NCBI RefSeq assembly: GCF_008932245.1
Contig: NZ_CP034911.1
Location: 124,001-188,000 of the forward strand
Origin: Sinorhizobium alkalisoli
GTDB taxonomy: Bacteria; Pseudomonadota; Alphaproteobacteria; Rhizobiales; Rhizobiaceae
DNA length: 64,000 nt
Direction of reading: 5' to 3'
The notes under the pieces were generated by a model. The model was not told where the DNA came from, did no database searches, and worked only from the letters and a program-made list of their open reading frames with translations. Shown piece by piece: positions 1-64,000 of this stretch (its first letter is position 1; each line of letters opens with the position of its first letter). Position numbers and translations under genes: made by a program.

Positions 1-7
1 AGGGTCA

Positions 8-1198
8 TCACGCATCCCACTTTGCCGGCAGCACGTTCACGCCGCGGAAGCGCCAGCCCTTGGCCTTCACTTCCTGCTCGGGGTCAAGGCGCAGGTTCGG
101 CAATTGCCTGAACGCCTCTTCGAGCGCGATCTCGCCCATGGCGCGCGACAGGAAATGCCCCGAACAGAAATGCGGACGGAAGCCGAAGGAGACGTGCTGC
201 TTCTTCTTGCGCAACATGTCGAACTGATCCGCATTCTCGAAGCGCGCTTCGTCGCGGTTTGCGGACCCCATGACGATGGCTACGGAGGACCCCGCCGGGA
301 TGACGGTGCTGGCGATCTCGAAATCCTGCGCGGCCACACGGGGCGTCACCCCGATCGGCGCGATCCAGCGCAGCCCCTCGTCGAAAGCCTTCAGCGCGTG
401 AGCCGACGGATCTTCCGCCATGACCTTCGCCTGTTCCGGGTTCGACAGTAACCCGGCGCAGGCGTTTGCGGCCGCATGGCCAGGTTCCTGCAGGCCGCCC
501 AGGATGATGACGCGCATGGTCGGCGAAATCTCCTTAAGGCTGCGCGCCTTGCCCTCGGGCATGCCGCCATGCATGACGTGGCTCATCAGCGTGTGGTTGG
601 GCTTCGAAAGCGCTGCGTCATAAAGTGCGCCCAGCTGGTTGTCGATATCGGCGAGAGCGGCGTCGAGCCGGTCCCAGACCGCCTGGTCGTTGGAAACATT
701 CTGGAGACCCAGCGCCATCGCGTGGAACCACTCGACCAGATTGTCGTTCGAGGTTTCCGTCAGGCCGATCACGTCGCCGATACAGCGCACCGAGATCGGC
801 TCGAAAAGCTCGGTCGTCAGATTTGCCGCGCCCTTCGGTCTGATCTCATCGATAAACCGCTGCACCACCGGTCGGGTCAGGCGGTCGACATAGGAGCGCA
901 CGCGCTCCTGCGTCAGGTTGAGGTCGATGCCCTCGCGCAGGCAGGCATGCTCCTCCCCCGACATGGTCAGGACATTGGGCATGCCCATGACGCGCGCCTC
1001 CGGCCGATCCGGAGCGCCCGACGGTCCGAACACCCTGTCGTTCGCGCCGACCGTGCGGCAATCCTCATACCGTGTAACGAAATACTCGTTGGTCCCCGCG
1101 AAGAACGCGACCGGGGCCTCGCGGCGCAGTCGCGCGTAAACCGGGTAGGGATCATTGTACAGGTTCGCCCCTGTCAGGGCAGACGCATCACTTGCCAT
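8..1198 (-). CDS. cytochrome P450 monooxygenase
   Basis: Soluble class I bacterial P450 of 396 aa with no membrane anchor, so it depends on a ferredoxin and ferredoxin reductase; both are encoded at 6.0-7.6 kb. The haem loop FGFRPHFCSGH carries the Cys ligand near residue 345, and the K-helix ExxR is EGLR near 274-277. The I-helix reads GGLQEPGH (about 234-241), so the usual acid-Thr pair is Glu-Pro. I chose the ATG at 1198, preceded by GGGAGG, over a GTG two codons earlier. A TetR-type dyad lies at 1289-1304. The ADH gene is divergent. The substrate cannot be named; the linked formaldehyde dehydrogenase suggests demethylation, which is inference. Confidence 0.93.
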   Translation of the reverse strand: MASDASALTGANLYNDPYPVYARLRREAPVAFFAGTNEYFVTRYEDCRTVGANDRVFGPSGAPDRPEARVMGMPNVLTMSGEEHACLREGIDLNLTQERVRSYVDRLTRPVVQRFIDEIRPKGAANLTTELFEPISVRCIGDVIGLTETSNDNLVEWFHAMALGLQNVSNDQAVWDRLDAALADIDNQLGALYDAALSKPNHTLMSHVMHGGMPEGKARSLKEISPTMRVIILGGLQEPGHAAANACAGLLSNPEQAKVMAEDPSAHALKAFDEGLRWIAPIGVTPRVAAQDFEIASTVIPAGSSVAIVMGSANRDEARFENADQFDMLRKKKQHVSFGFRPHFCSGHFLSRAMGEIALEEAFRQLPNLRLDPEQEVKAKGWRFRGVNVLPAKWDA

Positions 1199-1270
1199 TT
1201 CCACCTCCCACGCAAACCTTCCGGCATCGGTGCCGCTCTCGGCACCACTCCTTCCGCCATCAGGATTTCA

Positions 1271-1304
1271 CATACCATTTGGACTTCAAATACCTTTTAG
1301 TATG
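1271..1304 (-). promoter_or_regulatory. TetR-type operator upstream of the P450 gene
   Basis: The dyad AATACC-TTTT-AGTATG at 1289-1304 matches the locus consensus nATACY-N4-RGTATn. Exactly 18 bp away (1271-1286) sits a second copy, CATACC-ATTT-GGACTT, with only its left half conserved. The site lies about 75-105 bp upstream of the P450 start, in the divergent P450/ADH promoter region. Confidence 0.65.
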
Positions 1305-1408
1305 TGAATGCGTCGTGTGTCAATGCATGATTGCGAATGCGCTATGGTGAAGGCGCTCAGCGGCAAACCTTCGACAGGAACTGAAAGTCGCGCAGCCTTG
1401 CGTCTTTG

Positions 1409-1442
1409 GATACTCAATGGTATTAGAACACTGTCTAGTATT
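1409..1442 (+). promoter_or_regulatory. TetR-type tandem operator upstream of the ADH gene
   Basis: Two dyads lie 18 bp apart: GATACT-CAAT-GGTATT (1409-1424, both halves conserved) and AACACT-GTCT-AGTATT (1427-1442, one mismatch). They end 39 bp before the ATG of the ADH gene, where a repressor would block RNA polymerase. Confidence 0.68.
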
Positions 1443-1481
1443 TCAATCGGTGTCTGAACCAGTTGCAAGTGGGAGGAAATC

Positions 1482-2591
1482 ATGACGCAGACCATGCGTG
1501 CCGCACGGCTACATGCCGTCGGTGAGCCGATGAGAATAGATCAGGTGGAGCGGCCGGTTGCCTCAGGCACCGATATCGTCGTTGAAGTCAAGGCCTGCGG
1601 AATGGTGCCAAACCTCGGCAATGTCCTTGCAAATTGGGAGACTTGGTATCCGCAGATGCCATTGCCGCCACGGCCGGCAATCCACGGGCTCGACCCTTCC
1701 GGGATCGTTCATCAGGTCGGCGAGCAGGTCGTGTCACTCAAGCCCGGGGACCGCGTCTATATCAATCCGGGGCGTTACTGCGGCGCTTGCCACGCATGCT
1801 CGTCGGGCCATCCGCAGGCATGCCAGCATTGGACGCTGGGCGGATATTTCGGCTACAATCCGAAAAGCCTGGAGATGTTCAAGCGATACCCCTATGGCGG
1901 GTTCTGCGAATACATGCTGGCGCCGCAGGCACAGGTCATCAAAATTCCCGACAATATGTCGTTTGTGCAGGGATCGCGGATGGGATACCTCGGCACGTCC
2001 TATGCGGCCTTGAAGAAATGCGGGCCGCTTGTGGGCCGTTCCCTGATCATCAACGGCGCCACCGGAACGCTCGGCGTGGGCGCGACGATCTTTGCCTTGG
2101 CGATGGGCATCGGCAAGATATATGCCGTCGCTCGTGGTGACGAATTGCTTGCCCGCCTGAAAGCTATAGCACCGGATCGGATCGAAACCTTCTCAAACCG
2201 GACCGGATCGAGCGCGGAGTTCGTCAAAGCCCGAACCAGCGGCGTCGGTGCTGACCTGATGCTCGACACTCTCGGCGCCAAGGCTCCGCTCGAATCCATG
2301 CTCGACGCGATGAAGGGCGTTCGAAGAGGCGGTCGGATCGTCAATATCGGCGGCACGGCCGGCGATTTGCCCGTCGACGTGAAGTGGTGGATGGATGAGC
2401 AGATGGAACTGATCGGCTCGGTCTGGTTCACCGCCGCCGAGGCCATGGAGATAGCGGCCATGGTGGAAAGCAAGGTCATCGATCTCTCTATCATGGAGCC
2501 GATGGTCTGGCCGCTGGAGGCAATCAACGAAGCGATTTCCGGTGTCACTAAGGGCGACGGCGGATTCACCTATTACGCGGTCGCCATCTAG
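1482..2591 (+). CDS. zinc-dependent alcohol dehydrogenase family protein
   Basis: Medium-chain dehydrogenase/reductase of 369 aa. The structural-zinc lobe shows the four-Cys cluster (CGACHACSSGHPQAC, about residues 98-112). The nucleotide-binding Rossmann segment reads INGATGTLGVGA near 190. The catalytic-zinc region is atypical (KACGMVPNLGN), so the metal ligands may differ from classic ADH. The ATG is preceded by GGGAGGAAATC. The gene is divergent from the P450 gene and has a tandem TetR-type operator and a strong terminator behind it. It probably oxidises an alcohol intermediate of the same pathway; the substrate is unknown. Confidence 0.85.
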   Translation: MTQTMRAARLHAVGEPMRIDQVERPVASGTDIVVEVKACGMVPNLGNVLANWETWYPQMPLPPRPAIHGLDPSGIVHQVGEQVVSLKPGDRVYINPGRYCGACHACSSGHPQACQHWTLGGYFGYNPKSLEMFKRYPYGGFCEYMLAPQAQVIKIPDNMSFVQGSRMGYLGTSYAALKKCGPLVGRSLIINGATGTLGVGATIFALAMGIGKIYAVARGDELLARLKAIAPDRIETFSNRTGSSAEFVKARTSGVGADLMLDTLGAKAPLESMLDAMKGVRRGGRIVNIGGTAGDLPVDVKWWMDEQMELIGSVWFTAAEAMEIAAMVESKVIDLSIMEPMVWPLEAINEAISGVTKGDGGFTYYAVAI

Positions 2592-2636
2592 CGCGCCGAG
2601 CTGCCTGACGGAAAACCAATCTCAGCCATGGCACAA

Positions 2637-2673
2637 CGAAAGACCCGCCCGGTGCTCCCGGGCGGGTCTTTCG
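2637..2673 (+). terminator. Rho-independent terminator after the ADH gene
   Basis: A perfect 16-bp stem (CGAAAGACCCGCCCGG paired with its complement) with a 5-nt loop lies 46 bp after the ADH stop. The A- and T-rich ends of the stem allow termination in either direction. The stretch 2674-2903 between here and the pnt terminator holds no gene I can support. Confidence 0.8.
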
Positions 2674-2903
2674 TTTGACGGAAGCATCGAAGCCGGTGCC
2701 AGGCTGGCACGCCCCCGTGGGTCTCGGCACGCGGCCAGCCTAAGCCGTGCGGTGAGGCTGGCCGGCATGCCGAGCCGAACTCCGAGCGCCGCGGGGCATT
2801 TTGTCGTTGGTCCCCCTTCGCGAGACGATCGATCACCCGCAATCGGAGCCGAAGGAACCCTTGGGCTTGAGCACTGTTGTCGCCGGTCAGAACGGAGAAG
2901 GAC

Positions 2904-2936
2904 AAAAAATGCCCGACCACCTGCGGTGACCGGGCA
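2904..2936 (-). terminator. terminator of the pnt operon
   Basis: Read on the minus strand, an imperfect GC stem (TGCCCGGTCACC with GGTGGTCGGGCA, two central mismatches) is followed by six T residues. It lies about 55 bp after the pntB stop. Confidence 0.65.
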
Positions 2937-2991
2937 AGTTGGCGGGAAGAAGCCTCGACTCCGACAGAGTTCCGGGGCCTTGCGTTGCGCC

Positions 2992-4392
2992 TCAGTGGTT
3001 GATCGCCTTGACGATCTCCTCGGTGACCTTCTTGGCGTCGCCGAGCAGCATCATCGTGCCGTCCTTATAGAACAGCGTGTTGTCGATGCCGGCATAGCCG
3101 GAGCCGAGCGAGCGCTTGACGAACAGGCAGGTCTTGGCCTTGTCGACGTCAAGGATCGGCATGCCGTAGATCGGCGAGGTCTTGTCGTCGCGCGCCGCCG
3201 GGTTGGTGACGTCGTTGGCGCCGATCACGTAGGCGACGTCGGCCTGGGCGAACTCCGAGTTGATGTCCTCGAGCTCGAACACCTCGTCATAGGGGACGTT
3301 CGCCTCGGCCAAGAGCACGTTCATGTGGCCGGGCATGCGGCCGGCGACCGGGTGGATGGCGTATTTGACCTCGACGCCGGCCGCCTTCAGCTGGTCGCCC
3401 ATTTCACGCAGCGCATGCTGGGCCTGCGCCACCGCCATGCCGTAGCCCGGCACGATGATCACCTTCGAGGCGTTCGCCATCAGGAAGGCGGCGTCGTCGG
3501 CCGAACCCTGCTTGACGGTCCGCTGCACGCCGTCGTCGCCGCCGGCTTGCGCCGTCTCGCCGCCGAAGCCGCCGAGGATCACCGAGACGAACGAGCGGTT
3601 CATGCCCTTGCACATGATGTAGGAGAGGATCGCACCGGACGAGCCGACCAGCGCCCCGGTGATGATCAGCGCCAGGTTGCCGAGCGTGAAGCCGATGCCG
3701 GCCGCCGCCCAGCCGGAATAGGAGTTGAGCATCGACACGACGACCGGCATGTCGGCGCCGCCGATCGGCACGATGATCAGCACGCCGAGCGCCAGCGACA
3801 GGGCAACGATCGCCCAGAAGTCGAAATGGCTTTCGGTCAGCGCCAGGCCGACGATGAAGAAGACGATCAGCGCCGCCAGCCCGAGATTGATCAGATGCCG
3901 GTAGGGCAAGAGGATCGGCTTGCCGGACATGCGGCCGTCGAGCTTCAGGAAGGCGATGATCGAACCGGTGAAGGTGATCGCGCCGATCGCCACGCCGAGC
4001 GCCATCTCGACGAGCGCCTGAGCGTGGATCTCTCCGATCGCGCCGATGCCGTAGGAGGACGGCGCATAGAGGGCGCCGGCGGCGACCAGCACGGCGGCCA
4101 GCCCGACCAGCGAATGGAAACCGGCGACGAGTTGAGGCATCGCCGTCATCGGGATGCGCTTGGCGATATAGGCGCCGGCGCCGCCGCCGAGCGCCAGGCC
4201 GGCGACGATCAGCAGGAAGCCGCCGATCGACGGCAGCGCCAGGAGCAGCGTCGTGACGATGGCGATGCCCATGCCGATCATGCCGTAGGCATTGCCCTTG
4301 CGGCTGGTGGTCGGATGCGACAGGCCGCGGAGCGCCATGATGAACAGGACGCCGGAGACGAGATAGAGGAAGGCTGCGAAGTTAGCGTTCAT
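2992..4392 (-). CDS. pntB: NAD(P) transhydrogenase subunit beta
   Basis: Membrane subunit PntB, 466 aa. The N-terminal 260 residues are hydrophobic helices forming half of the proton channel. The C-terminal domain III (about 285-466) binds NADP(H) and contains the VPGYGMAVAQAQH segment and the family-typical ...HPVAGRMPGHMNVLLAEA region. The enzyme couples inward proton flow to hydride transfer from NADH to NADP+. It is the last gene of a three-subunit set (pntAA, pntAB, pntB) spaced like one operon with the upstream ferredoxin and reductase genes. Confidence 0.96.
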   Translation of the reverse strand: MNANFAAFLYLVSGVLFIMALRGLSHPTTSRKGNAYGMIGMGIAIVTTLLLALPSIGGFLLIVAGLALGGGAGAYIAKRIPMTAMPQLVAGFHSLVGLAAVLVAAGALYAPSSYGIGAIGEIHAQALVEMALGVAIGAITFTGSIIAFLKLDGRMSGKPILLPYRHLINLGLAALIVFFIVGLALTESHFDFWAIVALSLALGVLIIVPIGGADMPVVVSMLNSYSGWAAAGIGFTLGNLALIITGALVGSSGAILSYIMCKGMNRSFVSVILGGFGGETAQAGGDDGVQRTVKQGSADDAAFLMANASKVIIVPGYGMAVAQAQHALREMGDQLKAAGVEVKYAIHPVAGRMPGHMNVLLAEANVPYDEVFELEDINSEFAQADVAYVIGANDVTNPAARDDKTSPIYGMPILDVDKAKTCLFVKRSLGSGYAGIDNTLFYKDGTMMLLGDAKKVTEEIVKAINH

Positions 4393-4401
4393 CGGCCCGC
4401 C

Positions 4402-4815
4402 TCACTTGTCTTTTTTCTTGTACATGGCGAGCATGCGCTGGGTGACCAGGAAGCCGCCGAAGATGTTGACCGAGGCAAGCACCAGCGCGACGAAGCCGAA
4501 GCCGGTGGCAAGCCCCGAGGCGGAGATGCCGACCGCCAGCAGCGCCCCGACGACGATCACCGAGGAGATCGCGTTGGTCACCGCCATCAGCGGCGTGTGC
4601 AGGGCCGGCGTCACCGACCAGACGACGTAGTAGCCGACGAAGATCGCCAGCACGAAGATCGCCAGCCGGAAGACGAAGGGGTCGATCGCCCCGCCGGTGG
4701 CGCCATGCGCCATCGCACCGGCCGCATCCGGCACGTATTCGGCCGCCGTCCTGACCGCCTCGACCGCCCGTTCGAGATCGGTCAGCGCCTTGTCCAGAAG
4801 TTCGTTCGCTATCAC
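4402..4815 (-). CDS. pntAB: NAD(P) transhydrogenase subunit alpha part 2
   Basis: A 137-aa membrane protein with three predicted helices in its C-terminal 90 residues ([18 protein letters not shown], then [14 protein letters not shown] and [16 protein letters not shown]). It ends with the conserved MLAMYKKK tail. This is the split-gene form of the membrane part of the alpha subunit, normal in alphaproteobacteria. Its start overlaps the stop of pntAA by ATGA (4812-4815), which indicates translational coupling. It ends 10 bp before pntB. Confidence 0.95.
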
Positions 4816-5966
4816 TTGTCTCCCCCATTCGCGCCGCCGAAGGCCGGATGCACCACGGCGCCGCCGTGGGTCAGCGCCGTCGCCTTGGCGAGCTCATCCT
4901 CCATGTTGACCGCCAGGGCCTTCGTCTCCTTCGAGACCATCGTCTCCAGGAAGGTGACGAGGTTCTTGGCGTAGAGCAGCGAGGCGGAGGCGGCGATGCG
5001 GCCCGGCACGTTGAGGTGGCCGACGACCTTGACGCCGCCAAGCTCGACGACCTTGCCGGCTTCGGCGCCTTCGACATTGCCGCCGCGTTCGACGGCGAGG
5101 TCGACGACGACCGAGCCCGGCTTCATCGCGTCGAGCATGGCGCGGGTGACGAGCCGCGGCGCCGGCCGGCCGGGGATCAGCGCCGTGGTGATGACGATGT
5201 CCTGCTTGGCGATATGCTCGGCGACGAGCGCCGCCTGCTTGACCTGGTAATCCCTCGACATTTCCTTGGCATAGCCGCCGGCCGTCTCGGCCGCCTTGAA
5301 CTCCTCGTCCTCGACGGCGATGAACTTGGCGCCGAGCGAGGCGACCTGCTCTTTTGCCGCGGGGCGCACGTCGGTGGCCGACACCATGGCGCCGAGGCGC
5401 CGCGCCGTGGCAATCGCCTGCAACCCGGCGACGCCGGCGCCCATGATGAACACCTTGGCCGCCGGCACCGTGCCGGCCGCCGTCATCATCATCGGCAGGG
5501 CCCGGTCGTATTCGTGGGCCGCGTCGATCACTGCCTGGTAGCCGGCAAGGTTCGCCTGGCTGGACAGCACGTCCATCGACTGGGCCCGGGTGATGCGCGG
5601 CATCAGTTCCATGGCGAAGGCGGTCAGCCCGGCCGCCGCCATCGCGGCGATCGCCGCGTCGTTGCCGTAGGGGTCCATGATGGCGATGACGATCGCCCCG
5701 GACCGGTAGCCGCCGATCTCCTCAGCCGTCGGCCGCCGCACCTTGAGGATGACGTCGGCGCTCTTCGCATCGGCAGCCGTGCCGATCCGCGCCCCGGCTT
5801 TCTCGAACTCGGCATCCGGCACCCGCGACCCGAGGCCGGCACCGGCCTCGACGACCACGTCGAGACCGAGCCCCTTCAGGTTCTTGACGCTTTCGACGGA
5901 ACCGGCGACGCGCGGCTCGTCGGGACTGTTTTCCCGTGCTATGTACACACTCACACTCACCGTCAC
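4812..5966 (-). CDS. pntAA: NAD(P) transhydrogenase subunit alpha part 1
   Basis: Soluble NAD(H)-binding domain I, 384 aa, alanine-dehydrogenase-like fold. The family landmarks [19 protein letters not shown], the Rossmann loop [20 protein letters not shown] and the [14 protein letters not shown] segment are all present. The listed start is a GTG very close to GGAGGAAG; a GTG two codons later has better spacing. The gene follows the ferredoxin gene by 54 bp. Cotranscription with the P450 redox partners suggests it supplies NADPH to the pathway, which is inference. Confidence 0.95.
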
Positions 5967-6020
5967 CTTCCTCCGGCCGGTTCTCGATCACTGACGTCGA
6001 AGCAATTGTTCGCGCGGCCC

Positions 6021-6338
6021 TCAGTCTTCTGGGGCCAGCGTCACGATCATGCCCTTCAGCTCCGGCGCAAACCGGATTTGGCACGAAAGCCGCGACTGCG
6101 GCCGGCGATGGTCGGAGCTGTCGAGCAAATCGTCTTCGTCGACGGAGAGTGCCGGCAGGTGCTCCTGGAAGTCGTCGTCGACATAAACGTGACAGGTGGC
6201 ACAGGAACAGCAGCCGCCGCATAGGGCGAGCAGTTCGTCGACCCCCGCGTCACGAATATGCTCCATGACCGAGATCCCTTCGCGCCCCTCTACGGGCACG
6301 ACCTGTCCATTTCGCGAGATTACCGTGAAGTTCGACAT
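6021..6338 (-). CDS. [2Fe-2S] ferredoxin, putidaredoxin/adrenodoxin type
   Basis: A 105-aa electron carrier. The four cluster ligands follow the vertebrate-type spacing C40-x5-C46-x2-C49-x36-C86 (within [11 protein letters not shown] and RLSCQ). I start at the ATG of MSNFTV because GGAGG lies seven bases upstream; an ATG four codons earlier overlaps that Shine-Dalgarno. Between ferredoxin reductase and pntAA on the same strand, it is the likely direct electron donor to the P450 at 8-1198. Confidence 0.95.
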
Positions 6339-6365
6339 TTTTTCCTCCATATCCCCTGCGCGCCC

Positions 6366-7580
6366 TCACGCGGCGGCCAGCGACTTCAATCTGACGCTGC
6401 TGTTTGCAAGGACTTCCGGGCTGATGCGCGCGGCCCTTTCGACAAGCATCCGGCCCTCGACGTAATCCCTGACGCAATTGATGCAGTCCAGGGCGACTAC
6501 CGCTCCCTCGCGGAGATAGACGATGCTGAAGCTGCGGGTGCTGGGATCGCCTCTGACAACCGTCCCATCGAAACCGGCCGAAAGGCCGACGGTTTGAAGC
6601 CGGAGGTCATATTGGTTCGACCAGAACCAGGGTGTCGCCCTGTAGGGCGTCGGTTCACCGCAAAGCGTCTTTGCCACGGCCGTCGCCTGATCGTGGGCGT
6701 TCTGGACGGACTCTATCCTGAGGCCGTGGGCGCTCTTCACCCTGGCGCAGTCGCCGATCGCGAAGACGTCCGGCAGGCTCGTCCGGCAATGGTCGTCGAT
6801 ATCGACGCCGTTTCCTCCTGCCGCCCCGGCCTCGATCAGAGGCTCGACGCAGGGCAGGATGCCGATGCCGACGATGGCGATATCCGCATCGATCGTTTCA
6901 CCATCCGTCAGCGACACGCCGGTCAGCCGCCCCTCGCTGCCGACGAAGCTCTCGATGCCGGCCTTGAGGCGGATCTCGACGCCGTGGTCGCGATGTTCCC
7001 GCTCATAGAATCGCGACAGCGGCTCTGCGGCGACGCGAGCAAGCACGCGGTCCATCGCTTCGACCACCGTCACCGCCTTTCCAAGCTTGATCAGCGCAGC
7101 TGCGGCCTCGAGCCCGATGTATCCGCCGCCGACGACGACCACCCGTTCTGCCCTGCCAAGGTCTTCGACTAGCCGGTCCACATCCGAGCGGGTCCTGATC
7201 GTGTGGATGCCCTGGAGATCGTGCCCCGGGCAGGCCAAGCGGCGGGGACGCCCACCGGCCGACCAGACGAGATGGCCGTAGCTGAAGGTCTGACCGTCGG
7301 CACAACGGACTTGCTTCCCGTGGGCGTCGACGCTGAGGACTTCGTGGCCGAGCAGCAGGTCGATGTTGCGCGCCGCCCAGAACTCCGCCGGTCGGATCAG
7401 AATACGTTCGAAACCTTTGTCCCCGAGGAGATAATCCTTGGACAGGGGCGGGCGTTCATAGGGCGGATCCCGGTCCTCGCTGAGGAGGCCGATCGACCCT
7501 TGGAAGCCGTGCTGACGAAGCGATGTCGCGGCCTGGGCGCCGCCGTGTCCAGTTCCGACGATAAGGCAATCGTAATGCAT
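6366..7580 (-). CDS. FAD-dependent NAD(P)H:ferredoxin reductase
   Basis: A 404-aa putidaredoxin-reductase-type flavoprotein. The N-terminal FAD dinucleotide motif is VGTGHGGAQAA. The NAD(P)H motif VVVGGGYIGLEAAA lies near residue 150 and the second FAD motif DVFAIGDCA near 270. The start at 7580 (MHYDCLIVG) follows GGAGGAGGG; the open frame extends 53 codons upstream but that part is non-homologous. It passes electrons from NAD(P)H to the adjacent ferredoxin, completing a class I P450 system. Confidence 0.95.
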   Translation of the reverse strand: MHYDCLIVGTGHGGAQAATSLRQHGFQGSIGLLSEDRDPPYERPPLSKDYLLGDKGFERILIRPAEFWAARNIDLLLGHEVLSVDAHGKQVRCADGQTFSYGHLVWSAGGRPRRLACPGHDLQGIHTIRTRSDVDRLVEDLGRAERVVVVGGGYIGLEAAAALIKLGKAVTVVEAMDRVLARVAAEPLSRFYEREHRDHGVEIRLKAGIESFVGSEGRLTGVSLTDGETIDADIAIVGIGILPCVEPLIEAGAAGGNGVDIDDHCRTSLPDVFAIGDCARVKSAHGLRIESVQNAHDQATAVAKTLCGEPTPYRATPWFWSNQYDLRLQTVGLSAGFDGTVVRGDPSTRSFSIVYLREGAVVALDCINCVRDYVEGRMLVERAARISPEVLANSSVRLKSLAAA

Positions 7581-7654
7581 CGCGCCCTCCTCCGGCCGCG
7601 TGTATTGCACAGGTTCATGGTTTCCGGTTGGTCTTCCGCTCGAGCAGGCGAAGC

Positions 7655-8212
7655 TCAGGAGCGGGCCGCTCCGATCAGGACGAAGGCCATCGTGGCCGGC
7701 GACGTTCCCTTGTTCCGCCAGGCATGGCGCGTGCCGCACTGGATCGCGACATCGCCCTGCGTGAGATGCACCTCAGCTCCATCATCGAGCTCAAGCCAGA
7801 TCTCGCCGTCGAGCACGATGTCGTAGTCGATGGAGTCCGTCGTGTGCATGCCGGGATTTTCGCGCTCGAAGAGCTCTGCAAGCCCGGGCAGGTGCATGCG
7901 CTGCTCCGCATCGGCCGCGGCCGGATCGAAGGACGGGTCGGCCATCACCGAATCCGGCGGGAAACGAACGACCATCAGACGCGTCTCGCCGATCGCGGGC
8001 GTGATCACGATTCCGGGCAAAGCGGGGTCGGAACCGTCCACCGGCAGCTCCGCATGGGGCTGCGTCGCCCAGCAAACGGAGGTCATGAAACCCGGAATCG
8101 ATTCATGCAGATGCGCGTTGGGCACCGGACCGTCGCTGACGAAAATGGAGCGGCCGTCCCTGATGCCGGTAACGACCCGCCGCGGCAGGTCTGCTTTTTC
8201 GTCAATCGACAT
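7655..8212 (-). CDS. cupin domain protein
   Basis: 185 aa. The C-terminal third is a cupin barrel ([20 protein letters not shown], then [21 protein letters not shown]). It has the second cupin motif with G-D and His, but the first motif lacks the usual HxH pair, so metal binding is uncertain. The N-terminal half is a beta-rich extension. The start overlaps the end of the aldolase gene by 11 bp. Its role is unknown; it may be a small isomerase, hydrolase or ligand sensor for the pathway. Confidence 0.8.
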
Positions 8213-8876
8213 AAACGAGACCCTCTTCAAGCAGCTTCGCCCGCATGCCGTTGACATCGAGGCTGAGCTCGCCCGCTGCATAGCGCTGGCGCTTCTCCTC
8301 CTCCATCCGCTCGCGCTGCCGCCCCTTTTCGAGGACCCTTGCCGCATTCCCGGCCGGGACGACACATACGCCATCGTCATCGGCAATGATGACATCGCCG
8401 GGATTGACGAGGCAGCCGGCACAGACGATCGGAATCTGAACATTGGCCAAGGTCTCCTTTACGGTGCCCTGGGCGAAAATCGATTTCGACCAGACCGGGA
8501 ATTGCATTTCAGTAAGCGTCGCGACGTCGCGAGCGCCGGCGTCGATGACAAGCCCGCGGATGCCGAGCGCCTTGGCAGAGGTGGCGAGGAGATCACCGAA
8601 ATAGCCGTCGTCGCAGGGCGAGGTCGGCGAAACCACGAGTATGTCGCCGGGGCGAGCCTCACCGAGCGCCACATGGATCATCCAATTGTCGCCGGGGGCG
8701 ACCTCGCAGGTCAGCGCGTTGCCGGATATTTTCGCAGGTCGGTAGATGGGGCGCATATATGGAGCAAGCAGGCCCCTTCTGCCTTGCGCCTCATGAACGG
8801 TTGCAACACCGAGCTCGCCGAGACCGCGCACGATGGCGTCATCGGTTCGCACTATATTCCTCATCACCTTCGCCAT
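8202..8876 (-). CDS. LigK/RraA-type 4-carboxy-4-hydroxy-2-oxoadipate aldolase
   Basis: 224 aa of the RraA/HMG-CHA aldolase fold. The catalytic signature [11 protein letters not shown] (G-x3-D-x3-RD) is intact, and the substrate loop [17 protein letters not shown] is present. The start at 8876 (MAKVMRN) follows GGGAGGGG. Class II pyruvate aldolases of this group cleave 4-carboxy-4-hydroxy-2-oxoadipate in protocatechuate 4,5-cleavage and gallate pathways and also decarboxylate oxaloacetate. First gene of the aldolase-cupin-reductase-ferredoxin-pnt operon. A regulatory RraA role is less likely given the catabolic context. Confidence 0.85.
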
Positions 8877-8952
8877 GACGCCCCTCCCGCGGCAAGCCAT
8901 CTCCGGCGACCCCACCCGAAAGAGCTTCAATCGGTCGCCATCACCATTTCAA

Positions 8953-9004
8953 GATACTATGTAGTATTCCAATTCCAGAAAGAATGTCAATACCAAATCG
9001 TATG
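8953..9004 (-). promoter_or_regulatory. two TetR-type operators upstream of the aldolase operon
   Basis: GATACT-ATGT-AGTATT (8953-8968) and AATACC-AAAT-CGTATG (8989-9004) match the locus dyad. They lie 36 bp apart, exactly twice the 18-bp spacing seen at other promoters, and 77-128 bp upstream of the first gene of the minus-strand operon. Confidence 0.68.
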
Positions 9005-9036
9005 ACAGCCCCCTTACAGACACCAGCATCAGACGC

Positions 9037-9060
9037 AAAAAGGGGCGCTGCTGCGCCCCT
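9037..9060 (-). terminator. Rho-independent terminator of the ABC transporter operon
   Basis: On the minus strand, a perfect 8-bp stem (AGGGGCGC/GCGCCCCT) with a 4-nt loop runs into a T tract. It lies 24 bp after the substrate-binding-protein stop. Confidence 0.8.
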
Positions 9061-9083
9061 TCAAAGTGACAGCCGTTCCCGGA

Positions 9084-10325
9084 TCAATGTGTCGGCGTTT
9101 TCCCTTCGAACGAGAGCATCGAGCCGATCGGCTGGTACACGGTTCCGTCGAACTGAAAGAGTTGTAGCGATTCGATCGGATAGACGTCCTCGCCACTCCT
9201 GGTGTTCAAGGTGATGCCGGGCAGTAGAAGATCCAACTCGACGCCCTGAAGGTTTCGGGCGGCCTCCATCATCGCCTCGCGGCTCGGCTGCTTCATCGAT
9301 TCGAGCACCTTGACCAGTGCATCTCCGGTCACATACCCGACCTGGCCGAGCGCGTCGTCGATGGCGAAACTTGCCTTCGCCGCCTCGTGATCGGCGATGT
9401 AGCGCGTGATTCCCTTGTCGTCCCCCGGTGCGGCTGCACTGACTTGCTTCAGATACTGACTCGTTATCACGCCCTTCGCATTTTCGAGACCTGCCGGCTT
9501 CAGCGAAGCGACGGAAGCTGCGATGTTCGAGACGAGAGTGGTTGGCTTCCAGCCACTCTCCGCGGCGAAGCGCACGGCCTCCGCACCCTGCTTCGGCCCG
9601 GTGATCACCACCAGTGTATCGGCGCCGGATGCCTTCAGCGTCGAGAGCTGCGTTTCGACGGTCGGGTCGGCCGATGTCACGGGCTGGGCCGCGACGATCG
9701 TGATACTGGACATGCTGATCGCGTCCTCGAGGGCCTTCTGGAAGGTCTGCCCTGTCTCGGTGTTCAGATAAAGCAGCGCGATCTTTGCCTCGGGCTTGGT
9801 CTCGAGCAGATAACGCGCGAAAGCAGCGGCCTCCGTCGTGAAGGACGGAACGAGCCCGATCTCCCATTCGGGCCCGGCAAGCTCGTGGACGCCCGAGTAC
9901 ATGAAGAGGTTCGGGACTCCGCGTTGCGTCATGTACCGGCCGATCGCCTGGTTGTTGGGCGTCCCCGCCGTAGCAAGCACGGCAAACACCTCCTCGCGCT
10001 CGACAAGCTTGCGGACATTCGTGAGCGTGCGCTGCGGATCAAGCCCGTCATCCTCCACGACAAGGTCGATTTTGCGCGTCTTGCCGTCACCCATCTTCAC
10101 GCCGCCTGCGGCATTGATCGCGTCGACCTTCGTCCTGACGCCCCCCGAGATCGCGCCGAGCGCGGCAACCGGACCGGTCAAAGGTCCCGATATTCCGATC
10201 CGGACGGCATCGTCCGTGATACCCGGGGCCTCGCTCTCCTGCGCCTGCGCAGCGCCGGCAATGAGCCCTGTCAGGGCGATCACCTGTAGCATGCTGTAAG
10301 CACCTCTCAAAACGCCTCTCGGCAT
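9084..10325 (-). CDS. ABC transporter substrate-binding protein, branched-chain amino acid type
   Basis: 413 aa, periplasmic. A signal peptide is visible (hydrophobic LQVIALTGLIAGAAQAQ, cleavage after AQA). The mature part begins with the family-typical DDAVRIGISGPLTGPVA and contains VLATAGTPNNQAIGRYM. The start at 10325 follows GGGAGGAG. Last gene of a livG-livF-livH-livM-SBP operon. Proteins of this family often bind aromatic acids or amides rather than leucine; the regulon context favours the P450 substrate. Confidence 0.93.
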   Translation of the reverse strand: MPRGVLRGAYSMLQVIALTGLIAGAAQAQESEAPGITDDAVRIGISGPLTGPVAALGAISGGVRTKVDAINAAGGVKMGDGKTRKIDLVVEDDGLDPQRTLTNVRKLVEREEVFAVLATAGTPNNQAIGRYMTQRGVPNLFMYSGVHELAGPEWEIGLVPSFTTEAAAFARYLLETKPEAKIALLYLNTETGQTFQKALEDAISMSSITIVAAQPVTSADPTVETQLSTLKASGADTLVVITGPKQGAEAVRFAAESGWKPTTLVSNIAASVASLKPAGLENAKGVITSQYLKQVSAAAPGDDKGITRYIADHEAAKASFAIDDALGQVGYVTGDALVKVLESMKQPSREAMMEAARNLQGVELDLLLPGITLNTRSGEDVYPIESLQLFQFDGTVYQPIGSMLSFEGKTPTH

Positions 10326-10326
10326 G

Positions 10327-11337
10327 TCATTCTCCTCCCAATTGACCGGGCAACGCGCCCGGCATCCGTGAAAAAACCTTGAACCTGAAAATGCCAGGAA
10401 TGGCCGCAGTGAGCCTGTCGAGCCGCAAGCCGGCGATGCCCTGGCGGGCAACCATCATCATGGCGATCAGGCAAAGGCCGTAGATCAGTCCGCCCAGGGC
10501 GGGACTGACGTCTGTGGTGAAGCCCGGCACGAAGACGATGAAGACGGCCCCGACGAACGAACCGGCAATGCTGGTGATGCCGCCGACGATGCCACCGATC
10601 AGGATGTCGATCGATTTCATCGGCAGGAAGGACTGCGGGCTGATGAAGCCGTTCAGGATACAGAAGAGTCCGCCGCCCAGCCCGGCGAGCGCCGAGCTTA
10701 CGGCAAAGGCCGCAAGCCGGCCTTTGGTCAGGTTGACACCAAGAGCCTCGGCGATCACCGGATTGTCGCGTAGCGCCCGCATCAGGCGTCCCGTATCGCC
10801 CTGCATCAGCCGGCTAATCACCAGGATCGAAGCAGCGGCGCAGATCAGCGACAGGCCGTAGAGCCATGCCTCCTGGCTGCCGGGAAACCATTCGGGGGCG
10901 AACGGCTGGTCAGTCGCAAGGCCGGTGACGCCACCGGTCAAACTGTCCATCTTCAATAGCAGCTGCGGAAATGCCGCCGCCACGCCGAAGGTGATGATCG
11001 CCAGCTGCAGCCCCTGCAGCCTCAGGGCGGGCAGGCCGATAAGCACACCGACCGAACCGGCGGTAATGGCCGACACGGGCAGCGTCACCACCGGATCCCA
11101 GCCGAAGTTGACGTTGAGAATGGCCGTCGTATAGGCGCCGACCCCGAAAAGCGCACCCTGCGCCAGACAGATCTGCCCCGTGAAGCCGAGGAGCAGGTTC
11201 AGGCCGAGGATCGCGATGCCGTAGGCGATGGCAATGCTGATCTCGAACAGCAGGAAGTCGGGAACGAAGAGAGGCAAAGCGAGGGCAGCAACCCCGACAA
11301 GACCCGCGGAGACAAATCGTAGAAGATGCGTTCTCAT
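10327..11337 (-). CDS. livM: branched-chain-type ABC transporter permease (LivM family)
   Basis: 336-aa inner-membrane permease with about nine hydrophobic segments. It contains the LivM landmarks ISIAYGIAILGLNLLLGFTGQICLAQGA and ALRDNPVIAEALGVNLTKGRL, the latter being the EAA-like cytoplasmic loop that contacts the ATPases. It overlaps livH by ATGA (11334-11337). It ends one base before the start of the substrate-binding-protein gene. Forms the translocation channel with LivH. Confidence 0.94.
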   Translation of the reverse strand: MRTHLLRFVSAGLVGVAALALPLFVPDFLLFEISIAIAYGIAILGLNLLLGFTGQICLAQGALFGVGAYTTAILNVNFGWDPVVTLPVSAITAGSVGVLIGLPALRLQGLQLAIITFGVAAAFPQLLLKMDSLTGGVTGLATDQPFAPEWFPGSQEAWLYGLSLICAAASILVISRLMQGDTGRLMRALRDNPVIAEALGVNLTKGRLAAFAVSSALAGLGGGLFCILNGFISPQSFLPMKSIDILIGGIVGGITSIAGSFVGAVFIVFVPGFTTDVSPALGGLIYGLCLIAMMMVARQGIAGLRLDRLTAAIPGIFRFKVFSRMPGALPGQLGGE

Positions 11338-12215
11338 AGCTTGACCACCGTGCGAGTACCAAAAAGGCCGATCGGCCGAACGAGCAGGACGACGAGAGCG
11401 ACGATGATCGGGATCACGACGCGCAGATCGGCACCGATGAACGGCAGGAAAGCCGCGCCGACACTTTCGACCACGCCAACGATCAGGCCGCCGATCATGG
11501 CGCCAAGCGGACTATCCCAGCCGCCAAGGGTGGCCGACGCGAGGGCGTAGAGAAGGATCGGCATCATCATCGTCGGGCTCAGGAACAGTCGCGGCCCGAC
11601 AAGCAGGGCTGCAATGAAGCCGATCATCGCGGCGAAGCCCCAGCCGAGCATCAGCATCCGTTCGACCGGGATACCGACAAGAAGGCTCTTCTCGCCGTCA
11701 TAGGCGGAGGCGCGCATCGCGAGGCCCAGCCGCGTGAAGCGGAAGACAGCCCCGATGGCAAGCGCCAGACCGAGAAGGACGGCAAGCGTGCCGACGGCGC
11801 TCGCCGTCACGCGTATGCCGAGAACGTCCCAGCCGAGATTCGGGAACAGCGAGGGAAACGCGCGCTGGTCCGAGCCCCAGAGCCACAAGCAGAGCGCCTG
11901 GAAGACCACGAACAATCCGAGCGTGACCACCACGACGGCCTCGACCGGCGCGCGCGATACCGGCCTGATGACGAAACGGAAGACGATTATCCCGAGCAGG
12001 AAGGCCAGGGGGGTGACGACGAGGAACGAAATCATCATCGGCACGCCCCATTCGCAGAGCTGCCACGCGCAATAGGCCGAGAATGTCGCCATCTCGCCCT
12101 GCCCGAAATTCACGATGCGGGTCGCGCGAAAGATCAGAACGAGTGCCAATGCCAATGAGGCATAAATTGCGCCCGAAGCGAGTCCGTCGACGGTCAGTTG
12201 GAAGAACAATGCCAT
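11334..12215 (-). CDS. livH: branched-chain-type ABC transporter permease (LivH family)
   Basis: 293-aa permease with eight or so transmembrane helices. Family landmarks are LASGAIYASLALALVLIFRA near the N terminus and ATLGGWDSPLGAMIGGLIVG near the C terminus. The start at 12215 (MALFFQLTVDG) overlaps nothing and follows the livF stop by one base; upstream in-frame codons lie inside livF. It pairs with LivM in the membrane. Confidence 0.94.
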   Translation of the reverse strand: MALFFQLTVDGLASGAIYASLALALVLIFRATRIVNFGQGEMATFSAYCAWQLCEWGVPMMISFLVVTPLAFLLGIIVFRFVIRPVSRAPVEAVVVVTLGLFVVFQALCLWLWGSDQRAFPSLFPNLGWDVLGIRVTASAVGTLAVLLGLALAIGAVFRFTRLGLAMRASAYDGEKSLLVGIPVERMLMLGWGFAAMIGFIAALLVGPRLFLSPTMMMPILLYALASATLGGWDSPLGAMIGGLIVGVVESVGAAFLPFIGADLRVVIPIIVALVVLLVRPIGLFGTRTVVKL

Positions 12216-12216
12216 C

Positions 12217-12921
12217 TCACACCCCCAGATAGGATTGCTGTACGGCCTCATTGCCAAGCAGATCCCGCGCCGTGCCGCTGACAGTGATGGCTCCGGACTC
12301 GAGCACGTAGGCGCGATGCGCGAATTGCAGCGTCAAGTCGGCGTTCTGCTCGACGACCAGCAGCGTCATGCCGTGCTCCCGATTGAGCGTCTTGAAGATT
12401 TCGAAGATCTCTTGGGTGATTGCCGGCGCCAGCCCGAGCGAAGGTTCGTCGCACATCAACAGCTTCGGCCGCGACATCAGCGCCCGGGCGAGCGCCAGCA
12501 TCTGTTGCTCGCCGCCGCTGAGGCTGCCGGCCTGCTGCCGCCGACGCTCGGCGAGGCGCGGAAAAGCCGTGTACCACCGCTCCATGTCTTGAGCGATCTG
12601 TCGCCTGTCACCGATCGTATAGGCGCCAGCCGCAAGGTTGTCCTCGACCGTGAACTCTCCGAAGGTTCCGCGGCCCTGCGGTATGTGCGCAAGGCCAATT
12701 GCCACCCTTTGTCCTGCATTGCATTTCCCGAGGTCCTGACCGCGGAAATCGATGGTTCCGCGAGCCGGCATCAGCCCGGACAGGGCTCTGAGAATGGTCG
12801 TCTTGCCGGCGCCGTTTGAACCGAGCAGCGCCACGATGGTGCCTTGCTCGACGGAAAAGTCGACGCCATGAAGAACATCGGCGGCGCCGTAACCCGCCGA
12901 AAGGCCCTGCACCTTAAGCAT
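12217..12921 (-). CDS. livF: ABC transporter ATP-binding protein (LivF family)
   Basis: 234-aa ATPase. Walker A GSNGAGKTT near residue 36, signature LSGGEQQML near 132, Walker B LLMCDEPSLGLAP. The start at 12921 (MLKVQGLS) overlaps the end of livG by eight bases and has GGGAGG upstream. LivF-type ATPases are distinguished by the short C terminus. Energises uptake with LivG. Confidence 0.95.
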   Translation of the reverse strand: MLKVQGLSAGYGAADVLHGVDFSVEQGTIVALLGSNGAGKTTILRALSGLMPARGTIDFRGQDLGKCNAGQRVAIGLAHIPQGRGTFGEFTVEDNLAAGAYTIGDRRQIAQDMERWYTAFPRLAERRRQQAGSLSGGEQQMLALARALMSRPKLLMCDEPSLGLAPAITQEIFEIFKTLNREHGMTLLVVEQNADLTLQFAHRAYVLESGAITVSGTARDLLGNEAVQQSYLGV

Positions 12922-13720
12922 TGTCCCGTGTCCTCCCGAGATAGGCATCGATGACTGCCGGATTGGCCCTCACTTCTGCCGGCGTCCCGCTCGCCAGATT
13001 GCGACCGAGGTGGAAGACCTCGATGCGATCGCAAAGGCGCATGACGAGCCCCATGTGATGCTCGATCAGCACGATCGTCACCCCATGGTGATCGCGGACG
13101 CGGGACACGAGCTCGCCGAATTCGGCGACTTCGCTGTGCGTGAGGCCGCCGGCCGGCTCGTCGAGCAGCAATATCGTGGGGCGCGAGGCAAGCGCGCGAG
13201 CGATTTCCATACGCTTTTGCGTCGCATAGGGCAGCGAGCCCGCTGCTTCTTCGGCAACGCCGGAGAGATCGAGCTCGTCGAGGATTGCCCGGCAATTCTG
13301 CTCGATCTCGCTTTCCCGGCGACGGGTCAGACCGGGTCGAAGAATGGCCCCTAAGAAGCTGCCGCCGGTCACATGGTGAGCGCCGAGCATGACGTTTTCG
13401 AGTACCGTCATACCGCCATAGATGCCGAGGTTCTGAAAGGTGCGCGCAATGCCCAGGCGAATGATCTGCCGGGCGGGAACGGTTTCGATCCCTCGACCGC
13501 AAAGCCGGATGGAACCCGCGGTCACCGCGCTCAGCCGGGTAATGGAGTTGAACAACGTGGTCTTGCCGGCGCCGTTCGGTCCGATCAGGCCACATATCTC
13601 GCCGGTATTGACGCTAAGCGAGACGCCTTTGAGCGCATGAATGCCGCCAAAGCGGACGTCGACATTTTCGACGGAAAGCACCGGGCCATTGCCACCGGCA
13701 GCCTGCAGATCCACAGCCAT
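12914..13720 (-). CDS. livG: ABC transporter ATP-binding protein (LivG family)
   Basis: 268-aa ATPase. Walker A GPNGAGKTT (about 48-56), the LivG-type insert GIARTFQNLGIYGGMTVLEN, and Walker B with DEPAGGLTHSE. The usual LSGGQ signature is replaced by LPYATQKRMEIARAL, which is typical of LivG. First gene of the importer operon; a TetR-type operator lies 80 bp upstream, so uptake is probably coregulated with catabolism. Confidence 0.95.
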   Translation of the reverse strand: MAVDLQAAGGNGPVLSVENVDVRFGGIHALKGVSLSVNTGEICGLIGPNGAGKTTLFNSITRLSAVTAGSIRLCGRGIETVPARQIIRLGIARTFQNLGIYGGMTVLENVMLGAHHVTGGSFLGAILRPGLTRRRESEIEQNCRAILDELDLSGVAEEAAGSLPYATQKRMEIARALASRPTILLLDEPAGGLTHSEVAEFGELVSRVRDHHGVTIVLIEHHMGLVMRLCDRIEVFHLGRNLASGTPAEVRANPAVIDAYLGRTRDNA

Positions 13721-13799
13721 CCTATCCTCCCTGGGGCTGTTCCTTCGCTCCTGGAACTATCGGCGCCGTTTCTCCTCGCGGCTGCTTGACAATCCTCAA

Positions 13800-13833
13800 G
13801 ATACCACAAAGTATCTGAAATCCTATTGGTATG
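13800..13833 (-). promoter_or_regulatory. TetR-type operator upstream of livG
   Basis: GATACC-ACAA-AGTATC (13800-13815) is one of the best copies of the dyad. An 18-bp-shifted partner, AAATCC-TATT-GGTATG (13818-13833), keeps only the right half. The site is 80 bp before the livG start. Confidence 0.68.
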
Positions 13834-14070
13834 TCAATGCCCACTTTGAAGTGTAGGGACATCCAGCGGATGCAGTGATGGGAGGCGGCCATTGGCGGAT
13901 GCTCGCATGGCACCTGCGACGCCGGTGAACCGTTCGGAGGGGAGTTGGAAAATGATCAGGTCCATGCAGCTCGTCCGCTCACCGCCACCTTCGCGCAACC
14001 CCACTACGCCAATGGTCCGCCGGATGGTCCGGACGGTAGTTGGCGACCCACCCGAACAGGAGCTACATTG

Positions 14071-14487
14071 ATGATCGACCCACGTACCGCCCCCTACGCC
14101 ATACTCATACTGCGCGTGGCACTCGGGCTACTTTTCCTCGCCCATGCCGGCCTGAAAGCGTTCGTCTTCACGCCGGCGGGTACCGCACAATTCTTCGCCA
14201 GCCTGGGCCTGCCGGCTGCCCTCGCCTATTTGACAATTGCCCTCGAGATCGTGGGGGGCCTCGCCCTCGTCGCTGGCTTCTTCGCGCGTCTTGCTGCGCT
14301 GGCACTTATCCCGGTGTTGCTCGGCGCGATCATGACGGTCCATGCCGCGGCTGGCTTCTTCTTCACCAACCCGAATGGCGGCTGGGAGTTTCCGGCACTT
14401 TGGATCGTCGGTCTGGCCGCGGTCGTTCTCGCGGGCGATGGCGCGCTTGCAATACGCCCCACGTTCAGCAGCAATGCACGCGGCTGA
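14071..14487 (+). CDS. DoxX family membrane protein
   Basis: 138 aa with four predicted transmembrane helices. DoxX hallmarks are RVALGLLFLAHAGLKAF at the N terminus and LTIALEIVGGLALVAGFFAR in the middle. The start at 14071 follows AGGAG; an upstream in-frame extension has no homology-like character. DoxX proteins are linked with quinone-dependent or sulfur redox steps in the membrane, but most are uncharacterised. Flanked by the importer operon and tetR. No copy of the locus dyad precedes it, so coregulation is not shown. Confidence 0.85.
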   Translation: MIDPRTAPYAILILRVALGLLFLAHAGLKAFVFTPAGTAQFFASLGLPAALAYLTIALEIVGGLALVAGFFARLAALALIPVLLGAIMTVHAAAGFFFTNPNGGWEFPALWIVGLAAVVLAGDGALAIRPTFSSNARG

Positions 14488-14663
14488 TCGATCGTTGGAC
14501 CCGCGTCACCCGGTGGCGCGGGTCCATTCGCGCTCGCATTCACCCCACCATCAGTGTGTATCGATCGGGAAAAGTGCCCGGCGGGATCAGCGTCGACTTG
14601 CGCCCACTCGATGTTCGCGGCAGGTCGGAGAGATTGGCCCCACAAATGAAGAAGCAAGGCCGC

Positions 14664-15266
14664 TCAGGACACGTTTTCCTTAGCACCATAGGCATCGTAC
14701 ATCGAAGTCAAGGCGACTTTCACGAGTTCGCCGACCGTCGGCCCCTTGGTGAAACTCGAAGCTGCGCCGTAGGTGAGTTCGAAGACAATCCCGCCGAGTG
14801 CCGTCGGGCCGGCGGGCGCCTTGCCTTCCGGAAAAAGCCGCAGCAGGATCTTGCCGAGACCCTCCCATTGGGCGCGAAACAGGTTCGAATGGCGCTCGCC
14901 AAACGTTGCGTTTCGCCTGGCGTGGCGAAAAAGCTCCAATGCCAGCATCCCCCAGCTCGGATCCGTAGAACGCTCCTGCGACCAGTTGCTGAGAGTGTCA
15001 ATCAACAGGCGGCCGTCGGTTATGGGGCCGAGGAGCTCTTCAAGCTCGGTCACGTCTTCACCGGCATGCGTCTCGAGCAGGTAGAGGAACAGGTCTTCCT
15101 TGCCATTGAAATTGGAGTAGAAGGCACCCTTGCTGAACCCCGCCTCCTCGGCGATGCGTTCGACCGTTGCGCCCTCGTATCCTTCGCGGGCGACAACCTC
15201 GCGCGCGGACGCCAGCAACTTTGCTTTCGTCCGCGCCTGGCTCTGTTCGCGTGTCAATCGCGCCAA
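14664..15266 (-). CDS. TetR/AcrR family transcriptional regulator
   Basis: 200 aa. The N-terminal HTH spans about residues 10-55 (ARTKAKLLASAREVVAREGY, VERIAEEAGFSKGAFYSNF, then NGKEDLF), the classic TetR fold. The C-terminal helices would bind the ligand. It is the only DNA-binding regulator in the catabolic locus. The dyad GATACC-CTCC-AGTATC lies 31 bp upstream, so autoregulation is likely. I infer that it represses the P450, ADH, aldolase, transporter and adhC units until a pathway compound is bound. Confidence 0.93.
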   Translation of the reverse strand: MARLTREQSQARTKAKLLASAREVVAREGYEGATVERIAEEAGFSKGAFYSNFNGKEDLFLYLLETHAGEDVTELEELLGPITDGRLLIDTLSNWSQERSTDPSWGMLALELFRHARRNATFGERHSNLFRAQWEGLGKILLRLFPEGKAPAGPTALGGIVFELTYGAASSFTKGPTVGELVKVALTSMYDAYGAKENVS

Positions 15267-15296
15267 GATTACTCTCCCTGATTGCTATGGCACTCG

Positions 15297-15312
15297 GATA
15301 CCCTCCAGTATC
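15297..15312 (-). promoter_or_regulatory. TetR-type operator upstream of tetR
   Basis: GATACC-CTCC-AGTATC, both six-base halves conserved, lies between the end of the minus-strand DoxX gene and the tetR start. It supports a tetR-specific promoter that is autoregulated. Confidence 0.7.
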
Positions 15313-15334
15313 TTGAAAACGCCCGAGCGTCAAA

Positions 15335-15691
15335 TCAAAGCACGGTCAGGACGCAGGTTGCCGACCAGAACACCATGAATTCCGGTCCCTGCTTCTGCCA
15401 CCGCCAGTTCCATCCATTTATCCGAACGACGGCATAGCTGGCGCCAAGAAGAACGGCGGCGGCCAGGCCCGCGGCAAGCTGCGGTAAGATGTTGAAAACC
15501 AGTCCGGTGCCAGCAATCAGCTCCACGATGATCGTAATGATCACGAATGCACCAGGCGGATGGAACCCGGCCTTGGCAAATGTTGCCGAGGCAGGCCCGA
15601 CATTGCGCATCTTGCCGATGCAATGGGGAAGGAACCACAGGCCGCACAGCACCCGGAGGATTGAGCTCGGCTCGACGAGGAGGAGATCCAT
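15335..15691 (-). CDS. DoxX family membrane protein
   Basis: 118 aa with four hydrophobic helices (LRVLCGLWFLPHCIGK, FVIITIIVELIAGTGLVFNI, LAAGLAAAVLLGASYAV, then a last helix). It is shorter than the DoxX at 14071 and is not a close copy. It lies upstream of tetR on the same strand, with a 68-bp gap holding the tetR operator. Function unknown; probably an accessory membrane redox component. The 290 bp upstream (15692-15981) holds nothing I can support. Confidence 0.75.
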   Translation of the reverse strand: MDLLLVEPSSILRVLCGLWFLPHCIGKMRNVGPASATFAKAGFHPPGAFVIITIIVELIAGTGLVFNILPQLAAGLAAAVLLGASYAVVRINGWNWRWQKQGPEFMVFWSATCVLTVL

Positions 15692-15981
15692 TGCCAGGCC
15701 CTCCTATGCAGCTTCGGGCGCTTCGATCAGGCGCTTGCCGCCACTCGCTGCTGTCGTATCGCGCATCTGACGAGACTCTGGCGGGGCGAGGACTCCAACT
15801 GAGGGGACCGGTATCTTCACTTCAGCCCGCGAATCTCGCTGCGGCTGAGCTCCAGCGACGTCAAACATTCAAACCTCCCGATATCTTCTCGTTTAAAGCC
15901 TGATCTCGCTCGCCCGGCGGCGTGCGCCTCTCGCGAGCCGATCTTGTGAACAACACCTCGAAACTGTGTCTTGCAATTTCG

Positions 15982-15997
15982 GATACCACTTAGTATC
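15982..15997 (+). promoter_or_regulatory. TetR-type operator upstream of adhC
   Basis: GATACC-ACTT-AGTATC, a full match to the dyad, lies 58 bp before the adhC start codon. It links formaldehyde oxidation to the P450 regulon. Confidence 0.7.
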
Positions 15998-16055
15998 TAC
16001 AAACCAATGCGAACGTCAATGCCGCCAGACGGCTTGCACCGAGGGAGGGTTCCAT

Positions 16056-17168
<1,113 letters not shown>

Positions 17169-17232
17169 AGAAGAAAGCCGCAAAGCGTTCATCGAAACGC
17201 GCCGGCGGCAGCGCTGCAACAACGAGGAAGCC

Positions 17233-17313
17233 ATGACATATCCTAGCTCGCTTCACCCCCTTACCGACCAGGGCGTCCAGGACGGCGGCCAGATCCAAGG
17301 CGGCGCAGCATAA
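17233..17313 (+). pseudogene. possible remnant of gfa (glutathione-dependent formaldehyde-activating enzyme)
   Basis: A 26-codon frame with a good ribosome site (GAGGAAG) starts 65 bp after adhC. Its first 15 codons, MTYPSSLHPLTDQGV, resemble the start of Gfa proteins, which begin with a similar HP-x-(V/T)D-x-GV segment. The frame then stops and no CxxC zinc region follows. Gfa genes commonly neighbour adhC. Likely a truncated relic; the call rests on a short match. Confidence 0.4.
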
Positions 17314-17429
17314 CTGAGCAGACCATCGGCCCTGCTCGCCTAAAGGCAGACGGTTTGGTCGGTCGGACGCTGGACGACAATCAATCGCCGCCAACCATCC
17401 AAGCACAGCAGCCAACCACGGGAATGATC

Positions 17430-17732
17430 ATGGCTTCTTCCGGCTACACCTATGAGATATCGCTGAAGCTTGTTCGTGCACGCGACGGCAGCGTTCCGAC
17501 CGACCCAGCGTCGCTTACCTTCGAACACGTCAGCCATGATGACATTCTCGGCATTGTCGAACGCATGCGCAACGGTTCCGGCCTCGATTCGAGTGCGTCT
17601 GCCGCCGTGGCTGTCGGAACAAAATTGCTCGGCGAAGTCATGATAAGGGATAAGAAGAACCCCTTGTTTGATCCCCTGCGCGCCGGGCTCCACGAGTTTA
17701 TCACCTCGTTGAAGCAGAAGACTGCAACATAA
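17430..17732 (+). CDS. DUF3861 family small protein
   Basis: 100 aa, soluble. Visible family features are the opening strand YTYEISLKLV, the segment LTFEHVSHDDILGIVERMR, and the tail AVAVGTKLLGEVMIRDKKNPLFDPL, which match DUF3861. The start at 17430 has GGGA at the right distance; an ATG two codons earlier is possible. Function unknown. It precedes the DCC-family gene by 62 bp on the same strand. Confidence 0.7.
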   Translation: MASSGYTYEISLKLVRARDGSVPTDPASLTFEHVSHDDILGIVERMRNGSGLDSSASAAVAVGTKLLGEVMIRDKKNPLFDPLRAGLHEFITSLKQKTAT

Positions 17733-17794
17733 GTGCCGGCGATTGTTGTGGCGACGAACGACTCGAGGGATGACAGGCGAAGACAGCGGCCTCG

Positions 17795-18262
17795 ATGACC
17801 GACTACAGTTACAGAAACGATCCCGCCGTGCCTCCTTTCCCTGATGACAAGCCCGTCTTCGTCTTCGACGGCCAATGCGGGTTTTGCTCGGCTTGGGTCC
17901 AATTTGCGTTGAAGCGCGACAGGCGCCGAAGATATCGCTTCCTGGCCGCACAATCGGAGATCGGTGCAGCACTCTATCGCCACTACGGCCTTGACGAGCG
18001 TTTGCACGAGACCAGCCTTTTCCTGGAAAACGGCCGACCGTATCTGCGCGTGAACGGCATCATTCGGCTGCTAGCCGGTCTTGGCTTCCCCTGGACGGCA
18101 TGCCACGCTCTCGGTCTTATTCCACGGCTATGGGCAGACGCGCTCTATGATCATATCGCGCGTAATCGCTATAGAATTGCAAGGACATCGCCCTCCTGTT
18201 CCCTCCCCAATCCAGCGGACGCCGATCGATTTATGTCGCCCGTGGCCCGCAACAACCGTTGA
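17795..18262 (+). CDS. thiol-disulfide oxidoreductase DCC family protein (DUF393)
   Basis: 155 aa. The N terminus shows the DCC signature VFVFDGQCGFCSAWVQF, where a CxxC pair lies after the conserved FDGxC, followed by the RYRFLAAQSEIG segment typical of the family. A predicted thioredoxin-like fold is expected; substrates are unknown. Last gene of the catabolic side; downstream DNA becomes noticeably more AT-rich. Confidence 0.85.
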   Translation: MTDYSYRNDPAVPPFPDDKPVFVFDGQCGFCSAWVQFALKRDRRRRYRFLAAQSEIGAALYRHYGLDERLHETSLFLENGRPYLRVNGIIRLLAGLGFPWTACHALGLIPRLWADALYDHIARNRYRIARTSPSCSLPNPADADRFMSPVARNNR

Positions 18263-18710
18263 GCATGACGGGTTGGCGACGTTGACTCCCGTGGCCAGCG
18301 TCCAAGGAGCGCGAGTTCGCTCCGTATCGTTGGAGCAGCCTCTGCCGTCGGCGGTCTTGAACGGAAACGAACCGTCGACCCCGTGATCCCATGCCGGAAA
18401 ATTTCCTTTAGCGTTGGCCGCGTTGGAAAGGATTACGCGAGACAACGGAGGCGGCTTGAACCTTTTTTCGAACTCGTGAAGGTGCATCCCATCCTTGCAT
18501 AAACGAATTTTCCAGCTTCGCTGTAGGAAGCGTTGATCTGATCGAGGATCCGCAGCAAGGGCGCGTGCCGTGCGCGATTGGCTCTCACTTCTGCGAGATC
18601 ATTATTGATGTTCACTATATGTTCCCATATAAGATGTTGAGAAGACGCCGGGGTGCTGGGATTAAGCTTGACGCATCCTTGCAATGGCATGTGAATGAAA
18701 ATGGATACGG
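18263..18710. other. AT-rich boundary region before the defence island
   Basis: No well-supported gene. A short minus-strand frame (GTG start near 18612, beginning NINNDLAEVRANRARHAP) looks mildly protein-like but has no clear ribosome site. A dyad, TATATG-TTCC-CATATA, lies at 18616-18631 about 80 bp before the dprA-like gene and could be an operator. Confidence 0.4.
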
Positions 18711-19631
18711 ATGGGTAGAATGAAGCAGGCGACACTTTGGAACGTCAAAAACGACGTGGGACCTTTATTTGATCCTATCGATGCCGCGCTCGAACTCGGC
18801 GCGTATGAGGCTTTATGGACTGAACACAATGCGAGCTTCAAATCGCTGGCTGAGAAGTTCGCAGAATCTCCTGACGCGCGACCATCTGATTTTATCCCCC
18901 CGGAACAAGCGAGGTTGGTTGCAAGTCGGGTGATCGACAAACTCCGCGGTCCCGGCGGTGCGCGTTTTGACGTGCGTGTCAGAGGTGAGCTCGAATATCC
19001 GCAGCGATTGCGGGAAGCCACTCACCCTGTGGAGCTTCTTTATTTCCAAGGCCGATGGGAGTTAATCGCCAACCGATCGGTTGCCGTCGTGGGAACGAGA
19101 AAGCCAACTGCAGAGGGTAAAATCCGAACCCGGCAACTCGTCAAAAAACTTGTGGAGGATCATTTCACAATTGTTTCTGGCCTTGCCGAAGGCGTCGATA
19201 CCGAAGCTCACAACGCTGCGATCGCAGCTGGGGGTGAGACGATCGCCGTTATCGGAACTCCTTTGAACCATGTTTACCCGAAATCGAACGCGCTCCTTCA
19301 AGAGACTATCGCGCGAGAGCACCTCCTGATCAGCCAAGTTCCGCTTGAGCGTTACGAGGCCCAGAACTTCCGGGTGAACCGGTTCTTTTTCCCTGAGCGA
19401 AACAAAACAATGTCGGCCCTTACCGAGGCAACCATCATAGTAGAAGCCGGGGAAACGTCTGGGACGCTTGTGCAGGCGCGAGAGGCTCTCAAGCAGAAAC
19501 GGAAGCTATTCATTCTAAACAGCTGCTTCGAGCGATCGGACCTCACGTGGCCGAAGCGTTTTGAAGCCGAAGGAGCCATAAGAGTGCGGGAATATGACGA
19601 CATTAGACGCGAGTTGGTCAGCTCGTCTTAG
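18711..19631 (+). CDS. DprA/Smf-like SLOG-domain protein (module A)
   Basis: 306 aa. The Rossmann-like DprA core spans about residues 118-290: SVAVVGTRKPT, VSGLAEGVDTEAHNAA, TIAVIGTPLNHVYP, and FFPERNKTMSALTEATIIVEAGETSGTL, the DprA F-x-x-RN-to-SG block. The N-terminal 110 residues are not the usual SAM domain. The start is ATG at 18711 or three codons later. It overlaps the phosphoribosyltransferase gene by 38 bp. Not a housekeeping dprA by context; DprA folds bind DNA or nucleotides, and the pairing suggests a conflict system. Confidence 0.85.
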   Translation: MGRMKQATLWNVKNDVGPLFDPIDAALELGAYEALWTEHNASFKSLAEKFAESPDARPSDFIPPEQARLVASRVIDKLRGPGGARFDVRVRGELEYPQRLREATHPVELLYFQGRWELIANRSVAVVGTRKPTAEGKIRTRQLVKKLVEDHFTIVSGLAEGVDTEAHNAAIAAGGETIAVIGTPLNHVYPKSNALLQETIAREHLLISQVPLERYEAQNFRVNRFFFPERNKTMSALTEATIIVEAGETSGTLVQAREALKQKRKLFILNSCFERSDLTWPKRFEAEGAIRVREYDDIRRELVSSS

Positions 19632-20253
19632 GGTCGTCGGCGAGCTTGAGCGCCCCGATCATTTCTATCTCGATGATACCGATACATGTGCTTATTTCGG
19701 CACCTACACGCCACGGGCAGGTTTCGCGCACAGTTACACAAATCAGATCATCAGCAACCTCAAGAAGAGCCCATCCGTTCGAAACACCGGACAATGGCAG
19801 TATAAGCAGCGCGCTATTGCGACTGTCGGAGCCGCCATTGCTCAGAACGTCAACGCTGCGAGTTGGCAGAACACAGTCTTTGTTCCGATTCCTCCATCGA
19901 AACGACGGGATTCACCAGACTATGACGACCGGATGATACGTGTCGCTCAAGCGATGGGGCACAATGCTGATGTACGCGAGTTGCTCTATACCGCAGTGGA
20001 ACGAGAAGCTAGGCATACAAAGACCGATCGGCGTGACCGCGATGCGCTCCGAGCCTCGCTGGCAATCGATCCTCGTTTCACCTCCAATCCCCGTCAGCAG
20101 GTCGTTCTGCTCGATGACGTGTTGACTACGGGATGTAGCTTCAAAGTTTGCAAGGAGATGATTGTCGAGATCTGGCCCGCGTCTTCGGTCATCGGCGTAT
20201 TCGTGGCTCGTCGAGTACCGACAAATCCTTTTTCTGCACTCGATTTGGAATAG
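19594..20253 (+). CDS. phosphoribosyltransferase-fold protein (module A)
   Basis: 219 aa. The PRPP-binding loop VVLLDDVLTTGCSF (about 170-183) is a textbook type I phosphoribosyltransferase motif. A ComF-like segment, VFVPIPPSKRRDSPDYDDRM, lies at about 95-114. The basic stretch HTKTDRRDRDALRASL probably forms the flexible hood. It is translationally coupled to the DprA-like gene (38-bp overlap). The base substrate is unknown. It ends 33 bp from the convergent HAD-PRTase gene. Confidence 0.85.
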   Translation: MTTLDASWSARLRVVGELERPDHFYLDDTDTCAYFGTYTPRAGFAHSYTNQIISNLKKSPSVRNTGQWQYKQRAIATVGAAIAQNVNAASWQNTVFVPIPPSKRRDSPDYDDRMIRVAQAMGHNADVRELLYTAVEREARHTKTDRRDRDALRASLAIDPRFTSNPRQQVVLLDDVLTTGCSFKVCKEMIVEIWPASSVIGVFVARRVPTNPFSALDLE

Positions 20254-20286
20254 TCGGAGGCGGGTCAGCTTTTCTTCCATCCATCT

Positions 20287-21531
20287 CTATGGCCAGTCCC
20301 ACGCAGAGTATCGTTTGAAAGCGTCAGCGACCTGCTCCGGCGCCTTGGGATTTCGTATTTGCGCACCGTTGGAAAAGACGCTTACTTGCGTCGTTGCGCT
20401 GACGTAGGGCTTGTAGGGGTCCTTGAGTTCAGGAGTCATGCCGGTCAGGGCACGGTAATGGTTTCCTCCAGGCGTTTTCAGCCAAGACGCACAGATGACG
20501 TTGGCCCCCGTCGCCCTAACGAACGCTCGGGCCGCCTCGAGGGAAAAACCCTCCGTTAGGATGTCGTCCACGACCAAGACCGTCTTGCCTGGCTTAAGTG
20601 GGCTGGCTTTATATCGGCCGCCGAGTTGTCCTGTCTTCAAGGGATCGCGGCGAAGCCTGATCGTCGACAGCTGATTTCCGTGGTCTAGCGTAATGCCCTG
20701 CTGACGCGCAGCCTGAGACTTTTGCGCGGGAGCATGGCGTTCCACGAGATCGACTAAATAGCTTGCACGCAGTGTATCGGCCACAATCTTGAGAGCGTTC
20801 GATAGCACCTTCTGCGTGGAACTGGGATGGTGGCCTGGATACGGCGCGACGTAGTTGATGACCCTTCCCAATCCAGAGAAATAGAGGCGTGCGCCCATCA
20901 AGCGGCCCCAGAACCGCAAATCGCCCTTGTTGAATTTCACAGCCTGCTTCGCATCCGTCGAATAGGCACCAGCCGTTGGATAGGACTTGGAATACTCAGC
21001 GAGCGGGGCGATGGAATAGACCTTCAGGTCGTCTTTCTCGATCGCCCAAAACCAGTCGCCAATTGACAGGCAACAACAATCGATAAAGCGAGCGATGTCC
21101 TTTGGTGATTCAAATTCAAACCCGTAAGCGCTATTTTGCGCGTGCCAGCGGGCGTTGAGAAACATGAGTTTACCGTTTCTGGCTGCGATCATGTCCTCCT
21201 TCGTCGAGCCAATATAGATCGCCTCCTCCGGCTGCCAGTTTTGTGTTTGCAACACATGATCCATCGCACCGGCAAACTGTTTCATCGGCATATCGTGACC
21301 ACCGCGATAGTAAGGAATCGTATGCCCAATGGCCTCGCTCAGGATATCTGGGATTTGACGCTTGGACCCAGTCTCAATCCAACTGCTGTTGCTGACAATC
21401 ACAGGCGAGACATTCCTGGCCGTCAAAAACCTCAGCAATTTGATGGTCTCGTCCATTAACAGCGGATCGATGCTTCCCTCGACAACGAGGGTATCGCGCA
21501 GAGAAAAAATCGCGCCTTTCAAGGTGTACAT
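20287..21531 (-). CDS. degenerate HAD - phosphoribosyltransferase fusion (module B)
   Basis: 414 aa, two domains. Residues 1-150 follow a HAD fold (AIFSLRDTLV, SPVIVSNSS, AIYIGSTKEDMIAARNG), but the nucleophile motif DxDGT reads S10-L-R12-D-T, so both catalytic Asp are lost. Residues about 205-380 are a type I PRTase with the PRPP loop VLVVDDILTEGFS at 318-330. The HAD part is therefore likely a binding module rather than a phosphatase. Third gene of a protease-DprA-HAD/PRTase operon on the minus strand. Confidence 0.8.
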   Translation of the reverse strand: MYTLKGAIFSLRDTLVVEGSIDPLLMDETIKLLRFLTARNVSPVIVSNSSWIETGSKRQIPDILSEAIGHTIPYYRGGHDMPMKQFAGAMDHVLQTQNWQPEEAIYIGSTKEDMIAARNGKLMFLNARWHAQNSAYGFEFESPKDIARFIDCCCLSIGDWFWAIEKDDLKVYSIAPLAEYSKSYPTAGAYSTDAKQAVKFNKGDLRFWGRLMGARLYFSGLGRVINYVAPYPGHHPSSTQKVLSNALKIVADTLRASYLVDLVERHAPAQKSQAARQQGITLDHGNQLSTIRLRRDPLKTGQLGGRYKASPLKPGKTVLVVDDILTEGFSLEAARAFVRATGANVICASWLKTPGGNHYRALTGMTPELKDPYKPYVSATTQVSVFSNGAQIRNPKAPEQVADAFKRYSAWDWP

Positions 21532-21543
21532 TTAGGTGTCTCG

Positions 21544-22512
21544 CTAAAGAAAACTGGCCTGGCGATATAGATGATCATCGCGCAAGGATCGCTCGACGAA
21601 GGCACGGAATGCTTCATCCTGACCCGGCACTGTGAACACTTGTCGGGGGCCTTGCCCCCCCGGAAGACTTATCTGTCGATGATCCCATGTGGGCAGCCGC
21701 AGACCAGCGATCGCCCTGCCGAGTCCTGCCGCGTAGCGGACTGTATGCGCCGTCCCACTGCGTTCCTTCCACTCGACAGGGATGAGCGCTCTCGCTAGCG
21801 CAGCTTGCAACCTGTTGCGTCGGACAAAGTTCATCGCGCTGTAGCTTTCACCCGGCAGATATTCAGTGATAACGGCGCCACCGCTCTCAACTATCTTCTT
21901 TCGAAGCGGCCCAATGTTCTTTGGATAGTCAGCGGTTATTCCTGTTCCCAGAACCGCAATTGTGGGCACTTTTGCGGTCAAGCTGGCGTTGTGGATGGCT
22001 TGATCAATCCCCAATGCGAGCCCACTGACTGTAGGGTGACCCCAGTGTTTCAAAGTCAACCCGACATATTCCGCGAGCCACAGCCCGTCAGGAGATGGAT
22101 CGCGCGTTCCGACGATCGCAATCGATGGCGCGCTGAGGATCTCTGCATTGCCTTGTACGAAAAGCCAGTGCGGCGGATCGTCGAGATGAAGCAGGGTGCG
22201 CGGGTAGCATTTATCGGATCGGAAAGCGATCCGGATTTTGCTTGCCTCGAAAACAGCTCTCAGCTGGTCGACGGATTCAGCAAGGGCCTTCCTTATCCCA
22301 TCCCAATCGGCATTCGAGGTACTGGGAAGGCGCGCGCCTTTCGATTTGAGTAGCTCGGACAGCTCCTCTCCCTGAGAATAAAAAACCGATTGAAATGATA
22401 GTTTCGACTCTGCGATCTGCCAGAGCGTATGGAAGCCTACACCCTTCATCATCGCCAAAGAGAGGAACGCTATTTTCTCGCTGGTCAAATCCGGTTGATT
22501 GTCCACTTGCAC
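21544..22512 (-). CDS. DprA/Smf-like SLOG-domain protein (module B)
   Basis: 322 aa. The N-terminal helical part (EKIAFLSLAMMKGVGFHTLW) resembles the DprA HhH/SAM region. The SLOG core reads SIAIVGTRDPSPDG, VSGLALGIDQAIHNAS and TIAVLGTGITADYPKN. The last block is divergent (FVRRNRLQAALARALIPVEW). I chose the GTG at 22512, preceded by GAGG, which begins 11 bp after the protease stop; the open frame reaches 22596 inside that gene. It sits 12 bp before the HAD-PRTase gene. Confidence 0.82.
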   Translation of the reverse strand: MQVDNQPDLTSEKIAFLSLAMMKGVGFHTLWQIAESKLSFQSVFYSQGEELSELLKSKGARLPSTSNADWDGIRKALAESVDQLRAVFEASKIRIAFRSDKCYPRTLLHLDDPPHWLFVQGNAEILSAPSIAIVGTRDPSPDGLWLAEYVGLTLKHWGHPTVSGLALGIDQAIHNASLTAKVPTIAVLGTGITADYPKNIGPLRKKIVESGGAVITEYLPGESYSAMNFVRRNRLQAALARALIPVEWKERSGTAHTVRYAAGLGRAIAGLRLPTWDHRQISLPGGQGPRQVFTVPGQDEAFRAFVERSLRDDHLYRQASFL

Positions 22513-22522
22513 CCTATTAGCC

Positions 22523-23443
22523 TCATTCTGTGATGCCGGAGGGCATGGCCGCCTGCGCAGCTTGCCGCGCTTCCAGATCTTCGCGCGCCATAGCAATCGT
22601 TTCCGCGACAGTCGGCGGCAGCTGACATTGCGGTGTCAGTTTATGCTGCTCCAAAACTTCATGCAGCGCCTCAATGCTCAATATAGTGAAAAAACCCGGC
22701 TCAGATTTTCCGAGCTGCTCCAAGCTCTCAATCACCATGCCTAGAACGAAGCCGCGTTCGTGAAAGACGGGGCCACCGCTGAAGCCACCGCGTGGGGGTC
22801 CCGACACTACGAAGCGGACGTAACGGTCGCGATACGTGTCCACGACGCCATTGACTTCCACAGTGGCAGCAAGTTGGATTGGATCCTTGGCGGTCGGCAC
22901 TGGCGGATATCCAAAGACGATACCCTTCGTGAGCAGCCAATCGGCATCGACAATCCAATCGTCGTAGTGAAATCCCAACGCCATCGATGGAGTATTTCTG
23001 TCAATTCCGCCCATTACGAAGACAGCGACGTCAATCGCGTCATCCTCGTGAAAAAACGGACCCCGAAGGATGTGCGGATTCTCGTGCCGCATGGACCAGA
23101 TGGGGATTTCGCCATTAAGCATTCCTCCGGTTCGGGCTTCTTCGATCAATTCATCTCTGAAGATCCAGCCCCTGCTATAAGGAACGACCGAAAGGACTTC
23201 ATTATCCTCCAATACGTGCCGAGCCGTAAGGTACACGCCCTCTCCGACGTGAAAGGCCGTCCCAATTCCCTCGTCACCTGAGGGCAATTTGACCACCACG
23301 GCAGCGCAAGCCAACGCACCAACTCTTAGGATCAATCGTTGAAAATCCTCAGACCACTCAGCGCGTCGCTCCGCCTCTTCGGAGGTCATTGGCCTTGGCC
23401 GGCCCCCTTCCGGCCATTTGTCTGTCGCGAGCGGTTCATTCAT
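22523..23443 (-). CDS. trypsin-like serine protease (module B)
   Basis: 306 aa, no signal peptide, so probably cytoplasmic. All three catalytic residues are visible: His in YLTARHVLED (about 76), Asp in DDAIDVAVFVM (about 138) and Ser in PPRGGFSGGPVF (about 222), in the order of a chymotrypsin-fold protease. The ATG at 23443 is listed; a GTG five codons earlier is possible. It leads the operon with dprA-B and HAD-PRTase. Protease effectors of this type occur in bacterial conflict systems; that role is inference. Confidence 0.85.
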   Translation of the reverse strand: MNEPLATDKWPEGGRPRPMTSEEAERRAEWSEDFQRLILRVGALACAAVVVKLPSGDEGIGTAFHVGEGVYLTARHVLEDNEVLSVVPYSRGWIFRDELIEEARTGGMLNGEIPIWSMRHENPHILRGPFFHEDDAIDVAVFVMGGIDRNTPSMALGFHYDDWIVDADWLLTKGIVFGYPPVPTAKDPIQLAATVEVNGVVDTYRDRYVRFVVSGPPRGGFSGGPVFHERGFVLGMVIESLEQLGKSEPGFFTILSIEALHEVLEQHKLTPQCQLPPTVAETIAMAREDLEARQAAQAAMPSGITE

Positions 23444-23458
23444 ATTGCTACAATCCAC

Positions 23459-23809
23459 TCATTGAGAATTAGAGACCCGATCTCACCGCACTTGGGCTGT
23501 GTCCTATTTTACTCTCTCAAAGAGTATCCTGGGTGGCAATGTCGCTGAGGACGAGATGTGTAAAATGAACCACAGAATTAGCTCTGCGAAACTGGCCCCT
23601 CGAAGCGAGGAGCAATCATGCATTTGCTTTACGCAGACGGTGAGCTTGTCACCCCGTCCCTGAAGAGATGGTTCTTGCTGTTGATCCTCGGTCGGATATG
23701 CGACGCTAGACAACCAGCGGCCGCGACCAGGTGTGGAGCTTGTCTTTAAGACTTCCTTAATCAACGGTCTTGACGGAGGCCAATCACCTCACTATCTTCA
23801 TTTTACCAA
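23459..23809. other. intergenic region between two divergent defence operons
   Basis: 350 bp with no supported gene. It must carry the promoters of the minus-strand protease operon and of the plus-strand STAS-like gene. AT-rich stretches near 23500-23520 and 23790-23810 are the likeliest promoter areas; no clear operator dyad was seen. Confidence 0.4.
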
Positions 23810-24385
23810 ATGAAGGAAGTGAAAGTGCATATTTCGATATTCGACCTGGCTGGCGGCAAGAGCATACTGACGGGCAGTTTGCCCGGTAGGAAGGTGCTGG
23901 CAGATCTCATCGCAGCAGTTCAGCCCGAAGCGAGCGGCGAGATCGTCTTTCTTGACTTCGCGGGCATCGAAGTGGCGACGTCCTCATTTCTGCGCGAATG
24001 CGTCGTTGGTTTTCGCGACTTCGCCCGAGGCCAGGCGAACCTTTATCCCGTCCTCGTGAACGCAGGCGCCTTGGTCGTTGAGGAACTGGATTTCTTTGCG
24101 CGGCAACGAGGCGACGTTTTTTGGTCATGCACCCGGGATCACGATGGTGCTCTGGCTGATATCAAGCTGGTGGGCGAGCTTGAGCCCGCCCTTCGCACGA
24201 CCTTTGAACGCATCTATCGCCTTGGGGAAGCAACTGCGCCTCAGCTCGCGGCGCTCGGTGAAGATCAGGGAATTAAACCTACTGCTTGGAACAACCGCCT
24301 CGCGTCGCTAGCGGCAAAGGGCCTTGTTGTTGAACGCCGTGTTGGCAAGACGAAGAACTTTGTGCCGCTGTTGGAGGTTGGCTGA
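23810..24385 (+). CDS. STAS-like DUF4325 protein with winged-helix tail
   Basis: 191 aa. The N-terminal half resembles STAS-like DUF4325 (IVFLDFAGIEVATSSFLREC, an anti-sigma-antagonist-like strand-helix). The C-terminal 70 residues (LRTTFERIYRLGEATAPQLAAL to LAAKGLVVERRVGKTKNF) look like a winged-helix DNA-binding domain. DUF4325 proteins are often encoded near GHKL ATPases, and one lies at 25851-26750. The stop overlaps the next start by one base (24385). A switch or sensor role is inferred. Confidence 0.72.
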   Translation: MKEVKVHISIFDLAGGKSILTGSLPGRKVLADLIAAVQPEASGEIVFLDFAGIEVATSSFLRECVVGFRDFARGQANLYPVLVNAGALVVEELDFFARQRGDVFWSCTRDHDGALADIKLVGELEPALRTTFERIYRLGEATAPQLAALGEDQGIKPTAWNNRLASLAAKGLVVERRVGKTKNFVPLLEVG

Positions 24386-24735
24386 TGGGTCTTGATTACA
24401 TACGCAGCAATACCGGTAAGCCGTGGAAAAAGCGCTGGAATGGCGGCCTTGATCGTCTGAAGAGACCAACGCTATTCGACCTTTCGATCACGGAGACAAG
24501 CCACAGCGTAACGGTCGAACTGGCTCCGGGCACGCGTCTCAACCTTGGCGATACCTGCATCGTTGAGCGCGGCAGCGATGACTTTGCGGTAACAAAGGGG
24601 CTCCACCCGGTCGGCCGTATTCGCAACCCCAGCAGTGAAATTTCAGCGGCCGTCATAGCGGGCAAGGGCTTCATCGAGGCTCGCGTGACGCACGTTGGGC
24701 TTTTTGGCGATACGGCGGAGGTAAATTTTGCATGA
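24385..24735 (+). CDS. uncharacterised small beta-rich protein
   Basis: 116 aa that I do not recognise. After a basic N terminus (TGKPWKKRWNGGLDRLKRP) it is beta-rich and soluble, with no Cys cluster or membrane segment except TCIVERG. It is coupled on both sides: its start overlaps the STAS-like stop and its stop overlaps the next start by ATGA (24732-24735). It is therefore probably a dedicated component of the three-gene unit. Confidence 0.65.
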   Translation: MGLDYIRSNTGKPWKKRWNGGLDRLKRPTLFDLSITETSHSVTVELAPGTRLNLGDTCIVERGSDDFAVTKGLHPVGRIRNPSSEISAAVIAGKGFIEARVTHVGLFGDTAEVNFA

Positions 24736-26009
24736 GCGTACGTCCTGCCCATGAACCGTCACGCACATTTCGGCAGCCACAGCGACTTTGGGATGATCCC
24801 GCCGTTCATACCCCAGCATTGGGCTGCCGCGGATGCAAAGACTTCGGCATCTGCGGAGGGCTTCACACGGACGCCGGGATTTTTCTCGATTGCCATGACT
24901 TGTGCACCTGCTCTGACAAGTCGAAGTGCGACATGGTTTGCCGCTTCAATCCGACCCATTTCGTTGCGCGGATGCGCGAAATCGACGGTCTTGACCTGGG
25001 CACATTGCCACGTCTTGAAGAACTGCCGCTACCTAGCCTGCCGCCCATCGTGCCGCTCATTCATCACAAATACAGCCGATCCATACCGCTAAACGAGGCG
25101 GTCGTCGCCATCCCCCTCTGCGAACTTGTCGATTTGGGAAGCGGACAGTTGCACGTTCGCACACGGGACGAACTATCGGCGCGATTTCTGGTGCCAGCCG
25201 AGGCTGCGATAATCGTGAGCGGGGTAGACAAGGACCACATCATCGAGCGCTGGTGGGAATTAGACAACCGCCCTGTGCTAATCGCGCAACTTCGCAAACT
25301 TGGAATCACGATGGTGACGGCGCCGAACTACAGCGTTCTCACTGACGTACCAAGAACAGACAATCTCCACGCCATGAAGCGCATTTTTATGGTTTGGAGC
25401 GAATTTGCCGCGGCAGGTTTGCCCGCGGCGCTCCATGTGAATGCGCGTACCGAGCACGATTATAAGCGCTGGGCCGAGCTTATCCGGGAACGCCCTGAGA
25501 TCGGCGTGGTTGCCTTTGAATTCGCGACCGGCTGTGGCCGCGGCGAACGCATCACCTTCCATACTTCGCAGCTGATGTTGCTTGCCCGCCGGGTTGGCCG
25601 GCCGCTCGATATGGTCGTCCGCGGTGGGCTCCACATCCTGCCGCAGCTGACGCAAGCATTCCGCCGAGTAACGCTCCTTGAAACCCAATCGTTTTCACGA
25701 ACGCAGCGCCGGCGCCGCGCGTACCTCAACGAGGCAGGGCGCTTGCACTGGGCGCCGTCACCGACGGAAGTGGGGGCACCCCTCGACGAGCTTCTGGCTC
25801 ATAACGTCAAGGTCATGCGCATGGCGATGGAAATGGCGATGCAAGAGCCGTCAAAGCCGATGCGGTTTGTTCAGCGCACGAAAGGTGTCGCACCGAACCG
25901 AAATGATGAAGCCGGGCAGATCAGCTTTTTTGACAATGCTCAGCTTGCCATTCGGGCTCAAGTTGTCACCACTAAGCGTGAGGACATGATCCCCGCTGCG
26001 AAAGCGTAG
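24732..26009 (+). CDS. Cys-rich protein with DUF4417-like barrel domain
   Basis: 425 aa. The first 70 residues hold eight Cys (about 32, 35, 41, 54, 58, 60, 66, 70) spaced like zinc or Fe-S ligands. The middle (about 185-330) has alternating strand-helix units, MVTAPNYSVLTDVPRTDNLH, AALHVNARTEHDYKRW and DMVVRGGLHILPQL, that resemble DUF4417-type TIM barrels. The C terminus is basic and then disordered. The last 159 bp overlap the convergent GHKL gene. Enzymatic activity is unknown. Confidence 0.65.
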   Translation: MSVRPAHEPSRTFRQPQRLWDDPAVHTPALGCRGCKDFGICGGLHTDAGIFLDCHDLCTCSDKSKCDMVCRFNPTHFVARMREIDGLDLGTLPRLEELPLPSLPPIVPLIHHKYSRSIPLNEAVVAIPLCELVDLGSGQLHVRTRDELSARFLVPAEAAIIVSGVDKDHIIERWWELDNRPVLIAQLRKLGITMVTAPNYSVLTDVPRTDNLHAMKRIFMVWSEFAAAGLPAALHVNARTEHDYKRWAELIRERPEIGVVAFEFATGCGRGERITFHTSQLMLLARRVGRPLDMVVRGGLHILPQLTQAFRRVTLLETQSFSRTQRRRRAYLNEAGRLHWAPSPTEVGAPLDELLAHNVKVMRMAMEMAMQEPSKPMRFVQRTKGVAPNRNDEAGQISFFDNAQLAIRAQVVTTKREDMIPAAKA

Positions 26010-26750
26010 GTCACCGTTCTCATGCGCCAGCGCACGAAAAAGCTGACCGATCCCATAGCCATGTCCCGATTGGCGCCCGAACCTCGAGGCGCCGTCGGAT
26101 ATGGCTTCACGCAGCGCTTGGCCAGAATGCTCAAGTTGTGTGAACTCGGCGTTTTGTCTGAGGCTTGCCAGAACACCCATTCCAGCATCGGCAACAACAA
26201 ACTCAAACGCATCGCCACTTACTGCATAGGCGGCAAGCCCGGTGTCAATCCGGCCGCTATGGGTATAGACGTTGTCCTGGAGCTCCCCCAGCGCACCAAG
26301 AAGACCTTCAACAAGTCTTCGCGGAATATCGCGCGCGGCTGCGGCATTCTCCGCGCGTTTGGCCCATTGATCCCAGAGCGACTGATCGTCGGATTGAGGG
26401 TCGTGACGGAACAGGGGGAAAACGCCCGCGACGTCATTAATCCCGTTACCGGTAATGGTGCCGTGATCCAGTGCTTGATCCACCATCCCGACGAAACGCG
26501 CTTCGAACGCCACGGCTCGATATGCGTCTGGCAAGAGGCGGCGAGCCATGGCCAGTTCAATCAGAGGACCAATTCTTCCCGATTTTCGGATGCGGATGTC
26601 CCCGGCTTGTGGAAGTCGGCCAGAGACAGCCTGCCAAAGCAGATCATCAGCATTCTCAAAGCTGCCCTCAATGTCACGTGCCGCCTGCATGCCGTCCTTG
26701 CAAATCCCCCAATGCTCTTTTCCGCAACGCAACACAATCCCGACCCCCAT
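25851..26750 (-). CDS. GHKL (histidine-kinase-like) ATPase
   Basis: 299 aa. The Bergerat-fold boxes are clear: N box GELQDNVYTHSG (about 155-166), G1 box VVADAGMGV (about 186-193) and G2 box GHGYGIGQL (about 229-237). No phospho-acceptor His or dimerisation domain is seen, so it is a stand-alone ATPase. The N-terminal 150 residues are an uncharacterised helical domain. It is convergent with the STAS-like operon and overlaps its last gene by 159 bp. A kinase or gyrase-like partner to the STAS-like protein is plausible. Confidence 0.82.
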   Translation of the reverse strand: MGVGIVLRCGKEHWGICKDGMQAARDIEGSFENADDLLWQAVSGRLPQAGDIRIRKSGRIGPLIELAMARRLLPDAYRAVAFEARFVGMVDQALDHGTITGNGINDVAGVFPLFRHDPQSDDQSLWDQWAKRAENAAAARDIPRRLVEGLLGALGELQDNVYTHSGRIDTGLAAYAVSGDAFEFVVADAGMGVLASLRQNAEFTQLEHSGQALREAISDGASRFGRQSGHGYGIGQLFRALAHENGDLRFRSGDHVLTLSGDNLSPNGKLSIVKKADLPGFIISVRCDTFRALNKPHRL

Positions 26751-26905
26751 GCCACCACTGGCGACACCGGACGTGCCCTTGACCGGCTATCGGATAGGAT
26801 GAATCAGTCGACGTTAATACAATATTGGCGCGAAAATGCCGCATGCGCTACAGGAAAGGGCCAAAACACCCGATTTTATTGCGGAAGAAATGAGGAGGGT
26901 GCCGT

Positions 26906-27505
26906 ATGCAACTTCGCCTGATTAGCGCGATATTCATCTTCGTCGGTTCGTACCTGCCCCTCAGCCTTATTCTGCTTGCGCAGAACGTCGATTACACGCG
27001 CCTGAATCAAGCAATATGTTGGAAGTTCTGGGAGCAGGGATGCTCGCTGCCGCTGAATAACCCGGGCTTTGCACTTGGAATTTTTGGGGCCTGCATTCTG
27101 TGTTTCATCGTCACGCTGGTTGCCCTGACGCTCGTCCAGCCGAAGCACGAAATTCAACTGACAGAAGTGAAGCACGTGCCGGCCGATCTCATGAACTACA
27201 CATTGCCGTACGTCGTGTCTTTCATGAGCATCGACTATCAAGAGACAGGGAAGTTCGTAGGCTTTCTGATCTTCCTGGGCTGGATGTTTTGGATCACATA
27301 TCGTTCGGGGCAAATCATTCTGAACCCGATCCTGATCGCGTTTGGGTGGCGGCTTTATGATCTCTCGTACCGATTCGTCGGGGATGCGACGGATCATACC
27401 AGCAATGCGCTCGTCTACGGTGCGGTCGCGACCGGCGAGCGTCATCGGCAGGTTGCCATCCAAGATATTCTCATCGTTAAGCCCACTCGCAACATGGATG
27501 ATTGA
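26906..27505 (+). CDS. kwaA: KwaA, membrane component of the Kiwa defence system
   Basis: 199 aa with four predicted transmembrane helices (about 5-25, 55-77, 116-132, 136-150). KwaA-like features: an N-terminal IFIFVGSYLPLSLILLAQN, the loop ADLMNYTLPYVVSFM and the tail SGQIILNPILIAFGWRLYDL. GAGGAGGG precedes the ATG. KwaA forms the membrane sensor of Kiwa, which detects phage attack and works with KwaB. It is directly followed by kwaB, with a 2-bp gap, which makes the call strong. Confidence 0.87.
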   Translation: MQLRLISAIFIFVGSYLPLSLILLAQNVDYTRLNQAICWKFWEQGCSLPLNNPGFALGIFGACILCFIVTLVALTLVQPKHEIQLTEVKHVPADLMNYTLPYVVSFMSIDYQETGKFVGFLIFLGWMFWITYRSGQIILNPILIAFGWRLYDLSYRFVGDATDHTSNALVYGAVATGERHRQVAIQDILIVKPTRNMDD

Positions 27506-27507
27506 AA

Positions 27508-28428
27508 ATGGCTGTACCGCAAGCATTTACGGATTTCGATATCAATGCAGCGACCGTCGCTCTCTGGGTCTTCAAGAAATCATTTCGGCCGGGAGCGGCA
27601 CCTGTTTTCACAGGGCGCTGGGTGCAAACAGACGAGGCACTCGATGGCGCCCTAAAGGAAGCGGTCATTCAAGAGCGGGCTCGAATTCTTGAAGTCAATG
27701 AATACGGCCTGCTGGCTCAAAATAACGAGGATAGCGCGCTTCGGATCGATGGCCTGCTCACACACGCCGGGCTGCTGACGGCACAGATGGCTGCGGAGAT
27801 TGCCACAAAGAAAGTGCGCAATTTGAAAGATGTTCAAAACAGTGATTTTTACGCCATCAAACTCGTTAGCGGTGATTCTATCCTCTACGCGGTTCGAAAA
27901 ACGGACGCGTCATGGAAGTCGAAAAAAGCAGTCAATTATCTGACAGTTCTCTTTGACGACGATGAGCTAACGCTACAAGAGTCACCGAGCTTTTCAGTGT
28001 CTCGGCATGTCGACTTTTTTATTTTCGAGGACGACGTGCTGATGACGAATAAAGCGGCTTTCGAATCGGTCCTGAGTTATAAGCAGGCTCACGCCGACGA
28101 CTTTATCGCCTTGCAGGCGGAGCAAGATTTTTCTTCCTTGTTTTCCAGCATCGCCCCTCTAGTCACTTTTGTGGGAACGAATAAGCTTCATCTGCGGCGG
28201 GTATGCGCTATTAGACAGAAAGGCCACTACCGGAACGCGGCATTCATGAATAGATTGAGACAGACACACCAGCAATTCGGATTATTACTAATTTTCGATG
28301 CGCAAGGTCGAATTGACCCCACCGAAGAGTCATGTGTAGACATCATCCGCGCGTTTCTGGACCACCGCCTAACATCGCCATTCTCTGAAAACGTCTACGA
28401 CGTTCCGGATACAACCCCGGTTCACTGA
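27508..28428 (+). CDS. kwaB: KwaB (DUF4868), effector of the Kiwa defence system
   Basis: 306 aa, soluble. The DUF4868 signature region is clear: SDFYAIKLVSGDSILYAVRK, then SWKSKKAVNYLTVLFDDDEL, SVSRHVDFFIFEDDVLMTN and AAFESVLSYKQAHADDF. KwaB binds DNA and limits phage replication together with KwaA (family knowledge). The ATG at 27508 comes two bases after the kwaA stop. Length matches the family (about 300-320 aa), so the system looks intact. Confidence 0.88.
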   Translation: MAVPQAFTDFDINAATVALWVFKKSFRPGAAPVFTGRWVQTDEALDGALKEAVIQERARILEVNEYGLLAQNNEDSALRIDGLLTHAGLLTAQMAAEIATKKVRNLKDVQNSDFYAIKLVSGDSILYAVRKTDASWKSKKAVNYLTVLFDDDELTLQESPSFSVSRHVDFFIFEDDVLMTNKAAFESVLSYKQAHADDFIALQAEQDFSSLFSSIAPLVTFVGTNKLHLRRVCAIRQKGHYRNAAFMNRLRQTHQQFGLLLIFDAQGRIDPTEESCVDIIRAFLDHRLTSPFSENVYDVPDTTPVH

Positions 28429-28553
28429 GTGGTGTGCTGCTTGAAGTAGCGACATTGTTGCGATCTGCAATTTCGCAGTTATGCGATTTGTCCGGGGCGC
28501 TGGCGGCCCCTATCCAAAACCACATCTCGAAACCGAGTAGCCGGATTGGTGAT

Positions 28554-28850
28554 CTACGTCACTCCCCATGCCCGAAACCTCCCCATCCCGGTCATCTCGC
28601 GCAGGCCGAGTTCCAAAACGATCCGCCGCGCCGCCTGCGGCGTGACGTCGAGCGTCTTGGCTACCATTCCGGCCGACACCAGTGGCTTCGCCATGACGAG
28701 CTCGACCAACTCCGGCAGCTTCGAAGACGTTCGTCTCCCCGCCAATTTGCGTTCCATCATCTGCCGAGCCAACGTCAGCCGGTCATGTTCTTTCATGCCG
28801 ATCTCGGCGGCCGCCAATAACCCATGGGCTCCCGTATATCCGTATATCAA
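28554..28850 (-). pseudogene. C-terminal fragment of an RHE_PE00001-type HTH protein
   Basis: The frame encodes 98 aa matching the C terminus of a rhizobial plasmid protein family: LPELVELVMAKPLVSAGMVA, then LDVTPQAARRIVLELGLREM and the tail MTGMGRFRAWGV. The full-length protein is about 350-400 aa, so the N-terminal three quarters are missing. Adjacent to a PIN fragment, it marks a recombination scar at the island's edge. Confidence 0.6.
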
Positions 28851-28867
28851 CGGCTACGCGTGACCGG

Positions 28868-29245
28868 ATGAAAGCCGTCCTGCAGGAGGCGGATGTGGCG
28901 GACTATCGCCCGTTAATCGCAAAGCTCGAACTACCTGATCCTGACGATCGGCATGTTCTCGCAGCCGCCATTGCAGAGAAAGCCTCCGTTATCGTCACCT
29001 GGAACCTCAAGGACTTTCCAGCAAGACACCTCCTCCCCCACGGCGTGGCCAGCCAGTCGCCGGATGATTTCCTGACCGATCTCCATGCGGCGTCTCCCGA
29101 TGCGCTCATATCCAGCGTCAGATGTGCGCGACATAATCTGCGCAAGACAACGCCATCGGTTGAGGCGTTCGTCGACGCGCTGCAGCAAGGCGGGTTGAAG
29201 AAGTTCTCGGGCGTTCTTCGCCGGAACATCGCCGCACTGAAGTGA
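28868..29245 (+). pseudogene. truncated PIN-domain (VapC-like) protein
   Basis: 125 codons carry the second half of a PIN nuclease: LPDPDDRHVLAAAIAEKASV, then IVTWNLKDFPARHL, where the conserved Asp residues of the active site lie. The N-terminal strand with the first catalytic Asp (usually LDANVLY) is absent, so it is probably inactive. It begins 17 bp after the HTH fragment on the opposite strand. Confidence 0.65.
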
Positions 29246-29304
29246 GCCGGCGTCATCCATGCAGAGATCGATAACCGAATGCCCTCGCGCCGAGGGCAGT
29301 AGCC

Positions 29305-29991
29305 TTATTCCTCCTTACTTTCCGCCTCGGCTGAAAGCCGCTCCTCTTGCACGGCAGCTCTGCTCAGCAAGCCGGCGTCTTCGAGCGCCTCGATGTCGGG
29401 GAGGTCACGCAACGTTTCCATACCGAATGCCGAGAGGAAGTGTTTTGTCGTAACGTAGGTATACGGCGCGCCGGGCGTCGGGCTGCGCGGCCCAGAGGCG
29501 AGAAAGCCAGCTCCGCGGAGCGAACCGATGGTGTCTCGGCTGACCTCCTTGCCGAAGATCTTTGACAGTTCCCCGCGAGTGACCGGCTGGAAATATCCCA
29601 CCGCCATCAACACCATCGCCTCGAACTCCGACAGCGCCGCCGCTCCTCCCCGCGTCGGCGCGGCAGAAGCGCGGATGGTGTCGGCAAAACGGACCTGTGT
29701 CCGGTGCTGCCAGCCGCCCGCGACGGACACGAGTTCGTAGGGGCGGGAACTGAGTTCCTCGCGCAGATCATCAATCAACAAATCGATGCTGCAGTCCGTT
29801 CCGACGACCCGGGCAAGCGTCTCTCGCGTCACCGGCTCGCTCGACGCAAAGATCACCGCCTCGACGCGCAACATCCATTCCCGCCAGCGCAGCTCCGGCG
29901 GCAGATCTTCCAGCTCCCGGTCGAAGAGAATTTCATGCTCCGACCTCCGTCCTCGATCCGTTCTGGCTGTGCTTGATCCGGCCATCGTCAC
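29305..29991 (-). CDS. scpB: ScpB-like SMC/Scp complex subunit
   Basis: 228 aa. It has the two winged-helix domains of Scp[21 protein letters not shown] and, later, [20 protein letters not shown] with [18 protein letters not shown]. Normally ScpB loads the SMC complex onto DNA; plasmid copies linked to DUF1403 and an integrase are a recurring rhizobial arrangement with no assigned role. It overlaps the DUF1403 gene by ATGA (29988-29991). Confidence 0.88.
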
Positions 29992-30941
29992 AACCCGTAA
30001 ATCCGGAAGGAAGAGCGGCCCGACAGTTCGCGGACGGCGCCAAAGCCTTCCAACCGTTCGAACAGTCTCGTCGCGGCCCAGCGGGAGAGATTGCTACCGG
30101 GCACGGTCGCCAGCACGGCGTCCTCCTCGAGAAGGCGCGCGATGACGACGCCGGCGCCCTTGGTCCGTACCTTCGGCGCCACGGCCAGAAGCGCATCGGC
30201 GCGCCGGGCAATCTCGTTCGCCGAGCGCAAGGCCGCTCCCGCGCCTTCCACCAGCGCCAGGCAGACCGCGCGCGGAAAGCCGGGTTCGCCGGGACACACG
30301 CGCCCCCGGCCACCAAGCGTGCGGAACGCGGAACCATATCGCTCGGCCATCAGCAGCGGCAAGGGTCGGTTCCACTTCAGCAGGGCCGCCATCAGCATGT
30401 CGGCGAGCGCCCAGGCGAGCGGCTCGGCATCCGGCCGGTCGCGACAAATCGCCGAAACAAGGTCCGCCGCGGCAAAGGGCACCGGCCGACCCGACTGCAA
30501 TGCGCCGTCGGCATGGTCGACGGCCGCAGCCAGCCGATCTTCCCAGGCGAGGCCCAGAAGGTCGGCCAATTCCGCAATGGCTTTCGTCGAAAAACCGGGT
30601 TTGCGGCTGACGAGCCTTCTGTGGGCAACAAACACCCTTCCGGCGGGACCGGGATCGTCGCCGGCGGCAGTGAGCAACGCGGCGTCGCGCAACGCGTGTT
30701 CGTCCTCGGTGCGCCCCATCAACCGCACCGCCGCCGCGGCGCATTTCAAAGCCTGGCGGGCACGCCAGCAACCGGCCCAGACAGGGTTGAGGCGAACAAG
30801 ATCATCAAGTGATTTCAGTGCGATACCGGCGGCGAAGGCGGCGTCCGCTTCCGTCAGCTCGCGGCCGCGCGGAAGTGCCCAAGCCGGCAAATTGGCCAGC
30901 GGCAGTTTGGTCCGAGCAGGGGCGGTGGCGAGCGAATCCAT
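29988..30941 (-). CDS. DUF1403 family protein
   Basis: 317 aa, Ala-rich and helical, matching rhizobial DUF1403: [40 protein letters not shown], and [20 protein letters not shown]. The ATG at 30941 (MDSLAT) is listed; ATG at 30950 or GTG at 30998 are alternatives. It is coupled to scpB downstream and divergent from the integrase 77 bp away. Function unknown; the context suggests a role in plasmid or element maintenance. Confidence 0.8.
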
Positions 30942-31017
30942 ACCACGGAGCATAATCGAAGCGTGCAGTTTTTGCCATAGATTTCCTTGAAACCGCACGG
31001 CTTGTCTTCAGCGTAAA

Positions 31018-32175
31018 ATGACCGATAAGATTGCCTTATCGGACATTTTGCGCTTTATAGAAGGAATGGCCCAAATCGTCGCGCAAAACGGTAAAAATCA
31101 CGCAAAAGAGACCTCTGCTCCGTCTGACAGCACGGCCCATTCTGATGAGGATCCGCCGTTGGTGTCGACGGATGGCCCCTCCCCTCTTCCCGGCCATCTC
31201 GAAGACCTTGCCGATCGCGCCCGCGGCTATGTCGAGGCAGCGAGTTCCGCCAACACCCGCAAGGCCTATGCCTCGGACTGGAAGCATTTCTCCGCCTGGT
31301 GCCGGCGTCAAAACCTCGCTCCCCTCCCCCCGGATCCGCACGTCGTCGGCCTCTACGTCACCGCCTGCGCCTCCGGGAACGCCGAACGGGGCGTCATGGC
31401 CAATTCCGTTTCCACGATCGAGCGCCGCCTGTCGGCGATCGCCTGGAACTATACCCAATGGGGCCAATCGCTCGACCGCAAGGACCGCGCCATCGCTACA
31501 GTCATGGCGGGGATCCGCAATCGCCATGCCGCCCCGCCGCGGCAGAAGGAGGCGATCCTGCCGGAAGATCTCATCGCCATGCTCGAGACCCTGGAACGCG
31601 GTACGCTGCGGGGCATGCGCGACCGGGCAATCCTGCTCATTGGCTTTGCCGGCGGCCTGCGCCGCTCCGAAATCACCGGTCTCGATCTCGGACGCGATCA
31701 GACCGAGGACGGGCGCGGCTGGATCGAGATCCTCGACAAGGGGCTGTTGTTGACATTGCGTGGCAAGACCGGCTGGCGCGAGGTCGAGATCGGCCGCGGC
31801 TCCGCCGACACCACCTGCCCGCTCGTCGCCGTCGAGACCTGGATCCGGTTCGCCAAGCTCGCCAACGGCCCCCTCTTCCGCCGCGTCACCGGAAGCGGCA
31901 AAGACGTTGGCCCCGACCGCCTCAATGACAAGGCTGTCGCTCGCCTGGTCAAGTCCGCAGCCCTTGCCGCCGGCCTGCATGGCGACCTTGGCGAGGACGA
32001 GCGTGCGGCCAAATTCTCCGGTCACTCGCTGCGCGCGGGCCTGGCCTCCTCGGCTGAGGTCGATGAGCGTCATGTGCAAAAGCAGCTCGGCCATGCGAGT
32101 GCGGAAATGACCCGCAAATATCAGCGTCGGCGCGACCGTTTCCGGGTCAATCTGACCAAGGCATCCGGGCTTTGA
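31018..32175 (+). CDS. tyrosine-type site-specific recombinase/integrase
   Basis: 385 aa. The N-terminal SAM-like core-binding domain spans about 65-180 (SSANTRKAYASDWKHFSAWC) and the catalytic domain about 195-385. Catalytic residues visible are Arg in GFAGGLRRSEITGLD, the HSLRAG box, His in LGHAS and the Tyr in MTRKYQRR. A 21-bp dyad begins one base after the start codon, and a near copy lies 250 bp past the stop (see the repeat entries). Divergent from DUF1403-scpB. Confidence 0.92.
   Translation: MTDKIALSDILRFIEGMAQIVAQNGKNHAKETSAPSDSTAHSDEDPPLVSTDGPSPLPGHLEDLADRARGYVEAASSANTRKAYASDWKHFSAWCRRQNLAPLPPDPHVVGLYVTACASGNAERGVMANSVSTIERRLSAIAWNYTQWGQSLDRKDRAIATVMAGIRNRHAAPPRQKEAILPEDLIAMLETLERGTLRGMRDRAILLIGFAGGLRRSEITGLDLGRDQTEDGRGWIEILDKGLLLTLRGKTGWREVEIGRGSADTTCPLVAVETWIRFAKLANGPLFRRVTGSGKDVGPDRLNDKAVARLVKSAALAAGLHGDLGEDERAAKFSGHSLRAGLASSAEVDERHVQKQLGHASAEMTRKYQRRRDRFRVNLTKASGL
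31022..31042. repeat. 21-bp dyad, copy 1 (integrase start)
   Basis: Perfect 8-bp inverted repeat CCGATAAG-ATTGC-CTTATCGG beginning one base after the integrase start codon. The same arms with another 5-base spacer recur at 32427-32447. Candidate recombinase binding or crossover site, or an autoregulatory operator. Confidence 0.6.
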
Positions 32176-32632
32176 GGGTCCCTCCCCTGGTACCCCGCTG
32201 AAACCGTAAGGTAAAAATCGAAGGACGAAATTTCAGCTTAGCGCTGCAATTGAAATCGTTAAGTAAAAGCCACAGCCGGCTCGAAAAGCTGGTTGCATCA
32301 GGGTTGTCATGCTGATTTTCGATAGATCGTAAGCCATTGATATTATCGTAAACGATTTCCTAAACGAATCGCCATTAGATAGTTACTATTCGTTACATCC
32401 GACGAATGAGCCGGCGGTGGCTTACCCCGATAAGTAACCCTTATTGGAACTCAAACGAAACTCCAGACATTCCCGCAGTGATTACATCTCGCCAACGCGA
32501 TACTTAGGAAACGTTTAACGGATTTTAGAAATTTATATTTCGCTAAGCTCCAAATTCGACGCTGCATGAGACAATCGCTCACACGCTCCTCTCGATCAGG
32601 AGCTCCATCGGATCGCGGACACACTCCTGAAA
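32176..32632. other. AT-rich non-coding region with several dyads
   Basis: No gene. Besides the 21-bp dyad at 32427 there is ATCGT-AA-ACGAT (32345-32356) and an ATTCGT/ACGAAT pair around 32388-32407. The composition differs sharply from the GC-rich flanks. Candidate recombination or replication-related site. Confidence 0.45.
32427..32447. repeat. 21-bp dyad, copy 2 (downstream of integrase)
   Basis: CCGATAAG-TAACC-CTTATTGG: same arms as copy 1 with one mismatch and the same 5-base spacer length. The two copies bracket the integrase gene, 1.4 kb apart. Confidence 0.6.
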
Positions 32633-32917
32633 GTGCAGAAGCGCAATTTCTACCAGATCACGGCCGAAACCAGCCACCGCGGCCGCTACTACCACGCATA
32701 TTCGGTGGATGTTTGCGTCGATCGCGACAGCCCCACCTATCAGCGGCTTTCCAGAAGCGACGAAACTATTGTCATCGATGCGCTGCGCGATCTCGCCAAT
32801 TGGCTCTATCGCCAGCTCGAGCAGCAATACGAATACCTCACCTCGGATGAGGCGGTCGACGAGGCGCTGTTGGTGAACGGGTTAACCTCTACCGAAAGCG
32901 GCCGACGTTTCGGCTGA
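32633..32917 (+). CDS. small conserved rhizobial plasmid protein
   Basis: About 94 aa. The C-terminal part, QYEYLTSDEAVDEALLVNGL followed by ESGRRFG, resembles a small protein family common on rhizobial plasmids. The middle (YHAYSVDVCVDRDSPTYQRL) is probably beta-strand. The start is unclear: the GTG at 32633 has no clear ribosome site, and the frame is open back to 32570. No function is known. It precedes the methyltransferase chimera by 78 bp. Confidence 0.6.
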   Translation: MQKRNFYQITAETSHRGRYYHAYSVDVCVDRDSPTYQRLSRSDETIVIDALRDLANWLYRQLEQQYEYLTSDEAVDEALLVNGLTSTESGRRFG

Positions 32918-32994
32918 CCCAGGCCGGGAAGGGCAAGCCTTCCTGCGGCCAAAGAGAGCCGCCGGGAGATTCCCTTGTAACCCGGAGGCCATCC

Positions 32995-34215
32995 ATGAAC
33001 GTTTCCTTCAGCCCCTCTTCGGCAATCCTCGTCCCGCGCGCCGCACCAGTGCTTGAAGCGGCGCGCGCCCTTCTCCTCCTTATCGAGACTGGCAAATCGA
33101 TTTCGACTGACACGCTGCGCTCCGCCATCGAAACCGCCTATGGAGACAGCGATGCGAACGGAGCATGGGTCTGGAAAGACGCCTATGAGGCGCTCGAATG
33201 CGCGCAGATCCTGTTCATCCTCAAATATGGCGCTCACATCCGCCGCCAAGCCGCCGATCCAGTGACCGAACTCGGGATGCTGGAAAAAATAGCTGCTCTC
33301 GTTCCGTCCCAGACCCGCCGCTCCGAGGAGTCGCAGCGCCTACAGCAGTTCTCAACTCCTCTTCCGCTGGCTTTTGTCGCCGCTCATGCAGCGGGCCTGT
33401 CGTCCGACGATCTGGTCCTCGAGCCATCGGCGGGCACTGGCCTTCTCGCCTGCTTCGCAAAAATCGCCGGCGCAGGCCTCATCCTCAATGAAATCGCGGA
33501 AGATCGCGCTCACCTCCTGGCTGAAATCTCCGGCCAGCCGGTTACGCGCCATGACGCTGCCAGCATCCATGACCGTCTGGAGCCGTCCCTCTCTCCCTCT
33601 GTCGTTCTGATGAACCCGCCCTTTTCGACCGCGCCGAACGTCGACGGTCGCTTCAGGGCTGCCACCATGCAGCACGTCCGATCCGTTTTGGCGCAGGTCC
33701 CCGTTATCGACAACGCTCGGGTGAACATCGAGCAGCAAACGCAGAGCTGGTACACCACCTACCAGGGCGACATAACGAAGGTTAAGGGCGCTTCTGGCGG
33801 CACAACGGACAGCTTTGCTCCCGGGCAGGGATCCGGCTCGCCGCTGGACTGCAGCGCAGAAGTGATGGGGGGCGACACGACACAAGCTCCGCCGACGAAG
33901 CGGACCCATAGCCAGCAAGAGGTCGCTCGCATGGTGGAGGAGGAGGCTATTCGACAGGGGGTCGATCCGAATTTCGCAATGGCGATCGCCGAGCAGGAGT
34001 CTCGATTCAGGCAGTCGGCCCGTTCGCCCGTCGGCGCGACCGGGGTGATGCAGTTGATGCCGGGAACGGCCAGGGAACTCGGCGTCAACCCGTATGACAC
34101 GCGGGACAATATTCGTGGTGGCGTGAAATATATCAAGAAGCTGCAAGGCATGTTCGGCAACAGGTATGACCTGATTGCCGCAGGTTACAATGCCGGATGC
34201 CACCGCGCCGGTTGA
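32995..34215 (+). pseudogene. chimera of a strawberry-notch-type methyltransferase domain and a VirB1-like lytic transglycosylase
   Basis: One open frame of 406 codons joins two unrelated pieces. Residues 1-231 match the N-terminal methyltransferase-like part of rhizobial plasmid strawberry-notch proteins: VLEPSAGTGLLA (142-153) and the NPPF motif (207-210). The helicase part is missing. Residues from about 234 on are a lytic transglycosylase without its signal peptide, with catalytic Glu335 in AEQESRF and GVMQLMPGTARELGVNPYD. The frame stops soon after AAGYNAG. The junction is near 33,690. Probably the product of a deletion; either half is likely non-functional. Confidence 0.7.
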
Positions 34216-34887
34216 TGATGATCTCGAGGTCGATCTGGAGAAACTGGACCGCAACAGGTACGCCGGCATCCTCAAGCGCCAGGATCCTGTGCGCGAAAGA
34301 ATGATTGCACGCGAGGATGCTCCGGACACGCAGGTCATTCGCTCTCCGATTCTTCGCCGGCAGGAGGTGCGTGAGGCATTCGGAGCTGATATTTCGGCTT
34401 TGAACCAGATCATCCTCGACAGCGCGAATGCGGTATGCGCCTCGCATCGACGCAGCCGATGCGCCTGCTCAGCCCTCCGGGCTCTATGAGCCCTATCGCG
34501 TCCAAGCGATTACAATCCTCGAGGCGCTCCCTCACAGCTATGCGCGGGCGTCTGCAAACCGCGTTCGAGAACTTTCGATGTGGGACACGGGCAAGGGCCT
34601 GAAAGGAGAGAGGTCCGGCTTGCCGCTCGGTCAAAGCCGTGGCCCGCACGACCTGGATGAGTTCGCGACATAACCCTTCGGGTCGGGCGCAGCGGCGCCC
34701 TCGATCCCGCACAACGCCGCCGCCGCCCACAAAAAATTCCCCGCCGGGAAACCCGGCTCCTCGCCCAGCAATTTTTTGCGCTCCGGCGTCCTCCGCTTCG
34801 CTTCGGCCCTTCGGGTGTGTGCGCTCTCCTCCGGGTTCTTATCGCCTCATTCCAGGCCATGCAGGCCACAGCAAAAGGACCGAAACC
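34216..34887. other. degraded region with unassigned short frames
   Basis: Two short plus-strand frames (34175-34489, containing VDDDLEVDLEKLDRNRYAGI, and 34428-34673, containing YEPYRVQAITILEALPHSYA) look partly protein-like but I do not recognise them. They may be broken transfer-region genes. The stretch 34680-34887 upstream of the DUF2493 gene appears non-coding. Confidence 0.35.
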
Positions 34888-35804
34888 ATGATGCCGCACC
34901 TTGTTCCCACCTCCAGCCCGACCGCAGCCCTCCTCGACGAGCTCGCACTCTACGGCGTGCGGCCCAACTCCGACGAACCGGATTTCCGCCCCCTCCCCGA
35001 TCTCGGCGCAGTCGAAGGGGCATCGCGTCGATGGTCGAAGCGATCCAGTCGATCTTCGTCGGAACGCGCCTCGAGGACGAGGTCGAGGAAGTGCTCTGGT
35101 CCGTCGTCAACATCTTCCACCGGCGCCTGACCCACGCTCAAAAGCGGCTTGACGACAATGAGGGTCGTCAACGTACGTCTCTGGCCGAACAAGACGGCTC
35201 CGAGGTCAGGAGCGTCGAACTGGAAAAGCTGGTGGCCGAGGGCTTTTCGCTCACCGAAAGCCGGAATGCCTTCGAGGCGATGCGCGATATCGCCTCCGAA
35301 CACTACTGCGTTGAAACCGGATCGGCCTGGCTTCCCCGCACAGGCTCGAAGGTCTCACACCGGGCCCTGACGGCGGCCGTCATCGACAGCCGCAACTTCA
35401 TCTCAGCCAAGCGCCGGGCCGAAATCGAAGTCCATTGCCCCGCCGGTACACGCATCGCCTTCACTGGCGGCGACTACCAGGACTACGACGTCATCTGGAA
35501 GGTTCTCGACCAGACGCGTGCAAAGCATCCGGACATGATCCTACTCCACGGCGGAACACCGAACGGCGCGGAACTGATCGCTGCAAAATGGGCAGAGGCT
35601 CGCGGCGTCACCCAGGTGGCTTTCAAGCCTGATTGGAAAGCGCACCGCAAGGCCGCTCCCTTCAAGCGCAACGATGCCCTTCTGGAAACCATGCCGATCG
35701 GCGTCATCGCCGCCCCGGGCACTGGAATCACCGACAACCTGGTCGACAAGGCCCGCAAGCTTGGCATCCCGGTCAAGCGGATCGGCAACAGGACGGCGCC
35801 GTGA
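34888..35804 (+). pseudogene. DUF2493 (SLOG-domain) plasmid protein, frameshifted
   Basis: The N terminus MMPHLVPTSSPTAALLDELA runs in one frame to about 35,020. The rest (SMVEAIQSIFVGTRLEDEVE onward) continues in another, through EKLVAEGFSLTESRNAFEAM to the C-terminal SLOG-like domain GTRIAFTGGDYQDYD, then ILLHGGTPNGAELIAAKWAE. A single missing base at the GGGG run 35017-35020 restores one frame. The family is ubiquitous on rhizobial plasmids and function is unknown. Either a recent pseudogene or a sequencing indel. Confidence 0.8.
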
Positions 35805-36259
35805 TCGGCGCCTCTCGGCTGTTCGGAAGACGTCAACAGGTGTCCATTTCCCGATCGTCGAGAACGCTGACCTCTCACCCATCCTCTCGGAGACTCGCAC
35901 CCGGCACTCTGGTGCTGTTCGGGTAGGAAGATTCGGGTGCGGGAACGCGCATGGAGCGGCATCGCTGGGCAGTGTCCCACAAGACCACTCGAGGTGAGTC
36001 GGTCCTCGTTGAACGTACAACATACGAGCCTGGCACCAACCGATTGTAGCATTCACAGGAAAACAATCCGGCGACGAGAAGTCGGACATATGGGGCTAAC
36101 CCTCGGGGTCCAAAGCAAAAATCGGGAAAGCTCGCCGCGGATCATCCCAATCCGTTAACCTTTTGTTAACCCTAAACTTCTGGACGGGTAAGGAGAATCG
36201 TGTTCTACCTTTGGCGGGTAATGGCCGGTAAACCGGCAGAAAGCCGCCAAGAGGAACAG
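35805..36259. other. repA upstream region
   Basis: No supported gene. Near 36155-36175 two GTTAAC palindromes are separated by five bases, followed by TA-rich sequence, about 90 bp before the chosen repA start. This is the expected place for the repABC promoter and RepA operator. Confidence 0.45.
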
Positions 36260-37483
36260 ATGGCGATAGCGAACCGAGTGAAATCAGTTGTCGGCTCACA
36301 GGAAGATGCTGGCAGCAAAATAATGCGCCATGCAGGGCTTCTGTCCGGGCAGTTGCAGCAGCTCAGAACTCGCATGTATCCACCAAGGTCGGAAAAGACG
36401 TTGCGTCCGTTTTTGACCAATGAAGTGTCGAAGCTGACATCTATACCGGATTCAACTCTAAAACTCATGTCAACCGAAGGACGCGGGCCGGTTCCCAGCA
36501 GGCTGGAGAATAATCATCGCGTCTACACCCTGGCCCAGATCAATGAGTTGCGCGAGTTATTCGCCAAGCAAAAGCCTGTAGAAGCTCTGCGATTCCTCCC
36601 CCGCCGTCGGGCTGGCGAGCATCTCCAAGTTCTTGCTATAGCCAACTTCAAGGGCGGCAGCGCGAAAACGACAACCTGCGTTCACCTTGCCCACTATCTG
36701 GCCCTTCATGGCTATCGCGTTCTCACATTGGACTTGGATCCACAAGCATCCTTGTCCGCTCTGTTCGGTGCCCAGCCAGAGGTCGACGTTGGGTCGAATG
36801 AAACGATCTATGCCGCTCTGCGCTACGACGAGGCCGAACGTCGTCCAATCCGAGATATTATTCGCAAGACATATTTTGATGGCATCGACCTCATTCCTGG
36901 CAATCTGGAAGTCATGGAATATGAGCATGAAACGCCGCGTATTCTGGCGAACAGGTCTAGCTCCGGAGCTATCTTCTTCGAACGACTTAAGCTCGCCCTT
37001 ATGGAGGTCGAAACCGACTACGACATCGTCATCCTAGACACTCCGCCGTCGCTCGGTTTCCTGACGTTGAGCGCGATATACGCCGCGACCAGCATGATCA
37101 TCACGGTCCACCCGGCCATGCTCGACGTTGCGTCGATGAGCCAGTTCCTTCTCATGATGGGCGACTTGATCAGCGTTCTGAATGAGAGCGGTGCTCAGTT
37201 GGACCAGGACTTCATCCGCTATCTGGTCACACGGCACGACCCGAATGATGCGCCGCAGTCGCAAGTCGTTGCGATGCTTCGTCATTTGTTTGGTTCCGAT
37301 GTCTTGTTACCGACCGCGATCGAAAGCACGGCTGTCGAGGCAGCTGGCTTGGCGAAACGTTCGATATACGAGCTCGAAATTGGGCAAATCGGACGCGACA
37401 CCCATAAGCGTGCCCGCGAGGCGGTTGATGCGGTAAACGAGGCGATTGTTCGCCTTATCAGCGATAGCTGGGGGCGGACATGA
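36260..37483 (+). CDS. repA: plasmid partitioning ATPase RepA
   Basis: 407 aa, ParA type Ib with an N-terminal extension that represses the operon. The deviant Walker A reads ANFKGGSAKTTT (about 129-140), Walker A' is LTLDLDPQASLSALFG, and Walker B is DYDIVILDTPPSLGFL. The start at 36260 follows AGAGGAAC; an in-frame ATG lies 20 codons earlier. The stop overlaps repB by ATGA. RepA with RepB and parS segregates the replicon. Confidence 0.95.
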   Translation: MAIANRVKSVVGSQEDAGSKIMRHAGLLSGQLQQLRTRMYPPRSEKTLRPFLTNEVSKLTSIPDSTLKLMSTEGRGPVPSRLENNHRVYTLAQINELRELFAKQKPVEALRFLPRRRAGEHLQVLAIANFKGGSAKTTTCVHLAHYLALHGYRVLTLDLDPQASLSALFGAQPEVDVGSNETIYAALRYDEAERRPIRDIIRKTYFDGIDLIPGNLEVMEYEHETPRILANRSSSGAIFFERLKLALMEVETDYDIVILDTPPSLGFLTLSAIYAATSMIITVHPAMLDVASMSQFLLMMGDLISVLNESGAQLDQDFIRYLVTRHDPNDAPQSQVVAMLRHLFGSDVLLPTAIESTAVEAAGLAKRSIYELEIGQIGRDTHKRAREAVDAVNEAIVRLISDSWGRT

Positions 37484-38502
37484 GCAAATCCCCTCGCAAG
37501 TCGATCGTCGCCAGCTTCGGGCTGCTTTCCGCGGAACTGGAGAATAAGCTGGCAGACGACCGTCAGTCGGCACCCACCGTCTCGTCTTCCGCCAGTCGTG
37601 TCGGCGCCGGAGTTATTGGTGCAGCTCACAGGGCAATCGACGACATACGATCAGAGCGTGATCGATTGAAGGCTCTCGTCGAGTCGGGTGGTGGTGCAGT
37701 TCGCGAGCTGGATCCTTCGCTCATCGACCCCTCCCCTTTCCCGGACAGACTGCCGGACGATGACGGGACAGATTTCGAGGCGTTCAAGCGATCGATCGAA
37801 ACCGAGGGCCAAAAGGTCCCGGTCCAAGTTCGGCAACACCCCACCTCACCTGGTCGCTATCAAATCGTCTACGGTCACCGACGCTGGCTCGCCGCTAAAC
37901 AGCTTGGGATGCCCGTTCGCGCCCTCGAGGTCGAAATTTCCGACCTTGATCTTGTCCTGGCGCAGGGCATCGAGAACGCTAGCCGCCAAGACCTGACGTG
38001 GATCGAACGTGCGCTGTTTGCATCGCGAATGGACGATGCGGGGATAAAGCCACGCTATATCTACGCAGCGCTTTCGATCGAAGACGCCGAACTGGCGCGG
38101 ATGCGGAGTGTCTACCGCACAGTTCCAGCGGATATCATCGAGGCAATTGGGCGGGCTCCTAAAATCGGTCGGCCGCGTTGGCTCGATCTTGCGAAGGCGG
38201 TTGCGGGCGACCCGAGCACACTCGATTCCATTCGTGCTGCGCTAAGCATGAAGGGCAATGGCGCTGAAACCTCGGACCAGAGGTTTCAGCGTGTCCTTAA
38301 TGCCCTCAAGCCAGCTGCAAAAACCGGCGTTGACCCAACTCCCATTTCGGATGGCAACGGCACAAAGCTCGCCGCCTTCGTGATGTCCCCGAAAGAAGTC
38401 CGAATTTCGGCCGCGGGACCGCTCGGGACCGAATTTTTGAAATTTGTTGAGGCGGAGCTGCCGAGCCTTGCTGAGCGCTTCGCCCGCCAGCGAGAGCAAT
38501 AA
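37480..38502 (+). CDS. repB: plasmid partitioning protein RepB
   Basis: 340 aa, ParB family. The ParB/Spo0J N-domain shows PVQVRQHPTSPGRYQIVYGH followed by RRWLAAKQLGMPVRALEVE; the HTH region is ENASRQDLTWIERALFASRM and following. It binds parS; a 16-bp palindrome lies 5 bp after its stop and a longer one after repC. Translationally coupled to repA. Together with RepA it also represses repABC transcription (family knowledge). Confidence 0.95.
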   Translation: MSKSPRKSIVASFGLLSAELENKLADDRQSAPTVSSSASRVGAGVIGAAHRAIDDIRSERDRLKALVESGGGAVRELDPSLIDPSPFPDRLPDDDGTDFEAFKRSIETEGQKVPVQVRQHPTSPGRYQIVYGHRRWLAAKQLGMPVRALEVEISDLDLVLAQGIENASRQDLTWIERALFASRMDDAGIKPRYIYAALSIEDAELARMRSVYRTVPADIIEAIGRAPKIGRPRWLDLAKAVAGDPSTLDSIRAALSMKGNGAETSDQRFQRVLNALKPAAKTGVDPTPISDGNGTKLAAFVMSPKEVRISAAGPLGTEFLKFVEAELPSLAERFARQREQ

Positions 38503-38506
38503 CAAT

Positions 38507-38522
38507 CCTGACAGCTGTCAGG
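38507..38522. repeat. parS-like palindrome, copy 1 (repB-repC intergenic)
   Basis: Perfect 16-bp palindrome CCTGACAGCTGTCAGG, five bases after the repB stop. It recurs at 39938-39961. Position and symmetry fit a RepB-binding parS site. Confidence 0.72.
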
Positions 38523-38560
38523 GTTCTGGAGCTTATAGAGGAAAGGAAGCACAGCAAAAG

Positions 38561-38609
38561 AAAAAGGCCCCCCAAACGTTGCCGTCGTGGAAGCCTCTCT
38601 CTGATTTAG
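38561..38609 (-). ncRNA. counter-transcribed antisense RNA (incompatibility RNA) region
   Basis: In repABC plasmids a short antisense RNA between repB and repC limits RepC synthesis. On the minus strand here I see a -35-like TTGACT (38645-38640), an 18-base spacer, a weak -10-like ATTCTT (38621-38616), then a stem-rich stretch ending GGGGGGCC followed by TTTTTC at about 38566-38561. Ends are estimates. Confidence 0.6.
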
Positions 38610-38705
38610 CACCTCAAGAATCGCATTTCCACGAATCTTAGTCAAGAGTCTTTGGCGTCGTTTTTGGCGAGCGAATTTCTTTTGCCTTGTTGAAGGTGAA
38701 GGAAG

Positions 38706-39920
38706 ATGCAGATTGGGAATGTGACGACGCCATTCGGGCGGCGGCCGATGACGCTTGCCTTGGTGCGGCGACAGATCGCGACGACCGAGATCAGGGCCGG
38801 CAAGTCGGCTGACAAGTGGAGAGTTTTTCGGGATGTATCAGAGGCGCGGGAAGTGCTTGGATTACAGGACCGCAGTCTGGCTGTGCTCGACGCGTTGCTA
38901 AGCTTCTATCCGGACAATGAGCTTCGCCAAGAGGCGCAGCTTATTGTCTTTCCATCCAATGCTCAGTTGACAGTCCGAGCGCATGGCATAGCCGGCGCTA
39001 CGCTTCGCAGGCACCTAGCGCTTCTTGTGGAGGCGGGTCTGATCGTGCGGAAGGACAGTGCCAATGGAAAACGTTACGCACGGAAAGACAGGGCAGGAGA
39101 GATCGAAAGCGCGTTTGGTTTCGATATTTCGCCACTCCTGTTGCGGGCTGAAGAGCTCGCAGGCATGGCGCAACAGGTTGCTGCCGATCGAGCAGCGTTC
39201 CGTCGAGCCAAGGAAAGTCTGACGATTTGCCGTCGCGACGTACGAAAGATCATTACCGCTGCGGTCGAGGAAGGGGTGCCGGGAGACTGGGAAACAATCG
39301 AAGGAATCTACATTGGCCTTGTGAGCAGGATTCCGCGCTCCCCAACGCTCAACGATCTTAGGTCGATCCTGGATGAGATGGAACTCCTCCGCGAAGACGT
39401 CATCAACACTTTGGAAATTCAACAAAAAGCCAAAATTATTGGCACCAATGATGCTCACATTGAGCGTCACATACAGAATTCTAAAACCGAATCCATCAAT
39501 GAACTTGAACCTTGCTCTCGAGCTGAGCAGGAGGCGAAGCCGGCGGATAATGATAAGCCGAAGCAGGAGACGATCCGTAATTTTCCGCTTGGCATGGTGC
39601 TGCGCGCCTGCCCCGATATCGTGATGTATGGGCGGGGGGGAGCGATCGACAACTGGCGCGACATGATGGCAGCCGGGGTCGTCGTTCGGTCAATGCTAGG
39701 GATCAGCCCGTCGGCCTATCAGGACGCCTGCGAGGTCATGGGGCCAGAAAATGCCGCCTCAGTGATCGCTTGCATTCTCGAGCGAGCAGGGCACATCAAC
39801 TCGCCGGGCGGATATCTCAGAGACCTGACACGCAAGGCGGCGCGTGGTGAGTTTTCGCTTGGGCCGGTTCTCATGGCGCTTCTAAGAGCTCATGGGCAAA
39901 GTGATAAACAAGTCGGGTGA
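38706..39920 (+). CDS. repC: replication initiation protein RepC
   Basis: 404 aa, the essential initiator of repABC replicons. The N-terminal region has the RepC signature TPFGRRPMTLALVRRQIAT. A winged-helix segment (ELRQEAQLIVFPSNAQLTVR, then GATLRRHLALLVEAGLIVRK) contacts the origin, which lies within repC itself. The C-terminal domain includes FPLGMVLRACPDIVMYG. GAAGGAAG precedes the ATG. Full length, so the replicon can probably maintain itself. Confidence 0.95.
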   Translation: MQIGNVTTPFGRRPMTLALVRRQIATTEIRAGKSADKWRVFRDVSEAREVLGLQDRSLAVLDALLSFYPDNELRQEAQLIVFPSNAQLTVRAHGIAGATLRRHLALLVEAGLIVRKDSANGKRYARKDRAGEIESAFGFDISPLLLRAEELAGMAQQVAADRAAFRRAKESLTICRRDVRKIITAAVEEGVPGDWETIEGIYIGLVSRIPRSPTLNDLRSILDEMELLREDVINTLEIQQKAKIIGTNDAHIERHIQNSKTESINELEPCSRAEQEAKPADNDKPKQETIRNFPLGMVLRACPDIVMYGRGGAIDNWRDMMAAGVVVRSMLGISPSAYQDACEVMGPENAASVIACILERAGHINSPGGYLRDLTRKAARGEFSLGPVLMALLRAHGQSDKQVG

Positions 39921-39937
39921 TTTGAACCGCAATGGCG

Positions 39938-39961
39938 AAACCCTGACAGCTGTCAGGGTTT
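39938..39961. repeat. parS-like palindrome, copy 2 (downstream of repC)
   Basis: Perfect 24-bp palindrome: AAACCCTGACAG followed by its reverse complement. It contains the same 16-bp core as the site after repB. The two copies flank repC. Confidence 0.75.
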
Positions 39962-40057
39962 TCAATATGCGGCCGAACCAAGGTGCGGGCCGGAAAGCCG
40001 GATAGTGCGATGGCAAAGTGGGTGTTAAGATTTGCCACGTTCGAGGAAGGAACGCCT

Positions 40058-40710
40058 ATGCCCTCTGAGCCGCGTTCGCCGCGCCTTGCGGTCCTGATCG
40101 ATGCCGATAACACGTCGGCAAAGATCGTCGACGGATTGTTCGAAGAGGTCGCCAAGATAGGTGAAGCGAGCGTGCGGCGTATCTATGGCGATTTCTCGGG
40201 CAGCCGCTCAAAAGGGTGGGCGGATGTACTGGCGAAACACGCGATTATTCCGCAGCAGCAGTTTGCCTATACAACGGGAAAGAATGCCTCCGACATCACC
40301 CTCTGGTAATTGATGCAATGGACTTGCTGCACAGCGGTCGCTTCGACGGCTTCTGCCTTGTTTCCTCCGACAGCGACTTCACAAGACCGGCCGCCCGCAT
40401 ACGCGAGCAGGGAGTCGATGTGTTCGGCTTCGGCGAGCAGAACACAGCCTCCCTCGACAAGCCGCTGCAGCCGGCGAGCGCGGCCGTTCCGCTAATCAAC
40501 AAGGTGCTGTCGCAGGAGGACACCGAGGACGGCTGGGTCAATTTAGGCACGGTCGGCAGGCAGCTCCTGAACCTGGCACCGGATTTCGACCCCCGCACCT
40601 TCGGCTTCCGAAATCTCAGCGATCTTATCCGTACGACGAAGCAATTCGAAGTTCGCCAGGCCGAGGGCGGTCCCATCAGCATCCGGGTGAAACAACGAAA
40701 CAAAAAATAG
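40058..40710 (+). pseudogene. NYN-domain (LabA/DUF88) protein with LOTUS/OST-HTH tail, frameshifted
   Basis: The N-terminal part reads RLAVLIDADNTSAKIVDGLF to NASDITLW in one frame and stops. The next frame continues directly with LVIDAMDLLHSGRFDGFCLV, SSDSDFTRPAARIREQG and a C-terminal OST-HTH-like WVNLGTVGRQLLNLAPDFD. The lesion is two extra bases (or one missing) at 40304-40305. NYN domains are PIN-like RNases. Intact homologues are about 230 aa, so either a recent pseudogene or an indel error. Confidence 0.8.
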
Positions 40711-40857
40711 CGCCACCGCCGCGGCGATTGGGGAGGACGGGAGTGCGGCGACAGATCGTTCGGCTTTCCCCTGGGGCCAGAAGCGTCTATCAATGCTGGC
40801 GCAAAGAAAAGCGCCGAGGTCCGACGCTCGGCAAGACAATGATCAAAGGTAGACGTT

Positions 40858-41064
40858 ATGGCGACCGGTACGGTAAAGTGGTTCAACGCAACAAAGGGCT
40901 TCGGGTTCATCCAGCCGGACGACGGCAGCGCCGATGTCTTCGTACACATTTCCGCGGTGGAGCGGGCTGACCTGCGGGAGCTGAAGGACGGCCAGAAGAT
41001 CACCTATGAACTGGTAAAGGATCGCGAGTCCGGCAAGATGTCGGCGGACAACCTGCAGGCCTGA
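40858..41064 (+). CDS. cold-shock protein, CspA family
   Basis: 68 aa, single cold-shock domain. RNP1 is [10 protein letters not shown] and RNP2 DVFVHISAV; the N terminus [15 protein letters not shown] is canonical. It binds single-stranded nucleic acid and melts RNA secondary structure. AAAGG lies before the ATG. The upstream 150 bp without a gene may be a structured leader, typical for csp genes. Confidence 0.96.
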
Positions 41065-41176
41065 GCCGCTTCGGTCCTACGGAGCGCTCCCCTCCCAAGC
41101 TTTCGTTAGCTTCAAAGCCGGACGCATCTCCTCCGCGCCGGGCTTTTGTCGTTTTCGCAGGAAGTCTATCCGGATT

Positions 41177-41572
41177 TTGCCATTCTTATCGATCAATTCC
41201 GGCAAGGAGGAATTCCAAGGAGGCCGGATCGTGGAACTTAGCGCCAATGACCGCGAGTTTATCGCGGTGATGAGACAGTATTTTGCGGCCAAATCCGAGC
41301 TGGAGAGCTTGAAAGAACAGTTGGAGGCGGCACGACAGGTCGCCGGCGAGGCGATCGGCGTCTTCTACGATCCCTGCCAGAACGCCGAGCATGCCGCCGA
41401 CCTGCAACGCTCGCATCGCTTGAGGGCAGAGATGGCGTCGCTGATGCAACGTGCTGAGGCTTGGGGCAGGGCAACATCGGGTGCTAACCAGCACGATAGA
41501 TCGGAGGCGGAGGCGGAAGCGGAAGAATGGCAGTCGTTTGAGAGGCGAGCCGATGTATTCTTCGGCGAGTAG
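41177..41572 (+). CDS. uncharacterised coiled-coil protein
   Basis: Up to 131 aa; I do not recognise it. The core (about 24-60, FIAVMRQYFAAKSELESLKE) is strongly helical and likely coiled-coil. The tail is acidic and repetitive (SEAEAEAEEWQSFERRADVF). The true start is probably the GTG at 41231 (VELSAND), preceded by AAGGAGG. No membrane segment. It stands alone between cspA and a broken integrase. Confidence 0.45.
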   Translation: MPFLSINSGKEEFQGGRIVELSANDREFIAVMRQYFAAKSELESLKEQLEAARQVAGEAIGVFYDPCQNAEHAADLQRSHRLRAEMASLMQRAEAWGRATSGANQHDRSEAEAEAEEWQSFERRADVFFGE

Positions 41573-41578
41573 TGCCGC

Positions 41579-42647
41579 TTAGACGATCAGCCGGGCCGCT
41601 CGTCCATTCTTTCGTTCCGCGTTGTTATAATAGCTGGCCGCCTGGGTCACCGATTTGTGCAGCGACTGCTGCATCGCCTCGGGCAGCGGGATACCGCGAT
41701 TGGCAGCCTCGGTGAGATAGCCCGACCTTTACCCATGCGCCGAAAACAACGCCGGATCGAGCCCGGCCTGCTTGGCGCGAGCCTTCAAGACCAGATTGAC
41801 CGACTGAGGGGTGAGCGCCCGACGATCGAGGTTGCCCCACTGGTCAATGCGGCGGAATACCGGCCGATCAAGAGGTGTTCATCATCGTCGCTCGTCGTCG
41901 TCTTGGTGCGGCCGAGGCGGATCGACAGACATGGGAGGGAGGGGAGTCTCTGTCGGCGGGATCGGCGCGCACCGGCTCCTCGTCATGAAGATCCTCGACG
42001 CGCAAGCCTGCCACTTCCGAGCGGCGGCGGCCGCCGGAGGCAAAGGCGGTCAGCAGCAGCGCCCGGTCGCGCCGATCGACGAGCCGTTCGCCGGAACAGG
42101 TGGCAAGCAACCGGACGAGAACATCGATGGTCACCGCCTTCTTGCTCTTGCGCCCGCGCGGCCGGCTGCTCGCTTTGACCGCCAGCCTGAGTGCACTCGT
42201 CAGCGACGGCGCGTGCGGGCCCCGCGCCTTGAGCAGGCTTTCGACGCCCAATCCGGCCTCGACGTCGGCCCGCATGCCGTGAGCCGGATCCTCGCGGCGT
42301 TTCATAGGATCCCAGAGGTGATGGGCAAGGAATTTCAGCAGCAGCGATTCCGGCGATGGCCAGGGGAGGGGGTCGCCGTTTGCCAGTCGGCACCAAGCCT
42401 CGAGGTAGCCGAGATCGGAGGCAAGCGCCCGCAGCGTGTTTTTCGCCCATGCCTTCGCCGCGAGATGTTTCAAGGTTTCGACATCGTCGTCTGTTAACAG
42501 CGCGGCCAGCTGATCGCGCCGGTCGAACGGCAGAAGGGCGTCGAGCGCGTCGAGCTGTTCGGTGCGGCGGTGCACTGCTTCGCTGTTCGAACCCGCTACT
42601 CTATGGTCGTCGATCATCGCTTCAGCCTCCGACGCGCTTGTGGGCAT
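41579..42647 (-). pseudogene. tyrosine recombinase, broken
   Basis: The first 220 codons are intact phage-integrase-like sequence (LRALASDLGYLEAWCRLANG, then ATCSGERLVDRRDRALLLTA and the Arg box GGRRRSEVAGLR). The frame is lost near the GGGAGGGAGGGG run at about 41935-41945. The C terminus can still be read further down: SGYLTEAANRGIPLPEAMQQ and AASYYNNAERKNGRAARLIV, containing the nucleophile Tyr. The catalytic HGLR box has a stop codon in place of Leu. At least two lesions, so it is dead. Confidence 0.8.
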
Positions 42648-42794
42648 TTCGGAAAATCCGTGTATTCCGGAAATGGGGAGTATTGAAATGGCGCCTGGCG
42701 CTGCAGATCCTCAATAGCCAAGGCTGGAAGACGCTGGCGGCGAACAGCGGCAGGAAAAAGAACGGCGTGATCGGATGCCTGATAAACCGTGCCC

Positions 42795-43712
42795 TCAGCG
42801 GCGAATAAGGCCAAACCGGTGGGCTTTGTCCAGCAGGTCCCGGACGGAGGAGGGCTGCCATTTTTTGCCGCCTCGCGCAGGGCGTTCTCCCATCTGGTCC
42901 AGTTGAGCGGCAATGTCGCGAAGCGACAGATCGGGATCGGCAAGGGCGATCGCCGCCACCAGCTTCATCAGATGGTCCTCGGCAGCGCGGCGAGGGGACC
43001 GGGCCAGAAGTTCCTTTTCCGCGAGCTTTTCGCGGACCAGGCGATGAACGGCGCGACGAAGGCGCTCGACGGTCCAGTCGTGACCGCGGCGATTGAGCAC
43101 GCGCACGACATTGTCCCAACTGTGATGAGGCCGCAGTTGCCGCACCATTGGCAGCCACGTCTGCGCGGATGCAATAAGCTCATCGAGATAGAGTTTCTCG
43201 CGTGCCTTGGAGACTGCCTTGATCGCCTCCGGTCGCCGTTCTCGCAGGCCGGGGTTTCCCGGAAGCTTGCCGCGCGCCCTCGCCGCCTTGATGCCGGCCT
43301 TCGTGCGCTCGGCGATCAGCACTCTCTCGAGCTGAGCGACGGCGCCGAGAACCTGGAGGGAGAACATCCCCTGTGGCGTCGAGGTGTCGATCGGATCGCG
43401 GATCGAGCGAAAATGCACGCCACGCTCTTCAAGATCCTCGATCACCTGCAGGAGATGGCTCACCGATCGGGCCAGCCGATCGAGGCGGACGACGACGAGG
43501 ACGTCTCCTGCGGTGAGCTCTCCGAGTAGCCGGGTCAAGACTGGCCGGGCCCGTGATGCCCCGGAGCCATGCTCCTGATAGATCCGATCGCAGCCGGCGG
43601 CGCGCAGCTCGTCGATCTGGGCATCGTGGACCTGATCGTCTGTCGACACGCGGGCATAGCCTATCAGCCGCCTTAGAGGCTGTTGGACGTTAACTCTTTG
43701 TCGCGTCGCCAT
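42795..43712 (-). CDS. serine recombinase (resolvase/invertase family)
   Basis: 305 aa. The N-terminal catalytic domain starts with LIGYARVSTDDQ, in which Ser is the nucleophile; RLDRLARS and the QLERVLIAERTKAGIKAARA E-helix follow. The C-terminal half (about 190-305) is longer than in simple resolvases and carries an extra HTH (LSLRDIAAQLDQMGERPARG). The start at 43712 (MATRQRVN) is listed; the frame is open 48 codons further upstream without support. Likely from a Tn3-like or stand-alone element. Confidence 0.9.
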   Translation of the reverse strand: MATRQRVNVQQPLRRLIGYARVSTDDQVHDAQIDELRAAGCDRIYQEHGSGASRARPVLTRLLGELTAGDVLVVVRLDRLARSVSHLLQVIEDLEERGVHFRSIRDPIDTSTPQGMFSLQVLGAVAQLERVLIAERTKAGIKAARARGKLPGNPGLRERRPEAIKAVSKAREKLYLDELIASAQTWLPMVRQLRPHHSWDNVVRVLNRRGHDWTVERLRRAVHRLVREKLAEKELLARSPRRAAEDHLMKLVAAIALADPDLSLRDIAAQLDQMGERPARGGKKWQPSSVRDLLDKAHRFGLIRR

Positions 43713-44385
43713 CGCGCTTTTAACGGCCCCGTTTCGCAGTGATTTGTACAGATAAGGAATGCGTGAGAAATTAGTCAGTTGCAAGCATGTTTTAGACATC
43801 GAATTGCGGCCCGTCAGACCCAAGTCGTCACCCAAGACGAGTAACGGAGCCTCCACATAGGCAAACGCGCGTCAGCGGGCTTCTGTGGCGGAAATACCGG
43901 AAAAACAGTGCTCACAGAGACGGCTTAGACAGCGGGGGGATGCTGAAAGGCCGCCGCGCTCGTTTCCGAAAAAGAGGAAGAGCGCAGTGCAGCGACGGCG
44001 GCGACCGAATTTTGTGTTGGGGTGTGCGGACATCCCGGGCGAAATCGCTCGAGAAGCCCGGAAAACCTCGCATTTTGGCGATCCACGCCGACTGATACTT
44101 ACGTTCTGCGACTTCAAAACCATCACTCGATAGTGAGGCATGATAATCGGCATCCGGCTGACGGAAGGTAAGGTGTAGTTAGCTTCTGTTTACAGAATTT
44201 TACCCGCAACATCATATGGTTAATGGTTCGTGAATGAGGCCCGAACAAGGACTGCTCGAAGGTGGGTGGGCCGATTGGGGGGCGGCGCTGTATCAACGGG
44301 CTGAAATGATGTTGTGGGTAGCTGTTGACCCGCGTTGCATCGGTCGGTTTTCGCAGCGACGATTGCCTCTGGATGGAGGCCCAGA
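43713..44385. other. intergenic region upstream of the serine recombinase
   Basis: 670 bp without a supported gene. The first 150 bp are AT-rich and hold the recombinase promoter and perhaps its res site; no clear repeated subsites were found. Confidence 0.35.
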
Positions 44386-44700
44386 ATGCACGGCATCAAC
44401 CTTGACGACTTGAACGAAGTGGAGCTGATCGCCTTGCACGATGCGATCGTCGATCGGCTCCACTTTCTGCATCGGCAGAAGACGACGCATGCCTTGCTTG
44501 AACTCGCGATCGGCGAGCGGGTGATGTTCGAGGACAATAGCGGCTAGACGCAGGTTGGAATCGTCACCCGTCGAAACCGCAAGACGGTGACGGTGCATGG
44601 CGACAATGGCCGGCAATGGCACGTTTCGCCGCAGCTCTTGCGAAAGGAAACAGTCGCCGCTCAAGGCGGCAATCTCGTGCCGTTTTCGAGGAAAGGGTGA
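44386..44700 (+). pseudogene. conserved rhizobial small protein interrupted by an amber codon
   Basis: The frame begins MHGINLDDLNEVELIALHDA and runs to MFEDNSG, then TAG at 44545-44547. The same frame continues for 50 more codons (TQVGIVTRRNRKTVTVHGDN, then RQWHVSPQLLRKE), which fits the second half of a rhizobial family of about 90-105 aa with an SH3-like tail. Function unknown. Only the stop codon breaks the gene. Confidence 0.65.
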
Positions 44701-45105
44701 CCGTCGGGCGGGTATGCTCAGATCCGCCAGTTGCGGGACCGATACAATCACCGAGATAGCGACTATCGGCCTAAACGGCGGTATTGCCCGCGACGCCAGC
44801 TCGGCCTCATGAAGACCTGTCACATGTCGTTTTACCGTGCCACTGAAGATCTTGCGCCGCCCGGTTACGAAGGCCCGTAGGTCGTCCCAGGAGGCATCGG
44901 TAGATTATCAGACCCATTCCGAACTTGCCGCTTCACGCGGGGGGCAGGGGGGGCCTAGTCGCTGTGAACCAAAACACCAAATCGAATTGCTAGTCTCGTT
45001 TGTTGCTCGCTTTTCAGGCGGGGTTTATGGGCGGCTCTGCATGGATCGCGGATTCGTCTGTGGCATTTGAATCACTTCGGGCAGTGGTTTACTAAGTTGC
45101 TTTGG
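44701..45105. other. intergenic region
   Basis: About 400 bp with no gene, RNA or repeat that I can support. It leads into the promoter of the Xre/ParS antitoxin gene. Confidence 0.4.
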
Positions 45106-45134
45106 TTGACAAAATTGCACCGGCGCCTATGCTA
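45106..45134 (+). promoter_or_regulatory. sigma70-like promoter of the Xre/ParS antitoxin gene
   Basis: TTGACA at 45106-45111, a 16-base spacer, then TATGCT at 45128-45133, about 25 bp before the start codon, which is preceded by GGAGGTGGAG. A consensus -35 is rare in this DNA. Confidence 0.55.
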
Positions 45135-45156
45135 ATGGTGTCGGAGGTGGAGAAAA

Positions 45157-45855
45157 ATGGCTGAAAAGGCGATGTCCAAAGCTCCAACGCGCTCGACAAG
45201 AGCGCGGCGCGGGAAATCCAAAGACGTCATGACCGTGTTCACGATGAAGCGTGGGGCGGCAAAGGCTCTTGCAGGATATGAGCTGCCCGCAGGCGCCGAG
45301 ATTGCGATTGTTTCCAAAAGGCCGGACTCAGTCAGAAAGATCGAGAAGACCTTCAGCGGTCGATACGCACAGGTTGCCGCAGTTGTGGCGCGTGAGTCCG
45401 CATCACAACTCAGCAGGGCCAAGCCTTCCATAGACAAGAGTGCGTATGAACCGGACGCGCGCAGCCGCGCAGTTCTTGAAGGGGTTCGTATCGCCCAAGA
45501 GGACTTGCGTGAAGCTGGGGGTGCCTATGATCTCGAGCAAGTCCGCACCCTGATGCGTGGCATCTCTCGGCAGGCTGTCGACAAACGCGTACATGAAGGC
45601 TCTCTGATCGCGGTTCCCGGCCCGAGCAACCGTCGTACCTATCCAACCGTTCAATTCAAGCGCGATGGAACAGTGGTGCCTGGCCTGAAGGCTGTGCGCG
45701 ACGCTCTGCAGACGACAAATCCCTGGACGGTCCTTAACTTCCTCGTCAATCCCGACGCCCGGTTGAATGACCGTCAGCCGATCGAGCTGTTAAGGACCGG
45801 TGACGTAGCACCGGTGATCGAGGCAGCAATACGACATGGCGAGCAGGGAGCGTGA
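45157..45855 (+). CDS. Xre/MbcA/ParS-type antitoxin
   Basis: 232 aa. The C terminus is the ParS/MbcA toxin-binding domain: NPWTVLNFLVNPDARLNDRQ then PIELLRTGDVAPVIEAA. The middle (YDLEQVRTLMRGISRQAVDK) is a helix-turn-helix that would repress its own promoter. The basic N terminus (TRSTRARRGKSKD) may contact DNA. It overlaps the RES gene by ATGA-like coupling (45852-45855), the usual order for RES-Xre toxin-antitoxin pairs. Confidence 0.85.
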   Translation: MAEKAMSKAPTRSTRARRGKSKDVMTVFTMKRGAAKALAGYELPAGAEIAIVSKRPDSVRKIEKTFSGRYAQVAAVVARESASQLSRAKPSIDKSAYEPDARSRAVLEGVRIAQEDLREAGGAYDLEQVRTLMRGISRQAVDKRVHEGSLIAVPGPSNRRTYPTVQFKRDGTVVPGLKAVRDALQTTNPWTVLNFLVNPDARLNDRQPIELLRTGDVAPVIEAAIRHGEQGA

Positions 45856-46148
45856 CCGCGCCACTTCCGCCGCGTGACCTCAGTTCGCGTGATCCGCTCC
45901 TGGTGGAAATCCCAAAGGGCACGACCCTCCACCGCTTCTACTCGGCGGCCTACGATCCCATTTATTTCGATAGGTCCGAACTCGGACGCTTCAACGCCCC
46001 GGACGGTTCCTATGGCGTTCTCTTAGGCCGTAGCAAGCGGTTGTGCAGGCTCGTTACCGCGATAGTATTGCCGGTCTCGAAACTTGTGAAGAAGCAACAG
46101 CTGCAGCAGGATCGCAGTCCGGCATGCTCAAGGTGGGGAACACTATGA
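45852..46148 (+). pseudogene. truncated RES-domain toxin
   Basis: The N-terminal 45 residues match the RES fold (KGTTLHRFYSAAYDPIYFDR, then GRFNAPDGSYGVL), including the Arg and Tyr that open the NAD+-degrading pocket. After GVL the family continues for about 120 more residues; here the sequence becomes unrelated (GRSKRLCRLVTAIVLPVSKL) and ends at 98 aa. RES toxins degrade NAD+. This copy lacks most of the active site and should be harmless. Confidence 0.8.
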
Positions 46149-46735
46149 AGACACCGTGGAAATTCCTTGCCCGATTGACGTCGCGGCGACCATCGGCGAA
46201 AGCGCAAGGGAGTTCGATCGGGAATGATACTGATCCTAAGGCTCACGAGAGCGAAGTGGATACGTCCGCACATCCGACCAGTTTGACGGTAGCTGCCCGT
46301 CCACCTGCTCACGATGAGAACATCTCGGCGGATCAAGGGTCGGTGGCATCGGTTAAGGCGAATAGCGATGACGATGTCGCACAGGCGTTAAGACCGCCGA
46401 TCCATACTGAATCTGCGCAACATGAAGCCGACCCTTCGGGTGCCGAAGCGAATTCGTTAGTTCCGAAAAGAGCGGCAAGCACAAAGGCGCAGAGCAAACC
46501 ACTGGTCAAGCGTCGAGAACGTAGTACGAGAGCCAAGCCCCACGTGGCTGCCCATCGCGCCGTCGCCCCAAAGCATCATCAAAGCTTGCAGCCCTTGTCT
46601 TCACGTGACTTGTTCTTCCAGGAAGTGGGAACACTTGAAGAAGAAATTAAAATGCTGAGGACCCAACTCGCTCGAAAGCTTCATCTGCAGAACGTTCAGC
46701 TAAAGAAGATGCTCGAACGCTTCGACGTTTCGTGA
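46145..46735 (+). CDS. SyrB-like regulator (paralogue 1)
   Basis: 196 aa. The body is low-complexity and basic (STKAQSKPLVKRRERSTRAK). The C-terminal 40 residues form a leucine-rich coiled coil ending NVQLKKMLERFDVS. The paralogue at 47799 shares the MKTP start and the same KKMLERFD end, and SyrB at 47093 shares the architecture. Overlaps the end of the RES fragment. SyrB proteins modulate syrM in S. meliloti; the role of this divergent copy is unknown. Confidence 0.6.
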   Translation: MKTPWKFLARLTSRRPSAKAQGSSIGNDTDPKAHESEVDTSAHPTSLTVAARPPAHDENISADQGSVASVKANSDDDVAQALRPPIHTESAQHEADPSGAEANSLVPKRAASTKAQSKPLVKRRERSTRAKPHVAAHRAVAPKHHQSLQPLSSRDLFFQEVGTLEEEIKMLRTQLARKLHLQNVQLKKMLERFDVS

Positions 46736-47092
46736 TTTTGGCTGCGCTCCCGATAATCGCGCAGTTGGGTCATCTTTGACTGGCGGCGAAGCCCTCTCCG
46801 CCACTCGATTAAATGGTGCGAAAGCCTGCTGCCAGCAGTCGGTGAGTATTCGCCGCTGAGCGCCGGCGGCCTCCTCTCTAGAAGGAGTGCCCTGCGGCAT
46901 CATACGGATACAGTTCGCGCTTGCGCCGGATCTGCGCCAAACTCGATTGAGCCAGGAGCCCTTCACCGTCGATCGCCAGGCTCCAGGCACAAACCACACA
47001 TCAACGATCCGTAAAGCAGGACTCTGATGGTTGTGTTGACTCTGTGGTGCACTCAGCCGAAAACAGGCGATGACTAAAGGAGGGAATTGCTG

Positions 47093-47545
47093 ATGGCTGA
47101 CGAGAGTAATGCGGGACCAGTTGCTGCGGCTGTAGCGGACGCAGAAGTGAAAGCACCAACGACAAAGAAGCCGAGGTCGCCACGGCCTCAGAAGGTGGCT
47201 TCCGAACCGGCTCGATCAAAGACGCCGGCCGCTAGACCCAGGAGGTATAGCGAACAAGAGAAGAGCGAAAAGCTGAAGCTGATCGAGACGCAAGTCAGCG
47301 AAGGCAGCACCCTCAAGGACGCTATCAAGAGCGCCGGCATATCGGAGCAAACCTACTATCATTGGAAAGGTGCTGCGAAGCCTGTCGTGCAAAAGGACAC
47401 CAAGAGCACCAAGCCCCTGCCGGCTGGTGATGAGTTGGCAGATCTTGTCCAGCTCGAAGAGGAAAACCAGAGGCTCCGCAAGCTGCTGGCGGAGAAGCTG
47501 CGAGCGGAAAATGCCGAACTGCGCAAGAGGCTCGGTCTGGGCTGA
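47093..47545 (+). CDS. syrB: SyrB transcriptional regulator
   Basis: 150 aa, very close to my recollection of Sinorhizobium meliloti SyrB: MADESNAGPVAAAVADAEVK, the lysine/proline-rich linker, the HTH-like block EKLKLIETQVSEGSTLKDAI with SAGISEQTYYHWKGAAKP, and the coiled coil EENQRLRKLLAEKLRAENAE. SyrB negatively regulates syrM, which controls exopolysaccharide and nod gene expression. AAGGAGGG precedes the ATG at 47093. Middle gene of three related plus-strand genes. Confidence 0.85.
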   Translation: MADESNAGPVAAAVADAEVKAPTTKKPRSPRPQKVASEPARSKTPAARPRRYSEQEKSEKLKLIETQVSEGSTLKDAIKSAGISEQTYYHWKGAAKPVVQKDTKSTKPLPAGDELADLVQLEEENQRLRKLLAEKLRAENAELRKRLGLG

Positions 47546-47798
47546 CAAGACCGGGAATGCCGGGCGATAGTTTGTTCGCCGCTCTCGGTGTTGCGCCAGA
47601 AGTTTATATTTGCTCTCCGCTGGCCTGGTCGTGGCAAACGAAGCCGCGCTGCTTCCCGCTCTTACCGGTGAAAGGCGCGCTAGCTTGAGGTTGGCGCGCG
47701 GTTGAAGCGCGAGAGGAAGGGCTGTATTGCTGCGGCAGCAGGAATGCAGCTGCGCCAATCGGCGTTGCCTCTTTTACGTTGCCTGGGATCGAAAATAG

Positions 47799-48410
47799 AT
47801 GAAGACGCCACAACGAAGATTCGTTGTTGAATTCAAGTCGGGGAAACGACAGCCGAAAGCTCAGACGAAATCAATCTGGGGAGACACGGATCTCAAGGCT
47901 TTGGCCCGCGAAGTGGAAAATACCGCGGCGCATCTGTTCAGTTCAAGTAAAGCACCTGGAACGCCTGACTCAGGTGAAATCGGGCCGGCTGATCCGATCA
48001 CTGCCGAGCCTGTCAACGAACGCGCCACCGATGTCGACGTTGCACCTGCAGCGATACCAGTAGCCGATGGCGTAGAGATCGAAACCCTAAAGCACCATGA
48101 GGCCGATCATCCGGCCGAAGCGGTTGTGCAGGTGCAGGCGAGCCAACCTGCATCAAAGCCTCGAACGACATCAACCGGCACACCTCGAAAGCGCGCCAAG
48201 CGCGCGCCCGCCCAGACGATCGCGCACAACTCGAACGTTGGGCACGAGGATCGAGAGGCGCAGACTGGGACCGTCGACAATCCGATCTCCCTCGACGAGC
48301 TTGCTGCCCTGGAGGCGGACAACAAGCGCCTCAAGGGGTTGTTGGCTAAACACCTTCGTGCACAGAACCTTTGGCTCAAGAAGATGCTCGAACGATTTGA
48401 TGCCGAATAG
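47799..48410 (+). CDS. SyrB-like regulator (paralogue 2)
   Basis: 203 aa. Begins MKTPQRRFVVEFKSGKRQPK, has a long disordered middle with a basic patch (TGTPRKRAKRAPAQT), and ends in a coiled coil (DELAALEADNKRLKGLLAKH, then LWLKKMLERFDAE). Same plan as paralogue 1, so the pair probably duplicated. No obvious HTH as in SyrB proper. A DNA-binding role is inferred only from SyrB similarity. Confidence 0.6.
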   Translation: MKTPQRRFVVEFKSGKRQPKAQTKSIWGDTDLKALAREVENTAAHLFSSSKAPGTPDSGEIGPADPITAEPVNERATDVDVAPAAIPVADGVEIETLKHHEADHPAEAVVQVQASQPASKPRTTSTGTPRKRAKRAPAQTIAHNSNVGHEDREAQTGTVDNPISLDELAALEADNKRLKGLLAKHLRAQNLWLKKMLERFDAE

Positions 48411-48531
48411 CGAGCTCGCATCACTTGCGTCGGAGCCAAGAAACCCGCTGAGATTCGCCCGTAGACCAAAGAAAATATGGAACCGTTCATTCCGAGGGGA
48501 GCGCCTCTGAATGTACCTGCCCTAGTCAGAT

Positions 48532-48738
48532 TTATCCATCCATCAGCCCATTGAAAACTTCGAGCATGGCGTCACTGATGGCCCTGCCGAGCGCGGCGGC
48601 GGTCGCCGCCAACGCTTCCTCGTTCATGTCACGAGCGGCCATCGCGAAAGCTGCGCCCTCTGCCGTAACGATTTCCTGCGCGCGTTGGATCGCCCACAGG
48701 GCGAAGTCGCTTCGGCTGCTGATTTCCACGGTTTCCAT
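48532..48738 (-). CDS. small uncharacterised protein
   Basis: 68 aa, helical and acidic: METVEISSRSDFALWAIQRA, then VTAEGAAFAMAARDMNEEAL and a C-terminal helix. I do not recognise it. No strong ribosome site was seen. Isolated on the minus strand between SyrB paralogue 2 and an IS3 remnant. Confidence 0.4.
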   Translation of the reverse strand: METVEISSRSDFALWAIQRAQEIVTAEGAAFAMAARDMNEEALAATAAALGRAISDAMLEVFNGLMDG

Positions 48739-48885
48739 GATTTATCCTGATTTGTTTGGGCGGTTGCCTTATAGCGAATTTGGTGGGGCGATGCAGTCAG
48801 GAAGAGTCGTACTTCAGAATGAGCCGGAATAGCCGAATGACGCAGCAGTTCGATCTCTTTGTTGCGAACGAGGCAGTATCAGTTC

Positions 48886-49464
48886 AAAATATGTCGGTAC
48901 CGGCGGCTGTTCGTCCTGCTCAAGCGGGAGGGAGAGCCGTCCGGGGTCTATCGCATCTATCGTCTTTATCGCGAGGAAGGTCTTTCGGTCCGCAAGCGCA
49001 AAGCCAGACGCCGTGCCGTCGGCACGCGCGCGCCGATCCTCGTCGAAGCGAAGGCCAATGCTCGCTGGTCGCTGGATTTCGTCCACGACCAGTTCGCCTG
49101 CGGCAGACGCTTCCGCGTGCTCAACATCGTCGATGACGTGACGCGCGAATGCCTGGCAGCGATCCCGGACACGTCGATCTCCGGCCGCCGTGTTGCTCGC
49201 GAACTGACGACATTGATAGAACGGCGCGGCAAGCCCGGAATGATCGTCTCCGACAACGGCACCGAACTTACGTCGAATGCCATCCTCGCCTGGGCGAAGG
49301 ACCACAAGGTCGACTGGCACTACATCGCACCGGGAAAGCCGATGTGAGACACGGTTATGTCGAGTCCTCAACGGAAGGATGCGCGACGAACTGCTGAACG
49401 AAAGCCTGTTCTTCGGTCTCGGCCATGCCCGCAGCGCCATCGCCGAATGGGTCGACGATTACAA
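48886..49464 (+). pseudogene. IS3-family transposase OrfB, left part
   Basis: Integrase-core fragment: KREGEPSGVYRIYRLYREEG, ANARWSLDFVHDQFACGRRF (first Asp) and GKPGMIVSDNGTELTSNAI (second Asp). The N terminus is missing. Frame is lost near 49340 and regained as GRMRDELLNESLFFGLGHAR. It ends at WVDDYN, where a serine-recombinase element is inserted; the last codons lie at 52082-52168. Confidence 0.8.
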
Positions 49465-49488
49465 TCCTGTTTCATAACGCCCATCTTT

Positions 49489-51552
49489 CTATGTTGTTGA
49501 AGGGAATAGATTTTCCTGATCTGGAGGCGATCCCGTGGGGTATCTAGGGTTCTGTCGGGCGCGATGAACGATTTGTTGCGCTCGCGAAGTGGCGAGTTTT
49601 GACCGGCTGAAGATCCACGGACCGTCCGGCAAGGGATGAACGCCTTCGATCTCGCCGGCCTCTGCGGCTAGCCTCAACGTCTTTGGCGCGACCCCGAGCA
49701 ACCGCGCCGCATCGCCCAGATTAAGCCAGGGCTCGATCCCGTCTGACTGCGGGCGAAAGACCGGAATCTTGCGGTATGACCGCAGTGCGGTGACCCGCTC
49801 GCGGGTCCAGCGATTGCCATTGCCGGTCATCAATCCATTGCGGTTGAGGACCCCGGCAATCACATCGTCGTTGGCGATGAGGACGAGTTGCCGCACCGCC
49901 TCAATGATGTCGTCGGGCGTGGCGTTTCGTTGCCCGCGATGCCGCTTCGGCAAGCGCAGTTCCGTGTGGATCCCGCCAACCCAATGGATGACGAGGACGA
50001 TCTCCGAGGTCATATCGTCGAGATCGGCGATCACTTCATGAATAACCGTGCGCACGATGCGTTTCTTGAGCCTTGCATCGGTCGCTGGCGCTGCCCAGAC
50101 GGTGCGAAGGCTCCCCGCAAGCGCTGCCATCTCCAATGTCGACATAGGCGTTGATTGTGGCGTCGCGGCTTGGTGGCTGGCGATCTTACTCTCCATCTCG
50201 CTGACGCGCGTGAGCGCCTTGTTCCAGCGCGCCTCAAGCTCCGACGTCACCAGCCGGTTCTCAGGATCAGCCGCGTCGTATTGCCGGAATGCCCGGTCGG
50301 CGGCGTAGCGTGCTGCCTCAAGATCGCGTAGGAGGGCGTCCTGGACCTGGTCGCGTTGGCTGGCCCTATTGCGCTCTGCTTCGACGGCGGCCGCGATGGC
50401 TCCCGGTTCGACCACCCCGAGCAGCGCCTCTTCGATCGCGTCATCGACCCGCAGGCCGCCGAAAGCGATGCAACGTGGCTCGCCATTGTCGAGCAGCCCT
50501 CGCCAGCAGGAGTAGCGCGGGATGTTATGGTTGGCCCCTGTGTATCGGACCGTCAGCTTCCGGCCGCATCTTTTGCAGCGGAAAAGACCGGCAAGCAGAG
50601 CGTCGCCATGCTTGGGCGCTCCATGATGGCGGCTGGCCGGTACATTGTCGCTGACCATCTTGCGGATCGCCTCCGCCCGTTCCCAACTGACGTAACCTTC
50701 GTGCGCATCCGGGATCAAGGCCAGCCATTCATCACGCGCCTTGCGACGAATTCCAGATCGGCCACCGTATCCCGGCACGGAACGACTCTTACCATAAGCA
50801 TAAGCGCCGCCGTAGATCGGGTTCGCAATCATCCGGTGGATGGTCGCATAGTTGGGTCTGCGCCAGATGGCATCACCATTGGCGCGCCTGACCGGCAGAT
50901 CCAACCCATGTTCGAGGAACCACAGCAGCGCCTGTCGTGCACTGCCGAGTTCGGCGACCTTGTTGAAGACGAGTGCAATGGCTTCCTGGATGCGCCGATC
51001 GGGATCTTTCTCGATCCTGTCGCCAACCTTCAAAAAGCCGACCGGGACCGTGACGACAAGCTCTCCGCGGCGGGCCTTCTCGTAGCGGGCGGAAAGGGAA
51101 CGCTGACGCAAGAGATCGAGCTCATACTCGTTGAGGCTGCCCTTCAGGCCCAAGAGCAGCCGGTCATTGCCCTGGCGTGGGGCGTAAACCGCTTCCTGGT
51201 CGATCAGAACGGTATCAACGACGCGGCACATCTCGATGAGCTGCTGCCAATCGCGGCTGTTGCGGGCAAATCGCGACACCTCTCGTGCGGCCACAGCGCC
51301 CACCTTGCCGAGGCAGACCTCGGCGACCATTCGGTCGAAACCGGCACGGGTCACGCCTCCGGCCGCCGAACGACCAAGATCGTCATCCACCGTCTCAATG
51401 CGCGACCACCCAAGTGCTGTCAGCCGGTCGCGCATGGCGTATTGAAGAGCGCTGCTTTCGCGATTGTGCAGAACCTGAGAAACAGACGACTGTCGGACGT
51501 ACAGGATGGCCTTGCGCTCCAGATGGTGTGGCCCGATCTTCTCATGCATCAT
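49489..51552 (-). CDS. large serine recombinase
   Basis: 687 aa. The catalytic domain starts with [20 protein letters not shown] (Ser nucleophile). A recombinase domain follows ([12 protein letters not shown]) and then a zinc-ribbon-like segment [16 protein letters not shown] with a second Cys pair ([13 protein letters not shown]). The C terminus has a MerR-like HTH ([20 protein letters not shown]), an unusual addition. It overlaps the small gene upstream by 11 bp. Probably moves the surrounding element. Confidence 0.92.
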
Positions 51553-51745
51553 GACCGGCCTCCTTCCGTTGAGAGGCGCGTCCGCCGTTTGCGTGGTCGA
51601 TGAGCAGGCGCACCATGAGCGCCGTCAGGGCCTGGCGCGTCCCTTCCGGCAACTCCTGCCATTGCGGCATCGCCGCTGTCCTCCCGCTGTGTAGACCCGA
51701 GAACAGATCGAACTGATATGTCATGAACTGGCGTGGCATGGACAT
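51542..51745 (-). CDS. small accessory protein of the recombinase element
   Basis: 67 aa: a short opening ([11 protein letters not shown]) followed by two helices with [20 protein letters not shown], ending in a basic tail. It overlaps the recombinase start, indicating coupling. Small proteins of this kind recur upstream of such recombinases, possibly as directionality or control factors; the function is unproven. Confidence 0.65.
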
Positions 51746-52081
51746 CTCTCCGACTCGCTTCGTGAGAGACCGATGCTGCGCTCATCTTGGCCGATTGTGA
51801 TGGGCCGCCTGCCTCTTCAAGCAACCCGGCCAAAGATTGCAGGCAGGCAAGTTCAACATGCGCAAACGGCATGGTGCGCCAATTCGCACTCAGAGACCGA
51901 TCGAACATCCATGCTGGTACTTCCAGAGATCTGCCAGAGGAAGCGCCGGAAAGGCTGCAACGGAAAACAGCGGTTCCCTTCGCGAGCACCTCATGAATAT
52001 GAACGGGCCGCCCAAACCAGGGATGCCACGGATATAACAGCTCGCGAACTTCCGTCCCGTGGGTGTTCCGTTGTTTCGTTG
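51746..52081. other. non-coding right part of the recombinase element
   Basis: About 335 bp upstream of the small accessory gene with no supported gene. It should hold the promoter of the two-gene unit and the element's right attachment end. Confidence 0.4.
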
Positions 52082-52168
52082 TACGACGAGGTTCGCCCTC
52101 ACAGCGCCATCGGCAAAAAACCGCCGATATCGCTCATGAATGGCTCCCGCGCATCCGGTCCGCCGTGA
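52082..52168 (+). pseudogene. IS3-family transposase OrfB, right part
   Basis: Twenty-eight codons, YDEVRPHSAIGKKPPISLMN and a short tail, match the conserved C terminus of IS3 OrfB and continue the left part that stops at 49464. Confidence 0.75.
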
Positions 52169-52538
52169 GCTGCCCCACGGGAAATCCCCCAGCCGGATGG
52201 TCCAAAATCGGGTCCCACGTCAATGAAAACCCAAGACTCTCCCGAAAGCTGGAGGGAATATGGGTCTCTGGTCAAAGACGTCAGGCTTACACCTTGGCTG
52301 AGATGCGACACATGCGTCGCATTTGTCGGCCCTCCGCCGCAAGGATGGACTTACGTGTCTTCGGCGAAGGCCTGATATGAAAGCAAAAATCCTATTCCTG
52401 CTCTCTGTCTCACGCATTGGCACAAGTCTTGAAGTATATGGTGAGCCGATCGGCGGTGCGCCGATCACAAAAAGGCAAAAAAACGGGAAACAGCCACGAC
52501 CGTTTCCTCCCTTTTGGTCATTCATCGGAGATAAGTCT
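52169..52538. other. intergenic region before the phasin gene
   Basis: 370 bp with no gene I can support. It must contain the IS3 right end and the phasin promoter; neither could be placed exactly. Confidence 0.35.
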
Positions 52539-52979
52539 ATGGTCAGGACCTCAGACAACCCCACTGAAAGAATCGACAGCCGATCCCCTGAAGCGACTAG
52601 ATACCCTCGCGCCGCTGCCACGAGCGCAACCGCAAGCCTGGTGGACGGCATTCAGACCCTCACCTCAAGCGCTCACGCAGGTCAAGAAATGCAGAAACAG
52701 ATCTCGGAAATCATAGTTCGGGCTGGCAATGAACTATCGTTGCGATCAACGGCAGCCCTGCAAGCGACTGTCGAGGCCGATCTAGGTCACCTTCAGGCGT
52801 TAGCTGCAGCAAAAACGCCCTCTCAGCTTTTCGAACTCCAATCGAAGTTCGCGCGGGAACGACTCGAACTAGCCTTCGGCCACGCGAGAGATTTTCAGGC
52901 CATAGCGTCGAAATTTCTAATAGACATAAACAAGTCATTGAGAGGAGTGTTCGACACATCCTCCCTGGCTTCGGAATAG
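52539..52979 (+). CDS. phasin family protein
   Basis: 146 aa. The phasin_2 signature is ELQSKFARERLELAFGHARD with the following FQAIASKFLIDINKSL; the whole C-terminal 100 residues are amphipathic helix. Phasins coat polyhydroxybutyrate granules or act as small adaptor proteins. The start at 52539 (MVRTSDN) follows GGAG; the frame is open upstream to 52323 without a better site. No linked PHB genes. Confidence 0.8.
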   Translation: MVRTSDNPTERIDSRSPEATRYPRAAATSATASLVDGIQTLTSSAHAGQEMQKQISEIIVRAGNELSLRSTAALQATVEADLGHLQALAAAKTPSQLFELQSKFARERLELAFGHARDFQAIASKFLIDINKSLRGVFDTSSLASE

Positions 52980-53223
52980 CCGCGCGGGTTGCCCGGCACT
53001 TAGCCGCCTGTCATGCCGTCCGAATCTGCTCGGCATCCAGGACAGGGCAGAGAACGCAAACAGCGAGGAATGAAATCGGTCGTTCCTCAGAATCCCACAA
53101 TGCGCCTCCCGATCGGGCAGATCATGGGACAGGTTCTTCACTGCAGCGCCACAACGACATAGGCGATCCGTCGAAGAGTAAGCGTCCGGCGCGGCGCAAT
53201 TTTTGGCGAGGCGTTGTGCCTAT

Positions 53224-54110
53224 GCCTCAATGCGAAGATGCCGGCGCGCACCATAGAGCGTCCACCCAAGGGCGTGCCCCAAGAAGTAGACTGTCAGGGA
53301 GCGGCGATCGATCGTTGATGCATTGGCGCAGGTGGTCGAATCCGGTGCGGAAGGTGGGTTTTCGGCGGTAGCCATGTGTTGCCCTTTTGATGCCGGTGCG
53401 GCCTTGGACCTTGCGGGCCACCCGTTGGGCGCAGGCAATGGTGATCCGACGATGGCGAGGAGCAGGCAGACCTTGTTCGGCTGCCGCCGGCGGGTATCTT
53501 CGATGTTGAGGCCGCGCGTCTTGGTTTCGGCAAAGAGGCATTCAATCTGCCAGCGTCGGCGGTAAAGTCCGTCGGCCCGGCGTGGGTCTCGGTTGGTGGC
53601 AAGCACAAGGCGTTCGCCCGTTTTGATCGTCTTTGCCGCGAGCGCGAAGCGTTGTGCCGAAGGCGGCTTCATGCCTTCGAAGCGCAGGCCCGACATGGTC
53701 TCGCGGTTGCGCCAGAGCCGGTGCGAGAACAGCGTCTCGACGTCGGTGTGGGCGGCCGTCAGCGAGCACCACGGAGAGGTTCTGCTTGACGCGAATGACG
53801 AAGGGAATGTCTGTTTCCACAGGGAAATCAAACCATTGTGCGCCAATGAAGTCGCGATCAGCGACCAAAAGGGCGATCTGGTCCTTGCCGAAGAGATCAC
53901 AGAAGCGGCGGATGAGGGCGATGCGCGTCGATCATCGTCCACAGCAGCGGCACCCGCGCCTTCCTGCCGGCGATCGCAGCACCAGGACGTTGATGTCGGT
54001 CTTGCCGAGCTGCCACCACCTGGATCCGGGACCGCCGGCGGCCGCCGACACTGAGCGAGGTTGGCGGGCCGTCGCGGCGCTCAGCCGTCTCCAAAGAGGC
54101 GAGACGCTCT
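53224..54110 (-). pseudogene. IS4-family transposase remnant, multiply frameshifted
   Basis: Pieces of one DDE transposase lie in different frames on the minus strand: GKTDINVLVL, then VPLLWTMIDA, LVADRDFIGAQWFDFPVETD, and LVLATNRDPRR followed by YRRRWQIECLFAETKTRGLN. The last is the IS4 Y-R-E-K signature. At least three shifts separate them. It abuts the virB1 fragment and probably helped break the conjugation locus. Confidence 0.8.
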
Positions 54111-54134
54111 GTCCCGTTTGGCTGGCCGGTATGG

Positions 54135-54437
54135 GTGAAGCACAGTGAGCGGTTTCTGCTTGATGAGTTTCAGAACCCGCTCCTCGTCGCGGCTGCCTAC
54201 AACAGCGGCGAACAGCGGATCTACCAACACGGCGGCATTCCGCCGTTCCAGGAAACAGTCGGATACGTCGCCAAGGTGGTGAACTATCAACTCGGGCTGC
54301 CAATGCCGTCGGCGAAAGGCAAGGCGAGGCCGGCTGCCGCTTCACAGGCGGTCTCGGATGCGAGTGGCAGCGGCGACGCCGGTGCCATCGCCGTGAAGAA
54401 GACCGGCAAGTTTGTCGGCGGTGTGATGCACTTTTGA
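54135..54437 (+). pseudogene. C-terminal fragment of a VirB1-like lytic transglycosylase
   Basis: Coding matches the end of a transglycosylase: NPLLVAAAYNSGEQRIYQHG then FQETVGYVAKVVNYQLGLP. The catalytic Glu and signal peptide are absent because the IS4 remnant occupies their place. The AAAYNSG block also exists in the chimera at 33-34 kb, so these are two different transglycosylase genes, not one split gene. Its stop overlaps the frame of the pilin gene. Confidence 0.8.
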
Positions 54438-54448
54438 AGGAGAGAAAC

Positions 54449-54787
54449 ATGCAATTTGAAATGCAAACGAAGAAGTCTCAGGCGGTGAAGCTCGCAGCCA
54501 CGCTCGGCATCGTGGCGGCATTCCAAGTCGCGGGAGCTGACGTGGCTCTGGCGCAGAGTGCAGGGGGCGCGTTCGGGCCGCTGCAGACGGCGGTGCAGAT
54601 GATCGTCGATTTCATCACCGGCCCGTTCGGCCGGCTGCTCGCGATCATCGCCGTTATTGGGCTTGGCTTTCTGGCATTCGCCGGACGCTTGTCGTGGTTC
54701 ACTGCCGGCGCGGTGGTGATGGGAATCGGTCTGGTGTTTGGCGCACCCGCGATCGTCGACGAGATGATCTCGGCGGTCGTTCAGTGA
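54449..54787 (+). CDS. virB2: VirB2-like major pilin (TrbC/VirB2 family)
   Basis: 112 aa. A long signal peptide ends in ADVALAQS. Two hydrophobic helices follow (about 55-75, LLAIIAVIGLGFLAFAG, and 80-100), the compact two-helix pilin of type IV secretion. AAGGAG precedes the ATG at 54449. It is followed by virB3 with three bases between. Part of a truncated virB operon. Confidence 0.88.
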   Translation: MQFEMQTKKSQAVKLAATLGIVAAFQVAGADVALAQSAGGAFGPLQTAVQMIVDFITGPFGRLLAIIAVIGLGFLAFAGRLSWFTAGAVVMGIGLVFGAPAIVDEMISAVVQ

Positions 54788-54790
54788 CCG

Positions 54791-55090
54791 ATGAGTGAGT
54801 TTCAGGACGAAAAACCAGCTCTGACGCCGTTGGTGATCGGGTTAACCCGATCACCAACGCTTTGGGGCGTACCCTACATGGCGGTGGTGCTGATTGTTGG
54901 CGTCACCATCATCGGCTGGCTTGCAACGAACGACCTGCTGGCGTTGCTCATCGCGCCGGTTGCTTACCTTGTGCTGTTCTCGCTCCGCACCTGGGACAAC
55001 AGGATCCTCGACGTGATGCAGGTGACGTCCCGCAAGACGCCCCGCACGCCCAACAAGCGCTTTTGGGGCACCAACTCTTACGGACCGTGA
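54791..55090 (+). CDS. virB3: VirB3-like type IV secretion protein
   Basis: 99 aa. VirB3 landmarks: LVIGLTRSPTLWGVPYMAVV at the N terminus, two transmembrane helices, then RTWDNRILDVMQVTSRKTPR. It sits between virB2 and a truncated virB4, as in avhB/virB operons. A perfect 32-bp palindrome lies inside the coding sequence at 54828-54859 without breaking the frame. Confidence 0.88.
   Translation: MSEFQDEKPALTPLVIGLTRSPTLWGVPYMAVVLIVGVTIIGWLATNDLLALLIAPVAYLVLFSLRTWDNRILDVMQVTSRKTPRTPNKRFWGTNSYGP
54828..54859. repeat. perfect 32-bp palindrome within virB3
   Basis: The half CGTTGGTGATCGGGTT is followed directly by its exact reverse complement, with no loop. It encodes the conserved VirB3 residues around LVIGLTRSPT. 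Confidence 0.85.
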
Positions 55091-55092
55091 CC

Positions 55093-55173
55093 ATGCTGAA
55101 AGTCGTCAAAGGAGAGCTTGGATTCGGCCGGGTCGCCAGCAATGAGCGGCCCATGTCGACTCACATTCCGTAA
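55093..55173 (+). pseudogene. virB4 N-terminal fragment
   Basis: Twenty-six codons starting MLKVVKGELGFGRVASNERP match the start of VirB4 ATPases of this plasmid family. The reading frame then stops and the remaining 750 or so codons are absent. The virB operon is cut here. Confidence 0.75.
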
Positions 55174-55364
55174 TCCTCGCTTTGGCACATCAGATCATCA
55201 ATTTGGACCGGAAGCTGTCAACCGTCCCCCAGATCAGGGCTCAGCAATAGCTTCTACTCGAAAGCGGTGGTTCTTGTAGCTGACGGTTGGCGTGTTCATA
55301 GCGATCGATTAGCCATCACACGTTAAGCGACCAACAACGTGACAACGCCCGTCAGGCTGATCCA
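55174..55364. other. breakpoint region after virB4
   Basis: About 190 bp of unassigned sequence between the virB4 fragment and the IS5-like fragment; nothing supportable is seen in it. Confidence 0.35.
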
Positions 55365-55619
55365 TTGGATGCCGATCGATGCTCCGCTCGGCGTGATTTC
55401 CTGTGTTGCCAGGGCGCATCGGCTTGGCCGCCGCCGGTGTTGTTCAGGGCAATGCTACTGCCGGTCAGGTACGACCTGTCCGACGTCAAGCTCGCCGAAG
55501 ACCTAGATTACCGCGCCTCCTTTCGGCGCTTCTGTGAGTATCGGCTTCGAACTGACGCCGGAGCGCGCCCAGAGGAGGCCGTTCGCGCAGCTTCGCGCCG
55601 ACCGGCCGGGTTTGTTTAA
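55365..55619 (+). pseudogene. IS5-like transposase fragment
   Basis: The middle of the frame (WPPPVLFRAMLLPVRYDLSD, then LDYRASFRRFCEYRL) matches the N-terminal region of IS5/IS1182-group transposases (usually PPVVMFKALLLQ...LSDPRLE...SFRRF). The sequence before and after is unrelated, and no DDE residues remain. Confidence 0.6.
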
Positions 55620-56273
55620 AAACGCTGGGAAAACGTAGATCGCTCATGAGAGCCTAGATTTCCGCCCTCTCCCGCAATGCCCCCTATTTCGTTTGGAAAC
55701 TTTTCAGAATGACTATGTCTCGGAGACAACCCCGGCCTCGAACGGCCGAGGTCCGGTGCATGATACGTGGCCATGCAATTGGGTGTTTCCCAAACGACGA
55801 CGCTCAGGAGATCGGCGCGGTTGCCGCTTCGCAATCTGACCCGGGGTGCCAATCTTCGAAACCAGTGTTTCGCGAGGTTTTCCGCAGTAGGCACCTGCGA
55901 CAACAAGAGGGTCTTGCCGAACGGACCTTCAATCAGCTTCTGACCGGTTTCGCGTACCTCGGCTCGATATTGCTGCATTACCTCTGCCGACGCCTCTCTT
56001 GAGGTGAAGGGAAGAAACGAAGCGATCCAGGGATCATCGACCCAGATCATCATGCCGTGATCGCAGCAGGCATCGATCTCTCCCATCATTTCGGTTTTGA
56101 GAAAACCGAAATCCAACACCATACCGGTCTGCTCCCCTTCATCGCAGAGAGGCCCAAGGCATGTTGCCGCGATCCTGTACCGGTGCCCGTGCAGATTGTG
56201 ACACTTGGATTCATGATGTGGGATGCGATGCATCTATACCGATCTCCCGCGTAATCAAATGATGTTCCGGCAT
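55616..56273 (-). pseudogene. queD: QueD-like 6-carboxytetrahydropterin synthase, frameshifted
   Basis: The zinc/active-site block CHNLHGHRYR, the DHG pair (CCDHGMMIW), PTAENLAKHWF and WETPNCMATY identify the QueD/PTPS fold, an enzyme of 7-deazaguanine (queuosine) synthesis. The N terminus MPEHHLITREIGIDAS is in another frame from 56273. Adding one GATGC unit at 56225-56235 joins the two frames into IDAMHRIPHHESKC, so a 5-bp slippage deletion probably killed the gene. A long C-terminal extension follows the core. Confidence 0.78.
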
Positions 56274-56404
56274 GGCGTCCCCCCTGTGTGAGTCTCTATG
56301 TGTTTCGGCATGCAATTTTGACCAATGGCGGGGTGATCGGCATCGAAAATTGACCCCCCTTTGGAAAGATCGTCCATCCGGTCATTTGCGGATGGAGAGG
56401 GGAG

Positions 56405-57910
56405 TTGAAGACAGTGGACACGATTGCCCGCGTGCGTCGCGCCTTCCATGTTCAGGGTTGGTCGGTCAAGAAGATCAGCCGCGACCTGCATGTCTCGCGC
56501 AACACCGTGCGCAAGATACTGCGCTCCGACGAGACCTCCTTCAGCTACGAACGGGAACGCCAGCCTCTGCCGCGGATCGGACCGTGGCGGGAGCATCTGG
56601 ATCGATTCCTGATCGCCAACGAGGGGAAATCCTCGCGCGAGCGGCTGACGCTGATCCGGATTTACGAAGAGGTCCGGGCGCTCGGCTATGAAGGCAGCTA
56701 CGACGCCGTTCGGCGCTATGCGCGAGCGTGGTCGAAGAAGCGCGGCGCGGTGACAGCGGAGGCCTATGTGCCGCTCTACTACGCGCCGGGCGAGGCCTAC
56801 CAGTTCGACTGGAGCCACGAGATCGTCCTGATCAACGGTGTCACTGTGACGGTGAAGGTCGCCCATCTCCGGCTCTGCCACAGCCGGATGCTGTTCGTGC
56901 GGGCCTATATGCGCGAGAGCCAGGAGATGGTGTTCGACGCGCATGACAAGGCCTTCGCCTTTTTCCGCGGCACCTGCACGCGCGGCATCTACGACAACAT
57001 GAAGACGGCGGTGGAGACGGTCTTCGTCGGCAAGGACCGGCAATACAATCGCCGCTTCCTGCAGATGTGCAGCCATTACCTGGTGCAGCCGGTTGCCTGC
57101 ACGCCCGCCTCCGGCTGGGAGAAGGGACAGGTCGAGAACCAGGTCGGTCTCGTGCGCGAGCGCTTCTTCACGCCGCGCCTGCGCGTCAAAAGTCTGGAGG
57201 AGCTGAACGTCTGGCTGCTCGACAAGTGCATCGCCTATGCCCGAGCGCATCGCCATCCCGAGCAGACCGACCGGACGATCTGGCAGGCCTTCGAGGTCGA
57301 GCGCGGCTCGCTGGTCGGTTATGCCGGACCGTTCGACGGTTTCCACTCAACCCCGGCCTCGGTGTCGAAGACCTGCACAGTGCGCTTCGACAACAACAAA
57401 TATTCCGTCCTCTCGACCGCCGTCGGCCGCCCCGTCGAGGTGCAGGCCTATGCCGACCGGATCGTCATTCGCCAGGACGGGGTGATCGTCGCCGAACACG
57501 CCCGCTCATTCGGCCGCGGTGAGACGATCTACGATCCGTGGCATTACGTGCCTGTTCTCGCCCGCAAACCCGGCGCTCTGCGCAACGGTGCGCCGTTCCG
57601 GGAATGGGTTCTGCCCGCGGCGATGGAGAAGGTGCGGCGCAAGCTGAAGAACGCCCCGGACGGCGATCGGCAGATGGTCGCGATCCTCGGATGCGTCGCG
57701 ACCGATGGATTGCCGGCCGTCGAAGCGGCCTGCCAGGAAGCCCTCGATCACGGCGTCTTCTCGGCCGCCGTCATCATCAACATCCTCGCCCGCGCCCGCG
57801 CCCGCGATCCCGCGCCGGCCGAGCGCCTTTCCATTCCCGACGCGCTTCGGCTGACCCATGAGCCGGTGGCCGATTGCGCCCGTTACGACAGCCTCAGGAG
57901 GGCAAGCTGA
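56405..57910 (+). CDS. istA: IS21-family transposase IstA
   Basis: About 500 aa. N-terminal HTH ([20 protein letters not shown]), then the DDE integrase core with Asp in [12 protein letters not shown], a second Asp in [12 protein letters not shown] and the Glu in [12 protein letters not shown]. The C-terminal beta domain ([20 protein letters not shown]) is typical. The listed start is TTG; a GTG three codons later is as likely. The stop overlaps istB. Confidence 0.95.
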
Positions 57911-58644
57911 TGGAACGCACGCAGGTTCTCGAACTGATGAGCACGCTGAAGCTCTTCGGCATGCGCAGCGCTTATGACGAGATCATGGGGAACGCCATCA
58001 AGCGGCAGCACGAGCCGCCGCGTATCGTCGGCGACCTGTTGCAGTCGGAGATCGCCGAGAAGCAGGCGCGCTCCATCCGCTACCAGCTCACAATCGCCAA
58101 GCTGCCGTTCGCCAAGGACATCGACGACTTCGACTTCGACGGAACGCCCATCAACGAGGGGCTGATCCGCGAACTCGCCACCGGTAACTTCCTGGCCGAA
58201 CAGCACAACATCGTCCTCGTCGGCGGAACGGGAACCGGCAAGAGCCATCTGGCCATCGCCATCGCGCGTGCCCTCATCCGTAACGGCTCGCGCGGTCGCT
58301 TCTTCAATGTCGTCGATCTCGTCAACCGGCTCGAGACCGAAGCCCGCTCCGGCAAGCAGGGGCGGCTCGCCGATTATCTGAATCGCCTCGACTTCATCAT
58401 CCTCGACGAGCTCGGCTATCTGCCCTTCGCTCAGGCCGGCGGCCAACTCCTGTTCCATCTGATCAGCAGGCTCTACGAGCGCACCTCCATCATCGTAACG
58501 ACGAATCTCGCCTTCGGAGAATGGCCGAGCGTCTTCGGCGACGCCAAGATGACCACCGCCCTTCTCGACCGGCTGACGCACCACTGCGAGATCGTCGAGA
58601 CCGGAAACGAGTCCTGGCGCTTCAAGAACCGCTCGCAAGGCTAA
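57910..58644 (+). CDS. istB: IS21-family helper ATPase IstB
   Basis: 244-aa AAA+ ATPase of DnaC type. Walker A is [10 protein letters not shown] (about 108-117) and Walker [17 protein letters not shown]. The N-terminal helices ([20 protein letters not shown]) contact IstA. The ATG at 57910 overlaps the istA stop by one base. It assembles on target DNA and directs IstA. Confidence 0.95.
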
Positions 58645-58786
58645 AGCCGGATTCCTCCATCACCCGCACTTGGCCCGCCCTCTGCAACCCCGGCCAGCGC
58701 CGGGCTGGCCAAGTGCTGATCCGCGGTGCGTATGGGGGTCAATATTGGATGCCGATCTGGAGTGCGCCCCTTGGGGTGGACAGTGA

Positions 58787-59584
58787 TCAGGCTGCGGTTT
58801 TGCCCGTCTGCCGGATGTGTTGATCCTCGAACTGCTGCGGACTGAGATAACCCAGCGCCGAGTGCAGCCGTCGTTTGTTGTAGATGGTCTCGATGAAGTC
58901 GGGAAGATGTTCGATGACGTCGTCATAGGTTTGGAACGCCATCGGATACACGGCCTCGACCTTGAGCGTCTTCATGAAGCTTTCGGCCTTTGCATTGTCG
59001 TAGGGGTTGCCTCGGCGCCCCATGGAACCGGCTAGCCCGTGATGGCCGAGGTGTTGGCGATAGGTTTCCGCAGCGTATTGCGATCCACGATCGGAATGGT
59101 GGATGCAGCCGGCCGGTGGTCGTCTGCATTCGATGGCCGTCTTCAGTGCCGCCAAAGTCAGACGGGCATCGATTGACCGTCCGATGGCATACCCGACGAC
59201 CATCCGTGACCAGGCATCAAGGATGACGGCGACATAGACGAAGCGATCCGGCAGGGCAACGTAGGTTATATCTGCCTGCCAGAGCTGGTCCGGTCCGGTC
59301 GGAGCGAATTCGCGCGCCAAATTCGGAAAGATCGGCCCATTGTGATCGCTGTCGGTCGTGGCAACGAAGCGCCGCCTGACCTTCGGCTGCAACCCGTGTT
59401 CGCGCATTAGACGGCGGATCTTCTTGTGGTTCACGACAAGGCCCTTTTGACGAAGAGCTGCGCCGACGCGGCGATAGCCGTAGAACTCGAACTCGTCGCA
59501 GATCGCAAACATGGCTTCGACGACAGCGGTGTCGTCGGCCTGCCCATCGCGGCGGTCATAATAGGTCGAACGAGCGATCCCCAT
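58787..59584 (-). CDS. IS3-family transposase OrfB
   Basis: 265 aa. DDE residues are present: Asp in WQADITYVAL, Asp in CIHHSDRGSQYA and Glu in NAKAESFMKTLK. The N terminus has the HTH_21-like YGYRRVGAALRQKGLVVNHK. The C terminus ends YNKRRLHSALGYLSPQQFED. Its start overlaps the orfA stop, the usual coupling or programmed-shift arrangement. Appears functional. Confidence 0.95.
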   Translation of the reverse strand: MGIARSTYYDRRDGQADDTAVVEAMFAICDEFEFYGYRRVGAALRQKGLVVNHKKIRRLMREHGLQPKVRRRFVATTDSDHNGPIFPNLAREFAPTGPDQLWQADITYVALPDRFVYVAVILDAWSRMVVGYAIGRSIDARLTLAALKTAIECRRPPAGCIHHSDRGSQYAAETYRQHLGHHGLAGSMGRRGNPYDNAKAESFMKTLKVEAVYPMAFQTYDDVIEHLPDFIETIYNKRRLHSALGYLSPQQFEDQHIRQTGKTAA

Positions 59585-59934
59585 CAGTCGACATCCTTCC
59601 GAGACGGAGATGCCATGGGGCCGGTGATGACGGATGTAGTCTCGTTTCTCGGCCGCGGTGCGTTTTTCAGTGCCCCCTTTAGAAACTCCAGTTCCAGAGC
59701 CTGTTTGCCGACCAGGCGCTCGAGTGCTGCAATCCGGGCCTCGTACGCCTGAATGAGGTCAGCGGCCTGAGCATCCTCGTCGAAGGCTCCTTCCTCATAT
59801 TTGCTGACCCAGATGCGGATCAGTTGGCGTTGGAGGTCATGCCGTCTTGCCAGACCGTGCAGTGTCTCGCCGGACAGATATTCCTGCACGACTTGGCGCT
59901 TAAACTCGATGCTGTGGCTGCGATGTTTTGCCAT
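59584..59934 (-). CDS. IS3-family transposase OrfA
   Basis: 116 aa. The HTH part is HSIEFKRQVVQEYLSGETLH, then LARRHDLQRQLIRIWVSKYE. A leucine-zipper coiled coil follows (YEARIAALERLVGKQALELE). The start at 59934 (MAKHRSHS) is preferred; the upstream open frame lies in the inverted repeat. DNA-binding subunit of the IS3 transposase. Confidence 0.92.
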   Translation of the reverse strand: MAKHRSHSIEFKRQVVQEYLSGETLHGLARRHDLQRQLIRIWVSKYEEGAFDEDAQAADLIQAYEARIAALERLVGKQALELEFLKGALKNAPRPRNETTSVITGPMASPSRKDVD

Positions 59935-60062
59935 GGTTCTCTCTGCGAAAACACGGCAGACATGGTCAATTCCATTTCCCAATCTGTCCACCCTAAGGGG
60001 CGCACTCCAATCGGGGGTCAAAGTTCAGTGCCGATTGACAGTCTTATCGAGCCGGAGCTAAA

Positions 60063-60668
60063 ATGTACTATCTTTCCGCGTATCAAGCTGGCCAGTTCGG
60101 CTACGTTCATACCCTCGCTACTGCGACTGAATGGGATGCGTGGCTTGTAAGGGTCATACCGAACGTTCTCGATTCTGACGTCCGCAGCCGGCTTCGCTCC
60201 AACCTAAAGCACATTTTGGTTGGTATGGAGATGAAGGCTGGATTGATTACGCCCCATGCGACGCGAGGAGCGGGCAACGCATCGGTGCTATTTGAGCCCT
60301 ACTATACCATGATGATCTTCGAGTTCTGCGTTGGCGCATTTTCCGTCTGCGAAGGGTTGGGAACGGCCTTCCGCCTGAGGGATGTCGGCAATAACGGAGC
60401 CAATGCCCCGCGTATCGCTCCGAACCACTGGATTGCTTCTCTTGTCGCGGTTGCCGACCCGAACGGAAACCTTGATCTCGAAGCCAAGGTTCGAGGAATT
60501 AAATCCGTCCGTGACAAGATGCATCAGGATCGGTTAGGTGCGCGGCAGGAGATCGATTGGCACGCTTTCAGCTATGATGACGCTTTTCTACCAGCGAAAT
60601 CGGCCATTCTGGCGCTATTGCAAATTGCCCCCCATCACGTTCCACCCGCCACAAATCTCACTGCTTAG
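60063..60668 (+). CDS. uncharacterised helical protein, possibly HEPN-like
   Basis: 201 aa that I do not recognise. It is helical, with a hydrophobic segment YYTMMIFEFCVGAFSVCEGL near residue 88. The stretch GIKSVRDKMHQDRLG has the look of a HEPN R-x(3-4)-H motif but the fit is weak. GGAG precedes the ATG, which lies 23 bp outside the IS21 right end, so the gene may be intact. Convergent with the ubiquitin-like operon. Confidence 0.5.
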   Translation: MYYLSAYQAGQFGYVHTLATATEWDAWLVRVIPNVLDSDVRSRLRSNLKHILVGMEMKAGLITPHATRGAGNASVLFEPYYTMMIFEFCVGAFSVCEGLGTAFRLRDVGNNGANAPRIAPNHWIASLVAVADPNGNLDLEAKVRGIKSVRDKMHQDRLGARQEIDWHAFSYDDAFLPAKSAILALLQIAPHHVPPATNLTA

Positions 60669-60739
60669 TTTCGAGGGACTTGCCGACCGTAGCCGGAAGC
60701 ATACTACACCCCACCGACAGCGCCAGAGTAGCCGAGGAT

Positions 60740-61456
60740 TCAGCCGGTGGCCGTGATCTTATCGACATATCTAAGCTCACCGGTTGTCTTGTCCATTTCC
60801 ACCAAGCGACTGACGTTACAGGTTGCACACTTCACATCGACGACCCCATCGAGAATCAGGGAAGCCATCGTAGCGGCCAAATCAGAACCGCAGGTCTCGC
60901 AACAAATCGGAAGTCCGCCGGCAAATTGGATACCGTAGACTTCAGATCCCAAAACCTCCTTGAGCCGGATGTGAATGCGGTTCGCCTCAGTCCTCAGTTT
61001 AGTTTCTTCTATCGACTTCCCTTTCTTGAGCTGGGAAATGGTTCGCTGATGAAGGAAACTTCCGAGAGATCGATGGGCCTTTTCCACCCAGTTGACGGTT
61101 AAGCGTCGATCAATTCCATCGAAGAGTGGGGGGCCACCGACGGGGGCGCCATTCTCGCCAACTTCGCGGACCTGAACCCGAAGCGACGTATCGACGAGTC
61201 GGTCGTGTGCGGAAAGGAGTTCCAGGACTTTGTTGGGTTGCCAATGTTGATGTGCCTCCGCGACGTCGGGGCTCAGATTTTTCTCGTAGGCTTGGAGCGT
61301 TTCATACACGATTGCCTCGATTGCTAGACGAAGCTCGAGGCAGGCGTAAACGAGTTGCTGCCCTTCACCGCAAAGCAGCTCCTCAGCTAATTTAAGGCGC
61401 TTCCGCGCTTGTTCGCGAAAAGGAAAATGCGCAACTTGGGATACCTGCTCATTCAT
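60740..61456 (-). CDS. uncharacterised zinc-ribbon protein of the ubiquitin-like operon
   Basis: 238 aa. The N-terminal 170 residues are helical (LVYACLELRLAIEAIVYETL), HEPN-like in appearance but without a firm motif. The C-terminal domain has two Cys pairs, CETC (186-189) and CATC (210-213), that form a zinc ribbon. It starts 14 bp after the DUF6527 stop on the same strand, so it is the fourth gene of the operon. Start at 61456 (MNEQVS). Candidate effector or substrate adaptor; no function is known. Confidence 0.65.
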   Translation of the reverse strand: MNEQVSQVAHFPFREQARKRLKLAEELLCGEGQQLVYACLELRLAIEAIVYETLQAYEKNLSPDVAEAHQHWQPNKVLELLSAHDRLVDTSLRVQVREVGENGAPVGGPPLFDGIDRRLTVNWVEKAHRSLGSFLHQRTISQLKKGKSIEETKLRTEANRIHIRLKEVLGSEVYGIQFAGGLPICCETCGSDLAATMASLILDGVVDVKCATCNVSRLVEMDKTTGELRYVDKITATG

Positions 61457-61470
61457 TGAAACGCTCTTCT

Positions 61471-61824
61471 CTATGCGGTGGGCCGCCCGCCGGGGCACCA
61501 TTCGATCTCGCCGTTTGTGATCCAGAAGTGGCAGCCACATTCATTTAACTGGTGAACCGAAGGTTTGAGCGTCGGACGGTTCCAGAAATCCAATGTCACT
61601 TGCCATTTCGGCCGTCGAGTGGGGTTAAGCGAAAGTGCAATCATCTTACCGCAACCGCCGGGGCAGGTCAGGCACGCCCATTTTGCGACGTCGCCATCGC
61701 GAACGACGACGACATCCTTTTCTGGCAACTCGCCGGTCGACGGATATTTGGACGAGAGCCCCGCAAGCCGGTCAAACTTGAGCAACCCGAAGAAGCGGAG
61801 GGTGAGTGCTATCGTTCTTCGCAT
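61471..61824 (-). CDS. DUF6527 family protein
   Basis: 117 aa. Typical DUF6527 features: a Cys-rich CLTCPGGCGKMIALSL (about 51-66), KWQVTLDFWNRPTLKPSVHQ, and the ending ECGCHFWITNGEIEWC. The five or six Cys suggest zinc binding. The family recurs beside prokaryotic ubiquitin-like E1, E2 and JAB genes. The start at 61824 follows GGGTGAG and lies four bases from the E1 stop. Role unknown; perhaps a ligase-like or target-binding part. Confidence 0.8.
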   Translation of the reverse strand: MRRTIALTLRFFGLLKFDRLAGLSSKYPSTGELPEKDVVVVRDGDVAKWACLTCPGGCGKMIALSLNPTRRPKWQVTLDFWNRPTLKPSVHQLNECGCHFWITNGEIEWCPGGRPTA

Positions 61825-61828
61825 GATC

Positions 61829-63226
61829 TCACCCTGCCATATCGAGGAAGGGCGATACATCGCCGGCTCCACGTGAGTCATCGGATTGGCAAACCGGGCA
61901 ACCTTCTCGGGCCTTGAAGTCCAGAAACCGATCATCGCGAACATGCCAGCGTCTGACACGGGTTGGGATCATTCCATTAGCGCCGTGAAATCCAGTAAGT
62001 GCGGCAATCATTTCATTGACGGCAACAGATGCCATCTCGGTCGTAAACGTCACGACCGCGGGGGCGGGATCACCGGCGCCAACGACGTAGGCCTCGACCT
62101 TACGGCGTCGAAATTCATCCGGCTGATTGCGTTCGAGCTCTTCTTCCTGCGCGCGAATGGCGTTCACAACACCACCGCAAATCAAACAGGGGCGGCCCGG
62201 AACTACCGTCGTGACCCGTCCATTGAGATCATGTCCGTGCCCCTGAGCCGCTGCGACCATGCGCAAGCCGACGTCGATGACGGGGATACCGTAAAAATGG
62301 GCAAGGCGATTGATCAAAATTCGTCCTGAGTTGTCGTCGGTGCATCCGAAGACAAAGTCGGATGCCTTGAGCGCATCTCGGACCCGCGCAACGTTTATCC
62401 AGTCCTGCGCGATTTCAACATGGCATCCGATGCCCATCAATTCGATCTCTCGCTTAAGGACCTCGACTTTCGGTCGTCCGATATCGTCGCGGCGTGCTCC
62501 ATGGACCCGGTTTAGGTTTGTCTCGTCAATCACATCCTTATCGACGAGGAATATGTGCCCAACCCCAAGCCGAGCCAACAGAAGCGCGACCGGGCTACCG
62601 GTACCGCCGCACCCGACGACGCATACGCGTAACGGTGCGAGATTGTCGTTGAAGCTCTGCCCAAACAGCCGGCGCTGACGGTCCAGGTGGTGATGGACTC
62701 TGTTCTTAGCGAGATAACGTTGATCTCGCCGATATCGTCCACCGACGACCTGAACAGCGTCAGCCATGGTGTAAGCATCGGCGCTATGCCAGATTCGCCC
62801 GCAGACTGCGCCGTCTCCGCCGAGAACGATACTGACAAGACCTCTCGCGCCCTTCTGGTGAGCCGTCCGCGCAAGCTCTCGCTCGTTGGCGTCGTCCTGA
62901 TCGGAGAAAAATGCATGACTGCCCGGATGGGTGTGAAAGATTGCGGGAATCTTGCCCGCGATCGCAGCGTCGCCGAGCATCCGCATGAAGCTGCGGGTAC
63001 TCCATGTCACATGCACACCGGACGAGCTGAGCATGTCTGTTGCGGGAATCTCAATGACCCGATGTGAAATTAGACGGTGGCGCGGGGCGCCCGACCAAGG
63101 ATCCTCAGCGATATCCGACGATCCAAACAGAATGTAGCTAGCTGCTTCCGGAGACGTAGCGTCCGGAAGCAGGCCCGTGAGGATCTGCATATGTTGCTCG
63201 AGAAAAGTAATGTCCAGCATCGTCAT
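61829..63226 (-). CDS. JAB deubiquitinase-like / E1 (ThiF) fusion protein
   Basis: 465 aa. The N-terminal JAB/JAMM metalloprotease domain has its full motif H98-x-H100-x7-S108-x2-D111 (in FHTHPGSHAFFSDQD), with Glu59 upstream. The C-terminal adenylating domain has VVGCGGTGSPVALLLARLG (203-221), LVDKDVIDETNLNR and GCTDDNSGR. Zinc Cys pairs are C347/C350 and C443/C446. One protein could both process the ubiquitin-like precursor and activate its C terminus. Fused JAB-E1 proteins are known from bacterial ubiquitin-like systems, several of them antiphage. One base after the E2 stop. Confidence 0.92.
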   Translation of the reverse strand: MTMLDITFLEQHMQILTGLLPDATSPEAASYILFGSSDIAEDPWSGAPRHRLISHRVIEIPATDMLSSSGVHVTWSTRSFMRMLGDAAIAGKIPAIFHTHPGSHAFFSDQDDANERELARTAHQKGARGLVSIVLGGDGAVCGRIWHSADAYTMADAVQVVGGRYRRDQRYLAKNRVHHHLDRQRRLFGQSFNDNLAPLRVCVVGCGGTGSPVALLLARLGVGHIFLVDKDVIDETNLNRVHGARRDDIGRPKVEVLKREIELMGIGCHVEIAQDWINVARVRDALKASDFVFGCTDDNSGRILINRLAHFYGIPVIDVGLRMVAAAQGHGHDLNGRVTTVVPGRPCLICGGVVNAIRAQEEELERNQPDEFRRRKVEAYVVGAGDPAPAVVTFTTEMASVAVNEMIAALTGFHGANGMIPTRVRRWHVRDDRFLDFKAREGCPVCQSDDSRGAGDVSPFLDMAG

Positions 63227-63227
63227 T

Positions 63228-64000
63228 TCACTTTGCCTTCTCGAAAGCCATCTGGGCTCGGGTCACCATGGTGCGGATGCCATCGATGCCTGCGCGCCAT
63301 TCCGCATGTCGGGACCAGCGCTGCCAGCTGGCGCCGGCGAAAAGCTGCGGAACATCCGCGCACGCCGCGTACGTGTTTGTCGCATTCAGCTTGATCCAGG
63401 GCAGCGTGTAGAACATATCGACGCTGGCATCGGGATAACCCGCCGGAAGCTGGATCATCACGTCGACCTTGTCGTGATCGAACTTGCCCGGAGGAAGGGC
63501 AAAATCCTTGATCACGACCGCTCCGATACCGCCATCGTTGATGATCTCATAAGCCAGTCCATGCGCTTCCAGAAAGCGACGGTCAGCGGAGGGGAGGGTC
63601 TCCAGGCCCTCCGTGGTTTCACTGATCACGGTGATGAAGCGCTCGATGCCCTTGCCTGCCAGATCGACCAGATCGTGATCCTCGATCAGGCGATCATGAC
63701 CGCCGCGCACTTCGAGATAGATGCTGTAGCGAGCGTCGACACCGGCCAGGTTGCGAAGTGCCTTGCCGCTGATCAGATTCTTGCCCCAGGACATCTGGCG
63801 GCTTTCAATCGTGAAATTGAAGGAACGGTCGCTCTCAAAGTAGGCGAACGTTTCAACGCCCTTTGCGCGAAGATCGAAGGTTTCGTCGAGGCGGATATCC
63901 TCGAACTCACCGTTGGGGAGGATGGCGAAGAGGCTGTAGTTCTCCACGTCACGTACGCCGGCAGCCGAAAGGAGCTGGCTCCCCACAGGGACCGGATCAC
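63228..64000 (-). CDS. multiubiquitin - E2-like fusion protein, partial (cut by window end)
   Basis: At least 257 codons, open to the window edge. The first part repeats ubiquitin-like beta-grasp units: one ends VETFAYFESDRSFNFTI, and the next follows with ARYSIYLEVRGG and GIERFITVISE. The last 130 residues look like a prokaryotic E2 fold: VDVMIQLPAGYPDASVDMFY, LPWIKL and RHAEWRAGIDGIRTMVTRAQ. No clear catalytic Cys is seen at the expected place. First visible gene of the operon with JAB-E1, DUF6527 and a zinc-ribbon protein. Confidence 0.82.
   Translation of the reverse strand, partial: DPVPVGSQLLSAAGVRDVENYSLFAILPNGEFEDIRLDETFDLRAKGVETFAYFESDRSFNFTIESRQMSWGKNLISGKALRNLAGVDARYSIYLEVRGGHDRLIEDHDLVDLAGKGIERFITVISETTEGLETLPSADRRFLEAHGLAYEIINDGGIGAVVIKDFALPPGKFDHDKVDVMIQLPAGYPDASVDMFYTLPWIKLNATNTYAACADVPQLFAGASWQRWSRHAEWRAGIDGIRTMVTRAQMAFEKAK

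Follow-up and report, generated by a model that had tools for sequence, protein, structure and literature searches.

Known DprA-phosphoribosyltransferase systems

The phage-defence family closest to the locus considered here is ShosTA, which in the available portions of the published accounts is described as a two-gene system, and for which a review reports that ShosT perturbs purine metabolism, that ShosA binds DNA and that the T7 protein Gp0.7 is a trigger. Protection against T7 and lambda is reported for a DprA-phosphoribosyltransferase (PRTase) pair from the P2 phage hotspot (PMC9122126). In a related system, as its authors summarise it, the PRTase RqlH is toxic via its PRPP pocket and its DprA-like partner RqlI binds and neutralises it.

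Organisation of the locus

The window analysed is a stretch of 64,000 nt from Sinorhizobium alkalisoli (contig NZ_CP034911.1, positions 124,001 to 188,000, forward strand), and all positions below follow its own numbering. Five intact, plasmid-borne genes lie at 18711-23443, where the ORFs and domains agree with the original prediction of two convergent DprA-PRTase modules, one of them headed by a trypsin-like protease, and in both modules the DprA-like gene adjoins the PRTase gene in the same direction. In module A, on the plus strand, ShosA-A (18711-19631, 306 aa), a DprA-like putative antitoxin, overlaps by 38 bp the reading frame of ShosT-A (19594-20253, 219 aa), a putative toxin consisting of a short ComF-like PRTase that has no HAD part. 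The stop of ShosT-A is separated by 33 bp from that of ShosT-B (20287-21531, 414 aa), the HAD(pseudo)-PRTase putative toxin of module B, which lies on the minus strand 12 bp from the DprA-like putative antitoxin ShosA-B (21544-22512). The first gene of module B is the protease (22523-23443, minus strand), whose ATG at 23443 lies inside an ORF spanning 22523-23458. The ORF of ShosA-B runs from 21544 to 22596, however its homology to Rhizobium leguminosarum starts only at residue 29, so that the start is likely to be the GTG at 22512, 10 bp past the protease stop. Promoter-like sites number 4 against 2.9 in shuffled sequence, and terminator-like sites 10 against 5.4 (sd 2.7).

The neighbouring Kiwa system was also recovered by PADLOC, with KwaA at 26906-27505 (E 5e-76) and KwaB at 27502-28428 (E 1e-121), 3.5 kb from the five-gene block with four other ORFs between.

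Family membership of the two pairs

Judged by sequence, both DprA-PRTase pairs are ShosA/ShosT, a described toxin-antitoxin family of phage defence, and the prediction of a defence-type locus is to that extent borne out. ShosA-A matches the Pfam family DNA_processg_A (E 2e-57), the PADLOC profile for ShosA (E 1e-98) and, in a PDB sequence search, solved DprA and ShosA proteins (ShosA E 1.4e-22). For ShosT-A the Pfam match to Pribosyltran reaches only E 0.011, and stronger support comes from the PADLOC ShosT profile (E 3e-48); the ComF subfamily model matches at E 6e-8, its 32.9 bits being far under the 233.55-bit cut-off. A PDB sequence search gave no match for ShosT-A, the structural likeness being one of fold, in which its predicted model (moderate, pLDDT 73) matches ComF 7p0h and ShosT 8zvd. 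Its motif VVLLDDVLTTG (20101-20133, plus strand), which we take to be the PRPP-binding loop, is intact.

The evidence for module B extends to solved members of the family. ShosA-B matches DNA_processg_A (E 2e-58) and the solved ShosA 8zva/9vzo (E 2e-62 to 3e-62), and ShosT-B matches Pribosyltran (E 4.5e-7), HAD families (best E 1e-4), the PADLOC profile ShosT PDLC03012 (E 1e-65) and, over its whole length (residues 4-414), the crystallised ShosT 8zvb/9w2p/9w2q (E 6e-62 to 7e-62). Its PRPP-binding loop VLVVDDILTEG (20548-20580, minus strand) is intact. The canonical HAD nucleophile is an Asp; ShosT-B has Ser at this position (FSLRDTL), and crystallised ShosT likewise has Ser there (FSIADVV). 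A relative of ShosT-B (31.7%) is carried by a P2-like phage, where it adjoins a phage replication gene.

The idea that the locus is a new kind of system therefore stands in part: its core is rejected as new by the PADLOC and PDB matches to ShosA and ShosT, whilst for the five-gene set of double ShosTA and protease no description was found in literature searches. Relatives of the protease beside such pairs in other bacteria and prophages suggest a three-part version of ShosTA.

Relatives and limits of the five-gene block

Both pairs occur together in six loci besides the window; of these seven loci with a double ShosTA pair, five have the protease. The two closest relatives by blastn are on R. 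leguminosarum p3 (L019) and in Rhizobium NFR07 (L033), with block identities of 83.7% and 83.6%, and in both the homology to the window covers just these five genes, beginning at 18603 and ending at 23475, which gives the borders of the block (18603-23475, no strand assigned). These two loci are 95% alike over 8.75 kb and are thus not independent evidence. On the NT-25 plasmid homology to the block ends at the start of ShosA-B; NT-25 and ACO-34A both keep the double pair, a search for the protease found none in either, and in ACO-34A an IS66 element interrupts ShosT-B.

In ten comparisons with L019 and L033, which are not mutually independent, dN/dS lies between 0.037 and 0.085 for all five genes; with more distant copies six of eight comparisons are saturated at silent sites. 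All five genes are thus under purifying selection and are not a product of chance.

We also considered, and rejected, the possibility that the space between ShosT-B and the protease holds a further conserved gene. Labrys has a 344-aa ORF there with no Pfam match, and a tblastn search of all loci collected by then found this protein only in the three copies of that one locus (L006, L030 and L034), whilst a minus-strand ORF at the same place in Sphingopyxis does not match it; since the Labrys protein is confined to one locus and the Sphingopyxis ORF is unmatched, there is no sixth component.

The protease and its neighbours

The protease has a Trypsin_2 match (Pfam, E 8e-9), and its AF2 model (pLDDT 81) matches Rv3671c, AlgW, DegQ and DegS in Foldseek, giving a trypsin/HtrA fold. 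His81 (23216-23218), Asp143 (23030-23032) and Ser227 (22778-22780), numbered on the 311-aa ORF and spanning 22778-23218 on the minus strand, are the catalytic triad expected for the family, and all 22 relatives in the alignment keep these three residues unchanged. No PDZ domain was found in Pfam at E up to 1 and no signal peptide is visible by eye in the ORF, and the protein looks cytosolic; PADLOC gives weak matches to RT-Protease and LmuA profiles.

A DprA/SLOG gene is present in the flanks of 14 of 28 genome loci that carry a relative of the protease, 13 of them also with a PRTase (E<1e-3), a count inflated by the six of six scan seeds that are themselves linked; once seeds and near-copies are removed, linkage is found in 8 of 22. 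For at least 8 of 22 the probability is 6e-9 if a chance of 2% per locus is assumed, the loci not being fully independent. The two genes also occur together on 5 of 5 viral contigs and in 8 of 8 plasmid loci opened, from 13 matching records (H4, H5 and H11-H13 were left out). Of the 28 genome loci with the protease, 9 have DprA/SLOG within 1.5 kb of the gene, whereas none of 30 generic Trypsin_2 loci does; the latter are 30 of the 63 places given by a PF13365 search, with flanks of 1.5 kb each side of the domain match (about 1 kb past the gene), as compared with flanks of 7 kb around the protease. When the limit is set at 0.9 kb from the gene, 9 of 28 have a tag for DprA/SLOG or PRTase. The suggestion that the protease belongs with the modules is upheld in that its relatives are found next to modules of this kind at a higher rate than ordinary proteases are.

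At the remaining 14 genome loci the flanks covered lack a DprA/SLOG gene, although in three cases (L037, L038 and L060) the sequence stops within 300 bp of the end of the protease. Their neighbours include an OLD-UvrD pair (L049) and a ThiF-domain gene (L053), and at least one (L047) has by eye no evident defence context. Linked loci span Pseudomonadota and Actinomycetota, and the protease may come first, last or divergent, so that linkage has been kept or regained through rearrangement. A protease tree, built without the broken, partial or near-copy sequences L051, L058, L059, L060 and L068, requires the "unlinked" label to change 7 times, and well-supported branches force at least three of these changes.

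Counted from the toxins, the protease is present in 3 of 15 ShosT-B loci besides the window and in 1 of 16 ShosT-A loci, tallies which contain near-copy pairs (L062/L063, L163/L164 and L168/L169), two partial ShosT-A (L170 and L171) and a Pseudomonas fragi locus (L029) scored as negative, in which a gene annotated as a trypsin-like peptidase lies 2 kb upstream but matches the protease profile only at E 2e-3. The class and phylum searches for ShosT-B kept near full-length matches, many weak one-domain matches not being treated as ShosT; L156-L158 are cut short by the end of a contig, and 13 actinobacterial plasmid records (12 Streptomyces, 1 Kitasatospora) were left unopened, as were the separate matches H42, H47 and H36-H37. 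The protease is a minority accessory at ShosT loci, so that ShosTA works without it.

Alternative explanations

It would seem rather unlikely that two ordinary, independent ShosTA modules simply share a plasmid with a protease that is an unrelated defence-island hitchhiker. Such an arrangement would account for the many opened ShosTA loci, the majority, that have no protease, for protease relatives at loci without ShosTA and for the clean presence or absence of the gene in the comparison with NT-25, however it sits poorly with linkage at half of the 28 genome loci and on every viral contig, in several gene orders and two phyla, and the non-seed linkage is improbable at the assumed chance rate. 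That the genes serve competence or DNA uptake, in a housekeeping role, is highly improbable and was rejected: the DprA and ComF subfamily models do match, but the two DprA proteins score 169.8 and 156.4 bits, below the 191.15-bit dprA equivalog cut-off, the PRTase falls far below that for ComF, the ShosA and ShosT matches are far better, and the genome has a third DprA match elsewhere, in a gene of its own on a different contig, with 34% identity across the matched part. Furthermore the pairs are sporadic and often plasmid- or prophage-borne, and among the loci examined the genes were not widely found alone in housekeeping contexts.

We also think it unlikely that, in the direction of the original prediction, the protease is itself the effector, or a separate arm, destroying host or phage proteins with ShosTA as its sensor or guard. 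The several kinds of neighbour that protease relatives adjoin are what an independent effector would show, and trypsin-like domains occur in other defence families, as in the weakly matching RT-Protease and LmuA and in the trypsin-NucA systems outlined in PMC7159879; against this, a review reports ShosT itself as the toxin, and both ShosT here keep their PRPP loops and remain under constraint.

Proposed function

On balance the locus is probably a compound ShosTA defence system in which the protease is a functional third component and not a passenger. This reading draws on what is observed here, namely which genes are present, the families to which they belong, their intact active-site motifs, the purifying selection on them and the recurrent protease linkage with DprA/SLOG-PRTase pairs, with the roles of toxin and antitoxin carried over from published work on other ShosTA members; phage defence by the window copy, the direction of control and the protease substrate are what we infer. 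By analogy, ShosT would use PRPP and be toxic by upsetting purine metabolism, held in check by ShosA, a DprA-like antitoxin that binds DNA. The two halves differ in their ShosT, one being short and ComF-like and the other a HAD-PRTase, which probably means two triggers or two toxic outputs. Once infection is sensed, the protease would cleave ShosA, or process ShosT, in the cytosol, and the released toxin would halt growth before phage is made. A review has ShosA acting through DNA and recombination, and on that account toxin release via cleavage of ShosA would be less direct. It had been proposed that the pairs sense or make a nucleotide and so trigger proteolysis; nothing observed here supports this order, and the available published work on ShosT makes the PRTase the toxin, so that the protease is more likely to act upstream.

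More tentatively, and short of calling it probable, this protease family may have repeatedly joined SLOG/DprA-PRTase pairs in Pseudomonadota, Actinomycetota and prophages, gating a nucleotide-metabolism toxin by specific cleavage, with the double ShosTA as a two-input version. That the protease recurs next to these pairs while the gene order is shuffled suggests a specific, testable control step from phage signal to toxin release, and if this is true proteolysis would control DprA-PRTase toxins as it does other immune effectors. It also suggests that software which annotates ShosTA as a gene pair may overlook a third component and count a compound locus as two separate systems.

Comparison with known systems

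The protease shares the trypsin fold and His-Asp-Ser triad of HtrA/DegP/MarP-type proteases, but differs in having no PDZ match and, by eye, no export signal, and in belonging to a family that is often defence-linked. Members of this family also stand beside SLOG-type and PRTase genes in a cassette on Agrobacterium and Rhizobium plasmids (L024-L026, L050 and L055), for which we know of no established name; there, however, the antitoxin-like protein is a weak SLOG/DprA match fused to an HTH (PF21716) and not a full DprA, its partner is a ComF-like PRTase, and the protease gene points away from these two. PsyrTA/RqlHI likewise joins a DprA-like antitoxin to a toxic PRTase domain, but profile matches here are weaker than those to ShosTA, and the RqlH toxin is reported to be a RecQ-like helicase-PRTase, whereas neither ShosT here has a helicase match in Pfam at E up to 1. 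ShosTA itself is matched by both pairs in having a DprA-like ShosA followed by a PRTase ShosT, and by ShosT-B at full length, including the HAD part that lacks its nucleophile Asp; the window differs in holding two unlike pairs in one unit with a protease, and in a ShosT-A with no HAD part. With two pairs and a protease in place of the two genes described, the whole is therefore best regarded as a variant of ShosTA, of which each pair alone is a member.

Layout and setting of the locus

The original prediction described two convergent DprA(SLOG)-phosphoribosyltransferase (PRTase) modules and a protease beside Kiwa, and an ORF check found all five genes intact and at the positions first assigned to them. 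Module A lies on the plus strand, where the DprA-like gene ShosA-A (18711-19631) overlaps by 38 bp the gene for a 219-aa PRTase, ShosT-A (19594-20253). Module B runs on the minus strand and is led by the protease gene (start 23443, stop 22523), followed after 10 bp by the DprA-like ShosA-B (likely 22512-21544) and after a further 12 bp by the HAD-PRTase gene ShosT-B (21531-20287), with 33 bp separating the ends of the two modules. G+C drops from ~0.61 to 0.54-0.55 over this region. Genes of repA, repB and repC type stand in a row at 36200-39920, which places the locus on a plasmid-type replicon, either a repABC plasmid or a chromid.

Kiwa is indeed present according to PADLOC (26906-28428). 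ShosTA lies near Kiwa (18711-28428), and both systems are also reported from the Pf phage PfAC02a of Pseudomonas aeruginosa in the available text of PMC11878078. The interval between them (23810-26750) holds a DUF4325 gene of STAS-like type, an unknown of 116 aa, a 425-aa gene with plasmid relatives that mostly carry the annotation DUF4417 and, on the opposite strand, an ORF that matches HATPase weakly; the three of these genes that were scanned gave no PADLOC match, and the interval may possibly be an unnamed conflict module. Directly after Kiwa is a 128-aa ORF (28434-28820) without a Pfam match; on the NT-25 plasmid a stretch lying ~5 kb upstream of the double ShosTA matches it by 78% at the DNA level.

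Identity of the two pairs

PADLOC profiles name both pairs ShosA/ShosT, for which PDB structures exist, that of ShosT also with PRPP. ShosT-B aligns with the PDB ShosT over residues 4-414 (E 6e-62) and ShosA-B with ShosA over 39-297 (E 2e-62), whilst the PDB matches of ShosA-A are ShosA and other DprA proteins. A sequence search of the Protein Data Bank returned no match for ShosT-A, the predicted model of which (moderate, pLDDT 73) has ComF and ShosT as its closest folds. The PRPP loop is kept in the sequences of both ShosT-A and ShosT-B. In the HAD part of ShosT-B a Ser occupies the position expected for the nucleophile Asp, as it does in the crystallised ShosT.

In the accessible part of Rousset et al. 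(PMC9122126), a DprA-PRTase pair from the P2 hotspot is shown to give protection against T7 and lambda. As the pairs are ShosTA with a published protective relative, the idea of a new core system does not hold and a role in defence gains support.

Recurrence of the double pair

The same convergent set of four genes is also found in Rhizobium leguminosarum p3, Rhizobium NFR07 (L033), NT-25 and ACO-34A, in the last of which ShosT-B is interrupted by IS66, and a tandem A-then-B arrangement is seen in Labrys (L030 and L034, which look like one locus and are counted once) and a Sphingopyxis MAG (L041). This gives seven loci including the window, five with the protease (the window, p3, NFR07, Labrys and Sphingopyxis). 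Outside these, types A and B were each found singly among the opened loci. A second architecture combines two PRTases, DprA and the protease (L027, L056, L057), and in Nocardioides (L043) PRTase-DprA-PRTase adjoins the protease. The DprA of L056 (1808-3547) and L057 (3923-5659), at ~578 aa almost double the normal size, lies between two PRTase genes near the protease. In the Sphingopyxis locus a minus-strand ORF (5634-6964), RES-domain-like by eye, lies between ShosT-B and the protease.

The protease and its linkage

The protease has a predicted HtrA-like trypsin fold (model pLDDT 81), a domain search found no PDZ match, and His81-Asp143-Ser227 are identical in all 22 aligned rows.

Scanning one genome per species with an alignment of six protease sequences (the seeds) gave 28 loci, and neighbouring genes were called with iterated profiles built for this analysis. 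A DprA or SLOG-HTH gene lies near the protease in 14 of the 28, a count biased upwards because all six seeds are themselves linked; 13 of these 14 have a PRTase at E<1e-3 and the other, from Tsukamurella (L040), a weak PRTase. When seeds and close copies (L033, L034, L035, L056, L057, L058) are left out, 8 of 22 loci are linked, the neighbour being a true DprA in six. A DprA/SLOG gene within 1.5 kb of the protease gene is seen in 9/28 loci, or 4/22 non-seed loci. DprA and a PRTase accompany the protease in all five viral-contig loci, one of which (L068) looks identical to L048, and a SLOG-type gene and PRTase do so in all eight plasmid loci opened from 13 records, the upward bias from the seeds applying to these counts as well. 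None of 30 ordinary Trypsin_2 control loci is linked, their flanks being shorter than those of the protease loci. On a protease tree of 29 rows, with 9 of 26 inner branches open and long branches present, linked and unlinked proteases are interleaved, with 7 label changes of which at least 3 are forced; since 38 of 500 label shuffles were as low as 7, the linkage label clusters only weakly.

Approached through ShosT, the protease is found in 3 of 15 opened ShosT-B loci (L019, the p3 locus, L020 and L030; the sample being eight plasmids, three genomes, three viral contigs and one phage) and in 1 of 16 ShosT-A loci (L019 again; seven genome loci and nine plasmids). As a minority of these loci carry it, the protease is an optional third component. 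The same is marked cleanly by DNA homology, which with p3 and NFR07 covers all five genes (18603-23475) and ends at both borders, whereas the stretch shared with NT-25 begins at 18620 and ends at 22514, where ShosA-B starts, which leaves the protease just outside.

In five loci (L024-L026, L050, L055) a SLOG-HTH fusion (PF21716, "addiction module antidote") is accompanied by a ComF-like PRTase, with a protease of the same family oriented divergently; this combination looks like another SLOG-PRTase toxin-antitoxin type, and in the plasmid loci L024-L026 CBASS-like genes follow this set. In L037 (2957-6622) a same-family protease diverges from a 1221-aa YobI-like P-loop NTPase, possibly a different partner, and the contig ends just past the protease.

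Proposed function and comparison with known systems

Strong purifying selection acts on each of the five genes: ten comparisons with two relatives, themselves close to one another, gave dN/dS values of 0.037-0.085. The economical reading is that ShosA would hold ShosT in check, and that the protease, leading module B, would govern this restraint, either as its trigger or as a brake. That the protease is instead the effector, or a passenger, are both kept as rival explanations.

ShosT disturbs purine metabolism and T7 Gp0.7 is a trigger, as given in the available text of a review (PMC12593503, citing Pu et al. 2025), and RqlHI follows a logic similar to that of ShosTA in the accessible portion of Russell and Mulvey (PMC4670107). 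ShosTA is called a two-gene cluster in PMC11878078, as far as its available text goes, and no protease partner was found described in the literature searched, which missed most subscription papers; this silence is weak evidence that the partner is novel. The pairs themselves are known ShosTA, and the unusual features of the locus are the double pair and the protease.
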